From Microbacterium sulfonylureivorans (lineage in GTDB: Bacteria > Actinomycetota > Actinomycetes > Actinomycetales > Microbacteriaceae), in assembly GCF_003999995.1 (NCBI RefSeq), contig NZ_RJAD01000001.1:2046001-2110000 (forward strand): a DNA stretch of 64,000 nt, in the 5' to 3' direction. Numbering within the stretch: position 1 is the stretch's first letter; each line of letters opens with the position of its first letter. This document shows positions 1 through 64,000 of the stretch, one piece after another. The position numbers were made by a program, and so were the translations under genes. The notes beneath the pieces are model-generated. The model made no database searches, was not told the DNA's origin, and saw nothing but the letters and a program-made list of their open reading frames with translations.

Positions 1-51
1 GTCATGGTCATCTGCAAGTCGAACCCGCGTCACAAGCAGCGCCAGGGCTGA
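1..51 (+). CDS. rpmJ: 50S ribosomal protein bL36, C-terminal end (partial)
   Basis: The window opens inside this gene. The visible frame reads VMVICKSNPRHKQRQG and then TGA, which is the conserved C-terminus of bL36 with its zinc-ribbon Cys and His. It lies directly upstream of rpsM, as in most actinobacterial alpha operons. The N-terminal half lies before base 1. Confidence 0.93.
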   Translation, partial: VMVICKSNPRHKQRQG

Positions 52-198
52 TCGGATGCTGCGCCCCGGCGCAGCCCGACGACTCACAACTGAACACATC
101 ACAGGCAGGATCAGAACCTCTCCGGAGGGGACACCTCGGGCGGAGGCCCGGGCACCGACCCTGCTCCACACCTCCACTCACTCCATAGGAGAAACCGC

Positions 199-573
199 AT
201 GGCACGTCTTGCCGGCGTTGACATCCCGCGCGACAAGCGCGTGGTGATCGCCCTTACCTACATCTACGGCGTCGGCCGTACCCGCTCCGTCGAGATCCTC
301 AAGGCGACGGAGATCGACGAGAACATCCGCGTCAAGGACCTCAGCGACGACCAGCTCATCGCGCTCCGCGACAACATCGAGGCCAACTACAAGGTCGAGG
401 GTGACCTCCGCCGTGAGGTGGCCGCCGACATCCGCCGCAAGGTCGAGATCGGCTCCTACGAGGGCCTGCGCCACCGCCGCGGCCTCCCGGTGCGCGGTCA
501 GCGCACGAAGACGAACGCGCGTACCCGCAAGGGTCCCAAGCGCACCGTCGCCGGCAAGAAGAAGGCGCGCTAG
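199..573 (+). CDS. rpsM: 30S ribosomal protein uS13
   Basis: A 124-residue protein of normal length for uS13, a head protein of the small subunit that contacts the P-site tRNA and the inter-subunit bridges. It starts [19 protein letters not shown], and the conserved stretch [19 protein letters not shown] near residue 95 is the family signature. The C-terminus is Lys/Arg-rich. The ATG follows an AGGAGA ribosome binding site. It lies between rpmJ and rpsK in the standard order. The 147-bp gap to rpmJ holds no gene that I can see. Confidence 0.98.
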
Positions 574-612
574 GCCTCCGCCGGCGCCCCAAGGATTTAG
601 GGAGTAACGCAC

Positions 613-1011
613 ATGGCACAGGCCAAGACCGCTGCGCGCAAGCCGCGCCGCAAGGAGAAGAAGAACATCGCGCTGGGCCAGGCCCACATCAAGTCGACGT
701 TCAACAACACGATCGTCTCGATCACCGACCCCTCGGGCGCTGTCATCAGCTGGGCCTCGTCGGGTGGCGTGGGCTTCAAGGGCTCGCGCAAGTCGACCCC
801 CTATGCCGCAGGCATGGCCGCCGAGTCGGCCGCCCGCCAGGCGCAGGAGCACGGTGTCAAGAAGGTCGACGTCTTCGTGAAGGGCCCGGGCTCGGGCCGC
901 GAGACCGCGATCCGCTCGCTCCAGGCCGCAGGCCTCGAGGTCGGCCAGATCCAGGATGTGACGCCGCAGGCTCACAACGGCTGCCGTCCCCCGAAGCGCC
1001 GCCGCGTCTGA
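613..1011 (+). CDS. rpsK: 30S ribosomal protein uS11
   Basis: A 132-residue uS11, a platform protein of the small subunit. The first 25 residues are the usual basic Lys/Arg extension, followed by the conserved core with [14 protein letters not shown] and the C-terminal [11 protein letters not shown]. It follows rpsM by 39 bp, preceded by a GGGAG ribosome binding site, and is presumably in the same transcript. A stable 12-bp hairpin lies just after it, before rpoA. Confidence 0.98.
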
Positions 1012-1019
1012 TTTCCCGG

Positions 1020-1048
1020 AGCCGGGGCACCCGTGCGGTGCCCCGGCT
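1020..1048 (+). terminator. hairpin between rpsK and rpoA (attenuator or processing site)
   Basis: Arms at 1020-1031 and 1037-1048 are perfect 12-bp complements around a 5-nt loop. No T-run follows and the operon normally continues into rpoA, so I favour partial termination, RNA processing or 3'-end protection over full termination. A weaker inverted repeat (1061-1069 with 1102-1110) lies downstream in the same 169-bp gap. Confidence 0.5.
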
Positions 1049-1180
1049 ACCGCACGCTTCGGCGTCCGGGTTCTCGATGACCGCCCCGCGGCACTCGATC
1101 ACCGGACGCCCTGAGAAAAACTCAACACCTCACCCACCGCACGTGTCATATAGCGGGCACGTGATCGAAAGGAACACATA

Positions 1181-2170
1181 GTGCTCATCGCACAGCGTCC
1201 CACTCTGACCGAGGAGAAGGTCGGGGAGTTCCGCAGCCGCTTCGTCATCGAGCCGCTGGAGCCCGGCTTCGGCTACACGATCGGCAACGCGCTGCGTCGC
1301 AGCCTCCTGTCGTCCATCCCCGGCGCAGCCGTGACGTCGATCCGCATCGACGGCGTCCTCCACGAGTTCAGCACCATCCCCGGTGTCAAGGAGGATGTCA
1401 CCGAGATCATCCTCAACATCAAGCAGCTGGTCGTCTCCAGCGAGCGCGACGAGCCCATCACGGCGTACCTGCGCAAGACCGGCTCCGGTGAGGTCACCGC
1501 CGCCGACATCTCGGCTCCGGCCGGTGTCGAGGTGCACAACCCCGAGCTCGTCATCGCGACCCTCAACGACACCGCGAAGTTCGAGCTGGAGCTCACCATC
1601 GAGCGCGGCCGCGGCTACGTCTCGGCGACCCAGAACCGCAACGAGTACGCCGAGGCCGGTCAGATCCCGATCGACTCGATCTACTCGCCCGTGCTCAAGG
1701 TCAGCTACCGCGTCGAGGCCACCCGTGCCGGTGAGCGCACCGACTTCGACAAGCTCGTGCTGGACGTCGAGAGCAAGTCCTCGATCGCTCCCCGCGACGC
1801 CGTCGCCTCGGCCGGGCGCACCCTGACGGAGCTCTTCGGCCTGGCCCGTGAGCTCAACGTCGAGGCCGAGGGCATCGAGATCGGCCCCGCGCCGGTCGAG
1901 ACCGTCCTCTCCAACGAGCTGTCGATGCCGATCGAGGACCTCGATCTGTCGGTCCGCTCGTACAACTGCCTCAAGCGCGAAGGCATCAACACCGTTTCGG
2001 AGCTCGTCGCCCTCTCGGAGACGCAGCTCATGAACATCCGCAACTTCGGTCAGAAGTCGGTCGACGAGGTGCGCGACAAGCTCGTCTCGCTCGGCCTGTC
2101 GCTGAAGGACTCGGTCCCCGGGTTCGACGGCGCGCACTTCTACGGCGGCTACGACGACGAGACCGTCTGA
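1181..2170 (+). CDS. rpoA: DNA-directed RNA polymerase subunit alpha
   Basis: A 329-residue alpha subunit. The N-terminal dimerisation domain (about 1-230) contains [20 protein letters not shown], and the C-terminal domain (about 245-315) contains the helix-hairpin-helix region reading [15 protein letters not shown], which binds UP-element DNA and activators. The GTG start has an AAAGGA ribosome binding site 7 nt upstream, and the N-terminus [12 protein letters not shown] matches the actinobacterial family. It sits in the usual place between rpsK and rplQ. The 169-bp upstream gap could hold a secondary promoter (AT-rich TCATATAG near 1146). Confidence 0.98.
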
Positions 2171-2209
2171 GTTCCGGTCCCCCCGAAACTGATCCTGGAG
2201 TAACAAAGA

Positions 2210-2773
2210 ATGCCTAAGCCCACGAAGGGACCCCGCCTCGGAGGCGGCCCCGCCCACGAGCGCCTGCTGCTTGCGAACCTCGCCGCGGCCCTGTTCACGC
2301 ACAAGTCGATCCGCACGACCGAGACCAAGGCCAAGCGCCTGCGTCCGCTGGCCGAGCGCCTGATCACCTTCGCCAAGCGCGGCGACCTGCACGCCCGTCG
2401 CCGGGTGCTGTCGGTCATCGGTGACAAGGAAGTCGTGCACGTTCTCTTCACCGAGATCGCGCCGCTCGTCGCCGAGCGCGAGGGTGGCTACACCCGCATC
2501 ACGAAGGTCGGCAACCGCAAGGGCGACAACGCCCCCATGGCCGTCATCGAGCTCGTCCTCGAGCCCGTGACGCCGAAGGCGAAGTCGGCCAAGAAGACCG
2601 CCGCGGCCCAGGCCGCTCCGGTCGCCGAAGAGGCTCCGGCCGAGGCCGAGGTCGACGAGACCCCCGCCGCCGACGCCACCGAGGCCGGCGCCGAGTCGCA
2701 GGCCGAGGGCGCTGCCGCCGAGGCCGCTGCCGAGGAGGCCGTCGAGGCCCCCGCCGAGGAGAAGTCCGAGTAA
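2210..2773 (+). CDS. rplQ: 50S ribosomal protein bL17 with acidic Ala/Glu tail
   Basis: The first ~120 residues are bL17 ([20 protein letters not shown], then the [15 protein letters not shown] region), which sits near the polypeptide exit tunnel. Residues after ~125 form a low-complexity Ala/Glu/Pro tail of about 60 residues; such tails are common in actinobacterial bL17 and are probably disordered. It is the last gene of the operon, 39 bp after rpoA, and is followed by a strong terminator. Confidence 0.97.
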
Positions 2774-2835
2774 TCGGTCCGTCGGGCTCAACGCCCGGCC
2801 GGTCACGGCGTCACCGCCGCGACCACCCTTGCACC

Positions 2836-2872
2836 GCGAGACCCGCGTGCCCTTCGGGGCCGCGGGTCTCGC
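2836..2872 (+). terminator. terminator of the rpsM-rplQ operon
   Basis: A 12-bp perfect stem (2836-2847 with 2861-2872) is extended inside the loop by four more pairs closing on a TTCG tetraloop (GCCC-TTCG-GGGC). Position downstream of rplQ and stability support intrinsic termination, although the following bases are not a T-run. Confidence 0.8.
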
Positions 2873-2910
2873 TGCGTCTGCGGGCAGGATCGCAGCGCAG
2901 AGCGGGCAGC

Positions 2911-2940
2911 GAAGAGCGGATGCCGCGGCATCCGCTCTTC
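2911..2940. terminator. 30-bp perfect palindrome at the end of the acyltransferase gene
   Basis: GAAGAGCGGATGCCG is followed immediately by its exact reverse complement, with no spacer. It abuts the minus-strand acyltransferase stop at 2942, so it probably acts as that gene's terminator hairpin. A near copy lies at 50244-50279 behind livF, and the central 16 bp (GGATGCCGCGGCATCC) also occurs inside coding sequence at 5554-5569. Confidence 0.6.
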
Positions 2941-2941
2941 C

Positions 2942-5014
2942 CTATTCGGCGACGGGCGGCGGCCGGTGGCTGAGGTTCTCGTGGAGTCGGAGTTCGCGCT
3001 CGTACTGGCGCCGCGCGCGATCCTGCTCGACCGATTCGACGGCGCGGGCGATGGTCTCGGCGAAGACGCGCCCCCCGTCGGCACCCGGATGGATCGAGTC
3101 GCCGGCGAGGAGGTCGGTGCGATCGGCGATCGCCGACGACCAGTCCGCGACGACGACGCCTGGGTGCGAGGATGCGAAGTCGTCGAGCGCGGCGTTCACT
3201 CCCGGAATCCAGTCCCGCGGGGCGTACGCGTTCACGAGCACGAGGTGGCGGTCCGGCCCTGCGATCGCCGCCATGCGCTCGAGTGACCCCAGGTCGACGG
3301 GGCCGTTCGTGCCCAGCGCGACGACCACGTAGGGCCGCAGCAGGCCAGAGGCCTCCAGCTGCTCGAGGATGCCGGGGCCGGCCCACGCCGAGCGTGACAC
3401 CTCGGCATCCACGTGGATGCCGGGGAGGCGCTCGAGCAGCGCGGGAGCAGAGGCGAGCATCACGGAGTCGCCGACCGCGCTGACCTCGGCGCCCGTCACG
3501 GGAGTGGGCATCGGCGTCGGCGACGGTCGCGAGGTCAGAGGCCCCCCGGGCGGCGGCGGCGGGGTCGCCGGCGCGGCAGGCGTCGTCGCCTCAGGTGTCG
3601 GCACCGGGCTGGGGCTGCGGGCGGCGCGATCCAGCGCCTCCTGGCCGGCTGTCACGACAGCCTCTCCGGACGACTGCGACGGCGCTGCGGCGATCGCAGC
3701 AGAGGTGCCGCCCAAGACCAGCAGCCCGGCGGCGGCGACCCCGAGCACACGAAGGCGGCCGCGGGAGTCGCGGCGCACCTGGTCGCGCAGCCGACGCAAC
3801 GACGCGCGGAAGCCGATGCGCCGTACCGGCGTCTCGAGGAGCCGGTAGGACAGCTCGGCGGCCAAGAGGGTGACCGCGAGCACGCCGATGCCTATCCAGA
3901 CGGGTGCGTTCGCCCCGGCCGTGGGCGCGGCCGCCATCGCGAGGACGAGGAGCGGCCAGTGCCACAGGTAGATGCCGTAGGAGCGATCACCCACCCAGCG
4001 GAGCGGGCGCGCGTCGATCGCCGGTCCGAACCAGGACCCCGGCCACACTCCTGCGACGATCGCGACGGCGGTGAGGATGCTCGCCGCCAGCAGGGTGCCC
4101 GGGAACGAGCCCACGCCGTCGACCGGCGGCAGGGACGCGACAACCGCGATGCCGACGAGTGAGGCGATGCCGAGGCATCCCATCGCGGTCCTGGAGCTGC
4201 GACGATCGATCCACTCCGGCCGTGTCTTCGGCCGCCCGGGCGATGCCGACGCGGGGAGCACGATCGTCCAGCCCGGCGGCGGCGTGACGGCCGGCCGGAG
4301 AAGCGCGGCATCCGCAGTCTCGCGGGCGGGGCGCGACAGCAGCGGCATGAGCACGAAGGCGACGGCGACACCGAGCAGGATGCCGAAGGAGTGGGTGTCG
4401 GTTCCGAAGTACGCGCGGGTCACGTCGCCGCCGCTCGCCACCAGCACCCCCATCGACACCGCGGATGCCGCGGCAAGGGCGACCGCTGCCACCGCCCGCG
4501 CGCCGCCGCGGGGCAGAAGGAGGAAGAGCGGAAGGACGAGCGGCCAGATCACGTAGAACTGCTCCTCGACCGCGAGCGACCAGAAGTTGCGGAAGAGCTC
4601 GGGCGCGGCCGCGCCGAAGTAGCCGCCCTCGCCCGCGATCGAGAGCCAGTTGTAGCTGAACGTCAGCGCTCCGAGCACCTGCTCGCCCAGGCGCAGTAGC
4701 ACGTCGCCGCCGACGATCCAGGCGAGGGTGGAGCACACCGTCACCACGAGGGCGAGCGCCGGGATCAGGCGTCGCGCGCGGCGCTTCCAGAATCCGCCGA
4801 GGCTGATCCGTCCGGTGGTGTCGTGCTCGCGAAGCAGCAGGCTCGTGATGAGGAACCCGCTGATCACGAAGAAGACGTCGACTCCCACGTACCCGCCCGG
4901 GAAGAGCGCGGGCGGGAACAGATGGTAGAGGACTACGAGGGTCACGGCTATCGCGCGCAGGCCGTCGAGTCCCGCGTAGCGGGGGGAGGGTGCTGCGGGC
5001 GCGGTCGACGTCAT
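2942..5014 (-). CDS. OafA/YrhL-type acyltransferase with C-terminal SGNH domain
   Basis: About 690 residues. Residues 1-~370 form the membrane acyltransferase-3 domain with about ten TM helices, opening GLDGLRAIAVTLVVLYHLFP (catalytic His of the family in LYH) and carrying the RRARRLIPAL loop. After a Pro/Thr-rich linker comes an SGNH-hydrolase fold: GDSV (Ser near residue 515), GTNG, and DSIHPG holding the Asp/His pair. Such proteins O-acetylate surface polysaccharides or peptidoglycan: the membrane part passes acyl groups to the SGNH part outside the cell. The ATG at 5014 was chosen because MTSTAPAAPSPRYAG leads straight into the domain; the frame stays open further upstream but that part lacks homology. 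Its substrate cannot be told from sequence. Confidence 0.9.
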   Translation of the reverse strand: MTSTAPAAPSPRYAGLDGLRAIAVTLVVLYHLFPPALFPGGYVGVDVFFVISGFLITSLLLREHDTTGRISLGGFWKRRARRLIPALALVVTVCSTLAWIVGGDVLLRLGEQVLGALTFSYNWLSIAGEGGYFGAAAPELFRNFWSLAVEEQFYVIWPLVLPLFLLLPRGGARAVAAVALAAASAVSMGVLVASGGDVTRAYFGTDTHSFGILLGVAVAFVLMPLLSRPARETADAALLRPAVTPPPGWTIVLPASASPGRPKTRPEWIDRRSSRTAMGCLGIASLVGIAVVASLPPVDGVGSFPGTLLAASILTAVAIVAGVWPGSWFGPAIDARPLRWVGDRSYGIYLWHWPLLVLAMAAAPTAGANAPVWIGIGVLAVTLLAAELSYRLLETPVRRIGFRASLRRLRDQVRRDSRGRLRVLGVAAAGLLVLGGTSAAIAAAPSQSSGEAVVTAGQEALDRAARSPSPVPTPEATTPAAPATPPPPPGGPLTSRPSPTPMPTPVTGAEVSAVGDSVMLASAPALLERLPGIHVDAEVSRSAWAGPGILEQLEASGLLRPYVVVALGTNGPVDLGSLERMAAIAGPDRHLVLVNAYAPRDWIPGVNAALDDFASSHPGVVVADWSSAIADRTDLLAGDSIHPGADGGRVFAETIARAVESVEQDRARRQYERELRLHENLSHRPPPVAE

Positions 5015-5203
5015 GAGTTTCGTGTGGGGGGGAAGACGGCCATTGTACGGCTCCTCGCGCCGAGCACCGGTGTGGGCTCCCGCGAGTCGACGGCCTCTCT
5101 CTCTACCCCCCGAGCGAGCGCGGACGCTAGTCTTGGCGCAACCTCGCGGCAGCGGGGCCATGGGGATGTTTCCTGCGCCGGGGCGGCGCACGAGGGAGAC
5201 GAC

Positions 5204-7381
5204 GTGTCCGAGCAGGCGCAGCCTACCGCGGCACCCACTCAGTGGGTGGGCACACCGCGTGCTCGTCAGCGCGCCGGCCTGTCGATCTACTCGATCCTGC
5301 TCATCATGCTGCTGTCGGTCAGCGTCCTTTCGAGCATCGTCGTCGGCATCATCGGCTACGTCAACGGCACCGAGGCGCTGCGCGCCATCGCCTACGAGAA
5401 GCTCGTCGAGATCCGTGAGAACCGCACTCGCGAGGTCGCGCAGCTGTTCGGCTCGATCGAGAACGCGGTGAGGCTCAGCGCCCTCAACGAGACGAGCAAG
5501 CAGGCGGCGCGCGCCTTCGCCGAAGGCTTCGCGGAGCTCGAGGAGCAGGAGACGGATGCCGCGGCATCCGCTCAGGTCGAGGCATACTACCGAGACGTCT
5601 TCGCCGCCGACCTCGCAGAGGCCACCGGGGAGTCCGTCGACGGCTCGACCTTCGCGCCGAAGGGCGGCGCCGAGAGCTACCTGCAGTACCACTACGTGAT
5701 CCCGTACGAGGACTGGGAGGACGCGATCCTCTCGAGCGATGCCGGCGACGGCAGCGCCTGGTCGGAGGCGCACGCGCTCTACCACCCGTACTACCGGGCG
5801 ATGACCGAGCTTCAGGACTTCGAGGACGTCCTCATGCTCGACACCGAGGGGAACGTCATCTACACGGCCTTCAAGGGCGTCGACCTCGGCACGAACCTCT
5901 TCGACGGCCCCTACCGGCTGTCGAACCTCGCCGTGGCGTACCGCGAGGCGATGGACCGCAACATCGTCGACGACGTCGTGATCGCCGACTTCGCACCGTA
6001 CAGTCCGAGCCTCGGAAACCCCGCAGGGTGGGCCGTCACGCCGATCGCCGACGACGGCGAGGTGATCGGGGCGCTCGCCATCGAGCTGCCCATCGATCGC
6101 ATCAACGACGTGATGACGGTCGGCGGCGAGTGGGCGATGAACGGGCTGGGCGCCACGGGGGAGACGTACCTCGTCGGGCGGGATCTCCTGATGCGGTCGA
6201 TCTCGAGGGAGCTCGTCGACGACCCCGCGTCCTACGCGGTCGCGGCGGTCGCAGCGGGACTGCCTCCGGAGACGGCGGCGCTCAGCGTGCAGAACGGCAA
6301 CACGCTGATGCAGCAGGCGATCTCGGGCGAGGCCGTCACACGCGCACTGTCGGGCGAGGACGGCACGCTGCTCGAGCGCGACTATCTCGGACGCGACAGC
6401 CTGATCGCCTACGCGCCGCTCAATGTGGACGGGCTCAACTGGGTCATCGTCGCGCAGGAGACCTCTGCGGAGGCGCTCGTGCCGGTCGAGGACTTCACAC
6501 GCAACCTGATCCTCTCGACCGCCGGCATGATCATCTTCGTCTGCCTGCTCTCGCTGGTGCTGGCGCAGGTGTTCGTGCGTCCGCTGCGGCGCCTCAAGGC
6601 CGCGGCGCAGCGCATCGCCGCGGGCGACGAGGGCGTGCAGGTCGAAGCCGGCTCGAGCGACGAGCTGGCCGACGTCGCGAACGCCTTCAACGACATGAGC
6701 CGCAGCCTCCAGGTAAAGTCGCACCTCATCGAGCAGCAGGAGAAGGCCAACGAGCAGCTGATCCTCTCGTTCATGCCCGAGGGCATGGCCAGCCGGTACA
6801 AGCACGGTGATGAGTCGATCACGCAGGACAGCGACGACGTCACGGTCGTGTTCGCCGACATCGTCGGGTTCGAGGAGCTCGCGCTGTCGCTGTCGTCCGA
6901 CGAGGCGATCGCCCGGCTCAACGACCTGATCCGGACGTTCGACGAGGCCGCGGAGCGTCACGGGGTCGAGCGCGTGCGCACGACGAGGCAGAGTTACCTC
7001 GCCAGCTGCGGACTGGCCACGCCGCGCGTCGACAACGCCCGTCGCGCCGTCGAGTTCGCGCTCGAGCTCGACGCGATCCTCGAGCGCTACTCCGCCCAGC
7101 AGGGTGTCAAGCTCGACCTGCGGGCCGGGCTCGACTCGGGCAAGGTCACCAGCGGACTCATCGGTCGTGCGCGGGTCGTGTACGACATGTGGGGGGATGC
7201 CGTGAACCTCGCCTTCCGCGTGCAGGGCGACTCCGATGAGCCGGGCATCTACGTCACCCAGCGCGTCGCCGACCGGCTTCCCGATTCGATCCCCGTCATG
7301 CCGGCCGGAGACGTCGACACGCAGAGCGGCGTCCAGCGGGTCTGGAAGGTCGAGGCCCCCGCGATCATCGTGGAGGGATGA
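5204..7381 (+). CDS. sensor protein with cache-like domain, HAMP and class III nucleotide cyclase domain (degenerate site)
   Basis: 725 residues from a GTG preceded by GAGGGAG. TM1 is at about 28-48, then an extracytoplasmic sensor region of ~380 residues (dCache-like), TM2 at about 435-458, HAMP to ~510, and a C-terminal class III adenylate/guanylate cyclase domain. The first metal Asp is present (FADIVGF, D552), as are D661 and the NLAFR pair N668/R672. The usual GDAYM motif with the second metal Asp reads RQSYL here (R595/Q596), and the purine-contact Lys position is Arg. Catalysis is therefore doubtful or altered. Its stop overlaps the start of a channel gene with a cyclic-nucleotide-binding domain, so ligand sensing linked to channel gating is the likely role. 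Confidence 0.88.
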   Translation: MSEQAQPTAAPTQWVGTPRARQRAGLSIYSILLIMLLSVSVLSSIVVGIIGYVNGTEALRAIAYEKLVEIRENRTREVAQLFGSIENAVRLSALNETSKQAARAFAEGFAELEEQETDAAASAQVEAYYRDVFAADLAEATGESVDGSTFAPKGGAESYLQYHYVIPYEDWEDAILSSDAGDGSAWSEAHALYHPYYRAMTELQDFEDVLMLDTEGNVIYTAFKGVDLGTNLFDGPYRLSNLAVAYREAMDRNIVDDVVIADFAPYSPSLGNPAGWAVTPIADDGEVIGALAIELPIDRINDVMTVGGEWAMNGLGATGETYLVGRDLLMRSISRELVDDPASYAVAAVAAGLPPETAALSVQNGNTLMQQAISGEAVTRALSGEDGTLLERDYLGRDSLIAYAPLNVDGLNWVIVAQETSAEALVPVEDFTRNLILSTAGMIIFVCLLSLVLAQVFVRPLRRLKAAAQRIAAGDEGVQVEAGSSDELADVANAFNDMSRSLQVKSHLIEQQEKANEQLILSFMPEGMASRYKHGDESITQDSDDVTVVFADIVGFEELALSLSSDEAIARLNDLIRTFDEAAERHGVERVRTTRQSYLASCGLATPRVDNARRAVEFALELDAILERYSAQQGVKLDLRAGLDSGKVTSGLIGRARVVYDMWGDAVNLAFRVQGDSDEPGIYVTQRVADRLPDSIPVMPAGDVDTQSGVQRVWKVEAPAIIVEG

Positions 7382-8823
7382 GGCATCCGATGGCCGACAT
7401 CGTCTCGCAGCCGTGGTTCTGGCCCGCCGTCATCGTCTCGGTGGGGCTGCCCCTCGCGCTGATCGGCCTGACGGAGTTCCACAACGCGCTGGCCCGGCGG
7501 GGGAGCCGCGCCGCGCCGATCATCCTGATGATCCGCAACTACCTCGTGCCGGTCGCGGGGATCCTCGTGCTGATCAGCTCTCCCGGCGCGTGGCAGGGCG
7601 AGGGCACCTGGCCGCGCGTCGTCTGGACGATCTTCGGCCTGCTCGTGATCGTCATCACGATCAACGCGGTCAACCACCTCGTCTTCCACCGCGCGGAGAA
7701 GGGGTCGTGGCGCGATCGGTTCCCGACGATCTTCAGCGACCTCATCCGGTTCGTCTTCATCATCCTCGGCATCGCCGCGGTGTTCTGGTGGGTCTGGGAC
7801 GCCGACGTCGCCGGCGTCTTCGCCGCGCTCGGCATCACTTCCATCGTCGTCGGCCTCGCGCTGCAGAACGCCGTCGGGTCGATCGTCTCCGGGCTGTTCC
7901 TCGTGTTCGAGGCGCCGTTCGAACTCGGCGATTGGATCGAGACCGGCGGCACCCGGGGGCAGATCGTCGAGGTGAACTGGCGGGCCGTCCATCTCGACAC
8001 CGGCAACGGCATCGTCGTGATGCCGACGGCCGAGCTCGCCGACGGCTCGTTCGTCAACCTGTCGCGGAGCCCTGATCCCTACGCCGCGGTGCTCGAGCTC
8101 GAGTTCGGCAGTGACGACCCCCCGGGCCGGGTGCGCGAGCTCCTCGTGACCGTCGCGCGCGACATCCCGCTCCTCGCTCCCGACCGGGACGCGAGCGCCG
8201 CGACGCTGTCGGCCAGCAGGTATGCGGTCGCCATCCCGCTGCGCAGCCCCGGCGACCGCGCCGCCGTGCTCGACACGTTCGCCACACGGGTCTGGTACGC
8301 GGCACGGCGAGCCGAGCTGCACCTGGACGGCGACATGACCGACGACTGGCGCACACCGGCGCGACTGCAGGACGCGCTCCGACAGATCTCGCCCACGCTC
8401 AGCCTCAAGGCGGGCGAGACCGACGCGCTCGCCGCGCATGCCCGGCTGGAGCGGTACTGCGCGGGCGAGTCCATCCTGCGCCCGGGGACGGTGCCCGCCG
8501 AGACGCGCTTCATCCTTGCAGGCGAGGTCATGCTCGGCATTCCCACGGACGACGACGGGTTCGTGCAGGTCACCAGGCTCGGACCCGACGACGCCGTGGG
8601 CCTGACCGCCCTGTCGCGCTCGCAGACGATCTCACGCGCCGTCGCGCTGAGCGAGGTCGACGTCGTCGTCCTTCCCGTCGCCGTGCTCGACGAGATCGTG
8701 CGCATGCATCCGGTCGTCGCCCGCGAGATCGTCCGCGAGAGCGAGAACCGCACGAGGCTCGCCCGCATGGCACTCCACGCTGCGGGGGAGTACCTCCCGC
8801 ACGGCCGCAGCGTGCTCGGCTGA
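7378..8823 (+). CDS. MscS-family channel with C-terminal cyclic-nucleotide-binding domain
   Basis: 481 residues. There are four or five N-terminal TM helices, then the MscS pore/beta-domain signature (GLALQNAVGSIVSGLFL, then EAPFELGDWI near residues 160-185), a cytoplasmic cage region to ~330, and a CNB-type beta barrel at about 345-470 (YCAGESILRPGTVP, then FILAGEVML). Channels of this build are known as bacterial cyclic-nucleotide-gated MscS-like proteins. The first ATG overlaps the cyclase TGA (ATGA); an alternative ATG at 7390 gives MADIVSQ. Overlap with the cyclase argues strongly for one functional unit. Its TGA lies inside the first copy of a 46-bp tandem repeat. Confidence 0.92.
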   Translation: MRHPMADIVSQPWFWPAVIVSVGLPLALIGLTEFHNALARRGSRAAPIILMIRNYLVPVAGILVLISSPGAWQGEGTWPRVVWTIFGLLVIVITINAVNHLVFHRAEKGSWRDRFPTIFSDLIRFVFIILGIAAVFWWVWDADVAGVFAALGITSIVVGLALQNAVGSIVSGLFLVFEAPFELGDWIETGGTRGQIVEVNWRAVHLDTGNGIVVMPTAELADGSFVNLSRSPDPYAAVLELEFGSDDPPGRVRELLVTVARDIPLLAPDRDASAATLSASRYAVAIPLRSPGDRAAVLDTFATRVWYAARRAELHLDGDMTDDWRTPARLQDALRQISPTLSLKAGETDALAAHARLERYCAGESILRPGTVPAETRFILAGEVMLGIPTDDDGFVQVTRLGPDDAVGLTALSRSQTISRAVALSEVDVVVLPVAVLDEIVRMHPVVAREIVRESENRTRLARMALHAAGEYLPHGRSVLG

Positions 8824-9057
8824 CGCGGGACCTTTCCGGGGCTCCGCCCCAGACCCCCGGCTTGCTGACGCGCGGACCTTTCCGAGGCTCCGCCCCAGAC
8901 CCGCGGCCTGCTGACGCGGGGACCTTTCCGGGGCTCCGCCCCAGACCCCCGGCTTGCTGACGCGGGGACCTTTCCGGGGCTCCGCCCCAGACCCCCGGCT
9001 TGCTGACGCGCGGACCTTTCCGGGGCTCCGCCCCAGACCCCCGGCTTGCTGACGCGC
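8819..9057. repeat. five tandem copies of a 46-bp GC-rich unit plus a partial sixth
   Basis: Units begin GCTGACGCG at 8819, 8864, 8910, 8956 and 9002, with a truncated start at 9048. The first is 45 bp (one G missing) and the others 46 bp. Each holds ACCTTTCCGGGGCTCCGCCCC, which folds as GGGGC-TCC-GCCCC. Copy 2 carries most of the substitutions and the rest are nearly identical, suggesting recent expansion. The array fills the whole gap between the channel gene and truA. Confidence 0.95.
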
Positions 9058-9073
9058 GCCCTAAGCTGGGGCG

Positions 9074-9925
9074 GTGCGGATCCGCCTCGACATCGCCTAC
9101 GACGGCACGCACTTCCGCGGCTGGGCCCGCCAGCCCGGACTGCGCACCGTGCAGGAGACCCTCGAGGGGGCGCTCGGGCGCGTGCTCGGCGGCGAACCCC
9201 GCCTCGTCGTGGCCGGCCGCACCGATGCCGGAGTGCATGCCACCGGCCAGGTCGCCCACGTCGACCTCGATGACGCGCAGCGCGAACGCCTGCTCGCGCG
9301 CCGGCCGCGCGCGGGGTCGCCCGAGGTCGATCCCGTCGGCACGCTCGCCGCGCGCCTGACGGGCGTCGTCGGCGCCTACTCCGACGTCGTCGTGACGGCC
9401 ACGTCGGCCGCGCCGGCGGGCTTCGACGCCCGGTTCTCGGCGGTGTGGCGGCGGTACGAGTACCGCATCGCCGACGCGGTGTCCGGCTACGATCCGCTCG
9501 AGCGCCATCGCACCACCACCGTGCGCGCCGCACTCGACGTGGAGGCGATGGATGCCGCGGCCCGCGCCCTCACCGGGCTCCACGACTTCGCGGCCTACTG
9601 CAGGCCGCGCGAGGAGGCGACGACGATCCGGACGCTCCTCGAGTTCGACTGGCATCGCGACCACGACGGGGTCCTCATCGCGAACGTCAAGGCGGATGCG
9701 TTCTGCCACAGCATGGTGCGTGCGCTCGTCGGCGGGTCGGTCGCGGTGGGTGAAGGGCGGCTCGGGGTCGATGACGTCGTCGACATCCGAGACGAGCGCG
9801 AGCGGGTCCCCGAGGTGAAGGTCCTCGCTGCGCGGGGGCTCACGCTCACCGCTGTCGGCTATCCCGCCGATGAGCTGCTCGCCCGGCGCGCCGAGCAGAC
9901 GCGCGCCCGCCGCGACCGCGAATGA
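9074..9925 (+). CDS. truA: tRNA pseudouridine(38-40) synthase TruA
   Basis: 283 residues. TruA isomerises uridines 38-40 in the anticodon stem-loop of many tRNAs. The catalytic Asp lies in AGRTDAGVHATGQVAH, and the fold core IAYDGTHFRGWARQPG is at the N-terminus. The C-terminal half holds FCHSMVRALVG, also typical. The GTG start begins 16 bp after the tandem-repeat array. In many actinobacteria truA follows rplQ directly; here about 6 kb of signalling and envelope genes lie between them, probably a lineage-specific insertion. Confidence 0.97.
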   Translation: MRIRLDIAYDGTHFRGWARQPGLRTVQETLEGALGRVLGGEPRLVVAGRTDAGVHATGQVAHVDLDDAQRERLLARRPRAGSPEVDPVGTLAARLTGVVGAYSDVVVTATSAAPAGFDARFSAVWRRYEYRIADAVSGYDPLERHRTTTVRAALDVEAMDAAARALTGLHDFAAYCRPREEATTIRTLLEFDWHRDHDGVLIANVKADAFCHSMVRALVGGSVAVGEGRLGVDDVVDIRDERERVPEVKVLAARGLTLTAVGYPADELLARRAEQTRARRDRE

Positions 9926-10019
9926 CGTGCTCACCGGCTCCGACGGCCGCGATCCCGCCGTGGCTAGACTGACCGGACCACCGCGAGAGGCCTCGAGCCT
10001 CGACCACACAGGGGGATGG

Positions 10020-10610
10020 ATGAAGTCCGCTCACCGCACGCGTCTGCTCGCCCTCGGCGCTGCCGTCACCGTCGCCCTCGTCGGGTGCGGTCCCGCGCCG
10101 TGGACCGCGGAACCGTCGGGCTCGCCGAGCACATCGGGCACCGCGGTGCCGACGCCCGTCCCCAACGACCTCTCGAGCGGTGCCACGCAGCGCGAGCTCG
10201 TCGCCGGCGCCGTGACGGCCACCGTCGACTACTGGTCGACCCTGTCGATGGACAAGTGGACAGCGGATGCCGTCAAGCCCGTGAGCCTCAACATGACGAC
10301 CGTCGTCTCGCCGGCCGACGGACAGAAGGTCTACCTGCAGAAGGCGACGATGACCGCCGTGCCGTCCTCGGCGACCGGGACGCTTCCGGCACTCGAACCG
10401 CAGGTCGACTCGTCTACGGTGAGCCCGGGCTATCTCGTGCTCTCCCCGTACAGCTACTCGCAGACGTTCAACGTCGGACCGCTGCCCGAGGAGACCGTCT
10501 CCGTCACCCTTCAGTTCGCGTACGACTTCCTGGTGCAGACGACACCGACGTCGAAGGAGTACGCCAAGCAGACGGCGACCGACTCCCTCACGATCGCTGT
10601 AGTGGATTGA
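10020..10610 (+). CDS. putative lipoprotein of unknown function
   Basis: 196 residues from an ATG behind GGGGGAT. The N-terminus has a basic start, a hydrophobic stretch and a lipobox (VALVGC, Cys near residue 24), then a Ser/Thr/Pro-rich linker and a beta-rich domain of ~150 residues without a family I recognise. It should be lipid-anchored on the outer face of the membrane. A TAGACT -10-like hexamer lies at 9965-9970. Its end overlaps the end of the convergent membrane gene by 23 bp (10588-10610). Confidence 0.8.
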   Translation: MKSAHRTRLLALGAAVTVALVGCGPAPWTAEPSGSPSTSGTAVPTPVPNDLSSGATQRELVAGAVTATVDYWSTLSMDKWTADAVKPVSLNMTTVVSPADGQKVYLQKATMTAVPSSATGTLPALEPQVDSSTVSPGYLVLSPYSYSQTFNVGPLPEETVSVTLQFAYDFLVQTTPTSKEYAKQTATDSLTIAVVD

Positions 10611-11763
10611 GCAGACGATCGGTGACCGTCACGCCCACACGCTCCCACCTGTCGCCGCCGTTCTCGCTCGCCAGGCTCGCGGCCTCGCGCGCCATGTAGA
10701 GCAGCGCATCGAGGTCGTAGCCCACGACCGACACCGGTGCCCACCCGGCGCTCGCCGAGGGACGGATCGGGAGGCGGATGTCGACCTCGAGAGACGAGAT
10801 GCGGTCCAGCACCATGCGCAGGTGGTCGCGGACGACCGCGTCGGTGCGCGGCACCAGGACGACAGCAGTGCCCGGCGTGGGGGTCCCGACATCCGCCTCC
10901 GCCGGGAACACCGCTCGGACTTCGTCGAGGAAGCGCGTCGAGAGCGCGGACAGGGCCACGGAGCCCGCCATCTGGCGGATCTCCTTGGCGTCGTCCAGAC
11001 GCAGGTACACGATCGACCACGGTTCGGCGGACATCTTCGCGCGCGCGAGCCGCTCCGTGGCGGTGAGCTCGAACCGACGCCATCCCTCGGGGGCACCTGA
11101 CGAACGCGCCAGCGCGGTATCGCGGGTCGAGATCCCGACGACCGCGACGAGGGCGCACGCCATGTAGACGAGCATCCCGATCGACGTCACGAGCCGTACC
11201 AGCGCGAGGTCGTCGCCCGTGGTGGGCGGGAAGAGGAAGCCGGCGATCGCATTCGCGGCACCGACGATGAAGAACACGAGCGAGACGATGGCGAACGGGA
11301 GCGTCACGCGGTCTCGGCGCGCCGGAACACGGATCCAATCGAGGAAGTACAGACCCGCGAACGCCGACGCCGCGAAGAACACGGCGCGGTAGGCGGGGCT
11401 GAACCACACCGTCTCGCCGGCGGCGACCAGCAGGGCCGCCGAGACCACGCTGACGACGGGACCGATCCACGGCAGCGCGCGCACACCCCACAGTGCGCGG
11501 AAGCCCGACCACAGCAGGGCCGGCGCTCCCATCAGCAGGCCGAGGAAGATCCGCCGCGCGGTCTCGGACCCGTTGAGCTCGCCCGCCAGCACGCCGAAGG
11601 TCGACACCATGGCGAGGGCGAAGGCGAATGACCAGTACAAGGTCGCGCGGGACGGCTTCGAAAGGAACGCGACCCCGATGGTGAGCATCGTCGCGAGCGT
11701 CGCGATCGCGGCCTGCGCGATCCCGAGGCCCATGCCGGCCGTGATGGCGACGATCTCGTTCAT
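10588..11763 (-). CDS. membrane protein with degenerate GGDEF-like cytoplasmic domain
   Basis: 391 residues. About seven TM helices occupy residues 10-225. The cytoplasmic remainder follows the GGDEF pattern in outline: VYLRLDDAKEI resembles the metal/ribose strand, GTAVVLVPRTDA takes the place of the GGDEF loop, and ASAGWAPV sits where ASIGVA normally does. The GG(D/E)EF signature itself is absent, so diguanylate cyclase activity is unlikely; binding or scaffolding is possible. The ATG overlaps the histidine kinase stop (ATGA), so the two are co-translated. I infer a partner of the kinase controlling the nearby glycosyltransferase. Confidence 0.75.
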   Translation of the reverse strand: MNEIVAITAGMGLGIAQAAIATLATMLTIGVAFLSKPSRATLYWSFAFALAMVSTFGVLAGELNGSETARRIFLGLLMGAPALLWSGFRALWGVRALPWIGPVVSVVSAALLVAAGETVWFSPAYRAVFFAASAFAGLYFLDWIRVPARRDRVTLPFAIVSLVFFIVGAANAIAGFLFPPTTGDDLALVRLVTSIGMLVYMACALVAVVGISTRDTALARSSGAPEGWRRFELTATERLARAKMSAEPWSIVYLRLDDAKEIRQMAGSVALSALSTRFLDEVRAVFPAEADVGTPTPGTAVVLVPRTDAVVRDHLRMVLDRISSLEVDIRLPIRPSASAGWAPVSVVGYDLDALLYMAREAASLASENGGDRWERVGVTVTDRLLNPLQRS

Positions 11764-13412
11764 GATCCTGCGCTCCTGTCCGCCGGGTCGGGCGCGAATC
11801 TCGGCAGCTGCACGGTGACGGAGGTGCCCGCGCCGGGCTCGCTCTCGATGGTGAGGGTCCCGCCGTGGGCGGCGACGATCTCGCGAGCGATGCCGAGGCC
11901 CAGGCCGGTCCCGCTCGCGGTCTCCTTGGCCGTGGACGTGCGGAAGTAGGGGGTCATGATGTTCGGCAGGTCCTCCGGCGCGATCCCGATCCCCGTATCG
12001 GAGACGGTCAGCGAGACGGTGTCGTCGTCGAGCGAGCCGACGATTCGGACGTCGCCCTCGCGCGGGGTGTACTTGATGGCGTTGCTCACGAGGTTGTCGA
12101 CGACCTGGCGCATGCGGAACCCGTCCGCCGTCGCGGGGAGCGCCTGGTGGACCTCGAGGTCGATCGCGACGTCGTGCGCCGTCGCCGTCGGCCGGAACGA
12201 GTCGACCGAGTCGATCACGATCTGCCGCACGTCGATGTCGTCGTACGACTCGCGGCCCTCGAACGCGGTGCGCGAGGTCTTGAGCATGCTCGACGTCATC
12301 TCGAGCACGCGTTCGCTCGCCCGGAGGATGGTCTCGAGCCGTTCGCGGGTGCGCGGGCTGACGTCCTCGTCCTCGAGGGCGAGGTCGGCGTTTCCGATCA
12401 TGACGGTGAGCGGATGCTTCAGCTCGTGCGATGCGATCGCCGAGAGCCGTTCGCGCTCGCGCTGCGCATGGGTGATGGCCGTGACGTCGTGGGCGAGGAG
12501 CAGCACGCTCGCATCGTCCCGGTCGGACCCGCTCAGTCTCTTGGAGCTGACCGAGAGCACGCGCCATTCACCCTCACCGGTGAACAGCCACACACGGGCG
12601 TCGGTGAAGACCTCGCCGCGGGCCGCACGCGCCAGGGGGCGCTCCGAGAGCGGCACCGGCATCCCGCGCAGCCCGGTGTACTCGACCGACTTGGCCGGCA
12701 GGTTCACGTCGAGCGGATCGAGTCCGTAGAGGCGCGCGTAGGCATCGTTTACCATGAGCATCGTGCCCGCGGGCGAGACCCGTGCGACCCCGGCATCGAC
12801 GCCGTTGAGGATCTCGGTGGTGCGCCGCTCCTGCGCTGAACGGCGGTCGAGCGTCTCGGCGAGTCGCCGGGCCTGACGCTGGAGCACGCGGCGGAGGGCG
12901 CCCATCTGGCGCATGGCGAGGTGCGCGGTGATGCCGATGAACGTCAGCGAGAGCAGGACGATGAAGATGCGGAGCGCCGACGTGCTGGAGGTGGTCATCG
13001 CCGAGTCGACGAGCAGGATGATGCCGATGGTGGCGAGCAGGCCGCCGAGCACGACGGCCCGGAAGTACATCGCGACCCACATCACCGGGAAGACCCACAG
13101 ATACCCGAAGCGCAGCTCTGTCTGGCTCGCGACGAATCCGATCGCGATCGCGTCGAGGAACGGCACCGCGAGCACGGCGTTCTTGGGCAGCCGGGACCAG
13201 GGCACCGCGAGGGTCGCGATGGTCAGGGCGATGATCGCGAGGCTTCCGACGATGAACTTCCACGACGCGAACAGCTCGGGCTGGAGCGCGGCCACGAGGA
13301 CGCTGATGATCACGACGCTCGCGGCGAGGACGAGCTGAGTCAGCCAGATCGAGCGCGTGCGGGAGTCGGGTGCGCCGAGCACCCTCGTCTCCGCTAGCCC
13401 CCCGGTAGCCAT
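11760..13412 (-). CDS. membrane sensor histidine kinase with PAS domain
   Basis: 550 residues. There are about six TM helices in residues 20-180, a PAS domain at about 205-315, HisKA with the phospho-acceptor His at ~329 (SHELKHPLTVMIGNADL), and HATPase with NAIKYTPREGDV, DTGIGIAPEDL and GTGLGLGIAREIV (N, G1, G2 boxes intact). It should be an active kinase. It is divergent from the glycosyltransferase gene across a 179-bp region that contains 11-bp direct repeats, and overlaps the degenerate GGDEF gene downstream. The response regulator beyond the glycosyltransferase is the obvious candidate partner, though it is not adjacent. Confidence 0.92.
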   Translation of the reverse strand: MATGGLAETRVLGAPDSRTRSIWLTQLVLAASVVIISVLVAALQPELFASWKFIVGSLAIIALTIATLAVPWSRLPKNAVLAVPFLDAIAIGFVASQTELRFGYLWVFPVMWVAMYFRAVVLGGLLATIGIILLVDSAMTTSSTSALRIFIVLLSLTFIGITAHLAMRQMGALRRVLQRQARRLAETLDRRSAQERRTTEILNGVDAGVARVSPAGTMLMVNDAYARLYGLDPLDVNLPAKSVEYTGLRGMPVPLSERPLARAARGEVFTDARVWLFTGEGEWRVLSVSSKRLSGSDRDDASVLLLAHDVTAITHAQRERERLSAIASHELKHPLTVMIGNADLALEDEDVSPRTRERLETILRASERVLEMTSSMLKTSRTAFEGRESYDDIDVRQIVIDSVDSFRPTATAHDVAIDLEVHQALPATADGFRMRQVVDNLVSNAIKYTPREGDVRIVGSLDDDTVSLTVSDTGIGIAPEDLPNIMTPYFRTSTAKETASGTGLGLGIAREIVAAHGGTLTIESEPGAGTSVTVQLPRFAPDPADRSAGS

Positions 13413-13465
13413 GCAGCGAGTCTACTGAGCCCCGTCGCCCGGGCGCGGGCGGCACGGCGGTGCGG

Positions 13466-13498
13466 GCTTGCGCTTGCCTTGCGGGAACCTTGCGCAAG
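13466..13498. promoter_or_regulatory. three tandem 11-bp repeats, candidate PhoB/OmpR-type operator
   Basis: CTTGCG occurs at 13467, 13478 and 13489, exactly 11 bp apart, each followed by a variable 4-5 bp spacer. A fourth copy at 13533 is 44 bp (4 x 11) further on. Direct repeats with 11-bp period are how OmpR/PhoB-family regulators are commonly laid out on DNA, and one such regulator is encoded at 15148-16059. The last repeat ends in the palindrome CTTGCGCAAG. Confidence 0.6.
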
Positions 13499-13591
13499 AA
13501 GCGAGCCGACGTCCGGCCAGCACACGGCTTCGCTTGCGATCCGCCTGGCACCGTGGAACCCGTCAGCCAGACAAGACCCGAAAGACTCGAG

Positions 13592-15040
13592 ATGACCACC
13601 ATCACCACCCCCGCACGCAGCACCGACCTCGTGGTCGCGCCCACCGTCGCCGGATTCCCGGACGACTTCGAGGCCGTGCTCGACGGCGCCTCGGTGAACC
13701 GGTCGACGATCGGCTGCGTCATCCCCGCGTACAACGAGGAGGAGTCGATCGCCGGTGTGATCGAGTCGCTCCTCGGGCAGACCCGCGTGCCCGACGTGAT
13801 CCACGTCGTCGTCAACAACACGTCCGACGCGACCGTCCGGATCGCGTCGCGGTACGCAGGCCCGCACGAGGTCGCCACCGACCTCGGCGAGCAGTTCACC
13901 GAGGTGTTCGTCCATGACATCGGCAAGAACCCCGACAAGAAGGTCGGCGCGCTGAACTACGGCTACACGCTGGTCGAGGGCTACGACTACCTGCTCGGCG
14001 TCGACGGCGACACCGTGGCCGACCAGAAGGCCGTCGAGTATCTCGAGTCGGAGGCCATGTCGGACACCCGCATCGGCGGTATCTCGGCGATCTACTCGAT
14101 CGACGACAAGCCGGTGAAGGGTCTCGTCGGCAAGTTCCTCACCACCGGACAGCGGTCGCAGTTCGCCGCCTTCAACATGCACAACCTGCTGCGAGGCCGC
14201 AACATGGCGGTCCTCGGCGGTCAGTTCTCGATCTTCTCGACTCAGGCGCTGCGCGAGGTCATGGCGCAGAACCACCAGTCGACGCCCTGGGTCAAGGACA
14301 GCGAGGTCGAGGACTCGCTCCTCTCGCTGCAGATCAAGAGCGCCGGCTACCTGACGAAGATCAGCCCGTTCGCCCGCGCCGACGTGGGCGGCATGACGAC
14401 GCTGCGCGCGCTCGACGCCCAGCAGGTCAAATGGACGTACGGCGCGATCGAGCTCATGTGGCCCGGCCAGCGCGGCGACACCAAGGGCCAGCCGTTCCAC
14501 CCGAACCTGCGCGTGCGCTGGCTCGAGAACTTCGCCATGCTGACGAACCTCTTCGTCCGCGTCGCCTTCCTGGCACTGCTCGCGGGGTCGCTCTCGATCG
14601 GCGCCTTCGTCTTCTCCGCCTGGTGGCTCGTGCCCGTGGCGATCGCGATCATGCTGAACCTGCGCATGGCGATGTCGATGGGGAACCGCAACGTCCGCGA
14701 CATCCTCTTCGCCGTCACGTTCTTCCCTGCCGAGGTCTACATGTGGGTGCGTCTCGCGCACTTCGCCCGGTCGTGGACGCGGTTCCTCTCGCGCAAGAAG
14801 GTCGACAACTGGGCGATGCAGGCCAAGGCCGAGCGCGGTGCCGGGCTCGGGCACTGGACGCCGCTCATCGTCATCATCGCCGTCGTCGTCGCAATGGTCG
14901 CCGCCTGGTCGATGCTCGGACCGGTCGCGCAGTCGACCGTCCTGTGGATCGGCTGGCCGATCGTGGGCGTCGTGACGATCGTCCAGACGCTCGGCATGTT
15001 CTTCAAGCTCATCCGTCGACAGCACGGATACAAGGTCTGA
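13592..15040 (+). CDS. processive family 2 glycosyltransferase (beta-glucan synthase-like)
   Basis: 482 residues. The cytoplasmic GT-A domain opens with GCVIPAYNEEESIAGVIESL and carries LLGVDGDT (DxD equivalent, near 138), EVEDSLLS (the acid of the TED motif) and QQVKW (QxxRW equivalent, near 277), the set found in cellulose, hyaluronan and curdlan-type synthases. Four or five C-terminal TM helices follow (about 310-475). No PilZ domain is present. The ATG at 13592 follows a purine-rich site and gives a normal N-terminus. A GH6 glucanase next door suggests a beta-1,4-linked product, but the sugar cannot be fixed from sequence. Confidence 0.88.
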   Translation: MTTITTPARSTDLVVAPTVAGFPDDFEAVLDGASVNRSTIGCVIPAYNEEESIAGVIESLLGQTRVPDVIHVVVNNTSDATVRIASRYAGPHEVATDLGEQFTEVFVHDIGKNPDKKVGALNYGYTLVEGYDYLLGVDGDTVADQKAVEYLESEAMSDTRIGGISAIYSIDDKPVKGLVGKFLTTGQRSQFAAFNMHNLLRGRNMAVLGGQFSIFSTQALREVMAQNHQSTPWVKDSEVEDSLLSLQIKSAGYLTKISPFARADVGGMTTLRALDAQQVKWTYGAIELMWPGQRGDTKGQPFHPNLRVRWLENFAMLTNLFVRVAFLALLAGSLSIGAFVFSAWWLVPVAIAIMLNLRMAMSMGNRNVRDILFAVTFFPAEVYMWVRLAHFARSWTRFLSRKKVDNWAMQAKAERGAGLGHWTPLIVIIAVVVAMVAAWSMLGPVAQSTVLWIGWPIVGVVTIVQTLGMFFKLIRRQHGYKV

Positions 15041-15090
15041 CGCGACCCGAACGCGTCGGAGATCGGGTTCTGGGGACCCGACGGGGGAGT

Positions 15091-15126
15091 GATGAGGGCA
15101 TCCTTCTGGGGAGGGATGCCCTCATC
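15091..15126. terminator. bidirectional terminator between glycosyltransferase and response regulator
   Basis: Perfect 13-bp arms (15091-15103 and 15114-15126) around a 10-nt loop, lying between two convergent genes. The arms contain GCATCC and GGATGC, the hexamer pair seen in other terminators of this window. Confidence 0.8.
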
Positions 15127-15147
15127 GCCGTCCTGTCGGGCGGCGGG

Positions 15148-16059
15148 TCAGACCTGGTCCGAGGTGAGCCGGTAGCCCACGCCGCGTACGGTCTCGATGT
15201 AGCGCGGGTTGGTGGGGCTGTCGCCGAGCTTGCGGCGCAGGTTGGTCATGTGGGCCTCGATCGCCCGCTTGTCGGCATCACCCACGAAGTAGCTCGTGAC
15301 GTAGGACTCGCCACGGAGCACGAGCGTGAGGTCGGCCTTGCTCCGCACACGGCGCTTCGACTCGAGCAGCGTGGCGAGCAGGTCGAACTCGGTGCGGGTC
15401 AGCTCGAGGTCGTCTCCGCCGATCAGAACGACACGATTCTCGGGGTGGAGGCGCAGGTCGCGGTGGACCAGCCAGTCGTCGCCGCCGGTCGTCTCGAGCG
15501 GCGCCATCACGACCGGCTCGCGCTCGCCGGCGCTGTCGGCCGGCACGGCGACGATCCCGGGGGCGTCCAGCGGCTGCGCCCGATTGATCGGCAGCGGCGT
15601 GGTCGCGGGGCGGGCGCCGGGGAACGTCGGACCGGCGCTCTCCTGGGTCAGCCCGGCCGGCTCGGGCGCTCCACCGGCTCGAGCCCGCCTCAGGAGCGCA
15701 TCGACACGGGCACGCAGCTCGCGCGGGCGGAACGGCTTGAGCAGATAGTCGTCGGCGCCGGCGCCGAGGCCGGCCACGACATCCGCCTCGTCCTGAAGGC
15801 CGGTGAGCATGATGATGTACGTGTCGGACTGGGCGCGGATGCGGCGTGCGGCCTCGAACCCGTCGATGCCCGGCATGTTCACGTCGAGCGTCGTGAGGAG
15901 CGGACGGTATGTCAGGACGGCGCGCACGCCGTCGATGCCGTTCCCGACGGACACCGTCGAGAAGCCCGCCGACTCGAGCACCTCTGACAGGATGTGCCTG
16001 ATCTCGGGGTCGTCCTCGATGATGACCGCGGTCTTCAGGTCATCGACGGTACTGCTCAT
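15148..16059 (-). CDS. OmpR/PhoB-family response regulator with long linker
   Basis: 303 residues from MSSTVDDLK. The receiver domain (about 10-125) has the acidic pair EDD, phospho-acceptor D59 in LDVNMPG and K108 in LLKPF. A ~90-residue Pro/Gly/Ala linker, unusually long, joins it to a winged-helix domain (about 210-300) with LTRTEFDLLATLLESKRRV and the C-terminal RYIETVRGVGYRL. It is convergent with the glycosyltransferase and separated from the kinase by it. The PhoB-type repeats upstream of the glycosyltransferase are a plausible target. A single CTTGCG lies in its own upstream region at 16093. Confidence 0.93.
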   Translation of the reverse strand: MSSTVDDLKTAVIIEDDPEIRHILSEVLESAGFSTVSVGNGIDGVRAVLTYRPLLTTLDVNMPGIDGFEAARRIRAQSDTYIIMLTGLQDEADVVAGLGAGADDYLLKPFRPRELRARVDALLRRARAGGAPEPAGLTQESAGPTFPGARPATTPLPINRAQPLDAPGIVAVPADSAGEREPVVMAPLETTGGDDWLVHRDLRLHPENRVVLIGGDDLELTRTEFDLLATLLESKRRVRSKADLTLVLRGESYVTSYFVGDADKRAIEAHMTNLRRKLGDSPTNPRYIETVRGVGYRLTSDQV

Positions 16060-16179
16060 TCGGCGTAGGCCTCTCTCACGAATGGAAGTGATCTTGCGCC
16101 CCAGCGGCCGCGAGCGGCCGTCCACGCACGCTGGCGAGGTGCTCCCGATGCTACACACCCCGGTTTGCGGGCGCGGAGA

Positions 16180-17193
16180 TCAGCCGGACCGCACGTCCCG
16201 CGTGAGCTCGACGGCGCTCTCGGACCACCACGCCCCGGCGGCGGGTCCGCCGTTGCACGGGCCGTCGCTCTCGCCCGGCGGCTTGATCCACAGGTTCGTG
16301 TCGACGACGTCGTCGCCGGTGCTCCCGCCGGGGTCGCCGACCCGGCGGCCCTGCGGGTTGCACCATTCGCCGTCCGATCCTGCGCCGTTGCGGGACGTGT
16401 CGATGATCGCGTGCAGCCCGTCGAGGCGCTCGGCCAGTTGGTGGGCGTAGCGCGTCTCATCGGCCGTGTCGTTGTAGTTCGAGACGTTGGTCGCGAATCC
16501 GCGCACCGGTGCGCCGTCCGCGACGCGAGCGATGAGCGCGGCCATGTCGTCGACCGCGAGCCAGCTCGAGTGGCCCGCGTCCAGGTAGATCCAGACGCCG
16601 TCCGCGCTCAGCGCATCGATGGCGCCGCGCAGCTGGTCGACTCGCTCGTCGACGTTGCCGCACTCGGGAGCGAGCGCGAGACTGTCGGGCTCGAGCACGA
16701 CGACAGTGCGTACGTCCGAGGCTGCGCGGAGCGCCGCGCCGATCTCCGCGGTCCACTCCCTGTACGCGTCCGGCTCGAGTCCGCCCGCCGAGTGGTTGCC
16801 GCAGTCGCGCCCGGGGAGGCCGTAGACGACGATCGCGAGTGTCGCGGACTGGTCGCGGGCCTCTGCGGCGAGATGCTCGACGCGCTCAGCGACCTCATCG
16901 GCGGGATCGGCCTCGGGGGTGAGCCAGAACGCGGTCGGCTGCTCGCTCAGGTACTCGGCCGCCGCCTGCGGCTCGGACCCCGCCGACGCCGTGCCGGCGG
17001 CGTGGGAGGCCTTGGAGAGATCGGAAGCCACGACGACCGTGCCGGGCCCGGGCGGCTGCGCGGTGGCGTCGGCCTGCGGCCACACCGCGATGACGACGGC
17101 CGCGACCAGGGCGATCGCCGCGACGACCCCGGCCGCCAGGAGCACGACGCGGCGCCGGCGGCGCGGGGGTCGTGGGGGCACGGGTGTGGTCAC
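16180..17193 (-). CDS. membrane-anchored GH6 family endoglucanase
   Basis: 337 residues. An N-terminal basic run and one TM helix (about 16-39) anchor an extracellular GH6 catalytic domain. GRDCGNHSAGG includes D130, and VVLEPDSLAL holds D170, the usual proton donor. GFATNVSNYN, IDTSRNGAG, GEWCNPQGRRVG and LWIKPPGESDG complete the family motifs. Four Cys could give the two usual disulfides. GH6 enzymes cut beta-1,4-glucan. In Streptomyces a GH6 enzyme accompanies the cellulose-synthase-like gene, so this one may trim the product of the GT2 at 13592. It lies 120 bp upstream of the response regulator on the same strand. Confidence 0.9.
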   Translation of the reverse strand: MTTPVPPRPPRRRRRVVLLAAGVVAAIALVAAVVIAVWPQADATAQPPGPGTVVVASDLSKASHAAGTASAGSEPQAAAEYLSEQPTAFWLTPEADPADEVAERVEHLAAEARDQSATLAIVVYGLPGRDCGNHSAGGLEPDAYREWTAEIGAALRAASDVRTVVVLEPDSLALAPECGNVDERVDQLRGAIDALSADGVWIYLDAGHSSWLAVDDMAALIARVADGAPVRGFATNVSNYNDTADETRYAHQLAERLDGLHAIIDTSRNGAGSDGEWCNPQGRRVGDPGGSTGDDVVDTNLWIKPPGESDGPCNGGPAAGAWWSESAVELTRDVRSG

Positions 17194-17323
17194 GAGGGGA
17201 CTCTAGCGGGCCTCCCTCCGCGATCCCCGAAGGCGGCGGTCACCTCTCGTTCGGCCATGAGTCTGCTGAGCGTTGCCGAGGGGTCGCGACGCGGACGCCG
17301 AACCCTCGTATCGTGGTCCCCAC

Positions 17324-18037
17324 ATGAAGGTCATCTCGTACAACCTGCGCAAGCACCGCGCCGCCGGCGAGCTCGCCCACCTCGTCGAGCGCCACGGCGC
17401 CGATGTCCTGTGCCTCCAGGAGGCCGACACCTCCGACATCCCGGAGTCGATCTCGGGCCTGCGTCTCGCGGACTCGACGCAGCGCAACCGGCTCGGCCTC
17501 GCGGTCTACTACCGCGAGAACACCTATCGCGCGATCGACGTGCGGGCGCTGGCGCTCAAGAAGTCGCTCCACGACCGGGTGCTCAAACCCGCCGAGGAAC
17601 GCCTCCTCGGGGTGCGGCTGCACGACATCGACGAGGGCCGCGAGCTCATCGTCGCGTCTTTCCACGCGGCGCCGCTCACGGCGCTGAACTCGCTGCGCCG
17701 GCACCAGATCCGCACCGCCCTCACCGAGCTGCAGAGCCTCGGAGAGGGGCTGCCGGCGCTCATGGTCGGCGACTACAACTACCCCGTCTTCAAGGAGCAC
17801 CTCGGACAGCACGTCCGCGAGCAGGGGTACGAGCTCAACCTGAGCGACGCGCGCACATACACCCGGTACCGCTTCTTCCGCGGGCACTACGACTTCGCGA
17901 CGTCGATCGGCTTCGAGATCGACCGCGTCCGGACGCTCCCGCAGGGCCTGAGCGACCACCTGCCGATCCTTGTGACGGCGCGTCTCGCGGCGGACATCCG
18001 CCGCACTGTCGAGACCCCGCAGGCCGAGGCGTCCTGA
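17324..18037 (+). CDS. endonuclease/exonuclease/phosphatase family protein
   Basis: 237 residues with the EEP (DNase I-like) fold. MKVISYNLRKHR has the metal-site Asn, VLCLQEAD the Glu, VGDYNYP the Asp/Asn pair, and LSDHLPI the C-terminal Asp-His. The full set of catalytic motifs is present, so it should be an active phosphoesterase, but whether its substrate is nucleic acid, a phospholipid or a sugar phosphate is not evident. No signal peptide is seen, so it is probably cytoplasmic. It is divergent from the GH6 gene. Confidence 0.85.
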   Translation: MKVISYNLRKHRAAGELAHLVERHGADVLCLQEADTSDIPESISGLRLADSTQRNRLGLAVYYRENTYRAIDVRALALKKSLHDRVLKPAEERLLGVRLHDIDEGRELIVASFHAAPLTALNSLRRHQIRTALTELQSLGEGLPALMVGDYNYPVFKEHLGQHVREQGYELNLSDARTYTRYRFFRGHYDFATSIGFEIDRVRTLPQGLSDHLPILVTARLAADIRRTVETPQAEAS

Positions 18038-18097
18038 CCCGACGCCATCGCCGGCGGATGCCGCGTGAGGCGACGGTGCGCGTGCCATGCCGCGCCC

Positions 18098-18985
18098 TCA
18101 GGCGGGTGCACCGGACGCCGCCACGATGCTCGGGTCGGACTCGTCCCACTTCTCGATCCCCTGAACGACCCAGAAGCAGAAGAACAGCGTGAGCGCCGCC
18201 GCCTCGGCGAGCAGCACGATCGGCAGCCCGTGCGTGCCGGCTTGCGGGAGGAGCGCGATGTAGACGACGAGGACCCCCGCCAGCGCCACCGCGATCGCGA
18301 TGTAGAGAACCCGGAACACCGGTGCGGGCGGGGCACCCCGGCGGGGGAAGGCGTTGAGGACCGCGACCGCGGCGAACAGGCCGAAGAACGCGATCGTGGC
18401 CACGAAGTGGCCCTGCGCGAGGAATGCGTCTCGCGCGAAGAGCCAGAAGGAGCCGACGCCCACGAGGACCGTGGCGGTCACGACGAGCGAGAAGCCCACC
18501 GCAGAGAGCGACACCTGCCCGAGCGCCGTCAGGAGCAGCGCGACCACGACCGTGAGCCCGCCGACGACGAGATAGGTGACCACGCCGTTCGCGGCATCCG
18601 CTTCGAACTCCGGTGGGAAGCAGCGCGTCGCGCACGGCACCAGCACTCCGGGCACGGTGCCCGGCGCCAGGGTCGTCGGCACGAGGGCGATGAGCGGCGC
18701 GAAGAGGGCCGCGGCGTCGAGCAGCGCTCGCTCGGCGCCGCGCCCCGAGAGCGCCACGAGCGCGAGGCTCGCCGCGATCAGCGCGCCCACGAACGCGTTG
18801 CGCGCCGGCGTGTAGAAGTAGTCGCTGACCGAGGCGAGCCATCCGACCGTGGTCGCGGCCACGGCGACGGCGACGAAGATCACGACCACGGTGCCCGCTA
18901 TCGCGATGCGCAGGTACCGGTACGTGCGCTGCACCGAGGTGGAGACCGCGGCGGCACGGTCGGCGGTCGTCGTCGATGCGGCCAT
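18098..18985 (-). CDS. polytopic membrane protein, function unknown
   Basis: 295 residues, with about eight hydrophobic segments from residue 25 to 275 and short loops. One loop between the third and fourth segments has a pair of Cys (VPCATRCFPPEF) that may form a disulfide outside the cell. I recognise no transporter signature. It faces the exonuclease-family gene end to end and is divergent from the rplM operon. Confidence 0.75.
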   Translation of the reverse strand: MAASTTTADRAAAVSTSVQRTYRYLRIAIAGTVVVIFVAVAVAATTVGWLASVSDYFYTPARNAFVGALIAASLALVALSGRGAERALLDAAALFAPLIALVPTTLAPGTVPGVLVPCATRCFPPEFEADAANGVVTYLVVGGLTVVVALLLTALGQVSLSAVGFSLVVTATVLVGVGSFWLFARDAFLAQGHFVATIAFFGLFAAVAVLNAFPRRGAPPAPVFRVLYIAIAVALAGVLVVYIALLPQAGTHGLPIVLLAEAAALTLFFCFWVVQGIEKWDESDPSIVAASGAPA

Positions 18986-19032
18986 GGCGACGAGGATAGC
19001 GAGCGGAATCGGCCTCGCCCGGGAACCTGCGT

Positions 19033-19061
19033 TTGGTCAGGGGAATCGGATGCCGTAGACT
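19033..19061 (+). promoter_or_regulatory. promoter of rplM-rpsI
   Basis: TTGGTC at 19033-19038 and TAGACT at 19056-19061 with a 17-bp spacer match an actinobacterial housekeeping promoter. The predicted leader to rplM is about 135 nt, long enough for autogenous control by a ribosomal protein, though I cannot identify a specific structure. Confidence 0.65.
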
Positions 19062-19202
19062 CGACCTTTGGTGTTCGGCTCAGCTGACCCGGCACCGCGA
19101 ACGTGAGCCCTCCACTGGCGTGTTCCCAGGCCCTCGGCCGCAGAACCACCCCGGAGCGGGATTCACGAACTTCTCCGTTCGAATCAAGAAAGCAGCACTA
19201 TT

Positions 19203-19649
19203 GTGACGCGCACTTACACCCCCAAGACTGGCGAGATCCAGCGCGACTGGCTGGTCATCGACGCGACTGACGTCGTCCTCGGCCGCCTCGCCTCGCAGGC
19301 CGCCATCCTCCTCCGCGGCAAGCACAAGGCCACGTTCGCGAACCACGTCGACACCGGTGACTTCGTCATCATCATCAACGCCGACAAGGTCGCCCTCACC
19401 GGCCAGAAGCTCCAGAAGAAGAAGGCGTACCGCCACTCGGGCTACCCGGGCGGCCTGTCGTCGGTCACCTACGACGAGCTCCTCACCAAGAACCCCGAGC
19501 GCGCCGTCGAGAAGGCCGTCCGCGGCATGCTCCCCAAGAACAGCCTGGGCGCGGCGCAGCTGCGCAAGCTGAAGGTCTACCGCGGCGCCGAGCACCCCCA
19601 CGGTGCGCAGCTGCCCAAGACGTACACCCTCGACCAGGTCGCCCAGTAA
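19203..19649 (+). CDS. rplM: 50S ribosomal protein uL13
   Basis: 148 residues, normal uL13 length. [20 protein letters not shown] at the start and the [19 protein letters not shown] region are the family pattern. uL13 is an early assembly protein of the large subunit. The GTG at 19203 fits the family N-terminus. rpsI follows after 26 bp, the universal pairing. Confidence 0.98.
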
Positions 19650-19675
19650 GCGCCGTACAGACTAAGGACACACTC

Positions 19676-20152
19676 GTGGCGAACATCGAAGACCCCACCA
19701 ACTACTCGACCGAGACCCCCGTCGACCAGGCCGAGGCCGCCCCCGCCGAGCGCCCCGTGCTCTCGGTGCCCGGCGCAGCCGTCGGCCGTCGCAAGCAGGC
19801 CATCGCCCGCGTGCGCCTGGTCCCCGGCTCGGGCGTCATCACCGTCAACGGACGCGAGTTCGAGGACTACTTCCCGAACAAGCTGCACCAGCAGCTGATC
19901 ACCGACCCGTTCACGGTGCTCAACCTCACCGGCGCGTACGACGTCATCGTCCGCATCTCGGGCGGCGGCCCCTCGGGCCAGGCCGGTGCTCTGCGCCTCG
20001 GCATCGCCCGCGCGCTCAACGAGATCGACGCCGAGAACAACCGCCCGACCCTCAAGAAGGCCGGCTTCCTCTCGCGCGACGCACGCGTCATCGAGCGCAA
20101 GAAGGCCGGTCTCAAGAAGGCCCGCAAGGCGCCTCAGTACTCGAAGCGCTGA
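19676..20152 (+). CDS. rpsI: 30S ribosomal protein uS9
   Basis: 158 residues. A ~30-residue acidic N-terminal extension typical of actinobacteria precedes the core with [20 protein letters not shown]. The C-terminus [12 protein letters not shown] reaches the P-site tRNA in the ribosome. The GTG start is preceded by a purine-rich AAGGA. glmM follows after 17 bp, so it probably shares the transcript. Confidence 0.98.
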
Positions 20153-20169
20153 TCGGCTCTCCTCTCCGT

Positions 20170-21528
20170 ATGCCGCTTTTTGGCACGGACGGGGTGAGGG
20201 GGCTGGCCAACGGCCCCCTCACCGCCGATCTCGCTCTCTCCCTGGCCCAGGCGACTGCTGTCGTCCTGGGCCAGGGCCGCTCTGCCGACGCGCGACGCGC
20301 GTCCGGCAAGCGCATCACCGCCGTCGTCGCCCGCGATCCGCGCGTATCCGGCGAGTTCCTGTCGGCCGCCGTCGAAGCGGGCCTGGCGTCCTCCGGCGTC
20401 GACGTCCTCGACGCGGGAGTGCTGCCCACGCCGGCGACCGCGTTCCTCATCGCCGACATGGACGCCGACTTCGGCGTCATGGTCTCGGCGTCGCACAATC
20501 CGGCGCCCGACAACGGCATCAAGATCTTCGCCCGCGGCGGCGTGAAGCTCCCCGACGTCGTCGAAGAGCGCATCGAGCACGCCATGGCCGGCCCCAAGCT
20601 GCAGCCCACGGGCGCGGCGGTGGGCCGCATCCGTCGGTTCGCGGACGCCGAGGACCGCTACGTCGTGCACCTCCTGGCGTCGCTGCCCCACCGCCTGGAC
20701 GGCATCCACGTGGTGCTCGACTGCGCGCACGGCGCGGCATCCGGCGTCTCTCCCGAGACGTTCCGCGACGCGGGCGCCCGGGTCACCGTCATCGGTGCCG
20801 ATCCGGACGGGCTCAACATCAACGACGGCGTCGGGTCGACGCACCTCGACAAGCTGTCGGAGGCCGTCCTCGCCCACGGCGCCGACGTCGGGATCGCCCA
20901 CGACGGCGACGCCGACCGATGCCTGGCGGTCGACGCCGACGGGCGCATCGTCGACGGCGACCAGATCATGGCGATCCTCGCGGTCGCGATGAAGCAGCGC
21001 GGGAGGCTCGTCGACGACACGCTCGTCGCGACCGTCATGAGCAACCTCGGCCTCCATCGCGCGATGGCCGATCACGGCATCGTGGTCGAGCAGACCGCCG
21101 TCGGCGACCGCTATGTGCTCGAGCGCATGGACGAGGGCGGCTTCTCACTCGGCGGCGAGCAGTCCGGCCACGTGATCATGAGCGAGTTCGCCACGACCGG
21201 GGACGGTCTGCTGACCGGCCTGCACCTTCTCGCGGAGATGGCTCGGCAGAACAAGACGCTCGCCGAGCTCGCGTCGATCATGACCGTGTACCCGCAGGTG
21301 CTGATCAACGTCAAGGGTGTCGACCGCTCGCGCGCGAACAGCGACGAGGGCGTGTCGGATGCTGTGGCCGCCGTCGTCGCAGAGCTCGGTGAGTCCGGCC
21401 GCGTCCTGCTGCGCCCGTCGGGCACGGAGCAGCTCGTGCGCGTCATGGTGGAGGCCGCATCGGCCGAAGACGCCCAGCGGCACGCGGAGGCACTCGCCGA
21501 CGTCGTGCGGGAGCGCCTGGCGCTGTAA
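20170..21528 (+). CDS. glmM: phosphoglucosamine mutase
   Basis: 452 residues. It interconverts glucosamine-6-P and glucosamine-1-P on the way to UDP-GlcNAc for peptidoglycan. The phosphoserine loop is [14 protein letters not shown], the metal loop DGDADR, and the sugar-binding loop GGEQSGH. The C-terminal phosphate loop is [23 protein letters not shown] is the standard N-terminus. It works directly after GlmS, encoded at 23728. Confidence 0.97.
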
Positions 21529-21561
21529 CGGCACGTCGGCACCTCGACGCCATAACGCAGA

Positions 21562-21591
21562 CGACGCCCTGGGCTCCGGCCCGGGGCGTCG
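21562..21591. terminator. bidirectional terminator between glmM and the Ppx gene
   Basis: 13-bp stem (one T-G wobble) with a 4-nt TCCG loop between convergent genes. Confidence 0.8.
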
Positions 21592-21604
21592 CGCGTGAGC
21601 GGGG

Positions 21605-22549
21605 TCAGGCGGAGGGGGCGCTCCACGAGAGCGACTCGATGTATCGCAGCAGCACGCCCTCGCGCAGCGCCCACGGCGAGACCTCGAGCTCGTCGACATC
21701 GAGCGCGAGCATCGCCTCGTGCAGCACGACGGCTCCCGCGACGATCTGGAACGTCCGATCGGGGGTGATGCCCGGCAGCTCCTGGCGGGCGGACGCCGGG
21801 ATCTTCGCCAGCCGCGGGATCCACGAGCCGAGGGAGGCGCGGGGGAGCAGCATCCGCTCGATCCCCGACCAGCCGGGGACCGGGTAGCCGACGAGCTTCG
21901 CGAGCGAGCGGATCGCCTTGGACGACCCCACGACGTGATCCGGGCGCGCGAGGGCGCCGAACTGCGCGGCCACGGGCGCGAGCGTGGCTCGCGCGTGCTC
22001 GCGCAGCAGCTCGACGGCGGGTTCGCCGGGCGGATCGTCGGGGAGGAACCGCACGGTCATGCGGCCCGCTCCGAGCGGGAGGGATGCCGCGGCCTCCGGC
22101 AGCTCGTCCGCTCCGGCCGCGATCTCGAGCGAGCCGCCGCCGATGTCGAACAGCAGGATCTGGCCGGCGGCCCAGCCGAACCATCGGCGGACGGCGAGGA
22201 ACGTGTAGCGGGCCTCGGTCTCGCCGCCCAGCACCTGGAGCGGCTGGCCGAGGGCCTCTTCGATGAGGGCGATGACCTCGGGGCCGTTGGCAGCCTCGCG
22301 GACGGCCGAGGTCGCGGTGGCCAGCAGCTCGTCGACCTTCTCCTTCGCCGCGACCTTGCGCGCCTGCGTGACGGCGGCGACGAGCGCCTTCACGCCCTCG
22401 GGGATGATCTCGCCGTCCGGTCCGAGGTAGCGCATGAGCCGCAGTACGGTCCGCTGGCTCGTGGCGGCGAGCGGCCGACCCCCCGGCCTCACATCGGCGA
22501 CGAGCAGGTGGACGGTGTTCGATCCGATGTCGAGGACTCCCAGGCGCAC
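21605..22549 (-). CDS. Ppx/GppA family exopolyphosphatase/pppGpp phosphohydrolase
   Basis: 314 residues in the ASKHA fold. MRLGVLDIGSNTVHLLV is the phosphate-1 loop, LLFDIGGGSLEIAAG the phosphate-2 loop, and TATSAVREAANG is also conserved. It is the short, single-module actinobacterial form. It releases phosphate from polyphosphate or converts pppGpp to ppGpp; sequence does not decide which. It is divergent from coaA. Confidence 0.9.
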   Translation of the reverse strand: MRLGVLDIGSNTVHLLVADVRPGGRPLAATSQRTVLRLMRYLGPDGEIIPEGVKALVAAVTQARKVAAKEKVDELLATATSAVREAANGPEVIALIEEALGQPLQVLGGETEARYTFLAVRRWFGWAAGQILLFDIGGGSLEIAAGADELPEAAASLPLGAGRMTVRFLPDDPPGEPAVELLREHARATLAPVAAQFGALARPDHVVGSSKAIRSLAKLVGYPVPGWSGIERMLLPRASLGSWIPRLAKIPASARQELPGITPDRTFQIVAGAVVLHEAMLALDVDELEVSPWALREGVLLRYIESLSWSAPSA

Positions 22550-22675
22550 GGCTCGACAGTACCGGTGCGCGGGGTTCGGCGTCGTGCCCGCGGCCGCGCG
22601 TGCTCAGGCGCCCGGTGAGTCACCGTGCCCCTGCCGCGACGGCCGCGGCATCCTCCAGCGGCTACGATGAGCGGG

Positions 22676-23629
22676 ATGTCCGCAGACGACGCAGCCATTC
22701 TCGCCCCGGCGCCCTCGCTCTACCGCGAGATAGACCGCGGCGATTGGGCGCGCCTCGCGGCCGGGATGTCGCAGCCGCTGTCCGAGACCGAGATCGTCCA
22801 GATCCGGGGGCTCGGCGACCGTCTCGACATCGCCGAGGTCTCTCAGGTCTATCTGCCGCTCTCGCGCCTCCTGTCGCTGTACGCCAAGGCGACGAAGCAG
22901 CTCGGCGCCGAGACCAGCGCGTTCCTCGGCGACGCCGACACGACGACGCCGTTCGTCGTGGCCGTCGCCGGCTCGGTCGCCGTCGGCAAGTCCACGATCG
23001 CCCGACTGCTGCGCGAGCTGATGAGCCGCTGGCCCGACACGCCCCGCGTCGAGCTCGTCACCACCGACGGCTTCCTCTATCCGAACGCCGAGCTCGAGCG
23101 CCGCGGCATCATGGCGCGCAAGGGGTTCCCCGAGTCGTACGATCGGCGCGCGCTCGTCTCGTTCCTCACCGAGGTCAAGAGCGGGGCGCCCGAGGTGCGG
23201 GCGCCGTTCTACTCGCACATGCGCTACGACATCGTGCCCGACGCCCACACCACCGTCCGCCGTCCGGACGTGGTGATCGTCGAGGGGCTGAACGTGCTCC
23301 AGCCGCCCGCCGCGCCGCACGACGTGGCGGTCAGCGACTTGTTCGACTTCTCGATCTACGTCGACGCCGACCCGGGGCACATCGCGCAGTGGTACGTCGA
23401 GCGGTTCATGGCGCTCAAGACCGGCGCCTTCGCCAATCCGAGCTCGTTCTTCAACGTCTTCTCGCACCTCAGCGACGAGGAGGCGGTGACGACGGCGCTC
23501 GGCTACTGGAACGACATCAACCTTCCGAACCTCATGGAGAACGTGCTTCCGACCCGCGGTCGGGCGAGCCTCGTCCTGCAGAAGGCGGCGAACCACACCG
23601 TCGAGCGCGTCCTCCTCCGCAAGCTCTGA
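22676..23629 (+). CDS. coaA: type I pantothenate kinase
   Basis: 317 residues. The first step of CoA synthesis: ATP-dependent phosphorylation of pantothenate. The P-loop is GSVAVGKST, followed by TTDGFLYPNAELERRG and YDIVPD, with FIYVD-like SIYVDAD later. ATGs at 22667 and 22676 are in frame; I chose 22676. A TACGAT -10-like hexamer ends 8 bp before it, so the mRNA may be leaderless. The usual Microbacteriaceae neighbour glmS follows. Confidence 0.96.
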   Translation: MSADDAAILAPAPSLYREIDRGDWARLAAGMSQPLSETEIVQIRGLGDRLDIAEVSQVYLPLSRLLSLYAKATKQLGAETSAFLGDADTTTPFVVAVAGSVAVGKSTIARLLRELMSRWPDTPRVELVTTDGFLYPNAELERRGIMARKGFPESYDRRALVSFLTEVKSGAPEVRAPFYSHMRYDIVPDAHTTVRRPDVVIVEGLNVLQPPAAPHDVAVSDLFDFSIYVDADPGHIAQWYVERFMALKTGAFANPSSFFNVFSHLSDEEAVTTALGYWNDINLPNLMENVLPTRGRASLVLQKAANHTVERVLLRKL

Positions 23630-23727
23630 CGACCGGCTCGCGCCGGCCCATTTCGCGTTTTGGTGCTGATCAGGGATTCCCTATTCGTTCAGGCTCCTCG
23701 CATAACGGTCCGCCTACCATTGACACC

Positions 23728-25578
23728 ATGTGTGGAATCGTCGGATACGTGGGCCCGCGGCAGAGTCAGGCCATCCTCATCGCCGGCCTCGCGCGGCTCG
23801 AGTACCGCGGCTACGACTCGGCCGGCATCGCGGTCATCGACGCCGGCGGCGATCTCGGCATGCGCAAGCGCGCCGGCAAGCTGGGCGTCCTCCGCGACGA
23901 CCTGAAGTCCGCGCCTCTCGCCGACGGCACGACGGGCATCGGCCACACCCGCTGGGCAACGCACGGCGGGCCCACCGACGACAACGCCCACCCGCACCTC
24001 GCCGACGACGACAAGCTCGCCGTCATCCACAACGGCATCATCGAGAACTTCGCCGAGCTCAAGGACGAGCTCGTCTCGGACGGCTACACCTTCCGCAGCC
24101 AGACCGACACCGAGGTCGCCGCCGTGCTCCTCGGCCGCGAGTACCGCGCATCGGGCGACCTGGTGTCGGCGTTCCGCGCCGTCGTCTCGCGTCTCGAGGG
24201 CGCCTTCACGCTCCTCGCGATGCACGAGGAGCAGCCCGGACTCGTCGTCGGCGCCCGCCGCAACTCGCCGTTGGTCATCGGCCTCGGCGAGGGCGAGAAC
24301 TTCCTCGGCTCCGACGTCGCGGCGTTCGTCGAACACACCCGCAGCGCCCTCGCGATCGGCCAGGACCAGATCGTCGCGATCACGCCCGCCGGCGTCGAGG
24401 TGACCGACTTCGACGGCAACACCGTCGAGGTCGAGCCGTTCGAGGTGACCTGGGACGCCTCTGCCGCAGACAAGGGCGGCTGGTCGTCCTTCATGGCCAA
24501 GGAGGTCTCGGAGGAGCCCGAGGCCGTGGCCAACACCCTGCGCGGCCGCCTGCGCGACGGCGAGGTCGTCATCCCCGAGCTGGACGGCCTCGACGAGCTG
24601 TTCGCCGGGATCTCGCGCATCATCATCATCGCGTGCGGCACGGCGGCGTACGCCGGCCAGGTCGGCAAGTACGCGATCGAGCAGTGGACGCGCGTGCCCG
24701 TCGACGTCGAGCTCGCGCACGAGTTTCGCTACCGCGACCCGGTCATCGGTCCCGACACCCTTGTGGTCTCGATCAGCCAGTCCGGCGAGACGATGGACAC
24801 GTTGATGGCCGTCAAGTACGCGCGCGACCGCGGGGCGAAGACGCTGTCGATCTGCAATACGCAGGGCGCGACCATCCCGCGCGAGTCCGACGCGATCGTC
24901 TACACGCACGCCGGCCCCGAGGTGGCTGTCGCCTCGACGAAGGCGTTCGTCGCCCAGATCACCGCGCTCTACCTGATGGGTCTGCACGTCGGTCGTGTCC
25001 GCGGAGTCGTCTCCGCAGCGGATGCCGCCGCCCACGTCCGTGAGCTCGAGGCCATCCCCGCCAAGATCTCGCAGATCCTCGAGCGCGAGCAGCCGCGCAT
25101 CGAGCAGCTCGCCCACTGGATGGCCGACACCCGATCGGTACTGTTCCTCGGCCGCCACGTCGGCTACCCGATCGCCCTGGAGGGCGCGCTCAAGCTCAAG
25201 GAGCTCGCCTACATCCACGCCGAGGGCTTCGCCGCGGGCGAGCTCAAGCACGGCCCGATCGCGCTCATCGAGCCCGGTCAGCCGGTGTTCGTGATCGTCC
25301 CGTCGCCGCGCAAGTCGGTGGAGATGCACAAGAAGGTCGTGTCGAGCATCGAGGAGATCCGCGCTCGGGGCGCCCGCGTGATCGCGATCGCCGAAGAGGG
25401 CGACGCCGCCGTGCTGCCCGTCGCCGACGAGGTGCTGCGCATCCCGCTCGCCGGGCCCTTCTTCGAGCCGCTCCTGGCCGTCGTGCCCCTGCACATCTTC
25501 GCGATGGGCCTCGCGACAGCGAAGGGCCTCGACGTCGACCAGCCGCGCAACCTCGCGAAGTCCGTCACGGTCGAGTAG
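23728..25578 (+). CDS. glmS: glutamine-fructose-6-phosphate aminotransferase (isomerizing)
   Basis: 616 residues. Cys2 of MCGIVGYVGPRQSQ is the glutaminase nucleophile. The N-terminal domain has GIGHTRWATHGGPT, and the SIS isomerase domains follow with CGTAAYAGQVGKY, SQSGETMDT and the C-terminal RNLAKSVTVE. It makes glucosamine-6-P, the entry to UDP-GlcNAc and the substrate of GlmM. A small GC hairpin (23633-23646) lies between it and coaA but is too weak to call a terminator. Confidence 0.98.
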   Translation: MCGIVGYVGPRQSQAILIAGLARLEYRGYDSAGIAVIDAGGDLGMRKRAGKLGVLRDDLKSAPLADGTTGIGHTRWATHGGPTDDNAHPHLADDDKLAVIHNGIIENFAELKDELVSDGYTFRSQTDTEVAAVLLGREYRASGDLVSAFRAVVSRLEGAFTLLAMHEEQPGLVVGARRNSPLVIGLGEGENFLGSDVAAFVEHTRSALAIGQDQIVAITPAGVEVTDFDGNTVEVEPFEVTWDASAADKGGWSSFMAKEVSEEPEAVANTLRGRLRDGEVVIPELDGLDELFAGISRIIIIACGTAAYAGQVGKYAIEQWTRVPVDVELAHEFRYRDPVIGPDTLVVSISQSGETMDTLMAVKYARDRGAKTLSICNTQGATIPRESDAIVYTHAGPEVAVASTKAFVAQITALYLMGLHVGRVRGVVSAADAAAHVRELEAIPAKISQILEREQPRIEQLAHWMADTRSVLFLGRHVGYPIALEGALKLKELAYIHAEGFAAGELKHGPIALIEPGQPVFVIVPSPRKSVEMHKKVVSSIEEIRARGARVIAIAEEGDAAVLPVADEVLRIPLAGPFFEPLLAVVPLHIFAMGLATAKGLDVDQPRNLAKSVTVE

Positions 25579-25657
25579 GCGGAGGCCCGCCGGTAGGGTG
25601 GCGGATGCCGCGCCCTTCGTCGGGCTTTCACACCGGGCGGCGTGACAGGAGAGTTTC

Positions 25658-26035
25658 GTGATCGTCGGGATCGGCGTCGACCTGGTCGACATCGCCCGCT
25701 TCGAGCGCACGCTCGAGCGGACGCCCCGCCTGCTCCAGAGGCTGTTCTCACCGAGGGAGCGCGAGCTCAAGCCGCGCTCGCTGGCGGCGCGCTACGCCGC
25801 CAAGGAAGCCCTCATCAAGGCGCTCGGCGGGTCGGACGGCGTGCACTGGACGGAGATCGAGATCACGCCCGAGGCATCCGGTCGTCCGTGGTTCACGTTG
25901 AGCGGGTCGACCGAAGCCGTCGTCGCAGCGCGGGGGATCACGACGATCCACCTGTCGATGTCGCACGACGCGGGCTTCGCGACCGCGTACGTCGTGGCCG
26001 AATCCGATCCGGCTGCGACGGAGGTCGCGCGATGA
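25658..26035 (+). CDS. acpS: holo-acyl-carrier-protein synthase
   Basis: 125 residues. It transfers 4'-phosphopantetheine from CoA to acyl carrier protein. IVGIGVDLVDIARFE has the Mg-binding Asp, RYAAKEALIKALG the catalytic Glu/Lys helix, and MSHDAGFATAYVV the C-terminal strand. GTG start behind GAGAG. The alr ATG overlaps its TGA. Confidence 0.96.
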   Translation: MIVGIGVDLVDIARFERTLERTPRLLQRLFSPRERELKPRSLAARYAAKEALIKALGGSDGVHWTEIEITPEASGRPWFTLSGSTEAVVAARGITTIHLSMSHDAGFATAYVVAESDPAATEVAR

Positions 26036-27156
26036 CCCGGATGCCCGCCGGTGTGATGCGCGAGGCGACGATCGACGTCGGCGCCATCGAGGACAACGTG
26101 CGCCACCTCCGCCGCCTGACAGGGTCCGAGGTGATCGCGGTCGTCAAGGCCGACGGCTACGGACACGGAGCCGTGCGGTCGGCCGTCGCCGCGCTCGCCG
26201 GCGGGGCGTCGCGTCTGGGCGTCGCCGACATCGGCGAGGCGATCGCCCTCCGGCGCGCCGGCATCGACGCTCCGATCGTAGCGTGGCTGCACGCCCCGGG
26301 CACGTCGTTCGCCGAGGCGGCTTCGCACGGGATCGAGCTCGGCATCTCGAGCTTCGAGCAGCTCCTGGCCGCCGCGGCCGCGGCATCGGCCGACCGTCCC
26401 GTCGTGGTCCATCTCAAACTCGAGACGGGCCTGTCCCGCAACGGCATCGCGCCGGCCGATCAGCGCGTCGTGTTCGCCGAGGCCGCGCGCCTCGAGCGGA
26501 TCGGGCGGCTGCGAGTGGTCGCTCTCTTCAGCCACCTCTCCAACGCGTCCTCCGACGACGACCGTGCGGCGCTGCGGGCGTTCGAGGACGCAGTGGGCCT
26601 CGCCGCGACCCTCGGCCTCGCGCCCCCGCTGCGTCATCTCGCGGCGACGCACGCCGCCATCGAGCTGCCGGAGACGCGGCTCGGGTGCGTGCGCATCGGC
26701 ATCGGCATGTACGGCCTGTCGCCGTTCGGCGACCGCAGCTCGGCCGACCTGGGCCTCCGCCCGGCCATGACGCTCCGCGGGGCGGTCGCGGCCGTCCGGC
26801 GGGTGCCGGCGGGACAGGGGGTGTCGTACGGGTACGACTTCCGAGCGGAGCGCGAGACGACCCTCGCGCTCGTGCCGCTGGGCTACGCCGACGGCGTGCC
26901 GCGGCAGGCGTCGGGCGCGGGTCCGGTCGCGATCGGCGGTCGCCGCTTCACCGTCGCCGGCCGTATCGCGATGGACCAGTTCATGGTCGACGTCGGCGAC
27001 GCCCCGGTCGCCGTCGGCGACGAGGTCGTGCTGTTCGGCGACCCGACCCTGGGCGCTCCGGCGGCCGACGAGTGGGCCGCCGCCGCGCACACGATCAATT
27101 ACGAGGTCGTCACGCGAATCGGCCCCAGGGTGCCCCGCAGGCAGGTGTCGGCGTGA
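26032..27156 (+). CDS. alr: alanine racemase
   Basis: 374 residues. A PLP enzyme converting L- to D-alanine for peptidoglycan. The PLP Lys is in VVKADGYGHGA, and the second catalytic Tyr lies in SYGYDF. GRIAMDQFMVDVG and NYEVVTRIGPRVPR are further signatures. ATGA overlap with acpS upstream and GTGA overlap with tsaE downstream indicate one tightly coupled operon from acpS onward. Confidence 0.97.
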   Translation: MTRMPAGVMREATIDVGAIEDNVRHLRRLTGSEVIAVVKADGYGHGAVRSAVAALAGGASRLGVADIGEAIALRRAGIDAPIVAWLHAPGTSFAEAASHGIELGISSFEQLLAAAAAASADRPVVVHLKLETGLSRNGIAPADQRVVFAEAARLERIGRLRVVALFSHLSNASSDDDRAALRAFEDAVGLAATLGLAPPLRHLAATHAAIELPETRLGCVRIGIGMYGLSPFGDRSSADLGLRPAMTLRGAVAAVRRVPAGQGVSYGYDFRAERETTLALVPLGYADGVPRQASGAGPVAIGGRRFTVAGRIAMDQFMVDVGDAPVAVGDEVVLFGDPTLGAPAADEWAAAAHTINYEVVTRIGPRVPRRQVSA

Positions 27157-27770
27157 CCGGCGAACCCGGCGTGCGCCCCGACTCCGAGGACGGCGAGATC
27201 GGCACCCGGCCGGGACTCGATGCGCTCGTCGGCACGCGCGAGATCGCATCGCCGCACGACATGGAGCAGCTCGGCGAGCAGATCGGCGGGATGCTGCGCC
27301 CTGGCGACCTGGTCGTGCTGACCGGACCGCTCGGTGCGGGCAAGACGACTCTCGCACGCGGGATCGCAGCGGGCCTCGGCGTGCGGGGTCCTGTCCAGAG
27401 CCCGACGTTCGTCATCGCCCGAACCCACCCTTCGCTCGTCGGCGGCACCCCCCTCGTGCACGTCGACGCCTATCGGCTCGGCTCACCGGCCGAGCTCGAC
27501 GACCTCGACATCGACTTCGAGGCCTCGGCGGTCGTCGTCGAATGGGGCCGCGGGATGGTCGACGGTCTCCGCGACCACTGGTGGGAGATCGAGCTCGACC
27601 GTGATGCGCCCACGCGCCTGGAGGCCCCGCGCGACGCGCCGGCGGCGCGTGGAGAAGGCGTGGGGACGGACGGGAGTGGAGTGGACACCGCGTGCGGCAC
27701 GCCCTCCCGCGCGATCGAGGAGCTCGACGCCGACACCCCGAGGGTCGTGGCGATCAGTCGCCGCCCGTAG
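27153..27770 (+). CDS. tsaE: tRNA t6A synthesis ATPase TsaE
   Basis: 205 residues. Walker A is LTGPLGAGKTTLARG, then SPTFVIARTHP and VHVDAYRLGSP (Walker B-like), and VVVEWGRGM. TsaE drives the TsaB-TsaD complex that attaches threonylcarbamoyl to A37 of ANN-decoding tRNAs. It is longer than the ~150-residue family norm because of extra N- and C-terminal low-complexity segments (the last ~55 residues have no motif I know). The GTG overlaps the alr stop. Confidence 0.94.
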   Translation: MTGEPGVRPDSEDGEIGTRPGLDALVGTREIASPHDMEQLGEQIGGMLRPGDLVVLTGPLGAGKTTLARGIAAGLGVRGPVQSPTFVIARTHPSLVGGTPLVHVDAYRLGSPAELDDLDIDFEASAVVVEWGRGMVDGLRDHWWEIELDRDAPTRLEAPRDAPAARGEGVGTDGSGVDTACGTPSRAIEELDADTPRVVAISRRP

Positions 27771-27808
27771 CCGGGGCACCGCGGCGGAGCGCCGACTACC
27801 CTGGAGGG

Positions 27809-28468
27809 GTGATCCTCGGCATCGACACCTCCCTCGGCTCCGCGGTGGCCGTCGTCGAGCTCGACGGGATCGTGCGGTCGCAGGTCGAGAGCACCGACCC
27901 CCGCGGGCACGCGGAGGTGATCGGCGTCCTGATCGAGCAGGCGCTCGCCGAGGCATCCGTCACCCCAGCCGACATCTCGCATGTCGCCGCCGGAATGGGC
28001 CCCGGGCCGTTCACGGGTCTCCGGGTCGGCATCGCCGCCGCGCGCGCGTTCGCGCTCGCCCGCGGCATTCCGGTGGTGCCGGTCGTGAGCCACGACGCCG
28101 TCGCGATCGAACTGATGCTGCACGACGCGCTCACAGGAGGCGTCGACGAGACCGCCGACCGTCCGTTCGCCGTCGTGACCGACGCCCGACGGCGGGAGTT
28201 CGCGTTCACGGTGTACCGCAGCTTCGACGACGACGGGCTGCCGATCCGCGAGCGCGAGCCCTCGCTGATACCGCGCGACGACCTCGACGCTCTGCTCGAG
28301 CGCGGCGCGATCCTCCGCCAGGACGCGGACCGCATCCCGGCCGGCCTGCTCGGACTCGTCGCCGTGCGCGCCCTCGAGGCGCACCGCGATGTCGGCCCGG
28401 CCGACGCGCTCTACCTGCGGTCGCCCGACGTGACGATGCCCGGCGCTCCGAAGAAGGTGGGCTCATGA
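27809..28468 (+). CDS. tsaB: tRNA t6A synthesis protein TsaB
   Basis: 219 residues, a catalytically silent relative of TsaD needed as its partner. ILGIDTSLGSAVAVVE opens the protein and GMGPGPFTGLRVGIA is the family motif. GTG start right after GGAGGG. Its stop overlaps the rimI ATG. Confidence 0.94.
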   Translation: MILGIDTSLGSAVAVVELDGIVRSQVESTDPRGHAEVIGVLIEQALAEASVTPADISHVAAGMGPGPFTGLRVGIAAARAFALARGIPVVPVVSHDAVAIELMLHDALTGGVDETADRPFAVVTDARRREFAFTVYRSFDDDGLPIREREPSLIPRDDLDALLERGAILRQDADRIPAGLLGLVAVRALEAHRDVGPADALYLRSPDVTMPGAPKKVGS

Positions 28469-28962
28469 CGCTGCGCGCCGCCGTTCCCGGCGACCTCGCG
28501 GCGATCATGTCCCTCGAGCGGGCGTCGTTTCCGACCGACGCATGGTCCGATGCGATGATGCGCGAGGAGCTCTCGTCGCCGCACGGCTGGTACGTCGTCG
28601 ACGAGGAGGCCGGCCGCGTCCTCGGGTACGCGGGGCTCCGCACGGTGCGCGGGGCGAAGGATGCCGACGTCCAGACCATCGCGATCGCCGAGGCATCCCG
28701 TGGCCGCGGCCGTGGCCGTGCACTCCTGCGAGCGCTGCTCGAGCAGGCGGCCGATCGCGGCGTGCACGAGGTGTTCCTCGAGGTCCGTGCCGACAACCCC
28801 GTTGCGCAGGCGCTCTACGCCTCGGAGGGCTTCCTCGAGGTCGGCCGGCGCCCGCGGTACTACCAGCCGGACGACGTGGACGCCGTAGTCATGAAGCTCG
28901 ACGTGCCGGGCTGGGGCGCCCGGCGCCTCGCGTCGGCCGATGATGCGGGGGTGTGCACATGA
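28465..28962 (+). CDS. rimI: ribosomal protein N-acetyltransferase RimI
   Basis: 165-residue GNAT enzyme. The acetyl-CoA loop reads [17 protein letters not shown], and [13 protein letters not shown] with the GRRPRYYQP end follows the RimI pattern (acetylation of uS18 N-terminus). Location between tsaB and tsaD supports this over a generic GNAT. ATGA overlaps on both sides. Confidence 0.92.
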
Positions 28963-30029
28963 ACCGGTTCGAGCCCCTCGTGCTGGGGATCGAGACGAGC
29001 TGCGACGAGACGGGCATCGGCATCGTGCGCGGTCGCACGCTGCTGTCGAACACGATCGCAAGCTCGATGGACGAGCACGCCCGCTACGGCGGGGTGGTGC
29101 CCGAGGTGGCGGCCCGCGCCCATCTCGAGGCCCTCGAGCCCGCGATCCGCGCGGCGCTGGCCGAGTCCGGCGTCGCGCTGTCCGACATCGACGCCGTCGC
29201 GGTGACGTCGGGTCCGGGGCTCGCCGGCGCCCTGATGGTCGGCGTGGGTGCCGCCAAGGCCCTCGCCGTCTCCCTGCAGAAGCCGCTCTACGCGGTGAAC
29301 CACCTCGTCGGCCACATCGCGGCCGACATCCTGGATGCCGACGCTCCGCCCCTCGAGTACCCCACGGTCGCGCTGCTGGTCTCGGGCGGCCATACGTCCC
29401 TGCTGCTGGTGCGCGACCTCACGACCGACGTCGAGCTGCTCGGCGAGACGATGGACGACGCGGCGGGCGAGGCCTTCGACAAGGTCGCCCGGCTGCTCGG
29501 GCTGCCGTACCCGGGCGGTCCCGAGATCGACCGGGCCGCGGCATCCGGAGACCCGAAGGCGATCCCGTTCCCGCGGGGCCTCTCACGGGCGAGCGACATG
29601 GCGGCCCACCGCTACGACTTCTCCTTCTCGGGGCTGAAGACCGCTGTCGCACGGTGGGTCGAGCAGCGCGAGGCGGCGGGCGAGTCCGTGCCCGTGGCGG
29701 ATGTCGCGGCGAGCTTCCGCGAGGCCGTCGTCGACGTCCTCGTGACCAAGGCGCTCGCCGCGTGCCGCGATCACGGCGTTCCCCGCCTGCTGCTCGGCGG
29801 CGGCGTCATCGCCAATCGGCGCCTGCGCGACGTCGCGATCGAGCGCGCCGCGGCCGAGGGGGTCACGGTGCGGATCCCCCCGCTGTCGCTGTGCACCGAC
29901 AACGGGGCGATGATCGCCGCGCTCGCGTCCGAGCTCGTCATGTCGGGCAGGCCGCCGTCGACGCTCGGGTTCGGGGCGGACTCGACGCTGCCGGTGAGCG
30001 AGATCCAGGTCGCCGAGGACGCCGCGTGA
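28959..30029 (+). CDS. tsaD: tRNA N6-adenosine threonylcarbamoyltransferase TsaD
   Basis: 356 residues. The ASKHA-fold enzyme that transfers threonylcarbamoyl to tRNA A37. [14 protein letters not shown] is the N-terminal signature, NHLVGHI the metal-binding His pair, and [12 protein letters not shown] the nucleotide loop. I chose the ATG at 28959, which overlaps the rimI TGA as its neighbours do; a GTG two codons upstream is possible. Confidence 0.96.
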
Positions 30030-30613
30030 GCGGAGACGATCGGATGCCGCAGCCCGGCCAGGTCCCCGCGGAGCCGGGTCATGAGCCGCCCTCGCCCGAG
30101 CCCGCGGCGCCCGCCTCGGCACCTGCGGCCCCGGCGCGGTCTGCAGGATCCACTCCGGCCGCCCCCGGGCGCCCGGCCGCCGTCGAGCCGCCCTCGCCCG
30201 ACGTCGCGCTCGCAGACGAGGCTTCTCCGCTCCCGGGCGTGCATCGCGGCGGATTCCTCCGGCTGCCCACCGCCCCCATCGCGGTGACGTCGCAGTCGGC
30301 TCCCGTCGAGCCGGGCACCGACGACGAGCCCGCGCCGACGGCGCAGTGGCTCATGCCCGCGGCCGACGGGCCTCACCGGGGCCTGGCGGCCTGGGCGCTG
30401 GCGTTCTCGATCACGGGACTCGTCGTCTCGCTGTTCGTCGGCTGGGGCTTCCCGATCGGCCTGGTCGGCGTCGTGTCGGGCATCTTCGCCGTGAGGCGAC
30501 CCCTCGAGAGCCGGGCCGTCGCCGTCTGGGCGATCGTGGTCGGCGTGATCTCGATCCTCTACAGCGCGGGCTGGCTCTTCTACGCCGCCGCCCGCGCGTC
30601 GATCATCGGCTGA
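30026..30613 (+). CDS. DUF4190-like membrane protein with Pro/Ala-rich N-terminus
   Basis: 195 residues. Residues 1-110 are low-complexity Pro/Ala/Glu. The rest has two TM helices ([20 protein letters not shown] and the [17 protein letters not shown] stretch) around a short loop, as in DUF4190-type proteins. The GTG overlaps the tsaD stop. Function unknown. Its end overlaps the convergent methyltransferase by 11 bp. Confidence 0.75.
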
Positions 30614-31796
30614 CCCGGTCCGCGAGGATCGCGACGCGGCGCGCGCCGATCCGCGCAAGGATGAGCGTCGCCTCCTCGTCGCCGCGGAGCACGAGCTTGC
30701 GTCGGAACTGCGCCGGATCGACATCGACCCCCCGCTTCTTGATCTCGATCCGTCCGATGCCGCGGGCGCGCAGCGCGGCGTTGATCGTGGGGACCTTGAG
30801 GGGCAGCGCCTCCTGCACCCGGAACGACGTGACGAACGGGCTCGTCAGTGCGGCGTCCGAGGTGAGGTAGGCGACGTGCTCGTCGAGCATGCCGGCCTGG
30901 AGCGACCTCGCCACGTCGCCGATGAGCCGGGCGCGGATCACGGCACCGTCGGGCTCGTGCACGAAGGCGCCGAGCTCGCGCACCGGCTCGTCCAGGGCAT
31001 CCGCAGGTGCCGTCAGCTCGTGCGCGTCGTCGCCGCGCATGACGAGCGCCGCGCGCCGCACGCCATCGCGCGCGAGCGCGCCCGACCACAGCACGAGCTC
31101 CACCGTCGATCCGTCGGCGCTCACCCACTGCGCCTCCAGGGCATCCGGGATCAGGTCGCGGTCGAGCCCGGGACCGAGCTTGATCCCCGTCGGGAGCCGC
31201 GTCGCGACGTCGAAGGCCCAGCCCAGCGAGGGCGACCAGTCTTCGGGCTTCGTGCGCTTCGTCTCGGAGTGGCCCGCGGTGCGCCGGGCCGGATCGAGCC
31301 AGACGCCGTCGATCCCGTCGAGGCTCGTCGACTCGGCCATGCCGTGGCTCACGGTCACGGCGTCGCCGAACGGCGCGAGGTTGAACGCCGCAAGGGCGGC
31401 CGTCACCTCGTCGGCGTCGACTGCCTCGACCTGCAGACCGAGTCCGGCCATCCCGAGCGCGTCCCCGCCGATCCCGCATCCGAGGTCGGCGACCCGAGAG
31501 AGCCCGGCATCTCGGAGCCGGCCGGCGTGCCGCGCGGCGATCGGCAGCCGCGTCGCCTGCTCGAGACCGGCGCGCGTGAACAGCATCCGCTCGGCGAACG
31601 GGCCGAACTTCGAGGCGGCCCGCTCGCGCAGCCGCGCCTGGGTCACGACGGCAGATACGAGGTCGGGGGAGTGGCCCTCCTTGCGCAGGCGGGTCACGGT
31701 TCGCGCGACCTCGGCGGCCGAATCCATCACGGGAAGCGCATCGAGCAGGCGCAGACCGTCAGGGGTCAGCAGCGCTGTCAGTTCGGCCATCTCCAC
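30603..31796 (-). CDS. class I SAM-dependent methyltransferase with THUMP-like C-terminal domain
   Basis: 397 residues. An N-terminal helical region precedes the Rossmann methyltransferase core: VADLGCGIGGDALGMA is motif I, VEAVDADE motif II and WLDPARRT motif IV. The C-terminal ~130 residues resemble the THUMP-like domain of this conserved actinobacterial family (FRRKLVLRGDEEATL near the end). Substrate is unknown, RNA being plausible. It is divergent from the Asp/Asn/Ser-rich genes. Confidence 0.82.
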   Translation of the reverse strand: MEMAELTALLTPDGLRLLDALPVMDSAAEVARTVTRLRKEGHSPDLVSAVVTQARLRERAASKFGPFAERMLFTRAGLEQATRLPIAARHAGRLRDAGLSRVADLGCGIGGDALGMAGLGLQVEAVDADEVTAALAAFNLAPFGDAVTVSHGMAESTSLDGIDGVWLDPARRTAGHSETKRTKPEDWSPSLGWAFDVATRLPTGIKLGPGLDRDLIPDALEAQWVSADGSTVELVLWSGALARDGVRRAALVMRGDDAHELTAPADALDEPVRELGAFVHEPDGAVIRARLIGDVARSLQAGMLDEHVAYLTSDAALTSPFVTSFRVQEALPLKVPTINAALRARGIGRIEIKKRGVDVDPAQFRRKLVLRGDEEATLILARIGARRVAILADRVSR

Positions 31797-31846
31797 CGGC
31801 CCAGCCTACGGCGGTGCCCGGGATGGGGCCGACGGCCCCCGTGTAC

Positions 31847-31859
31847 CCCCTACCCCTAG
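31847..31859 (+). promoter_or_regulatory. paired CCCCTA boxes upstream of the Asp/Asn/Ser-rich genes
   Basis: CCCCTA occurs at 31847-31852 and again at 31853-31858 in the 198-bp gap before the gene at 31995. The same hexamer, in the same orientation relative to its gene, occurs twice before the IniB-like gene (38959-38964 and 38994-38999, minus strand). A shared regulator site is an inference. Confidence 0.35.
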
Positions 31860-31994
31860 AGGCGGGGCCCGACGGAAACCCCCGCCGCCTGCCCGGCGTT
31901 CCAGGGATGGATCCCCGATGTGCCGTGCGCGACGCGCTCCTACGGTGTAGCCATCAGCAGATATCGGGGCATGCCCCGGGATTGGGAAGGGCTC

Positions 31995-32915
31995 ATGCCT
32001 ATCGAGATCAACGACTTCGACGATTCGTTCAACACGCGGGTCAGGGACTCGTTCAACTCGTCGAGCACCAACACGGCCAACCTCGGGGTGGACCTCGACA
32101 ACGTGGGGAACTCCGACAGCTCGGTGAACGACAGCGGGAACGTCGATGTCGGTGTGGCCGACTCGTTCAATGAGGACTCGCATGACGTCGACATGGACAC
32201 CGACGTCGACATCGACGACTCCTTCAATGACAAGTCCGACAATTCCACCGACGATCACACCGACAACTCGACCGATGACTCCCACAACGACAACTCCGAG
32301 AACTGGGTCAAGGACTCCTACAACACGTTCACGGACAGGTCCGTCGACGACCACTCGATGAATGCCGGCGGACGCACGTACAACGTCGGGATGGGCGACG
32401 TCTCGCTGGGCGGTGCGGGCGGAGCCGCTGCGGCGGCCCGAGCCGGCGCAGGTGCGGCCGGCGGCACGTCGATCGAGAGCCACAACACGATCGTCGACCA
32501 GTCCGTCAACGCGAACATCCTCGGCGGCGGCGTGCATGCGTACTCCGCCAGCGACGCCGTGGTCGCATCGGGGGACGACTCCATCGCAGCGGGTGACGAC
32601 GTGGACATCGAGACGCGGGTCGACAACTCGACCGTGATCGCCGGAGGAGGGGACGTGAACGTCGGCAACGAGACGACGATCTCCAACGTCGTCGGCTCGT
32701 ACAACTCGTGGGAGGACAACTCGACCGACGAGGACAACTCCGTCGACGTTGACATCGACGACTCGTGGAACGACTACTCCGACACCTACACGGCGACGGA
32801 CTCGTTCAACGAGACGAACGACCTCTCGGCGGCGTTCGACGTCGACGTCGATGTCAACGCGATCGTCGACAGCAGCGACTCCGCAATCGTGGACGACCTC
32901 GACGTCGGGCTCTGA
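31995..32915 (+). CDS. Asp/Asn/Ser-rich repeat protein 1 with DQSVN-VGN module
   Basis: 306 residues, very acidic and rich in Asp, Asn, Ser, Thr and Val with almost no Lys, Cys or Pro. DSFN-type tetrads (DSFN, DSYN, DSWN) recur every 10-30 residues, and DNSTDDHTDNSTDD is an internal repeat. Residues ~140-160 are Gly/Ala-rich. Residues ~168-228 form a module (DQSVNANI, DAVVASGDDSIAAGDDVDI, VGNET) shared with the next gene and with the IniB-like protein at 38065. There is no signal peptide or TM helix, so it is probably cytoplasmic, perhaps a beta-rich fibre or scaffold. ATG behind GGGAAGGG. No named family is recognised. Confidence 0.85.
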   Translation: MPIEINDFDDSFNTRVRDSFNSSSTNTANLGVDLDNVGNSDSSVNDSGNVDVGVADSFNEDSHDVDMDTDVDIDDSFNDKSDNSTDDHTDNSTDDSHNDNSENWVKDSYNTFTDRSVDDHSMNAGGRTYNVGMGDVSLGGAGGAAAAARAGAGAAGGTSIESHNTIVDQSVNANILGGGVHAYSASDAVVASGDDSIAAGDDVDIETRVDNSTVIAGGGDVNVGNETTISNVVGSYNSWEDNSTDEDNSVDVDIDDSWNDYSDTYTATDSFNETNDLSAAFDVDVDVNAIVDSSDSAIVDDLDVGL

Positions 32916-33005
32916 TCCGCCTCACCCGGCTCGGCGATGCCGTCGAGCCGGGAACCCGCACCCAGAGCCGGCGCGGCGCGTCGGCCCGAAGAGAAGGACT
33001 ATGAC

Positions 33006-33908
33006 ATGGCAATCGACGACATCGACGAATCGTTCAACGTGCGTGTGCGCGACTCGTTCAACTCCACCTCGGCGAACACAGCCAATATCACCGCCGACCT
33101 GCAGAACGTCGGCAACACGGACGATTCGACGAACGACAGCGGCAACACCGCGGTCGATCTCGACGGATCCTTCAACGAGGACTCCCACGACATGGACCTC
33201 GACACCGACGTCGACGTGGAGGACTCGTTCAACGATGAATCCGACAACTCGACCGATGACCACACCGACAACTCGACCGACGACTCGTACAACGACAACT
33301 CCGACAACTCGGTGGACGACTCGTACAACAGCTGGACGGATGCATCGACGGACGACCATTCGACGAATGCGGGTGCGCGCACCTACAACGCGGGCATGGG
33401 CGACGTATCCCTCGCCGGCGCCGCGGGCGGCGGGGGCGGCGCGCTCCACGTCAGCAGCCACAACACGGTCGTCGACCAGTCCGTCAACGGCAACGTCGCC
33501 GCGTTCGGCGGGGTGGGGCTGGTGTCCAAGAGCGACGCGGTCGTCGCGTCCGGTGACGGCGCGATGGCGGCAGGGGACGACATCGACATCCACCAGAGCC
33601 TGGACGAGTCGACGACGATCCTCGGCGGGGACGATGTGAACGTGGGCAACACCACCTCGATCTCCAACGTCCTTCACTCCCACAACTCCGCGACGGACAA
33701 CTCGACGAGCACCGACAACTCGTGGGACGTGGACATCGACGGCTCGTTCAACGACGACTCCGACTCCTACACGGCGACGAACTCGTTCAACGAAGAGCTC
33801 ACATCGATCAACGAGAGCGACTGGGATGTCGATGCCAACGTGATCTGGGACAGCGAGGATTCGGTCGTCGTCGACGATGTCGACGTCGACCTCGACCTGC
33901 CGGGGTGA
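33006..33908 (+). CDS. Asp/Asn/Ser-rich repeat protein 2, paralogue of protein 1
   Basis: 300 residues, aligned to protein 1 along its whole length: it starts with the same DDSFN/DESFN tetrads, has the DNSTDDHTDNSTDD run, a Gly-rich joint (~145-155) and the DQSVNGNV to VGNTT module (~157-218). The paralogue differs most in the Gly-rich joint and the C-terminus. It lies 90 bp after protein 1, with AGAAGGA before its ATG, and is followed by a terminator. The two genes look like a tandem duplication kept in use rather than a decaying copy. Confidence 0.85.
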   Translation: MAIDDIDESFNVRVRDSFNSTSANTANITADLQNVGNTDDSTNDSGNTAVDLDGSFNEDSHDMDLDTDVDVEDSFNDESDNSTDDHTDNSTDDSYNDNSDNSVDDSYNSWTDASTDDHSTNAGARTYNAGMGDVSLAGAAGGGGGALHVSSHNTVVDQSVNGNVAAFGGVGLVSKSDAVVASGDGAMAAGDDIDIHQSLDESTTILGGDDVNVGNTTSISNVLHSHNSATDNSTSTDNSWDVDIDGSFNDDSDSYTATNSFNEELTSINESDWDVDANVIWDSEDSVVVDDVDVDLDLPG

Positions 33909-33948
33909 TGGGGCACCCTGCGCACTCGGATTCACATCTGGGGAGACA

Positions 33949-33977
33949 GCTCTGGGCCGGCGATGCCGGCCCAGAGC
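33949..33977 (+). terminator. terminator after the Asp/Asn/Ser-rich gene pair
   Basis: Perfect 13-bp arms (33949-33961 and 33965-33977) with a GAT loop. It separates the gene pair from the dynamin operon, which would then need its own promoter in the 88 bp that follow (TAGCGT at 34020 is a possible -10). Confidence 0.8.
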
Positions 33978-34065
33978 CGTCGCATCGGGACTTTCGGACC
34001 GCGGGCGCCCGGAACGCGCTAGCGTGTGCTCGTACAGGGCGAAACCGCCGCCGAAGGAGTCGCCG

Positions 34066-35967
34066 GTGACTCAGAGCCTCCCCGGGAAGCCTGGCCGTGA
34101 CATATCCGTCCCGGCAGAGTCCGATCGCGCCCGATCGCTCGCCGCGGCCGATGCGAAGCCCCTGCTGGAGCTCGTGCGCAAGGCACGGGCTCTCGCCGAC
34201 TCCGCCGGGCGCGCCGATCTGACGCGGCGCCTCGACGACACGCGCGCCAGGCTCGAGGATCCGCACGTCCGGGTGATCGTCATCGGCCAGTTCAAGCAGG
34301 GCAAGAGCAAGCTCGTCAACGCGCTGATCAATGCCCCTGCCTGTCCCGTCGACGACGACCTGGCCACCAGCGTCCCCACGTCGGTGGGCTATGCGGAGAC
34401 CCCTTCGGCGGTCGTCCTGCTGCGCAGGGAAGGCCCCTCGGGACCGGTCATCGAGCGGTTGCCGATTCCGATCGACGACGTCGCACGCTACGTCTCGGAG
34501 GGAGGCGACCGCAGCGACGCCGACATCGTGGGGGCTGAAGTCTTCCTGCCCCGAGAGCTCCTCAAAGGCGGGCTCCGACTCGTCGACTCGCCCGGCGTCG
34601 GCGGCCTCGAGTCAACCCGTTCGCTGAGCACGCTCGCGGCGATGTCGACCGCGCACGCCGTGCTCCTCGTCTCCGATGCGTCTCAGGAGTACACCGAGCC
34701 CGAGGTGCAGTTCCTCCGCCACGCGATGCGCATGTCGCCGAACGTCGGCGCCGTGCTGTCCAAGACGGACATCTATCCCGAATGGCGGCAGATCGAGGAG
34801 ATCGACCGATCGCACCTCAGCGAGGTCGGTGACGTGCCCATCTTCCCGATCTCGAGCGACCTGCGCATCCTCGCCGCCGAAGAGCAGGACCGCGAGTTGA
34901 ACGAGGAGTCGGGATTCCCGTCTCTGGTCGCGCACCTGCGGCGGGACGTGATGGGGCGCGCAGAGCTCCTCCATCGGCGCGCCGCGGTCCACGACGTGTC
35001 GTCGGTGTCCGAACAGCTTCTGCTGGCGGTGCGGACCGCGCTCAACGCGCTCCTCAACCCCGAGGACACACCGCGGATGATCGCCAAGCTCGAGGACGCG
35101 AAGTCGCGCGCGGACGAGTTCCGCAGCCGCAGTTCGCGATGGCAGGTCACCCTGAGCGACGGGGTCGCGGATCTCATCGCCGACACCGAGCACGACTTGC
35201 GCGATCGCCTGCGAAAGGTGCAGCGCGAAGCCGAGACCGCCATCGACGAGGGGGACCCCGGCCCGATCTGGGACCAGATCGCCGCCTGGCTGGATCGGCG
35301 TGTCTCGGCGGCGGTATCCGAGACGTTCGTCTGGACGAACGAGCGGGCTCAGTGGCTGTGCGAGCAGGTCGCCGTGGAGTTCGCGGCGGCGGAGTCATCC
35401 CTCCCCTACATCGATGTCGCGAGCACCGAGAGCGTGCTCGAACCGGTCGAGGCGCTCCAGACGCTCGAGGAGGGCCGGCTGGGCGCAGCCGAGAAGATCT
35501 ACATCGGCGTGCGCGGATCGTATGGCGGCGTGCTGATGATGGGACTGGCCACCAGCCTCGTCGGCCTGTCGCTGATAAACCCGCTGTCCCTTCTCGTGGG
35601 CGTGGTCGTGGGAAGACGCGCGTACCGCGAGGATCGGTCCGCTCGGCTCACCCGCCGGCAGGCGGAGGCGAAGAACCTCGTGCGCCGGCACATCGAGGAC
35701 GTGGTGTTCCAGGTCGGCAAGCAGCTCAAGGACCGGCTCCGTTTCGTGCAGCGCGCCGCCCGAGATCATTTCGGCGCGATCGCCGACGAGCTCCATCGCT
35801 CGCTGGCGGATTCGGTCGCAGCGGCGAAGCAGTCGGCCGTGACGTACACGGCCGAGCGTGACACGCGGGTGCGACAGCTCCAGGCGCAGCAGGCGAGGAT
35901 CGAGGCCCTGCGCGCGGAGATCCCGCAGCTCGAGCGGCCGGAGCACGCGGGGGCGGGTCAGCGGTGA
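34066..35967 (+). CDS. dynamin-family GTPase, IniA-like
   Basis: 633 residues from a GTG 6 nt behind GAAGGAG. GTPase motifs: G1 GQFKQGKSKL (K80, S81), a Thr-containing switch after VDDDLATSVPTS, G3 DSPGVGG (D174), G4 SKTD (K233, D235). A long helical stalk follows, interrupted at about 487-517 by a hydrophobic hairpin (VLMMGLATSLVGLSL) that can act as the membrane paddle, then a coiled-coil tail. The layout matches bacterial dynamin-like proteins, and with the adjoining second GTPase and nearby IniB-domain gene it matches mycobacterial IniA, a membrane-remodelling GTPase linked to cell-envelope stress. GTGA overlap with the next gene. Confidence 0.88.
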   Translation: MTQSLPGKPGRDISVPAESDRARSLAAADAKPLLELVRKARALADSAGRADLTRRLDDTRARLEDPHVRVIVIGQFKQGKSKLVNALINAPACPVDDDLATSVPTSVGYAETPSAVVLLRREGPSGPVIERLPIPIDDVARYVSEGGDRSDADIVGAEVFLPRELLKGGLRLVDSPGVGGLESTRSLSTLAAMSTAHAVLLVSDASQEYTEPEVQFLRHAMRMSPNVGAVLSKTDIYPEWRQIEEIDRSHLSEVGDVPIFPISSDLRILAAEEQDRELNEESGFPSLVAHLRRDVMGRAELLHRRAAVHDVSSVSEQLLLAVRTALNALLNPEDTPRMIAKLEDAKSRADEFRSRSSRWQVTLSDGVADLIADTEHDLRDRLRKVQREAETAIDEGDPGPIWDQIAAWLDRRVSAAVSETFVWTNERAQWLCEQVAVEFAAAESSLPYIDVASTESVLEPVEALQTLEEGRLGAAEKIYIGVRGSYGGVLMMGLATSLVGLSLINPLSLLVGVVVGRRAYREDRSARLTRRQAEAKNLVRRHIEDVVFQVGKQLKDRLRFVQRAARDHFGAIADELHRSLADSVAAAKQSAVTYTAERDTRVRQLQAQQARIEALRAEIPQLERPEHAGAGQR

Positions 35968-37505
35968 AGCACGCAGCCCTCGGCGACATGTCCACGATCG
36001 TCGCTCGGCTCCGTGAGACGTACGCCGACGACCGCGCCGCGCTGGAGGTGCTGGACGCGTGTGAGCGCAGACTGCGCGAGCCCTTGCGGATCGGGATCGC
36101 CGGGATGGTCAAGGCAGGGAAGTCGACGCTGCTCAACGCGCTGATCGGCGAGCGGATCGCACCGACGGACGCGGGTGAGTGCACGCGCACCGTGACCTGG
36201 TACCGTCACGGTCCGACGGCGCGCGTCACCGTCCATCTGCGGGACGGATCGACCGAGCGCATGCCCGTACGACGCTCGCAGGGCCACCTCGCGCTCGACT
36301 TGGGTGACCTCCGGGCCGACGAGGTCGAGTGGATCGACGTCGAGTGGCCGTCCGAGAGCCTGCGATCGATCGTCCTCATCGACACTCCGGGAATCGCATC
36401 GCTCTCGGCTGACGTGTCGGCTCGGACGATCTCGTTCCTCACGCCATCCCGCGCGCCGTCCGCGGCCGACGCGATCATCTACCTCCTGCGCCACGTGCAC
36501 GCATCGGACGTGAAGTTCCTCGAGGAGTTCCACGACACCGCGGCGGGTGCGTCCCAGACCGTCAACGCCCTGGCGGTGCTGTCCCGCGCCGACGAGATCG
36601 GGTCGGGCCGGATCGACTCCCTCCTCTCCGCTGCGAAGATCGCCGAACGTTATCGCCGCGACGGGGAGCTGCGGTCGCTCGCCCTCGGCGTGATCCCCGT
36701 GGCCGGGCTTCTGGCGGAGGGCGCGCGCACCCTCCGCCAGAGCGAGTTCGCAGCGTTCCAGACGCTCGCCGGACTGGACCGCGCCCTCCGGACTCGGGCG
36801 CTGATCTCCGTCGATCGCTTCCTGGGCGGCACCGCCGAGATCCCTCTGAGCGTCGCGCAGCGCCGTGACCTTCTCGCACGGTTCGGTGTCTTCGGCGTGC
36901 GGCTCGCGACGGCGCTCGTGCGTGCGGGAGCGCGCACGTCGACCGAACTCGCTGAACGGCTGGTTCAGCAGAGCGGGCTCATCGAGGTGCAGAACTTCGT
37001 GACCGAGCAGTTCCGCGCTCGCGCGAGCTCATTGAAGACCCGTGGCGTCGCGCACACCCTGGAGACGCTCGTCCGCGAGCGGAGGCGTCCCGACGCGGCC
37101 GGACTCCTGCCCGAGATCGAGAGGCTCGCCCTCGGCACGCACGACCTGCGCGAACTCGCGCTTCTGGCAGACCTGCGCACGGGCACTCCGGATCTGTCCG
37201 CCGATGACATTCTCGAGGCCGAGCGCATCGTCGGAGGCGCGGGAACATCCACAGTCGAGCGCCTCGGCTTGACCGAGGGCGCGGATCGGCGCGCCGTCCG
37301 CGAGCGCATCGACCAGCTGCTCACGCGATGGCGGGGGATCGCGGAATCGCCCCTCAGCGAGCGGGCGACCATCGAGATATGCCGCACGGTCACACGCAGC
37401 GTGGAGGGAGTCGCGTCAGAGCTCCCCACTCGCCGTGCTGCTGCCGCCGCCGCTGCCGTTGCGGACGTCGTGACGACGGGCGGTCCAGCGCAGCGCCGGC
37501 GGTAG
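35964..37505 (+). CDS. dynamin-family GTPase, IniC-like
   Basis: 513 residues. G1 is GMVKAGKSTLLNAL (K53, S54), G3 DTPG (D140), G4 SRAD (207-210), where Arg replaces the usual Lys; G2 Thr is in GECTRTVTW. A helical C-terminal half follows, with no clear membrane hairpin. Mycobacterial IniC is likewise the second, smaller GTPase after IniA. The GTG overlaps the IniA-like stop, so a hetero-complex is likely. The last 90 bp overlap the end of the convergent TM gene. Confidence 0.87.
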   Translation: MKHAALGDMSTIVARLRETYADDRAALEVLDACERRLREPLRIGIAGMVKAGKSTLLNALIGERIAPTDAGECTRTVTWYRHGPTARVTVHLRDGSTERMPVRRSQGHLALDLGDLRADEVEWIDVEWPSESLRSIVLIDTPGIASLSADVSARTISFLTPSRAPSAADAIIYLLRHVHASDVKFLEEFHDTAAGASQTVNALAVLSRADEIGSGRIDSLLSAAKIAERYRRDGELRSLALGVIPVAGLLAEGARTLRQSEFAAFQTLAGLDRALRTRALISVDRFLGGTAEIPLSVAQRRDLLARFGVFGVRLATALVRAGARTSTELAERLVQQSGLIEVQNFVTEQFRARASSLKTRGVAHTLETLVRERRRPDAAGLLPEIERLALGTHDLRELALLADLRTGTPDLSADDILEAERIVGGAGTSTVERLGLTEGADRRAVRERIDQLLTRWRGIAESPLSERATIEICRTVTRSVEGVASELPTRRAAAAAAAVADVVTTGGPAQRRR

Positions 37506-38078
37506 CAGGCTGAAGAGCAGTCCCAGCAGTCCCAGAGCGAGCTCCACCCGCAGCAGCTGCTGCAGCGGCGCACCGCGCTCGCCCATCGCAATGAGCTCCT
37601 GTGCCACGAGGTAGACGACGGTCTGCACGATGAGCGACCCGAAGAGCCACCAGCGCACGTTCGGCCGACGGTTGGCGAACGAGACGAGGAACATGATCTG
37701 CAGCGCGATGAGCGACACGGTCAGACCGAACGCCGACCAGAAGAGGATGTCCGCTGTCAGGGTGTAGGTGGCTGCGGCTCGCGATCCGTCGACCGCCTTG
37801 ATCCGATCGACGATGTCGGGATGCTGCGCCTGACGGATGACGAACAGATAGACCACCGCGGCGCCGCCCGCGATCAGGCTGAGGACCCAGAGCACCTGGC
37901 TGATCCGCACGACGAGCGGCGGAGGCAGCTTGACGAGCACAGGCGCGGCCGCCTTGTCGGTCAGCGCAGGGCGTGGGGGAGGTTCGCTCCGCGGATCCGA
38001 CGGCGGCCGCGCCTGTGGAGTCGGCACCGTTTGGCGGCGGCGGCCCCCGCCTGCGGGTGCGAGTTCAGAACTCGTCAT
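37416..38078 (-). CDS. four-TM membrane protein downstream of the IniB-like gene
   Basis: 220 residues. A disordered Pro/Arg-rich N-terminus (~45 residues) is followed by four TM helices (first around VLWVLSLIAGGAAVVYLFVI) and a basic tail. No family recognised. Its ATG lies 14 bp inside the end of the IniB-like gene and lacks its own Shine-Dalgarno, which suggests translational coupling. A GTG at about codon 17 is an alternative start. Its end overlaps the IniC-like gene by 90 bp on the other strand. I infer a membrane partner of the dynamins. Confidence 0.7.
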   Translation of the reverse strand: MTSSELAPAGGGRRRQTVPTPQARPPSDPRSEPPPRPALTDKAAAPVLVKLPPPLVVRISQVLWVLSLIAGGAAVVYLFVIRQAQHPDIVDRIKAVDGSRAAATYTLTADILFWSAFGLTVSLIALQIMFLVSFANRRPNVRWWLFGSLIVQTVVYLVAQELIAMGERGAPLQQLLRVELALGLLGLLFSLLPPALRWTARRHDVRNGSGGGSSTASGEL

Positions 38079-38865
38079 CGGAGGTCGGTTCGACGACGAT
38101 CGCCGTCTCCGTGGTCTCGAACGCGGCGTTCGCGTCGGCCTCTGCGGCGGTCTCGGTGTACGTCGTCGCCGACGAGTCGTACGACACGTCTTCGGCGGTC
38201 TCCGCGGGCTCTGCCGGCTCGGCGGTGGATGTGTCGGTGAACGAGTCCTCGACGGCGACCGTCGTCGATTCGTCTGTGAACGACTCTTCGACGACGACAT
38301 CGGTCGAGGCATCCGTCGTGGTCGACGTGTCGGTCGTCTCGTTGTACGAGTCTTCGACGACGGTCTCGGTCGTCTCGTTGCCGACGACCGCGTCGTTCCC
38401 TGCCGTGATGGTGGTGGAGTTGTCCTCGGTCTGCTCGATAGACACGTCCTCGCCGGCGGCGATGGCCTCGTCGCCGGACGCCACGACGGCCTCCTGGTCG
38501 AAGACCTGCGTCACGTCACCGTCTGCCCAGATGTTCTGGTTCACCGACTGGTCGACGATCGTGTCGCTGTCGTCGATCCAAGCGAAGTTCTGGACCACGT
38601 TGTTGATCTCGCGAACGACGGGATCCGACGACGGCTGTGCCTGGTTCGAACCGCCGTGCGGGTTCGAATGCGGAACGACGGTGGTGCGCTCGACGATGAC
38701 GGGCGTCACTGCGGCGACATCGGCGGCGCTGACGTGTGACAAGCCGCGTGCACTGAGTGCACCGTGCGGATCGTCCTCGAATTCGGCGGCCGCGTCCGGA
38801 TCTCGCAGGAGGCTCAGGATGAATTCGATCAACGCCTCGGCGATGGTCGCGAGAGTCACGCTCAT
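38065..38865 (-). CDS. IniB N-terminal domain protein with DQSVN-VGN module
   Basis: 266 residues. Residues ~1-58 (ALIEFILSLLRDPDAAAEF, then HGALSARGLSHVSAADV) resemble the N-terminus of mycobacterial IniB (ILSLFR, then a Phe/Pro/Ala segment and a Gly-Leu turn), as I recall it. Residues 105-165 (DQSVNQNI, AVVASGDEAIAAGEDVSI, VGNET) are the module found in both Asp/Asn/Ser-rich proteins at 31995 and 33006. The tail is Thr/Glu/Ser-rich with DSYN and DSFT elements echoing DSFN. No signal peptide. A GAGGAGA site precedes the ATG. It is first in a two-gene unit with the TM protein. Confidence 0.85.
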   Translation of the reverse strand: MSVTLATIAEALIEFILSLLRDPDAAAEFEDDPHGALSARGLSHVSAADVAAVTPVIVERTTVVPHSNPHGGSNQAQPSSDPVVREINNVVQNFAWIDDSDTIVDQSVNQNIWADGDVTQVFDQEAVVASGDEAIAAGEDVSIEQTEDNSTTITAGNDAVVGNETTETVVEDSYNETTDTSTTTDASTDVVVEESFTDESTTVAVEDSFTDTSTAEPAEPAETAEDVSYDSSATTYTETAAEADANAAFETTETAIVVEPTSDDEF

Positions 38866-38935
38866 AGTCGTCTCCTCATGCTACAAATCTGTCTCGACCG
38901 TATGGCGATCGGCGGGGTGTCCGCGTCGGGGATTG

Positions 38936-39000
38936 TCCCCCGTCAACCGGGGGGCGACTAGGGGGCCCCCACGTCTTCGTCCTTGCTCCCCTGTAGGGGA
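38936..39000 (-). promoter_or_regulatory. upstream region of the IniB-like gene with GC-rich inverted repeats
   Basis: The 152-bp gap between the LuxR-type gene and the IniB-like gene holds CCCCCG-TCAAC-CGGGGG, an adjacent CTAGGGG (38958-38964) and TCCCCT-GT-AGGGGA (38987-39000). There is a TAGCAT hexamer close to the start but no good -35, as expected of an activator-dependent promoter. The neighbouring LuxR-type STAND ATPase is the likely activator. Confidence 0.4.
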
Positions 39001-39017
39001 AGTGGCCGCCGGCGCGC

Positions 39018-41567
39018 TCATGCGATATCCCTGCCGGCGTGGATCGGTTCTTGAGGGGCGGAGGCATCCTCGAAGACGAGGCGGAGCTTCGCGATGAGAT
39101 CCGAGCGTGACGTCGCGCCGAGTCGGCGACGGATGCGGGCGATGTGGTGCTCTGCGGTCCGGGGGGAGATGAAGATCGACATTCCGATCTCGCTGTACGT
39201 CTTCCCCTGCAGGACGAGGAGCGCGACCTCGCGCTCACGTGCGCTGAGGACCGCGTCGCCGCCGTGTCCCTGAGGGGTGGAAGCGGTCGACAGATCGTCG
39301 CGAGCGTCCGCGGTGTCGTCGCGCGGATGGAGCCGGCGTGCGCACGCCAGCAGGCGCGTGATGTCTCTCCGATCGTCCGAGCGTCCCGCTCCGTGGCCGG
39401 CCAGACGTGCCCCGTCCCAGGCCAGGCCGACATCCGCGAGGCCGAGAGCCGCCTCCTCCACTGCGTCGGGGTCGACGGTGCCCGCGAGGACCGACGTCCA
39501 GACCCGGCCCGCCTGCGCCATGCGCGACGCGAGCCGGCTCTGCGGCGCGACGGCGACGAGAGCCCTGGCGTGGGGTCTGAGCGCATCGGGGCTGTTGGCG
39601 AGGATCCCCCGCTGGATGCCTGCCCAGTGCAGGTGAGCCGACCACAGCGGCGGCGCGCCGAGCCCGTCGAGCAGCGTGACGGCTCGGTCGAAGTGAGCCG
39701 CCACGCGCGTGCTGTCGCCTGCTCTGGCGGCGGCGGTGACGAACTCGGCGAGCGGGAGCAGGGTGAACATGTCGAACTGCGCGTGGAGGATGCCTTCGCG
39801 CGCTCGACGCCAGGTGGCGACCATCGTCGCCTTGTCCTCGTACCGTCTTGCCAGCGCGACGTCTATCGCGTCGTACACCAGGCGGTCCCGAGGGCTGAGG
39901 GGACGACCGGATGTGCGCACGGCGTCGAGACCGCTCATGACCTCGTGCGGCCGCTCGCGCTGCAGGGCCACCCAGGATCGCCAGAGCACGAGCCGATCGC
40001 GTGCCCACGGACCGCCGTGCCCGCCCTCGACGGCGTCCTGGAGAATCGCGTGGCTGACGTCGAGCTCACCGAGGTTGATCGCGGTCAGAGCGGCGATGAC
40101 GGCCGGGAGCTCGGGGATCGGTGCGCCTGTCGCCGAGGCTGTGTACATCTCGCTGGCGCGAACGAGATCGGCGAGCCGGGGATTCGCGGGGTCCGTCAGC
40201 GTCGACCGCAGACCTCGGACGACGAGCTCCAACGAGACATCCAGCGTGGTGGGGATGCCGATTGCTCCCGGTCGGGCCGGAGCCGGTGCCGGGTCGGGCA
40301 GGCACCGGAGCGGATCGGCCGCGCCGAGGGCGGCTATGGCGGCTCTCGCCTGCTGGGCGGCGGTCAGCGGGGGAGTCGCCGCAGCGTAGATCGCGTTCGC
40401 CGTCTCCATCGCACCCCGGGCGGCCCAGATGGCGGCAGCGGTGTCGATCGCATGTTCGCGATCCTCGTCTCCCTCCGGCGCCGGACCGCTGTCCAGCAGT
40501 CGGGCCGCATGGTCTATCTCCCCCAGCGCCCAGGACGCCCCGGCACGTCGCACGGCGACGGTGGCGGCATCCGCCCCGCATTCGCCGGCGCGCCGGAACA
40601 GCTCGCGCGCCCGCGACGGTGCCGAGTCCGCGATGGCGTCGCCTTCGCGCAGGAGCGCCTCGGCGCGTCGTGGGTCCGGCGCCCGTGAGAAGTCCGGAGT
40701 CCACGAGCGGCTTCCGGACGCCTCGTCGATGACCCCGGCGTCGACGAGGCGGTCGAGTGGCGTCGTCGCGCGTACGGCCTGGCGCACGACGGGGACCACC
40801 TCGCCGTTGCGGAGGAGCAGTCCCTCCGCGTGCCCGGCCAGGAGGTGGTCGCGCAACTCCGGTGCGAGCGGCGTCGTGAATCCGGTCGGTCGGAGGCTGA
40901 GCGTCTCGATCGCGGCACGGACCTCGGGATCGAGGCTCAGCATCCGATGCGCGATGACGTCGCCGAGCGCGTCCTCTATCGCGTGGTGATCGGGGTCTGC
41001 CGCGCACGGCTGCCCGTCGTGGATGGCGAACGCCTCGCAGGCAAGCCACGTCGTGCCGCCCGTCATTGCGAGGATGCCTTCGCTGCACGCGGCGTCGAGC
41101 GAGTCGTGGTTCTCGTGGTCGAGGTCGCCGGCGGTGACGTGACCCAGGACGATCGTGGGCTGCGAATGCTCGAGTGAGAGGGCCAGTTCGTGCAGCGGAT
41201 CCGTTTCCGGCCACGGCCGACGAGCGAGGACGATGCTCGAGTCGGGGTCGGCGACCCGGTCGGTGATCCGCGACACCGCCGCCTGGTCGAGGAGCTGGGC
41301 ATCGTCGATGAGGACCACCGTGGTCGCCGGCACATCGACGAGCGGAGATCGCGGACTCAGGAGCAGCGTCTCTCGTCCACTGTCGGCGAGCGATCGCCGG
41401 ATGCGCCTGAGCAACGACGTCTTGCCTGATCCGGCCGGTCCGACGACAAGCCCTCGGGTCGGCTGGTCGGCGGTGGCGATCATCCTCTCGACGTGGGCGA
41501 GGGCGAGTCGTGTCCACCTCACGGGGTTGGCGAGCGGCAGATCGGACTGCGGGTGCGTCGTCGACAT
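39018..41567 (-). CDS. LAL-type LuxR regulator (STAND ATPase with C-terminal HTH)
   Basis: 849 residues. N-terminal ATPase: Walker A VGPAGSGKTSLLRRI (~42-52), Walker B VVLIDDAQLL (~87-96). A long helical TPR-like middle runs to ~760, then a LuxR/GerE HTH at about 770-830 (LSAREREVALLVLQGKTY, ISPRTAEHHIARIRRRLGA). Such MalT-like regulators bind a small ligand or protein, then activate transcription. Mycobacterial iniBAC is, as I recall, also under a STAND-type ATPase (IniR), which strengthens the parallel. It follows the Hsp70-like gene by 21 bp, so they share a transcript. Confidence 0.9.
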   Translation of the reverse strand: MSTTHPQSDLPLANPVRWTRLALAHVERMIATADQPTRGLVVGPAGSGKTSLLRRIRRSLADSGRETLLLSPRSPLVDVPATTVVLIDDAQLLDQAAVSRITDRVADPDSSIVLARRPWPETDPLHELALSLEHSQPTIVLGHVTAGDLDHENHDSLDAACSEGILAMTGGTTWLACEAFAIHDGQPCAADPDHHAIEDALGDVIAHRMLSLDPEVRAAIETLSLRPTGFTTPLAPELRDHLLAGHAEGLLLRNGEVVPVVRQAVRATTPLDRLVDAGVIDEASGSRSWTPDFSRAPDPRRAEALLREGDAIADSAPSRARELFRRAGECGADAATVAVRRAGASWALGEIDHAARLLDSGPAPEGDEDREHAIDTAAAIWAARGAMETANAIYAAATPPLTAAQQARAAIAALGAADPLRCLPDPAPAPARPGAIGIPTTLDVSLELVVRGLRSTLTDPANPRLADLVRASEMYTASATGAPIPELPAVIAALTAINLGELDVSHAILQDAVEGGHGGPWARDRLVLWRSWVALQRERPHEVMSGLDAVRTSGRPLSPRDRLVYDAIDVALARRYEDKATMVATWRRAREGILHAQFDMFTLLPLAEFVTAAARAGDSTRVAAHFDRAVTLLDGLGAPPLWSAHLHWAGIQRGILANSPDALRPHARALVAVAPQSRLASRMAQAGRVWTSVLAGTVDPDAVEEAALGLADVGLAWDGARLAGHGAGRSDDRRDITRLLACARRLHPRDDTADARDDLSTASTPQGHGGDAVLSAREREVALLVLQGKTYSEIGMSIFISPRTAEHHIARIRRRLGATSRSDLIAKLRLVFEDASAPQEPIHAGRDIA

Positions 41568-41588
41568 GAGTGTTCGCGGTGATCGGCG

Positions 41589-43529
41589 TCAGAGGGCGGT
41601 AGCGGTCGCGTCACCCGGCAGAACGTCGGGCGGGGGCTCGGTTTCGTGCGCGGGCCCGGTGTCTGCGGGAGACGCCTGCGTGTCGTCCGGAGGCGCGTCG
41701 GGAGTGGGGTCGGCGGGTGGAGGATCCGGCGTGTCGTCCGGCGTCGGGTCGGCGGCGGCCGGGTCAGGCGGCGCGTCCGGAGACGTCGCCGCCGGAGTAG
41801 GCGCGGGCTCGGGGAGCGACGGTTCGGCCGCGGGCTCTGTCGACGCCGGTTCCGGATCGAGCACGGCCGGCGCCGGCTCGGGGGCGGGGTCGCTCGGCCC
41901 CCGAGGTTCGGCGATTTCGCCGCCTGTGGCCGGCTTCGGCGCGGGCCGGGGAGCGCTCGCCGTCGGCGGCGGAGTCTGCTCCCGGGCGGGCGTCGCGGCG
42001 ACCGTCCGACGTCCTGCCGACGGCGTCGCGCCACCGCTGGTCCGCCCTGTGGCGGGAGGTCGTTCCGTGAGATCATCGGCGACCCGGCTCCGCCCGGGCG
42101 CCGGGTACGGCAGCGCACCGGGTGATGCATCGGGCGGCGCGTCCAGGGCGCCCGTCTCGTACTCGCCGAGTTCCGAGCGGTCCGCAATGCCGAGCCCGGC
42201 GCTCGCCCCGGGCGGGCCGGTCGAAGCATCTGACGCCGACGCCAGATCAGCCCGGGTCGGAAGCGCCGGTATCCCCAGTGCGGTCGCGGTCGTCACGACC
42301 AGCCCGCCTGCGAGGGCGAGTGCGGTGCCCGTGGTGTACGCGGATGCGGGCACGCGTCGGAACCATCTCCGACGTGACGCACCGGTGTCGGCGGGCGCAG
42401 TCTCCTCGACGGCCGCGACGGCGACGACCTCGTCGACGGCGGGTTCGCCGACAAGCCGGCGCTCCGCGGCGATGCGGGCTGCGCCGAGCGCCGCGATCGC
42501 CTTCGGATCGGCATCGACGGCGATCGGACGATCGAAGCGCTCGGACAGAAGCTGCGCCACGCGGGGGATCCGGGACGAACCGCCGATCAGGAGAATCGCA
42601 TCGATCTCCTCGCCGTCGAGGCCGGTGCTCTCCAGGGCCTGGGCGAATCGGTCGATGGTCCGTTCGATGTCCTTTTCGATCATCGCCTCGAACTCTCCCC
42701 GAGTGAGACGGACGGAGCCGTGACTGCCCTGCACGAGGACCGGGATGACCGCTTCGCCGTCGTACGAGAGCGCCTCCTTCGCATCCACGCATTCCCGGCG
42801 CAGCGCGGCGAGACCGAGGTAGGCGCTCGGGTCGCTGTCACGTATGTCGATGCCCGCCGCCGCCACGACATGCCGGAACACCGCGTCGTCGAAGTCGGCG
42901 CCGCCGAAGTCGTTCATTCCGGTCGGATCGCCCGCTGTCTCGAGCCGACCTGTCGCCGACTTGCGCATGACGACGGCGTCGAACGTTCCCCCGCCGAGAT
43001 CGTAGACGGCGAGCGCGTGATGAGCGGGGAGGGGTGTCGAGTCCTCGTACTGGTGCGCAGCCGCCTCGGGAACCGAGAGCACGTCGACGTCCGGCCAGCC
43101 CTCGCGGGCGAGGGCCGCACGGATGAGGTCGCGTCTGTACTCGCCCCATGCCACCGGAACGGTGACGGCCAGAGCCGAGGGCGATGCCCCCTTCTGCGCG
43201 GTGACGGAGTCGACGACCCAGGCGATCATCCGCGCGAAGAGGTCTTCGGCCGCGAGTCGGCGATCTCCCGCGATGATCGGGACGTCGTCGCCGACTCGGC
43301 GGGAGAAGTCGCGGACGAGCCGTCCGGGATTGCCCGGGCCACGCCGCTCGGCGGCGTCGCCGAACATCACCTCCCCCTCCGCCACGAAGGCAGCGCTCGG
43401 GGCGGTATCGGCGACTCGGCCGAGACGGAACGGCATCATGAGAGCATCGCCGTTCGGCGACAGATGAGCAGTTGCTGCGGCGGTGCGACTCGTTCCCACG
43501 TCGACGGCAACACAGTACGGCGCTGTCAT
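41589..43529 (-). CDS. membrane-anchored Hsp70-family ATPase with Pro-rich tail
   Basis: 646 residues. Residues 1-~365 are an Hsp70/actin-fold ATPase: VAVDVGTSRTAAA (phosphate 1), YDLGGGTFDAVV (phosphate 2), LLIGGSSRIPRVAQLL (adenosine motif). No substrate-binding domain follows. Instead there is one TM helix (~395-420, TTGTALALAGGLVVTTATAL) and a ~220-residue Pro/Ala/Asp-rich tail, presumably outside the cell. It would be a tethered ATPase rather than a classic chaperone. It is the first gene of the operon with the LuxR-type regulator. Confidence 0.88.
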   Translation of the reverse strand: MTAPYCVAVDVGTSRTAAATAHLSPNGDALMMPFRLGRVADTAPSAAFVAEGEVMFGDAAERRGPGNPGRLVRDFSRRVGDDVPIIAGDRRLAAEDLFARMIAWVVDSVTAQKGASPSALAVTVPVAWGEYRRDLIRAALAREGWPDVDVLSVPEAAAHQYEDSTPLPAHHALAVYDLGGGTFDAVVMRKSATGRLETAGDPTGMNDFGGADFDDAVFRHVVAAAGIDIRDSDPSAYLGLAALRRECVDAKEALSYDGEAVIPVLVQGSHGSVRLTRGEFEAMIEKDIERTIDRFAQALESTGLDGEEIDAILLIGGSSRIPRVAQLLSERFDRPIAVDADPKAIAALGAARIAAERRLVGEPAVDEVVAVAAVEETAPADTGASRRRWFRRVPASAYTTGTALALAGGLVVTTATALGIPALPTRADLASASDASTGPPGASAGLGIADRSELGEYETGALDAPPDASPGALPYPAPGRSRVADDLTERPPATGRTSGGATPSAGRRTVAATPAREQTPPPTASAPRPAPKPATGGEIAEPRGPSDPAPEPAPAVLDPEPASTEPAAEPSLPEPAPTPAATSPDAPPDPAAADPTPDDTPDPPPADPTPDAPPDDTQASPADTGPAHETEPPPDVLPGDATATAL

Positions 43530-43552
43530 GGATGTCCTGCCCCCAGGGTTCG

Positions 43553-43576
43553 GACCTGAGCCCGACGGCTCAGGTC
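43553..43576. promoter_or_regulatory. 10-bp inverted repeat in the Hsp70-like 5' region
   Basis: GACCTGAGCC and its complement GGCTCAGGTC flank a 4-bp CGAC spacer, 24 bp upstream of the Hsp70-like start. A third half-site, GGCTCAGGTC, lies at 43638-43647. This may be an operator or an mRNA leader hairpin for the Hsp70-like/LuxR operon. Confidence 0.45.
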
Positions 43577-43709
43577 AGGTCTACCACCTCGCGCCGCGCT
43601 TGGCGAGAGGGGTGGGCACGCCTGAGAGGAGGCGCGGGCTCAGGTCCTGATACCTCTGCCCGCGAGATTTCCCGCCGCTCGCGCGACTGCGCCACACGGC
43701 GTCATGCGG

Positions 43710-43736
43710 CTGGCACTCACGTTGCGAGAGTGCCAG
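43710..43736 (+). promoter_or_regulatory. CIRCE-like operator 1 (HrcA)
   Basis: CTGGCACTC and GAGTGCCAG are perfect inverted 9-mers separated by 9 bp, the CIRCE layout as found in actinobacteria. It overlaps the predicted -35 of the groES promoter. Confidence 0.85.
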
Positions 43737-43750
43737 CGCATCCCTAGACT
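43722..43750 (+). promoter_or_regulatory. groES promoter
   Basis: TTGCGA at 43722-43727 and TAGACT at 43745-43750 with a 17-bp spacer lie between and partly inside the two CIRCE-like operators, so HrcA could block RNA polymerase from both sides. Confidence 0.7.
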
Positions 43751-43755
43751 TGTCG

Positions 43756-43782
43756 TTAGCACTCTCAGCATGCGGGTGCTAA
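43756..43782 (+). promoter_or_regulatory. CIRCE operator 2 (HrcA)
   Basis: TTAGCACTC-N9-GGGTGCTAA, one mismatch from the CIRCE consensus, directly downstream of the -10 and about 36 bp before groES. Confidence 0.88.
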
Positions 43783-43817
43783 CGAGTCTTCAGTCTCAAG
43801 GAAAGAAGAGGTAGACC

Positions 43818-44114
43818 GTGTCGGTTTCCATCAAGCCGCTCGAGGACCGCATCGTCATCAAGCAGGTCGAGGCCGAGCAGACCACCGCGAGTGGCCTCGT
43901 CATCCCCGACACCGCCAAGGAGAAGCCCCAGGAGGGTGAAGTCGTCGCCGTCGGCCCCGGCCGCATCGACGACAACGGCAACCGCGTCCCGCTCGACGTC
44001 GCCGTCGGCGACCGCGTGCTCTACAGCAAGTACGGCGGGACCGAGGTCAAGTTCGGCGCCGACGAGTTCCTCGTCCTGTCCGCTCGCGACGTCCTGGCGG
44101 TCGTCGTCCGCTGA
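43818..44114 (+). CDS. groES: co-chaperonin GroES
   Basis: 98 residues, full GroES length. [18 protein letters not shown] is the N-terminal strand, [18 protein letters not shown] the mobile loop that binds GroEL, and [11 protein letters not shown] is also conserved. It caps the GroEL chamber. GTG start behind AAGGAAAG. No groEL follows: a strong terminator and then rarD come next, so its partner must be encoded elsewhere. Heat-shock control by HrcA is indicated by the two CIRCE sites. Confidence 0.97.
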
Positions 44115-44133
44115 CGCGGCGCACATCGCGTAC

Positions 44134-44169
44134 CGAGAGGGTCGGATGCTTCGGCATCCGACCCTCTCG
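44134..44169 (+). terminator. groES terminator
   Basis: A perfect 16-bp stem closed by a TTCG loop, 19 bp after the groES stop. The centre is GGATGC-TTCG-GCATCC. Confidence 0.85.
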
Positions 44170-44270
44170 TCGTCTGCGGTGGCAGAGATCGCGCGAAGGT
44201 CGGCAGTCGGCGGATGCTCCGGCCCCGTCCGACGGCCGGAGGGTGCCGGTCCCCGTCCTAGGCTGGGACG

Positions 44271-45314
44271 GTGAGCCGCGACGATTCCTCCCCCGCCGGA
44301 CACGAGTCCGACGGGGCGACCGACCTCGGCACGGCCGCGACGAACACCGCGGGGATCGCGGTGGATCCGGCGGCGGCCCACCGCGCGCAGCTCGCCCGCG
44401 AGCACACCCTCGGCGGCGTGTACGCGTTCACCGCGTACCTCCTCTGGGGCTTCCTCCCGCTGTACTTCCTGCTCCTGATGCCGATCGGGCCGTTCGAGCT
44501 GGTCGCGTGGCGCATCCTCCTGTCGCTGGTGTTCTGCGCGCTGCTGCTGACGGTGACGCGCGGGTGGTCGCGCATCGCCGCGATCTTCCGGCAGCCGCGC
44601 CTTCTCGGGCTGACGGCCGTCGCCGGCGGGCTGATCTACATCAACTGGCAGGTCTTCATCCTGGGCGCCCTCACCGGGCATGTGATCGAGACGAGCCTCG
44701 GCTACTTCATCAATCCGATCGCGACCGTGCTCCTCGCCGTGCTCGTGCTGCGCGAGCGGCTGCGAGCCACCCAGTGGGTCGCGATCGGCATCGCCACCCT
44801 CGCGGTGCTCGTCATCATCGTCGGGTACGGCTCGTTCCCGTGGATCGCCCTGACCCTCGCGGCGAGCTTCAGCCTCTACGGGCTGGTCAAGAAGCGCGTC
44901 GGCCCGTCGGTGGATGCGGTGAGCGGACTGACGCTGGAGTCCCTGTGGCTCGTCCCGATCGCCGGCGTGATCCTCATCGTCGTGAACGCGACGACCGGCC
45001 TCGTGTTCGGGTCGGAAGGGACGCTCCACACCGTTCTGCTCAGTCTCGTCGGCGTGGTCACGGCGATCCCGCTGCTGTTCTTCGCGGCCGGCGCCCGCCG
45101 CGCGTCGCTCACCCTCATCGGACTGCTGCAGTTCGTCGCGCCGATCTTGCAGTTCACGATCGGCGCATGGCTCCTGCAGGAGCCGATGCCGGTCGAGCGC
45201 TGGATCGGCTTCGGCCTGGTGTGGCTTGCGCTCATCGTGCTCACGGTCGATTCCGTCGTCCACGCCCGCCGCACCCGCGTGGCGGCGGTGGCCGCGGCGA
45301 CCGCGTCCGTCTGA
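44271..45314 (+). CDS. rarD: EamA-family transporter RarD
   Basis: 347 residues with ten predicted TM helices. After a ~45-residue soluble N-terminus it reads YAFTAYLLWGFLPLYFLLL, and later INWQVFILGALTGHVIETSL and SLGYFINPIATVLLAVLVLR, which are typical of RarD. Substrate is not established for the family (drug/metabolite superfamily). GTG start. Convergent with csoR across 78 bp that contain only weak hairpins. Confidence 0.9.
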   Translation: MSRDDSSPAGHESDGATDLGTAATNTAGIAVDPAAAHRAQLAREHTLGGVYAFTAYLLWGFLPLYFLLLMPIGPFELVAWRILLSLVFCALLLTVTRGWSRIAAIFRQPRLLGLTAVAGGLIYINWQVFILGALTGHVIETSLGYFINPIATVLLAVLVLRERLRATQWVAIGIATLAVLVIIVGYGSFPWIALTLAASFSLYGLVKKRVGPSVDAVSGLTLESLWLVPIAGVILIVVNATTGLVFGSEGTLHTVLLSLVGVVTAIPLLFFAAGARRASLTLIGLLQFVAPILQFTIGAWLLQEPMPVERWIGFGLVWLALIVLTVDSVVHARRTRVAAVAAATASV

Positions 45315-45392
45315 GCGCAGCGCCCCCGCCGGGAAGACGACCCGGGTGAGCCGGACGTCGAACCGACGGGGGGCGATCGTGCGAGCGCGGCC

Positions 45393-45731
45393 TCAGCGCA
45401 CCAGGCGGGCGATGGCCTGCGTGGCCTCGGTGATCTTGGCGTCCGCCTCGGGGCCGCCGAGGCGCGCGGCATCCACCACGCAGTGCCTCAGGTGATCGTC
45501 GAGCAGTCCCACCGCGACAGCCTCCAGGGCGCTCGTCAGCGCGCTGATCTGCGTGAGGATGTCGATGCAGTACTTCTCGTCCTCGACCATCTTGTGGATG
45601 CCGCGGGCCTGCCCCTCGATCCGCTTGAGGCGGTTGAGGTACTTGTCCTTGTCGGTGATGTAGCCATGGTGACTGTGGTCGTCGACGACCGCGACGGTCG
45701 ACGCGAGGTCCTCATCGTGCATGGTGTTCAT
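45393..45731 (-). CDS. csoR: CsoR-type copper-sensing repressor
   Basis: 112 residues. The four-helix DUF156 fold with the Cu(I) ligands: Cys in KYCIDI, then His and Cys in HLRHCVVD, the C-H-C set. [12 protein letters not shown] is the N-terminal DNA-binding helix region. A His-containing N-terminal extension (DDHSHHGY) is present. Cu(I) binding releases it from DNA. It overlaps the end of the copper ATPase gene by 20 bp and would be last in the copper operon. Confidence 0.93.
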
Positions 45732-48066
45732 TGTGCACCTCCGGGTGCGGGGCCGGCTGCGCGGCGGCGGACGGGATTGCGGCGGCCGCGGCTCCGCCGG
45801 CGTGACTGCGGAACGACCGCAGCCGCAGGCTGTTGCCGACGACGAAGACGCTCGACAGCGCCATCGCGGCGCCGGCGATCATCGGGTTGAGAAGGCCCAG
45901 CGCCGCGAGCGGGATGGCCGCGACGTTGTACGCGAAGGCCCAGAACAGGTTGACCTTGATCGTGCCGAGAGTCGCCCGCGAGAGCCGGATGGCGTCGGCG
46001 GCGCTGCGCAGGTCGCCACGGACGAGGGTGATGTCGGACGCCTCGATCGCGGCATCCGTCCCCGTGCCCATCGCGAGGCCCAGGTCGGCCTGTGCGAGTG
46101 CGGCCGCGTCGTTGACGCCGTCGCCCACCATCGCGACCACACGGCCTTCGGCCTGGAGCTCCGTGATCACGGCCACCTTGTCCTGCGGCAGCACCTCGGC
46201 GATCACCCGGTCGATGCCGACCTCGTCGGCGACGGTGCGAGCGACCGCGGCGTTGTCGCCCGTGAGCAGGACCGTCTTGAGCCCGAGGGTGCGCAGCTGC
46301 GCCACCGCCTCCGGGCTTGTCGGCTTGACCTGGTCGGCGACGACGAGGACGCCGCGCGCTTCTCCGTCCCACGCCACGAGCACGGCGGTGCGCCCCTCGG
46401 TCTCGGCCAGTCGCTTCGCGGCGGCGAGCTCGGGGCCCAGGTGCAGCGCCCAGTCGGCGAGCAGCGCCTCGCGTCCGACGAGCACGGCGTGCCCGTCGAC
46501 GACGCCCGAGACGCCCTTGCCAGGCACGTTCTGGAACGACTCGACGGGGGCGAGAACGCGCACTTCCGCAGCGGCTCCGCGCGCGACCGCCTGGGCGATC
46601 GGGTGCTCGGACGCATGCTCGAGAGCGCCGGCGAGACGCAGGACATCGGCCCGGGCGGTGCCGGCCGCGACGGCGACATCGATGAGCGCCATGCGGCCGG
46701 TGGTGACCGTGCCCGTCTTGTCGAGGACGATGGTGTCGACGGTGCGGGTCGACTCCAGAACCTCGGGACCCTTGATCAGGATGCCGAGCTGTGCGCCGCG
46801 CCCCGTGCCGACCAGCAGCGCCGTCGGCGTCGCGAGCCCGAGCGCGCACGGGCACGCGATGATCAGCACCGCGACAGCCGCTGTGAACGCCATCGCGGGA
46901 TCGAACCCGAGAGCGAGCCAGGCGATCAGCGTTCCGAGCGAGATCAGCAGCACGATCGGGACGAAGATGCCCGAGATGCGGTCGGCGAGGCGCTGCACGT
47001 CGGCCTTGCCGGACTGCGCCTGTTCGACGAGCCGAGCCATCTGCGCGAGCTGGGTGTCGTCGCCGACGCGGGTGGCGCGGACGACGAGCCGGCCGCCGGC
47101 ATTCACCGTCGCCCCGATGACGGCGTCGTCGGGGCCGACCTCCACGGGGACCGACTCTCCGGTGACCATCGACGCGTCGACGGCCGACGTACCCGATACG
47201 ACGACGCCGTCGGTGCCGATCTTCTCGCCCGGGCGCACGACGAACTCGTCGCCGACCCGCAGCTCCGCGATCGGGACGCGGGTCTCGACCGGACTTCCGT
47301 TCGGTCCCGGACGCAGGACCGCGACATCCTTCGCCCCGATCTCGAGCAGGGCCCGGAGGGCTGCGCCGGCGCGGCGCTTGGAGCGGACCTCGAAGTACCT
47401 GCCGGCGAGGACGAATGTCGTCACGCCCGCGGCCACCTCGAGGTAGATGTCGCCCGCACCGTCGCCGGGCTGGACGGACCACTCGAACGCGTGCGTCATG
47501 CCGGGCATGCCGGCGTGCCCGAAGAACAGGGCGTACAGGGACCACAGGAACGCGGCGGAGACGCCGAGCGAGATCAGCGTGTCCATCGTCGCCGCGCCGT
47601 GGCGGAGGTTGATCCACGCGGCGCGGTGGAACGGCCAGGCGCCCCACACCACGACGGGGGCGGCGAGTGCGAGTGACGCCCACTGCCAATAGGTGAACTG
47701 CAGCGCGGGGATCATCGCGAGCAGGATGACCGGCACCGACAGCACGATCGAGCCGATGAGCCGCTGGCGGAGCCCGACCAGTTCGCTGTCGGGGACGTCG
47801 TGGTCGTGCTCGCCGCCGCGCGCGGCGGGCGGTGCGGGAAGCGCGGCGGTGTAGCCGGTCTTCTCCACCTCGTCGATGAGGGTCTGCGCGTCGACGCCGG
47901 CGGGCGCGGTGACGGTCGCCTTCTCGGTGGCGTAGTTGACGGATGCCTCGACCCCGTCGATGCGGTTCAGCCGCTTCTCGATCCGCATGGCGCACGACGC
48001 GCACGTCATGCCGCCGATCTCGAGTTCGATGCGCGCGCCGTTCGGCGGGAGCGCCGCGGCGTCCAT
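45712..48066 (-). CDS. copA: copper-exporting P1B-type ATPase
   Basis: 784 residues. N-terminal heavy-metal domain with [17 protein letters not shown] (CxxC), eight TM helices, the CPC metal channel motif in [12 protein letters not shown], phosphorylation site DKTGT, actuator TGES, and hinge [12 protein letters not shown]. It pumps Cu(I) out of the cell. The ATG overlaps the stop of the copper chaperone gene (ATGA), giving copZ-copA-csoR in one unit. The frame is open far upstream, but that part reads across copZ and is not coding. Confidence 0.96.
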
Positions 48067-48278
48067 CAGACCCGCACGGCTTCGTAACCGGCCTCTTCGA
48101 CGGCGGCGATCACGTCGGCGTCGGCGAGGGGGGCGGTCGAACCGACGACGAGAGCGCCGGACGTGGCGTCGACCGTGACCGCTTCGACGCCGGCGATCTT
48201 GGACACCTCGCCGCGCACGGAGGCCTCGCAGTGCCCGCAGCTCATGCCGGTCACCTTGTATTCGGTCGTCTGAGTCAT
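48066..48278 (-). CDS. copZ: copper chaperone CopZ-like
   Basis: 70-residue ferredoxin-like heavy-metal domain with [14 protein letters not shown] (CxxC for Cu(I)) and [13 protein letters not shown] at the end. It hands copper to the ATPase encoded next. First gene of the operon; the upstream region contains two CsoR-like palindromes. Confidence 0.94.
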
Positions 48279-48312
48279 GGTTCACGCCTTCTGTCTGGAT
48301 GAGCAACCTGGA

Positions 48313-48360
48313 TACCCCCAAGGGGTACGAATGCATCAACTTTATACCCGGCTGGGGTAT
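48313..48360 (-). promoter_or_regulatory. two CsoR-type operators upstream of copZ
   Basis: TACCCC-CAA-GGGGTA at 48313-48327 and ATACCC-GGCTG-GGGTAT at 48344-48360 match the TACCCC/GGGGTA palindromes bound by CsoR proteins. They lie 35-80 bp before copZ, and csoR closes the operon, so the circuit is probably autoregulatory. Confidence 0.75.
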
Positions 48361-48429
48361 TCCCGGGACCCGAGTGCTCGGTGAGCGCCATTTCCGTGCG
48401 ACGACGGCCGCGGCAAGCGATTCCCATGC

Positions 48430-48455
48430 GTTACACATCGTTAACGAATGGCAAC
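48430..48455 (+). promoter_or_regulatory. 11-bp-spaced TTAC/TAAC repeats upstream of the ABC binding protein
   Basis: GTTAC at 48430, TTAAC at 48441 and CAAC at 48452 are spaced by 11 bp. The first pair loosely resembles an actinobacterial GlnR box (GTnAC-N6-GAAAC), and nitrogen control of an amino acid transporter would make sense. The match is imperfect. Confidence 0.3.
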
Positions 48456-48541
48456 ATTGCGGAGCGCTCCTGATGGTTAGGTTAGGGACACTGGGTCGGC
48501 CCCCGAGCCGTTCCCGTCGTTCATCCACAGCAAGGAGCAAC

Positions 48542-49828
48542 ATGAGCGTCTTCACCCGCTCGCGCAAGTCCGCCCTCGTCGGCGTCATTGCGCTCGCCGG
48601 CGCCAGCGCCCTCGTCCTCGCCGGCTGCGCCGGTGGCGGAACCGGAGGCGAGACCAGCGCGCCCCCCACCGAGGAGCGCGACCTCACCCTCAAGATCGGC
48701 ACGATCCTGCCCCAGACGGGCAGCCTGTCCTTCCTCGGCCCGCCCGAGGAGGCCGGTGTCGGTCTCGCCGCCGCGCACGTCAACGAGTCGGCCGCAGACA
48801 CGGGCCTGACGATCGACGACATCGTCTGGGGCGACTCGGGCGACACCGACAACAAGGCGTACTCGACGACCATCCAGACCCTCATCTCGGAGGGCGTGTC
48901 CGCCGCCATCGGCGCCGCGTCGTCGGGTGTCACGAAGCTGTTCCTCGACGACGCCGTCGCCGCGGGCATGATCGTCTTCTCGCCGGCCAACACGTCGCTC
49001 GACTTCACGTCGTGGGACGACGACGGCCTCTACTGGCGCACCGCTCCTTCCGACGTCCTGCAGGGTGAGGTCCTCGGCAACCTCGTCGCCGAAGACGGCC
49101 ACGAGAACGTCGCGGTCCTGTACCTCAACGACTCGTACGGCACCGGCCTGAACGAGGTCTTCCAGGAGACCTTCACCGGCGCCGGCGGCACGATCGTCGA
49201 GGAGCAGTCCTACAACACGGGCGACACCTCCTTCGACGCGCAGATCAGCGCACTGCTGGCCTCGAACCCCGACGCCATCGTCCTGATCACGTTCGACGAG
49301 ATCTTCACCATCGGCCCGGCGCTCCTTTCGGCCGGCTACCCGGCGGAAGACCTCTACTTCGTCGACGGCAACCTGAAGAACTTCGGCGCCGACGACAAGT
49401 GGCCGGCCGAGCTGAGCCTCGAGGGCGCCAAGGGCACCACGCCTGCCGGCCCCGCGACGCCGGAGGACTTCCAGACCGAGCTCAACGAGTGGTGGACCGG
49501 CGAGGGCAACACCGAGCTGACCGACTTCTCGTACGCCAACGAGTCGTACGACGCGGTCATCCTGCTCGCGCTCGCCTCGCTCGCCGCGAACTCGACCGAC
49601 CCGGCCGACATCGCGGGCAAGCTCGTCGAGGTCTCGGGCGGCAGCGGCGACGGTGAGAAGTGCACCACGTACGCCGACTGCGCCGACATCATCCTCGGTG
49701 GCGGCGTCGCCGACTACGACGGATACTCGGGCCCGATCACGTTCGACGAGAACGGCGACCCGACCGAGGCCACGGTGGGTGTCTTCCAGTACCAGGACGA
49801 CAACTCCTTCGTGCGCATCGACGTCTGA
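48542..49828 (+). CDS. ABC transporter substrate-binding lipoprotein (branched-chain amino acid type)
   Basis: 428 residues. Signal with lipobox SALVLAGC (Cys near 24), then a type I periplasmic-binding fold: [20 protein letters not shown] opens the domain and [14 protein letters not shown] and [16 protein letters not shown] follow the LivJ/AmiC family. It should capture an amino acid or related amide outside the cell and deliver it to the LivHMGF permease encoded convergently at 50295-54521. Asp/Thr-rich and acidic, as in secreted proteins of this group. Confidence 0.9.
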
Positions 49829-49844
49829 TCGAATGACCACGCGG

Positions 49845-49872
49845 AAGGGCCCCGGAGCGATCCGGGGCCCTT
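49845..49872 (+). terminator. terminator after the substrate-binding protein gene
   Basis: A 12-bp stem (AAGGGCCCCGGA and its complement) with a GCGA loop at 49857-49860, followed by TCCCGTTG. Confidence 0.8.
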
Positions 49873-50243
49873 TCCCGTTGTCTGGGGGAGTGTGGGGGAC
49901 TGCCGCGGGGCGTGGGGGTGGCTGCAGTGGGTGGGGGCCGCTGCGCGGCGGGTGGGGGTCCGCGAGACTTTCCCCCGCACGGCCTTCGGTCGCGCTCCCG
50001 CCACACCCGATGCCAGCTCGCGGACCCCCACCCACCGCTCCGCTGACGCGATCGCACGGGAGAGGGCCGGAGCCCCCGAGTGTGTGCCAGGCGCGTGCGC
50101 AGAGGGCGTGCCAGGCGGGTGCGCGACGCCGGCGACAGTCGCATCCGCTGACCCCCACTCCGGCGTCGGAGACGCTGCCGCCCAGCGGACCACCACACCC
50201 ATCGACGGGGATCGACGACCCAGGGGCACGAGCCCCGGACAGA
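49873..50243. other. non-coding gap with G-runs, an inverted repeat and direct repeats
   Basis: Part of the longest gene-free stretch in the window. The + strand has several G-runs of 4-5 between 49884 and 49938, a possible G-quadruplex. GGTGGGGGTCCGCGAG (49951-49966) is inverted at 50017-50032. GTGCCAGGCG at 50084 recurs at 50108 in a 17-bp direct repeat with one mismatch. Open frames here are low-complexity and lack homology. I see no gene. Confidence 0.6.
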
Positions 50244-50279
50244 CGAGAAGAGCGGATGCCGAGGCATCCGCTCTTCTCG
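50244..50279 (-). terminator. livF terminator, near copy of the 2911-2940 palindrome
   Basis: 17-bp perfect arms (CGAGAAGAGCGGATGCC and complement) around a GA centre, 16 bp after the livF stop on the minus strand. Core GGATGCCGAGGCATCC. Confidence 0.8.
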
Positions 50280-50294
50280 CTCGCAGGTGGAGTG

Positions 50295-51128
50295 TCAGAC
50301 CCCGTCGGATCCGAGGGTGCCGAGGTAGAGGCCGATGACCTTCGGGTCGTTCAGCAGGTCGCGGCCGGTGCCCTCGTAGGCGTCACGGCCCTGGTCGAGG
50401 ACGTAGCCGCGGTCGCAGATCTGCAGGCAGCGGCGGGCATTCTGCTCGACCATGATGATCGTGACGCCGGCCTTGTTGATGTCGGAGACGCGGATGAAGG
50501 CGTCGTCCTGGCGGACCGGAGACAGGCCGGCCGAGGGCTCGTCGAGGAGGAGCACCGCGGGGTCCATCATCAGCGCGCGCGACATCGCGACCATCTGGCG
50601 CTCGCCGCCGGAGAGCGAGCCCGCGCGCTGCTTGAGGCGCTTGCCCAGTTCGGCGAAGATCCCGGTCACGAAGTCGAGACGCTCGGCGTACTGCTTCGGG
50701 GCCTGGTAGAGGCCCATCTGCAGGTTCTCCTCGATCGTGAGCGAGGGGAAGACGTTGTTCGTCTGCGGCACGAAGCCGACGCCCTGGGTCACGAGCTTGT
50801 CGGACTTGAGCCCGATGACGCTCGCACCGTTGACGTTGACCTCGCCCGAGCGGACCTTGACCATGCCGAAGATCGACTTGAGGAGCGTCGACTTGCCGGC
50901 GCCGTTCGGGCCGATGATGCCGATCAGCTCGCCCTTGCGCGCGATCAGGTTGGCGCCGTTGATGATGTTGATGCCGGGAAGGTAGCCGGCGTAGAGGTCG
51001 TTGACCTCGACGACGACCTCGTCGGTCCGCATCCCCTCGACCCGCGCCGCATCGGCGGCGGGGACGACGGATCCTGGCGTGCGTGCGTTGCTCGAGGGAG
51101 CTCCCGCACTCGGTGCAGCGCTGCTCAC
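50295..51128 (-). CDS. livF: branched-chain amino acid ABC transporter ATP-binding protein LivF
   Basis: 277 residues. Walker A GPNGAGKSTLLKS, signature SLSGGERQMVAMSRAL, Walker B LLLDEPSAGL, and the LivF pattern VPQTNNVFPSLTIEENL. A ~40-residue Ala/Ser-rich N-terminus precedes the domain. ATG overlaps the livG stop. Confidence 0.93.
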   Translation of the reverse strand: MSSAAPSAGAPSSNARTPGSVVPAADAARVEGMRTDEVVVEVNDLYAGYLPGINIINGANLIARKGELIGIIGPNGAGKSTLLKSIFGMVKVRSGEVNVNGASVIGLKSDKLVTQGVGFVPQTNNVFPSLTIEENLQMGLYQAPKQYAERLDFVTGIFAELGKRLKQRAGSLSGGERQMVAMSRALMMDPAVLLLDEPSAGLSPVRQDDAFIRVSDINKAGVTIIMVEQNARRCLQICDRGYVLDQGRDAYEGTGRDLLNDPKVIGLYLGTLGSDGV

Positions 51129-52180
51129 TTGTTCTCCTCCTCGGCCTCGGCGATCGCAGCCTCTTCGGCCTCTTTGATCTCCTCGAGCAGCTCGACCGCG
51201 GCTGTGTCGAGTTCGCCCGCGACGCGGCCGGTCACGACGCCGAGGTCGACGTCCTGGTGGCTGCCGAGGTAGGCGTCGATGACTGCGGCGTCCTGCATGA
51301 CCGACTCGGGCGGACCCTCGGCGACGATGCGACCCTCGGCCATGACGACGACCCAGTCCGCGATGTGGCGGACCATGTGCATGTCGTGCTCGACGAAGAG
51401 CACGGTCATGCCGAGATCCTTGAGGTCGAGGATGTGGTCGAGGAGCGACTCGGTCAGCGCCGGGTTGACACCGGCCATGGGCTCGTCGAGCATCACCAGC
51501 GTCGGGTCGCTCATGAGCGCCCGCGCCATCTCGAGGAGCTTGCGCTGACCACCCGAGAGCGATGCGGCGTAGTCGTCGGCCTTCGCGTCGAGCTTGAACC
51601 GGGCGAGGAGCTCCATCGCCTTCTCCTCGTTCGCGTCATCCTGCTTGCGCCACACCGCCGGGATGATGCTGGCCCACAGCTTCTCGCCCTTCTGCGACGT
51701 CGCGCCGAGCTTCATGTTCTCGAGCACCGTCAGCAGCGAGAGCGCCTTGGTGAGCTGGAAGGTGCGGACCTGTCCCATACGGGCGACCTTGAACGACGGG
51801 ATGCCCGACAGGTTCTTGCCCTCGAACGACCACGTGCCCGAGTTGGGCTTGTCGAACCCGCACAGCAGGTTGAACAGCGTCGTCTTTCCGGCGCCGTTCG
51901 GGCCGATCAGGGCCGTGATGGCGCCTCGTGGGATCTCGAGGTGGTCGACGTCGACGGCGGTCAGACCGCCGAAGCGGCGGGTGATGTTGTCGATCACCAT
52001 GATCGGATCCGTCTTCGCGACGCCCGGGACGGCTTCGCCCTTGGCGAGCCCGGTCGTCTTGGGGCGACGGATGCTGCCGGTCGCGGTCGAGACCGCTCCG
52101 GTGGCGGGCGCGGACCCGGCCGCGGGCGGCGTGGCGCCGCCCGGGGTCACGGGCTCCGGAGGCGTGCTGTTACTTGACAA
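51125..52180 (-). CDS. livG: branched-chain amino acid ABC transporter ATP-binding protein LivG
   Basis: 351 residues. Walker A GPNGAGKTTLFNLLCGF, signature SLSGGQRKLLEMARALM, Walker B VMLDEPMAGVNP. Longer than the ~255-residue norm because of a Pro/Ala/Thr-rich N-terminus of ~55 residues and a Glu/Ala-rich C-terminal helix of ~45 residues, which may form a coiled coil. It overlaps livM by 11 bp. Confidence 0.92.
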   Translation of the reverse strand: MSSNSTPPEPVTPGGATPPAAGSAPATGAVSTATGSIRRPKTTGLAKGEAVPGVAKTDPIMVIDNITRRFGGLTAVDVDHLEIPRGAITALIGPNGAGKTTLFNLLCGFDKPNSGTWSFEGKNLSGIPSFKVARMGQVRTFQLTKALSLLTVLENMKLGATSQKGEKLWASIIPAVWRKQDDANEEKAMELLARFKLDAKADDYAASLSGGQRKLLEMARALMSDPTLVMLDEPMAGVNPALTESLLDHILDLKDLGMTVLFVEHDMHMVRHIADWVVVMAEGRIVAEGPPESVMQDAAVIDAYLGSHQDVDLGVVTGRVAGELDTAAVELLEEIKEAEEAAIAEAEEENK

Positions 52181-53147
52181 AGGTCAGCTCCCTCTTGTTG
52201 CCGAAGATGCCCTGCGGGCGGAAGATCACGATCAGCATGAGCGCCACACCGACGAGGATGAAGCGGAGCGTGCCGGCCTGCACCGACGACAGCGGCAGGA
52301 TGCCGGCGTTCGCCAGGGCGGGGAGCACGTTTCCGAGGAAGCCCATGATCACCCAGAAGATCACCGAGCCGACGACGGGACCGAACACGGTCGCCGCACC
52401 GCCGAGCAGCAGGATCGTCCAGATGAAGAACGTGAGCGAGGTCGTGTAGGTGGCGGGGACGACTGCGGAGGGGAGCGCGAAGACCACGCCGCCCAGCGCA
52501 CCGAACACACCACCGATGATGAGCGCCTGCATCTTGTAGGCGAAGACGTTCTTGCCGAGCGAGCGCACGGCGTCCTCATCCTCGCGGATGCCCTTGAGTA
52601 CACGGCCCCACGGGCTGCGCATGAGCGCCCACACGAGGTAGACCGCGATCGCGAGCAGGATGATGCCGAACACGCGCACCCACAGCTGATCGGCCGTCCA
52701 CGTCCACGGTCCGAACCCGTACGTCCCCTCCGGGAACGGGTTGGCCGCGCGGAAGCCGGCGTGGTACCCGCCGAGTCCGTCCGCCGAGTTGGTCCACTCG
52801 TCGAACAGCTGCGTCGTCAGAGCGAGCCTGACGATCTCGGCCGCCGCGATGGTCACGATGGCGAGATAGTCGGCTCGAAGACGCAGCGTCGGGATACCGA
52901 GGATGATCGCGAAGACCACCGATGCGAGACAGCCGACGATGATGCCGACCCACCACGGCCACCCGAAGGTGAGGATGGAGATGGCGTACCCGTAGGCGCC
53001 GAGCGCCATGAACCCGGCCATACCGAAGTTGAGCAGGCCGGCGTAGCCGAAGTGCACCGCGAGACCGGTTGCCGCGAGGGCGTACGCGATCGTCTCCGGG
53101 CTGAACACCCAGTAAGCCGTGTTGTTGAGAATCTGTCCCCAATCCAT
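52170..53147 (-). CDS. livM: branched-chain amino acid ABC transporter permease LivM
   Basis: 325 residues, eight to nine TM helices. GYAGLLNFGMAGFMALGAYG and the EAA-like loop GIREDEDAVRSLGKNVFAYK are the LivM signatures. It ends FRPQGIFGNKRELTFVK. Follows livH with a 3-bp gap. Confidence 0.92.
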   Translation of the reverse strand: MDWGQILNNTAYWVFSPETIAYALAATGLAVHFGYAGLLNFGMAGFMALGAYGYAISILTFGWPWWVGIIVGCLASVVFAIILGIPTLRLRADYLAIVTIAAAEIVRLALTTQLFDEWTNSADGLGGYHAGFRAANPFPEGTYGFGPWTWTADQLWVRVFGIILLAIAVYLVWALMRSPWGRVLKGIREDEDAVRSLGKNVFAYKMQALIIGGVFGALGGVVFALPSAVVPATYTTSLTFFIWTILLLGGAATVFGPVVGSVIFWVIMGFLGNVLPALANAGILPLSSVQAGTLRFILVGVALMLIVIFRPQGIFGNKRELTFVK

Positions 53148-53150
53148 GGC

Positions 53151-54521
53151 CTAGCCCAGCCTCTCTTTACGGCCCAGCAGGCCTTGCGGCCTCACCAGGA
53201 GAATGATGATCAGGACCGCGAGGGCGCCCACGTACTTCATGTCCGGCGGGATGCCGAGAAGCGTCGAGAGCTCGACCAGGATGCCGACGATCAGAGAGCC
53301 GATCAGAGCTCCGAACGCGGTGCCCAGGCCGCCGAGCGTGACGGCGGCGAAGATCAGCAGGAGGACCTGCACGCCCATGTCCCACTTCACGCCGGGGCGG
53401 AAGTAGGCCCAGAGCACGCCGGCCACCGCGGCCAGCGCCGCCGAGAGCACCCACACGATGCGGATGACACGGTCGACGTTGATGCCCGATGCCGCGGCGA
53501 GGCCGGGGTTGTCGGAGATGGCGCGGGTGGCCTTGCCGATGCGGGTGCGCAGCAGCCAGTAGGCCACGGCGAGCAGCAGCACGATGGAGATGCCCATCGA
53601 CAGCAGGTCGATCCACGACAGCGAGATCGGTCCGATGTGGATGTCTCGGGGTGCGCCTGCGCCCGGCAGCTGGTACGTGCCGCCGCCGAGGAAGAACTGG
53701 TAGGTGTAGCGGATCGCGAGCGACAGGCCGATGCTCACGATCATGAGCTGGACGAGGCCGAGGCCCCTTCGCCTCAAGGGCTTCCAGAGCCCGGCGTCGA
53801 GCGACCAGCCGAACGCTGCGCCGAAGAGGATCACGATCGGGATCACGATCCACATGGGAAGCGCGAAGTTCACGCCGAACACCAGCGCCACCACGGCGCC
53901 GAAGGTGAGCATCTCGGCGTGGGCGAAGTTCGTGAGGCCCGTCGTGCCGAAGATCAGCGAGACGCCGACCGCGGCGAGCGCGAGGAGAAGACCGAAGTTG
54001 ATGCCGTTGATGAGGCGTTCGCTGAACTGATCCCAGAAGGACGTCGTGACGCGCTCGCCCTCGCCGAGGAACAGGTTCACGATCTTCGTGCCGGTGGCGC
54101 CGAAGGCGACGTCGAACGACGCGGTCGTCCCCGACTTGGGCTGGATCCCCTCGGGAAGCTGGGCGGGATCGACGATCACGCCCTCCGGCAGCGTCTCCTC
54201 GTCGACGGTCAGGACGTACTCGTCCTTCTCGGGGACGTAGAGGCGCCACTTGCCCTCGTCATCGGTGATCGTCTCGGCTTCGAATCCGCCGCCCTCGACC
54301 ATGATGACCACGTCGGGGACGGGCTCGCCGTCGAACGTGATCAATCCTCCGAAGTAGAAGTCGGTCTCCTCCTGGTCACCGCCAGGAGTGTCCGGTGCCG
54401 TCGCGGCGGCGTGTGCGCCGGACGGGGAAGCCAGCAGCACCATCGCCGCGGCCATCAGCACGCCGACGAGGACGATCACCCATCGGGTGTAACTCCTCGC
54501 GGTCACAGTCGTAGGACCCAC
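53151..54521 (-). CDS. livH: LivH permease fused to an N-terminal extracytoplasmic domain
   Basis: 456 residues. The C-terminal ~290 residues are a standard LivH permease (GLTNFAHAEMLTFGAVVALV, then RAISDNPGLAAASGINVDRV). In front lies a signal-like hydrophobic segment (WVIVLVGVLMAAAMVLLASP) and a ~120-residue beta-rich domain (FGGLITFDGEPVPDVVIMVE, then TDDEGKWRLYVP) that resembles a carboxypeptidase-regulatory/Ig-like fold and should sit outside the cell. No ATG is available; I chose GTG at 54521, 4 nt after GGAGG. A TAGATT -10-like element on the minus strand lies near 54590. Confidence 0.85.
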   Translation of the reverse strand: MGPTTVTARSYTRWVIVLVGVLMAAAMVLLASPSGAHAAATAPDTPGGDQEETDFYFGGLITFDGEPVPDVVIMVEGGGFEAETITDDEGKWRLYVPEKDEYVLTVDEETLPEGVIVDPAQLPEGIQPKSGTTASFDVAFGATGTKIVNLFLGEGERVTTSFWDQFSERLINGINFGLLLALAAVGVSLIFGTTGLTNFAHAEMLTFGAVVALVFGVNFALPMWIVIPIVILFGAAFGWSLDAGLWKPLRRRGLGLVQLMIVSIGLSLAIRYTYQFFLGGGTYQLPGAGAPRDIHIGPISLSWIDLLSMGISIVLLLAVAYWLLRTRIGKATRAISDNPGLAAASGINVDRVIRIVWVLSAALAAVAGVLWAYFRPGVKWDMGVQVLLLIFAAVTLGGLGTAFGALIGSLIVGILVELSTLLGIPPDMKYVGALAVLIIILLVRPQGLLGRKERLG

Positions 54522-54596
54522 AGAACCTCCAGTAGCGGCACCACGCGTCACCGAAGCTCGGGTCGCATCGGCCGTGAGACGACAGTACGAATCTAA

Positions 54597-57424
<2,828 letters not shown>

Positions 57425-57478
57425 CCCGACATCCTCTCAGGGGAGCGCTCGCGCGCCGCCCGTCGTTACGCTGTGGCC

Positions 57479-58102
57479 ATGATCCGGCAGAGACGGCATC
57501 CCGCGGCGACCATGGCGACCGTGCGGCTCGAGGCGTTCACCGACGGCGTGTTCGCGATCGCCGCGACGCTGCTCGTGCTCGACCTGACGATGCACTCCCT
57601 CGGCGAGGTCGACTCCGATGCGGCGCTGTGGGACGCGCTGGCCGGGATGTGGCCGCTGTTCCTCAACTTCGCGCTCAGCTTCCTGCTGCTGTGTCTGCTG
57701 TGGATGACCCACGTGCAGCAGTTCGAATTCGTCGCCCGCGTCGACGGTCCGATGGTGTGGCTCAACAACCTGCGGCTGCTGTTCATCGTGCTGGTGCCGT
57801 TCGCGACCGGGCTCACCACCGAGTACTCGGACTTCGTCGCCGGCCGCGTGGCCATGCCCGTCGCGTTCTTCTTCGCCATCCTGTTCAGCTGGCTGCAATG
57901 GCGATGGGCGGTGCGGCGGCGGGAGGTGATGCTCCCCGGCCTCACCGACGCGCAGGCCCGCTCGTACGGCCGGGGCGCTCTCAGCGCCCTGCTCATCGCG
58001 GCTGTCGTCGTGGTGCTGTCGCCGCTCATCGGGTCGGCCGCGTTCCTGCTGTTCCTCTTCGACGGGCTGCTGACCCGCGCACTGCGCGGAGAGGGCGGCT
58101 GA
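57479..58102 (+). CDS. TMEM175/DUF1211-family membrane protein (putative K+ channel)
   Basis: 207 residues with six TM helices. VRLEAFTDGVFAIAATLLVL is the family's RxxxFxDG motif in TM1, which lines the pore in the bacterial TMEM175 channels. The prokaryotic type has one repeat per subunit and forms a tetramer. It lies alone between the oxidase and MFS genes. Confidence 0.88.
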   Translation: MIRQRRHPAATMATVRLEAFTDGVFAIAATLLVLDLTMHSLGEVDSDAALWDALAGMWPLFLNFALSFLLLCLLWMTHVQQFEFVARVDGPMVWLNNLRLLFIVLVPFATGLTTEYSDFVAGRVAMPVAFFFAILFSWLQWRWAVRRREVMLPGLTDAQARSYGRGALSALLIAAVVVVLSPLIGSAAFLLFLFDGLLTRALRGEGG

Positions 58103-58140
58103 CGCGACCGGATGCCGCGCCCGCCGCCCTCGCGCCGTGC

Positions 58141-59634
58141 TCAGCCGATCGGCTGCAGCTCGGCCGTGTCGTCGGCCGCTGCCGGGGCCGAGGCATCCGC
58201 TGTCCGCGACGACCGGCCGGCGGGGAGCCAGAACGCGGCGACGGTCGCCGCGAGGAGCACGGCCGCTCCGGTGAACACCGCAGGGCGGGCGGCGTCGACG
58301 TAGAGGTCGGGCGTGAGTGCGCCGCCGGCGCTGACGAAGATCGCCGTCATGACGGCGGTGCCGAGGGCGACGCCGAGCTCGCGGACCGTCGAGTTCACGC
58401 CGGACGCCTTCGCGTGATCGATCAGGCCGAGGGTCGCCAGGAGCGCGGTGGCGGATGGTGCGAACACGAGGGCCATGCCGACGCCGGCCATCACGAACGG
58501 CACGATCAGGGCGGGATAGTCCAGGTCGGGCGACATGATCGCGGCGATCCAGGTGAGGGCCGCGGCCTGGAGCGCGAGGCCGACGACCATGAGCACGCGG
58601 GTGCCGATGCGCGGGGCGAGCATGCCGGCGATCGGGGCGACGAACATCGGCGCGAGGGTCCACGGCGTGGTCTGCACGGCCGCCTCGAACGGCGTCGAGC
58701 CCTGCACCACCTGCAGGTACTGGATGAGGATGAACACGGCGCCGAACGTGCCGAAGCTGAACGCGAAGCCGATGATGTTGGTCACCGAGAACGAGCGGTC
58801 GCGGAAGAGCCGCAGCGGCACGAGCGGAGCCTTCGTACGCGTCTGCCACCAGAAGAACGCCGTGAGGAGCACGGCGCCGAGCGCGATCTCGGTGATCACG
58901 CCGAGCGAGTCCCAGCCGTCGTCGTTGCCGCGCACGATCGCGTGGACCAGTGCGAGCACGCCGGCTGCGGCGAGGATCGCGCCCGGCACGTCGATGCGCA
59001 CGCGGGCGCCGAAGTCGTTGCTCAGCACGACGAGCGCCAGCGGGATCGCGATGATCGCGACCGGCACGTTGATCCAGAAGATCGCCTGCCAGTCCCAGCC
59101 CTCCATGATCGCGCCGCCGATGAGCGGCCCGACCGCGACGCCGAGGCCGGAGATGCCGCCCCAGATTCCGATCGCGAGGGGTCGCCGCTGCGGCGTCACG
59201 GCCCCGCTGAGCAGCGCGAGTGACAGCGGCAGCACCCCGGCGCCGCCGAGTCCCTGCAGGGCGCGGGCGGCGATGAGCTGGCCGGGGTCGGTGCTCAGGG
59301 CGGCGAGCACCGAGCCGATGCCGAACACGGCGATGCCGATCGCGAACACCGTGCGGCGCCCGAACCGGTCGCCGAGGGCAGAGGCGATGAGGATCGCTCC
59401 GGCGAACGACAGCGTGTAGGCGTTGACGAACCACTGCAGCTCCTCGACCGAGGCGCCCATCTGCGCGTGCAGCACGGGGAGTGCGTTGGTCATGACGAGG
59501 TTGTCGAGTGTGGCCATGAACATGGGGAGGGATGCCGCAGCCACGACGAGCGCGAAGGGCCGGGTCCGCCGGGGCGAGCGCCCGGGGGCGATGTCGTCGA
59601 CGGATGCCGACGAGGCGAGGGGTTCGGTGGTCAT
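58141..59634 (-). CDS. MFS multidrug exporter, DHA2 (14-TM) family
   Basis: 497 residues, about 14 TM helices. FMATLDNLVMTNALPVL is the DHA2 motif in TM1, GDRFGRRTVFAIGIAVFG motif A, and ALQGLGGAGVLPLSLAL with GPLIGGAIMEGWDWQAIF motif C. Proton-driven export of drugs or dyes is likely. The gene is divergent from a TetR repressor and two palindromic operators lie between them. Confidence 0.92.
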   Translation of the reverse strand: MTTEPLASSASVDDIAPGRSPRRTRPFALVVAAASLPMFMATLDNLVMTNALPVLHAQMGASVEELQWFVNAYTLSFAGAILIASALGDRFGRRTVFAIGIAVFGIGSVLAALSTDPGQLIAARALQGLGGAGVLPLSLALLSGAVTPQRRPLAIGIWGGISGLGVAVGPLIGGAIMEGWDWQAIFWINVPVAIIAIPLALVVLSNDFGARVRIDVPGAILAAAGVLALVHAIVRGNDDGWDSLGVITEIALGAVLLTAFFWWQTRTKAPLVPLRLFRDRSFSVTNIIGFAFSFGTFGAVFILIQYLQVVQGSTPFEAAVQTTPWTLAPMFVAPIAGMLAPRIGTRVLMVVGLALQAAALTWIAAIMSPDLDYPALIVPFVMAGVGMALVFAPSATALLATLGLIDHAKASGVNSTVRELGVALGTAVMTAIFVSAGGALTPDLYVDAARPAVFTGAAVLLAATVAAFWLPAGRSSRTADASAPAAADDTAELQPIG

Positions 59635-59647
59635 GAGGTCTCCGGTA

Positions 59648-59695
59648 GTAATTGGATGATTACTTACGAGGGCAATGTAGTAATCGACTGATTAC
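59648..59695. promoter_or_regulatory. two TetR-type operators between exporter and repressor
   Basis: GTAAT-N6-ATTAC occurs at 59648-59663 and 59680-59695, 32 bp apart (about three turns), both preceded by TA. The AT content stands out from the surroundings. Position in the divergent promoter region implies autoregulation and repression of the exporter. Confidence 0.8.
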
Positions 59696-59728
59696 AAAGT
59701 CAAGTCATTCGCTGATAACCTTTCGACC

Positions 59729-60361
59729 ATGACCACTCCCCGCGCCGACATGGCCGTCGCCGATCCCGTCAAGCGACTGTCGTCGGACGAGCGGCGGCGT
59801 CAGATCCTGGTCGCCGCGCTCGCCGTGTTCGGCGCCCGCGGATACGAGGGTGCGACGACCGATGAGGTCGCGCGTGCGGCCGGAGTGAGCCAGCCGTACG
59901 TCGTGCGCCTCTTCGGATCGAAGGAGAACCTCTTCCTCGCGACGATCGAAGACGCCCTCTCCCGCATGCTGGCGGGCTTCCGGGCGGCGCTCGCCGCAGA
60001 CGACGCCGAACTGCCCGCCGGCAAGCGCATCGGACAGGCGTACGTCGATCTGCTCGAGATCCGCGGGCTGCACCAGACCCTCGCGAACGCCTACCTCATG
60101 GGCAGTCACCCCGTGATCGGCCCGGCCGCGCGCCGCGGGTTCGCCGCCGTCTGGCGATTCTTCCGCGACGAGCTCGGGCTGGAAGCCGACGAGGCCCGCG
60201 CCTTCATGGCCGAGGGCATGCTCATCAGCACGATGATCGGCCTGCGCCTCGTCGACGACTACGGCTCCGACCCGCAGATCACCGAGCTGTTCCGCTCGTG
60301 CTTCCCGACGGAGCTGCCGCACATCCTCGACCTGGTGCCCCGCGGCGCCGAGCCGTGGTGA
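59729..60361 (+). CDS. TetR-family repressor of the adjacent exporter
   Basis: 210 residues. N-terminal HTH at about 25-70: GARGYEGATTDEVARAAGVS and QPYVVRLFGSKENLFLATI. The ligand domain is unique to the protein. Divergence from the MFS exporter and the paired palindromes are the classic local-repressor layout. Confidence 0.93.
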   Translation: MTTPRADMAVADPVKRLSSDERRRQILVAALAVFGARGYEGATTDEVARAAGVSQPYVVRLFGSKENLFLATIEDALSRMLAGFRAALAADDAELPAGKRIGQAYVDLLEIRGLHQTLANAYLMGSHPVIGPAARRGFAAVWRFFRDELGLEADEARAFMAEGMLISTMIGLRLVDDYGSDPQITELFRSCFPTELPHILDLVPRGAEPW

Positions 60362-60414
60362 GCGCTCCCCGCGAGGGATGACGGATGCCGGACCCCCGGC
60401 GTATCGTCGTCGGC

Positions 60415-60693
60415 ATGTGCCGGAACATCCACACGCTCCACAACTTCGAGCCCGCAGCCTCGTCCGAAGAGGTCCACGCCGCCGCTCTGCAGTACGTGCG
60501 CAAGATCGCCGGAACCACGAAGCCCTCCAAGGCGAACCAGGAGGCCTTCGACCGCGCCGTGCACGAGATCGCGCACCTCACGCAGCACCTGCTCGACGAC
60601 CTCGTCGCGACCGTGCCGCCGAAGAACCGCGAGGAAGAGGCCGAGAAGGCCCGCGCCCGCGCGATCAAGTCCGGGCGGTACGCGGCCGCGTGA
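60415..60693 (+). CDS. DUF2277 family protein
   Basis: 92 residues from MCRNIHTLHNFEPAAS, which is where family members begin; an upstream in-frame ATG at 60385 would add ten residues without homology. HAAALQYVRKIAG and AVHEIAHLTQHLLDDL are the conserved helices, with a lone Cys and a His-rich centre. Function unknown. A 7-bp hairpin (60743-60761) lies downstream. Confidence 0.88.
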   Translation: MCRNIHTLHNFEPAASSEEVHAAALQYVRKIAGTTKPSKANQEAFDRAVHEIAHLTQHLLDDLVATVPPKNREEEAEKARARAIKSGRYAAA

Positions 60694-60874
60694 CGCGCGG
60701 CTGCGAACGCGGGCATCCCTCGTCGCGGAGACTCGCGCGAACCGCGGCGTCCTTCGCCGCGAACCTCCGCGAACGTCGCGAACCTCCGCGATGCTGCGCC
60801 GGACTGCCGCACCGGATAGTCTGGTCGGCTCCCCTCACGGCGAACGATGCCGCTCGGAGCAGACAGGGAACACC

Positions 60875-62563
60875 GTGGGGTACATCGACATCGCCGCCGT
60901 CTCGTACGCGCTGCCGGACGGGCGACCGCTCCTCGACGAGGTCTCGTTCCGGGTGGGCGAGGGGTCGACCACCGCCCTGATCGGCCAGAACGGCGCAGGC
61001 AAGACGACCCTGCTGCGGATCGTGCGAGGTGAGACGCCCGCGCTGTCCGGCGTCGTCTCCATCGAGGGCGGGCTGGGCGTCATGGACCAGTTCGTCGGCC
61101 ACGGCGAACCCGGGCAGACGGTGCACGACCTTCTGATCGCGGTCGCCCCCGACCGGGTGCGCCGCGCGGCGCGCGAGCTCGAGGACGCCGAGGCGGCGAT
61201 CATCGAGCACGACGACCTCGACACGCAGATGCGGTACGCCGGCGCGCTCGCCGACTATGCCGAGGCGGGTGGCTACGAGTACGAGACGGTGTGGGACACA
61301 TGCACGACCGCGGCGCTCGGCATCCCGTTCTCTCGCGCCCGGTTCCGCGAGCTGACGACGCTCTCGGGCGGCGAGCAGAAGCGGCTCGCGCTCGAGGCGC
61401 TGCTGCGCGGGCCCGACCAGGTGCTGCTCCTCGACGAGCCCGACAACTACCTCGACGTGCCCGGCAAGCGATGGCTCGAGGAACGTCTGCGAGAGACGTC
61501 GAAGACCGTCCTGCTCGTCTCGCACGACCGTGAGCTGCTGGCCAGGGCCGCCGACCGCATCGTCACCCTGGAAGCCGGCGGCGCGGGCAGCACCGCCTGG
61601 GTGCACGGCGGCGGGTTCCGCACCTATCACCGCGCGCGAGACGAGCGGATGTCGCGCCTCGACGAACTGCGCCGGCGATGGGACGAGCAGCACGCCAAGC
61701 TCAAGCAGCTCGTGGCGACCCTCAAGGTGAAGGCCACCGCGAACGACAGCTTCACCTCGCGCTACCGAGCGGCGCAGACCCGCCTGCGCAAGTTCGAGGA
61801 GGCCGGTCCGCCACAGGAGCGCCCGCCCGAGCAGGATCTCGCACTGCGCCTGCGCGGAGCTCGCACCGGCAAGCGCGCCGTCGTCGCCGAGCAGCTCGAG
61901 CTCACCGGGCTCATGAAGCCGTTCGACCTGGAGGTGTGGTTCGGCGACCGCGTCGCCGTGCTCGGGTCCAACGGATCGGGCAAGTCGCACTTCCTGCGTC
62001 TCCTGGCGCGGGGCGGCACCGACCCCGACGGCCGGCTCGGGCACGTCACGACGACCGGCGCCGGCCTCGACCCCGTGGGCCACACCGGACGCGCCGTCCT
62101 CGGTGCGCGCATCGTGCCGGGGTGGTTCGCGCAGACCCACCGTCATCCGGAGTTCGACGGGCGGACGCTCCTCGACATCCTCCATCGCGGTGAAGACGCA
62201 CGCGTGGGGCTGCCGCGGGATGCCGCGAGCTCGGCACTGGACCGCTACGGGCTCGTCGGGCAGGCGGAGCAGACGTTCGACAGCCTGTCTGGAGGGCAGC
62301 AGGCGCGGCTCCAGATCCTGCTGCTCGAGCTGTCCGGCGCGACCCTGCTGCTGCTCGACGAGCCGACCGACAACCTCGACCTGGTCTCGGCCGAAGCCCT
62401 GCAGGATGCGCTCGCGCGGTTCGAGGGGACCGTGCTCGCCGTGACGCACGATCGCTGGCTCGCGCGCTCCTTCGACCGGTTCCTCGTCTTCGGCGCCGAC
62501 GGCCGGGTGGTCGAGTCCGATGCCCCGGTGTGGGACGAGACGAGGGTGGCGCGCGAGCGCTGA
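60875..62563 (+). CDS. ABC-F family ATPase
   Basis: 562 residues, two ABC domains and no TM helices. Domain 1: GQNGAGKTTLLRIV, LSGGEQKRLALEAL, LLLDEPDNYLD. A basic helical linker follows (~255-345). Domain 2: GSNGSGKSHFLRLLARG, LSGGQQARLQILLLEL, LLLDEPTDNLDL. ABC-F proteins act on the ribosome, in translation quality control or antibiotic protection; which one is not clear. The GTG start follows CAGGGA. A TAGTCT hexamer lies at 60817. Confidence 0.92.
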   Translation: MGYIDIAAVSYALPDGRPLLDEVSFRVGEGSTTALIGQNGAGKTTLLRIVRGETPALSGVVSIEGGLGVMDQFVGHGEPGQTVHDLLIAVAPDRVRRAARELEDAEAAIIEHDDLDTQMRYAGALADYAEAGGYEYETVWDTCTTAALGIPFSRARFRELTTLSGGEQKRLALEALLRGPDQVLLLDEPDNYLDVPGKRWLEERLRETSKTVLLVSHDRELLARAADRIVTLEAGGAGSTAWVHGGGFRTYHRARDERMSRLDELRRRWDEQHAKLKQLVATLKVKATANDSFTSRYRAAQTRLRKFEEAGPPQERPPEQDLALRLRGARTGKRAVVAEQLELTGLMKPFDLEVWFGDRVAVLGSNGSGKSHFLRLLARGGTDPDGRLGHVTTTGAGLDPVGHTGRAVLGARIVPGWFAQTHRHPEFDGRTLLDILHRGEDARVGLPRDAASSALDRYGLVGQAEQTFDSLSGGQQARLQILLLELSGATLLLLDEPTDNLDLVSAEALQDALARFEGTVLAVTHDRWLARSFDRFLVFGADGRVVESDAPVWDETRVARER

Positions 62564-62623
62564 GCCGCCGAGACGACCGGATGGGGTGGTGCAGAGCCGC
62601 CCGGGTAGGCTGGAGGAGTGAGC

Positions 62624-63742
62624 ATGGACATCGAACTCGGTCGCGCCAAGCGCGCACGCCGCGCGTACACGTTCGACGACATCGCGGTCGTGCCCTCGCG
62701 GCGCACGCGCAACCCCGAAGATGTCTCCACGGCCTGGACGATCGACGCGTTCCAGTTCGACATCCCGGTGCTCGGCGCGCCGATGGACTCGGTGGTCAGC
62801 CCGCAGACGGCGATCATGCTGGGTCAGCTGGGCGGCCTCGGCGTGCTCGACCTCGAGGGCCTGTGGACGCGGTACGACGACCCGACGCCGCTCCTCGCCG
62901 AGATCGCCGGCCTCGAGAAGGCCGCGGCGACCCGTCGCATGCAGGAGGTCTACTCCGAGCCGATCAAGCCCGAGCTCGTGCGCGAACGACTTGCCGAGAT
63001 CCGCGCGGCGGGTGTCACCGTCGCCGGCGCGCTCACCCCGCAGCGCACGCAGGAGCTGTACGAGACCGTCGTGGCTGCCGGCGTCGACCTCTTCGTCATC
63101 CGCGGCACGACCGTCTCGGCCGAGCACGTGTCGTCGGTCGATCAGCCGCTGAACCTCAAGAAGTTCATCTACGACCTCGACGTCCCCGTCATCGTCGGCG
63201 GCGCCGCCACCTACACCGCGGCGCTGCACCTGATGCGCACCGGTGCGGCGGGCGTTCTCGTCGGCTTCGGCGGGGGCGCGGCATCCACCACCCGCGCGAC
63301 CCTCGGCCTGCACGCGCCGATGGCGACCGCCGTCGCCGACGTCGCCGGCGCCCGCCGCGACTACCTCGACGAGTCGGGCGGACGCTACGTCCACGTCATC
63401 GCCGACGGCGGCGTGGGCACCTCGGGCGACATCGTCAAGGCGCTCGCGATGGGCGCCGACGCGGTCATGCTCGGGGTGGCGCTGGCGCGCGCGACGGATG
63501 CCCCGGGGCAGGGCTTCCACTGGGGCCCCGAGGCCCACCACTCCAAGCTTCCCCGCGGCCGCCGCGTGAAGGTCGACCAGGTCGCCTCGCTCGAAGAGGT
63601 GCTCTACGGCCCCGCGCCCGTCGCAGACGGCACGGCCAACCTGATCGGTGCGCTGCGCAAGTCGATGGCGACGACCGGGTACTCCGACCTCAAGGAGTTC
63701 CAGCGGGTCGAGGTCGTCGTGGCGCCCTACAGCGCGGGATGA
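62624..63742 (+). CDS. guaB3: GuaB3-family IMP dehydrogenase-related protein
   Basis: 372 residues, a TIM barrel without CBS domains. MDIELGRAKRARRAYTFDDI is the actinobacterial GuaB3 start. The active-site loop reads GGGAASTTRATLG, with Ser where IMPDH has its catalytic Cys (compare guaB at 54813). VIADGGVGTSGDI is conserved. I chose ATG 62624, 7 nt after GGAGG; a GTG two codons upstream is possible. Its exact reaction in actinobacteria is unsettled. ATGA overlap with the next gene. Confidence 0.93.
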   Translation: MDIELGRAKRARRAYTFDDIAVVPSRRTRNPEDVSTAWTIDAFQFDIPVLGAPMDSVVSPQTAIMLGQLGGLGVLDLEGLWTRYDDPTPLLAEIAGLEKAAATRRMQEVYSEPIKPELVRERLAEIRAAGVTVAGALTPQRTQELYETVVAAGVDLFVIRGTTVSAEHVSSVDQPLNLKKFIYDLDVPVIVGGAATYTAALHLMRTGAAGVLVGFGGGAASTTRATLGLHAPMATAVADVAGARRDYLDESGGRYVHVIADGGVGTSGDIVKALAMGADAVMLGVALARATDAPGQGFHWGPEAHHSKLPRGRRVKVDQVASLEEVLYGPAPVADGTANLIGALRKSMATTGYSDLKEFQRVEVVVAPYSAG

Positions 63743-64000
63743 CCTCTGCCGTGACCGATCCCGCCCCGGGCGGAGCGACCCCCGCCGACCCCGAGGTCTT
63801 CCCGCCGACGCTGCGCGAGGTCATGCTGCGCCCGCAGTGGATCGGGATGCTGCTGCTCTGCCTCGTCGTCGCGGGCGTGTTCGCCTGGCTCGGCCAGTGG
63901 CAGCTCGGGCGCGCGATCGACACCGATCCGCCGCCGGCCGGGGCGACCGAGGAGGTTCGTCCGCTCGAGGATGTCGCCGGACCGGGGGAGTACCTGCCGG
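63739..64000 (+). CDS. SURF1-family protein, N-terminal part (runs off the window)
   Basis: The first 87 codons: a ~28-residue soluble start, then the TM segment around WIGMLLLCLVVAGVFAWLGQ followed by WQLGRA, the SURF1 pattern (cytochrome oxidase assembly). The ATG overlaps the guaB3 stop. The rest lies beyond base 64000. Confidence 0.85.
   Translation, partial: MTSAVTDPAPGGATPADPEVFPPTLREVMLRPQWIGMLLLCLVVAGVFAWLGQWQLGRAIDTDPPPAGATEEVRPLEDVAGPGEYLP

Follow-up and report, generated by a model that had tools for sequence, protein, structure and literature searches.

The iniBAC genes are the classic marker of cell-wall damage in mycobacteria. Their activator there, IniR, responds to trehalose as well as to cell-wall inhibitors. 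According to Boot et al. 2017 (PMC5760070), the mycobacterial locus (Rv0339c-Rv0343) also holds iniR and iniB*, and M. smegmatis carries a dnaK-like gene beside iniR. IniA of M. smegmatis (6j72/6j73) is described as a membrane-fission dynamin (PMC6715688). A preliminary description of the present locus took mycobacterial iniBAC to be one low-complexity protein plus two dynamins, which is wrong given the published locus. It also treated the LuxR, IniB-domain and Hsp70-like parts as peculiar additions; the known or wider iniBAC neighbourhood has them, and IniR, iniB* and the M. smegmatis dnaK-like gene are already in print in that study (PMC5760070).

We suggest, with a probability of roughly 0.6, that the locus, which belongs to a Microbacterium-related actinobacterium, is a non-mycobacterial, extended iniBAC envelope-stress system in which the Hsp70-like ATPase would be a core partner of the dynamins, all functions being read from sequence.

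Organisation of the locus

The window, i.e. the whole stretch of 64,000 nucleotides that was analysed, contains eight open genes in two convergent arms (31995-43529), all frames being found in place as first described:

31995..32915, plus strand: DNS1, Asp/Asn/Ser-rich protein, apparent IniB relative that lacks the N-terminal domain of IniB (51% identity with the IniB-like protein)
33006..33908, plus strand: DNS2, paralogue of DNS1 (60% identity)
34066..35967, plus strand: IniA, dynamin-like GTPase (Dynamin_N 8.4e-17)
35964..37505, plus strand: IniC, second dynamin-like GTPase (Dynamin_N 4.5e-14)
37416..38078, minus strand: TM4, membrane protein with four TM segments, family without a name
38065..38865, minus strand: IniB-like protein with helical IniB N-terminal domain (NF038175), DQSVNQNIW module and a tail predicted unordered
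39018..41567, minus strand: IniR homologue with AAA-type ATPase part, middle region and LuxR DNA-binding domain (NF038181 1.8e-103)
41589..43529, minus strand: Hsp70-like ATPase with nucleotide-binding domain (PF00012 1.6e-35), one TM and a Pro-rich tail
31846..31920, plus strand: predicted promoter element of the dynamin arm, CCCCCTA at 31846-31852 and CCCCGATG at 31913-31920
38924..38965, minus strand: predicted promoter element of the iniB/TM4 arm, CCCCCTA at 38959-38965 and CCCCGACG at 38924-38931
31811..43709, no single strand: whole unit, missing in the same-genus genome G106

The GTGA overlap claimed for iniA and iniC is confirmed (iniA ends at 35967, iniC starts at 35964). The TM4 gene overlaps its own upstream neighbour by 14 bases and, convergently, the 3' end of iniC by 90 bases, while the hsp70-like gene lies 21 bases upstream of the iniR homologue on the same strand. 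The order iniB-iniA-iniC on one strand is not found here; the IniB-domain gene runs on the other strand, and DNS1 and DNS2 stand before iniA. The grouping is more than chance, because the same set occurs in the same order in many genomes.

The dynamin pair and the regulator

IniA aligns with the structure of M. smegmatis IniA (6j72) over residues 33-612 with 446.9 bits, i.e. it is an IniA-type dynamin, a relationship known here from sequence. It contains a hydrophobic stretch at residues 498-516. Its likely start is the GTG at 34066, chosen because GGAG precedes it; a longer frame from 33877 is also present. The second dynamin gene, iniC, adjoins iniA, and each of the 80 IniA-anchored loci contains IniC.

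The LuxR protein is homologous to IniR (NF038181, 347.5 bits) and was matched in both halves in the genome search. However, the score does not reach half the equivalog cut-off (750 bits), so the inducer may differ; for comparison, IniR of the mycobacterial-type locus L124 reaches 1414.9 bits. The protein had been called a LAL-type or STAND LuxR regulator. The C-terminal LuxR domain is borne out (GerE, 2.5e-13), and AAA-type P-loop profiles match too (AAA_30 just at its cut-off of 27), while the STAND assignment is weak, with 21.7 against a cut-off of 34 for nSTAND_NTPase5 and 17.1 against 26.7 for NACHT (Pfam).

IniB-like, D/N/S-rich and TM4 proteins

The N-terminal domain of the IniB-like protein is recognised by NF038175 (68.6 bits, cut-off 40); the Rv0340 (iniB*) equivalog NF038176 gives 46.2 bits, below its cut-off of 100. 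In the structural model, the block means of pLDDT are 89-95 for residues 11-60 and 42-53 from residue 101 onward. A Foldseek search of this model against the PDB returned nothing at E <=0.001, and a weak likeness (E 3.2) to a RiPP precursor, in its helical part.

Neither DNS1 nor DNS2 matches a Pfam or NCBIfam profile; the two share 60% identity across 316 aa. The shared module claimed earlier is real: DNS1 and the IniB-like protein are 51% identical over 117 aa (E 1e-20), and the IniB module is conserved in alignment A6, which holds 32 of the 80 listed IniB-domain frames. DNS1, on the iniA side, occupies the place that the IniB-domain gene has in the collinear layout. We conclude, as a new observation, that the D/N/S-rich proteins appear to be IniB relatives without the N-terminal domain, standing in the iniB position of other loci.

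TM4 matched nothing in Pfam and NCBIfam up to E 0.1. Its model has four TM segments (mean pLDDT 85.9), and Foldseek found nothing in the PDB at E <=0.001. Its alignment, A7, holds 38 of the 81 listed TM4 frames.

Conservation and genomic site

Of 120 genomes of the family, the same 9 contain IniR, IniA and TM4, with three IniA matches of 63-69 bits and three TM4 matches of 20-22 bits excluded, and here absences are not proof because only some first-look candidates were scored per genome (for IniR 8 in one search and 2 in another, for TM4 26 and 7). One IniR-like gene (194 bits; G232, L141) is missing from one of the IniR search lists. All six core families occur in 60/80 IniA-anchored loci and, where at least 8 kb are available on both sides of iniA, in 45/47; the latter becomes 46/47 when Hsp70 of L042, in one frame with iniR across a run of N, is counted. 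The unit is missing as a whole at the same site in two genomes of the same genus, G106 (L150), where the flanks are about 33 bases apart, and G433 (L151).

Dynamins scattered at random without their partners had been named as the pattern that would speak against a unit. That pattern is not seen within the family, where strong IniA matches are found only in the nine genomes with IniR and TM4; as a counter-example, L032 keeps the dynamin arm while the other arm is missing. With L032 as the exception, the gene set behaves as one unit, as co-presence, whole-unit absence and conserved order attest. This finding is new and upholds the earlier view of the genes as a single unit.

In many Microbacterium loci a THUMP-like gene and groES flank the unit. 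The idea of a mobile island was rejected, given these constant neighbours and the lack of an integrase Pfam match among the eight proteins. No direct or inverted repeat of at least 10 bases is common to both borders. The patchy distribution would be explained better if the unit was lost, or on rare occasions gained, at a constant site.

Bacterial dynamins are able to shield cells from membrane damage. This, the patchiness and the likeness of IniA to the PADLOC dynamins LeoBC (62.8 bits) and LeoA (58.7 bits) would also fit a unit for membrane repair against phages or bacteriocins instead of a general envelope-stress response. However, the THUMP-like and groES neighbours do not form a defence island, the PADLOC match beyond the dynamins is a single one at the level of the HTH of IniR (18.4 bits), and cell-wall inhibitors induce the mycobacterial homologues (PMC5760070). 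We therefore find a defence role quite improbable.

A membrane-anchored Hsp70-like ATPase

The Hsp70-like protein combines a nucleotide-binding domain with one predicted TM (residues 402-420) and then a Pro-rich tail. No substrate-binding domain was matched, as PF00012 covers profile positions 105-373 of 599 alone. Among the cluster Hsp70 frames above 250 bits, at least one tail TM is predicted in 74/79 and exactly one in 71.

The preliminary description saw a sensor in this protein. Under such a reading, the outer Pro-rich tail would feel damage to wall or membrane, and the ATPase domain would keep IniR inactive until then. The recurrent tail TM is consistent with this, and so is the gene's position, directly before iniR in the tabulated loci, opposed and collinear layouts alike. 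However, Hsp70 accompanies dynamin genes where no IniR was found, i.e. in L142 (IniA-IniC-Hsp70), L145, L146 and L147, the row in the last two being IniA-like, Hsp70, IniC-like. In addition, iniR is kilobases from Hsp70 in L134-L137, L139 and L140, the two being neighbours in L138. The sensor role is thus unproven, and we consider it somewhat unlikely.

Across the phylum, 17 of the 19 IniA genomes carry an Hsp70-like gene on the IniA contig, no more than 10 kb away from IniA, and in two of the 17 no IniR was found, so the protein looks like a partner of the dynamins and not a sensor alone. IniA relatives without Hsp70 in the stretch read occur in G169 and, for one of its two IniA copies, in G353 (L143, L144; the L143 contig stops 2.8 kb past IniA). 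Similar Hsp70 proteins without a strong IniA are found in G056 and G118. An Hsp70-IniR fusion in L042 was considered and rejected; the shared open frame crosses the run of N.

It can be speculated that an Hsp70 which is anchored in the membrane and lacks a substrate-binding domain serves as a dedicated ATP-driven partner of dynamin pairs across Actinomycetota, similar to Hsc70-type coat remodelling. Disordered IniB would be the coat, IniR control a later addition and M. tuberculosis iniBAC a reduced form. This wider scenario is doubtful at present.

A predicted promoter element in both arm leaders

In opposed-layout loci, CCCCGA[CT]G precedes the IniB-like gene in 39/54 (shuffle mean 3.0) and DNS1 in 18/41 (shuffle mean 2.4), and in collinear loci it precedes the IniB-like gene in 11/25 (shuffle mean 1.8), counts whose strength is overstated because the loci are related. 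On the opposite strand it is seen in 10/54 and 7/41. The in-locus controls gave 2/54 and 0/25 before iniA, 0/78 before iniC, 0/14 before DNS2 and 4/48 before iniR, the last below the shuffle mean of 10.2. Before hsp70 it is absent (0/47 opposed, 0/22 collinear), as would be expected of a standing sensor; CCCCCTA occurs there in 4/47 (shuffle mean 0.7). Start codons were picked by script for these counts, which cover the regions upstream of the IniB-like gene, DNS1, DNS2, iniA, iniC, iniR and hsp70. In each of two genome searches with the spaced pattern, the reversed control gave one match, equal to the pattern itself. In mycobacterial-type and deep loci CCCCGA[CT]G is scattered, so we claim nothing for them.

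Since the element is common to both arm leaders and unenriched before hsp70, iniR, iniA, iniC and DNS2, we predict, as a new feature of the system, that the two arms are co-regulated. The earlier reading holds in part: one unit with probably co-regulated arms is supported, its extras are not peculiar to this locus, and its Hsp70 sensor is somewhat unlikely.

Proposed mechanism

We suggest that hsp70-iniR has a basal level of expression and that envelope damage would activate the IniR homologue, turning both arms on together. IniA and IniC would then bind and cut the plasma membrane, driven by GTP. TM4 may be a membrane seat for the dynamins or the IniB proteins, and the acidic, disordered IniB and DNS proteins could form a multivalent scaffold. 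The Hsp70-like ATPase is probably held by its one TM anchor with the ATPase in the cytosol and the Pro-rich tail outside; as a central partner of IniA and IniC it would most likely power the assembly of the dynamin/IniB complex at the membrane, or its release, and it may in addition report the envelope state to IniR.

The host envelope differs in kind from that of M. tuberculosis, which argues against membrane vesicles as the main output, with IniB and DNS proteins as cargo or coat. Such a vesicle machine, which we regard as unlikely, would agree with the fewer vesicles after iniAC loss in M. tuberculosis (review PMC11077946) and with the excess of IniB over IniA and IniC inferred from RNA-seq by Boot et al. 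(PMC5760070). Under the envelope-stress reading, the locus predicts a common promoter element and a two-arm regulon. Environmental hosts allow deletion of the whole unit, making the roles of IniB-type proteins and Hsp70 in membrane remodelling directly testable.

Comparison with known systems

LeoA and LeoBC are likewise bacterial dynamin-like GTPases, with a weak profile match to IniA, and are not known to have IniR, IniB, Hsp70 or TM4 partners. DnaK and HscA share the nucleotide-binding domain with the Hsp70-like protein, which differs by its TM helix, its Pro-rich tail and the lack of a matched substrate-binding domain. The host very probably lacks mycolates.

The closest system is mycobacterial iniBAC-IniR, which shares IniA, IniC, the IniB N-terminal domain, an IniR homologue and an IniB-domain gene adjoining iniR, and in M. 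smegmatis also a dnaK-like gene adjoining iniR (PMC5760070). In contrast, the present locus has an IniR below the equivalog cut-off, an IniB-domain gene on the iniR strand followed by a four-TM gene, D/N/S-rich proteins in the place of iniB, two convergent arms and a host that is not a mycobacterium. The iniBAC system thus appears not to be confined to mycobacteria, and the locus shows which genes accompany it, foremost that of the Hsp70-like ATPase.

Gene content of the cluster

The cluster in the window is a real, conserved and extended iniBAC-type system. All eight genes claimed in the preliminary description are present, arranged in two convergent arms whose last genes overlap by 90 bases:

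Genes of the cluster by start position in the window
31995, plus strand: DNS1, Asp/Asn/Ser-rich protein, plus arm, gene 1
33006, plus strand: DNS2, its paralogue, plus arm, gene 2
34066, plus strand: iniA, GTG start preceded by GGAG, plus arm, gene 3
35964, plus strand: iniC, plus arm, gene 4
43529, minus strand: hsp70-like gene, minus arm, gene 1
41567, minus strand: iniR homologue, minus arm, gene 2
38865, minus strand: iniB-like gene, minus arm, gene 3
38078, minus strand: TM4, four-TM membrane protein, minus arm, gene 4

Alternatively, iniA could be read as a longer frame from 33877, overlapping DNS2 by 32 bases.

Against the solved structure of M. smegmatis IniA (6j72), IniA scores 446.9 bits; IniC matches bacterial dynamins. 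The LuxR protein matches the IniR profile NF038181 in both halves (E 1.8e-103; 347.5 bits, under the cut-off of 750) and is a homologue of IniR, the mycobacterial iniBAC activator. The IniB-domain protein scores above the NF038175 cut-off, and its predicted structure has an ordered, helical N-terminus, with low confidence from residue 101 onward. DNS1 is 51% identical to this protein across 117 amino acids; the DNS proteins are thus related to IniB but lack the helical domain at the N-terminus. TM4, DNS1 and DNS2 have no match in Pfam or NCBIfam. TM4 is confidently modelled as a four-helix membrane protein, and no structural relative of the model was found in PDB. In the Hsp70-like protein, the PF00012 match is confined to the nucleotide-binding part; the protein also has a single TM segment and a tail rich in Pro.

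The genes form one unit

Among 120 Microbacteriaceae genomes, window included, an IniR homologue (E <=1e-20) is found in nine. The same nine carry the strong matches to IniA and to TM4 (187-276 bits); IniA is weakly matched in three others (63-69 bits), and TM4 marginally in three others (20-22 bits). The Hsp70 type (>290 bits) occurs in eleven, i.e., these nine plus G056 and G118, where it adjoins a response-regulator gene and a frame weakly matching the IniC profile. In loci L148 and L149, from genomes without strong IniA, an Hsp70-like gene (~270 bits) has as neighbours a response-regulator gene and a frame that weakly matches the IniC profile; L148 additionally has a histidine-kinase-like gene. 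In the window's eight relatives among the nine the genes are contiguous, except in G044, where a contig end falls within iniA, leaving TM4 and the remainder of iniA on another contig.

An IniA-anchored scan of named genomes yielded 449 relatives. The 80 best, retained for comparison, are mostly from Microbacterium but also from Agromyces, Arthrobacter, Propionibacteriaceae MAGs and others. The six core families (IniA, IniC, TM4, IniB domain, IniR and Hsp70) are all present in 60 of these 80 loci, and in 18 of the remaining 20 the sequence on one side of iniA is shorter than 8 kb. Of the 47 loci with 8 kb or more on each side, 45 have the six, or 46 counting L042, where Hsp70 shares one frame with iniR across a run of N. 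In L032 (Microbacterium sp. Leaf151) the minus arm is absent; DNS1, DNS2, iniA and iniC are kept, and the likeness to its relatives L035 and L036 ends directly after iniC. The record title of L027, Planococcus sp., is probably wrong, as its IniA, GroES and layout are Microbacterium-like.

Where iniR is in reach (70 loci), the layout is opposed in 51 and collinear in 19. Asp/Asn/Ser-rich frames are flagged in 49 of the 51 opposed versus 2 of the 19 collinear loci. Where the other arm carries the IniB-domain gene, the place before iniA is occupied by Asp/Asn/Ser-rich genes instead.

One site with and without the unit

In G106, a genome of the same genus without the unit, ~33 bases separate the two flanks of the window, which run up to 31810 on the left and from 43710 on the right (L150). 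The flanks are ~100 bases apart in G433, also without the unit, where the THUMP-groES segment as a whole is inverted with respect to the outer left flank (L151). In G460 the unit is present, flanked by the same neighbours (L123). In the window, the right neighbour is groES (43818-44114, plus strand), with a CIRCE-like inverted repeat just upstream (the two together at 43756-44114). A GroES match is found in 34 of 130 loci (L018-L147) and a THUMP-like match in 34 of 130, mostly in records titled Microbacterium. As in the window, groES lies beyond hsp70 in 29 of its 34 loci, and in the other five (L060, L067, L073, L074 and L076) its neighbours are the THUMP-like gene on one side and the DNS gene on the other.

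A shared promoter element

In opposed loci, window and unnamed loci included, the sequences preceding the IniB-like gene and DNS1 were screened for 8-mers without bias. The top string was CCCCGATG, present before 25/54 IniB-like genes and 18/41 DNS1 genes, where random stretches taken from these loci would give 0.84 and 0.64. Counting related and therefore not independent loci, CCCCGA[CT]G precedes the IniB-like gene in 39/54 and DNS1 in 18/41 opposed loci, and the IniB-like gene in 11/25 collinear loci. Dinucleotide shuffles gave means of 3.0, 2.4 and 1.8 (maxima 9, 5 and 5), and the other strand 10/54, 7/41 and 1/25. Control regions within the loci gave 0/47 and 0/22 for hsp70, 2/54 and 0/25 for iniA, 0/78 for iniC, 0/14 for DNS2 and 4/48 for iniR (shuffle mean 10.2). 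A second string, CCCCCTA, is found before 19/54 IniB-like and 12/41 DNS1 genes in opposed loci and 8/25 IniB-like genes in collinear loci, where the other strand also gives 8/25; it precedes hsp70 in 4/47 opposed loci.

CCCCCTA/CCCCGAYG pairs in the window
31846/31913, plus strand: second string 74 bases before the plus-arm leader gene, DNS1
38965/38931, minus strand: second string 58 bases before the IniB-like leader

Two whole-genome searches for the spaced pair, one allowing a gap of 27-57 bases and the other 31-60, gave one match each, in both cases before one of the two leaders; the reversed-pattern control also gave one per search.

Hsp70-like genes accompany the dynamins across the phylum

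In 396 genomes of Actinomycetota, IniA (<=1e-60) is found in 19 and IniR homologues (E <=1e-30) in at least 15, all within the 19; G232 has a further IniR-like gene (194 bits) beyond these 15. Among the matches listed, TM4 is found in two of the 396, both of the window's genus, and the stretches around IniA add one marginal frame (19 bits, L133), which makes TM4 look like a younger part, bound to one lineage.

For 17 of the 19, the contig that carries IniA also has an Hsp70-like gene no more than 10 kb away from it. As 28 chosen genomes have only 2-6 Hsp70 profile matches each, housekeeping dnaK included, chance proximity would be rare. In G460 the Hsp70-like gene near IniA has no predicted TM segment. 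The Hsp70 close to IniA in G395 also lacks one and looks like housekeeping dnaK; here another Hsp70-like gene, together with iniR, is found close to the end of a contig other than IniA's. None was seen near IniA in the stretch read of G169.

The association also extends to loci where a full IniR was not found, G155 and G150 (L142, L145). In L146 and L147 (~7800-14600), a remote dynamin, an Hsp70-like gene with a TM segment and a second dynamin are consecutive on one strand, and IniR is absent from the stretch read. A D/N/S-rich frame is nearby in both (Pfam check on L146 only). The mycobacterial-type loci L124 (IniR 1414.9 bits) and L125 have two Hsp70-like genes flanking iniR on either side, both with a TM segment. 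In the Hsp70-like protein of L141 (13426-15810) the TM segment is followed by a BON domain, which would fit a tail that faces the envelope. By reading the sequences, IniB-type tails vary by lineage: Gly-rich in L128, pentapeptide-like in L132, and with a window-like VASGDG module in L136 and L140.

Possible mechanism and relation to mycobacterial iniBAC

The unit, its parts, their co-presence and the shared element are shown, and a mechanism can be inferred from them. The IniR homologue would bind the shared element, and IniA and IniC may remodel membrane here, as M. smegmatis IniA does (PMC6715688). The IniB and DNS proteins could serve as scaffold and TM4 as anchor, while the Hsp70 might act on or with the dynamins. 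Work in mycobacteria ties iniBAC to drug tolerance and to how permeable the envelope is (PMC13413693), and IniA/IniC to vesicles (PMC11077946).

Boot et al. 2017 (PMC5760070) show IniR to be the activator of mycobacterial iniBAC, place a small iniB* gene between iniR and iniBAC, and describe a dnaK-like gene next to iniR in M. smegmatis. Of the extras over mycobacterial iniBAC claimed in the preliminary description, this leaves TM4, the two DNS genes and the two-arm layout. The best new point is that a membrane-anchored Hsp70-like ATPase accompanies the dynamin pair across the phylum.
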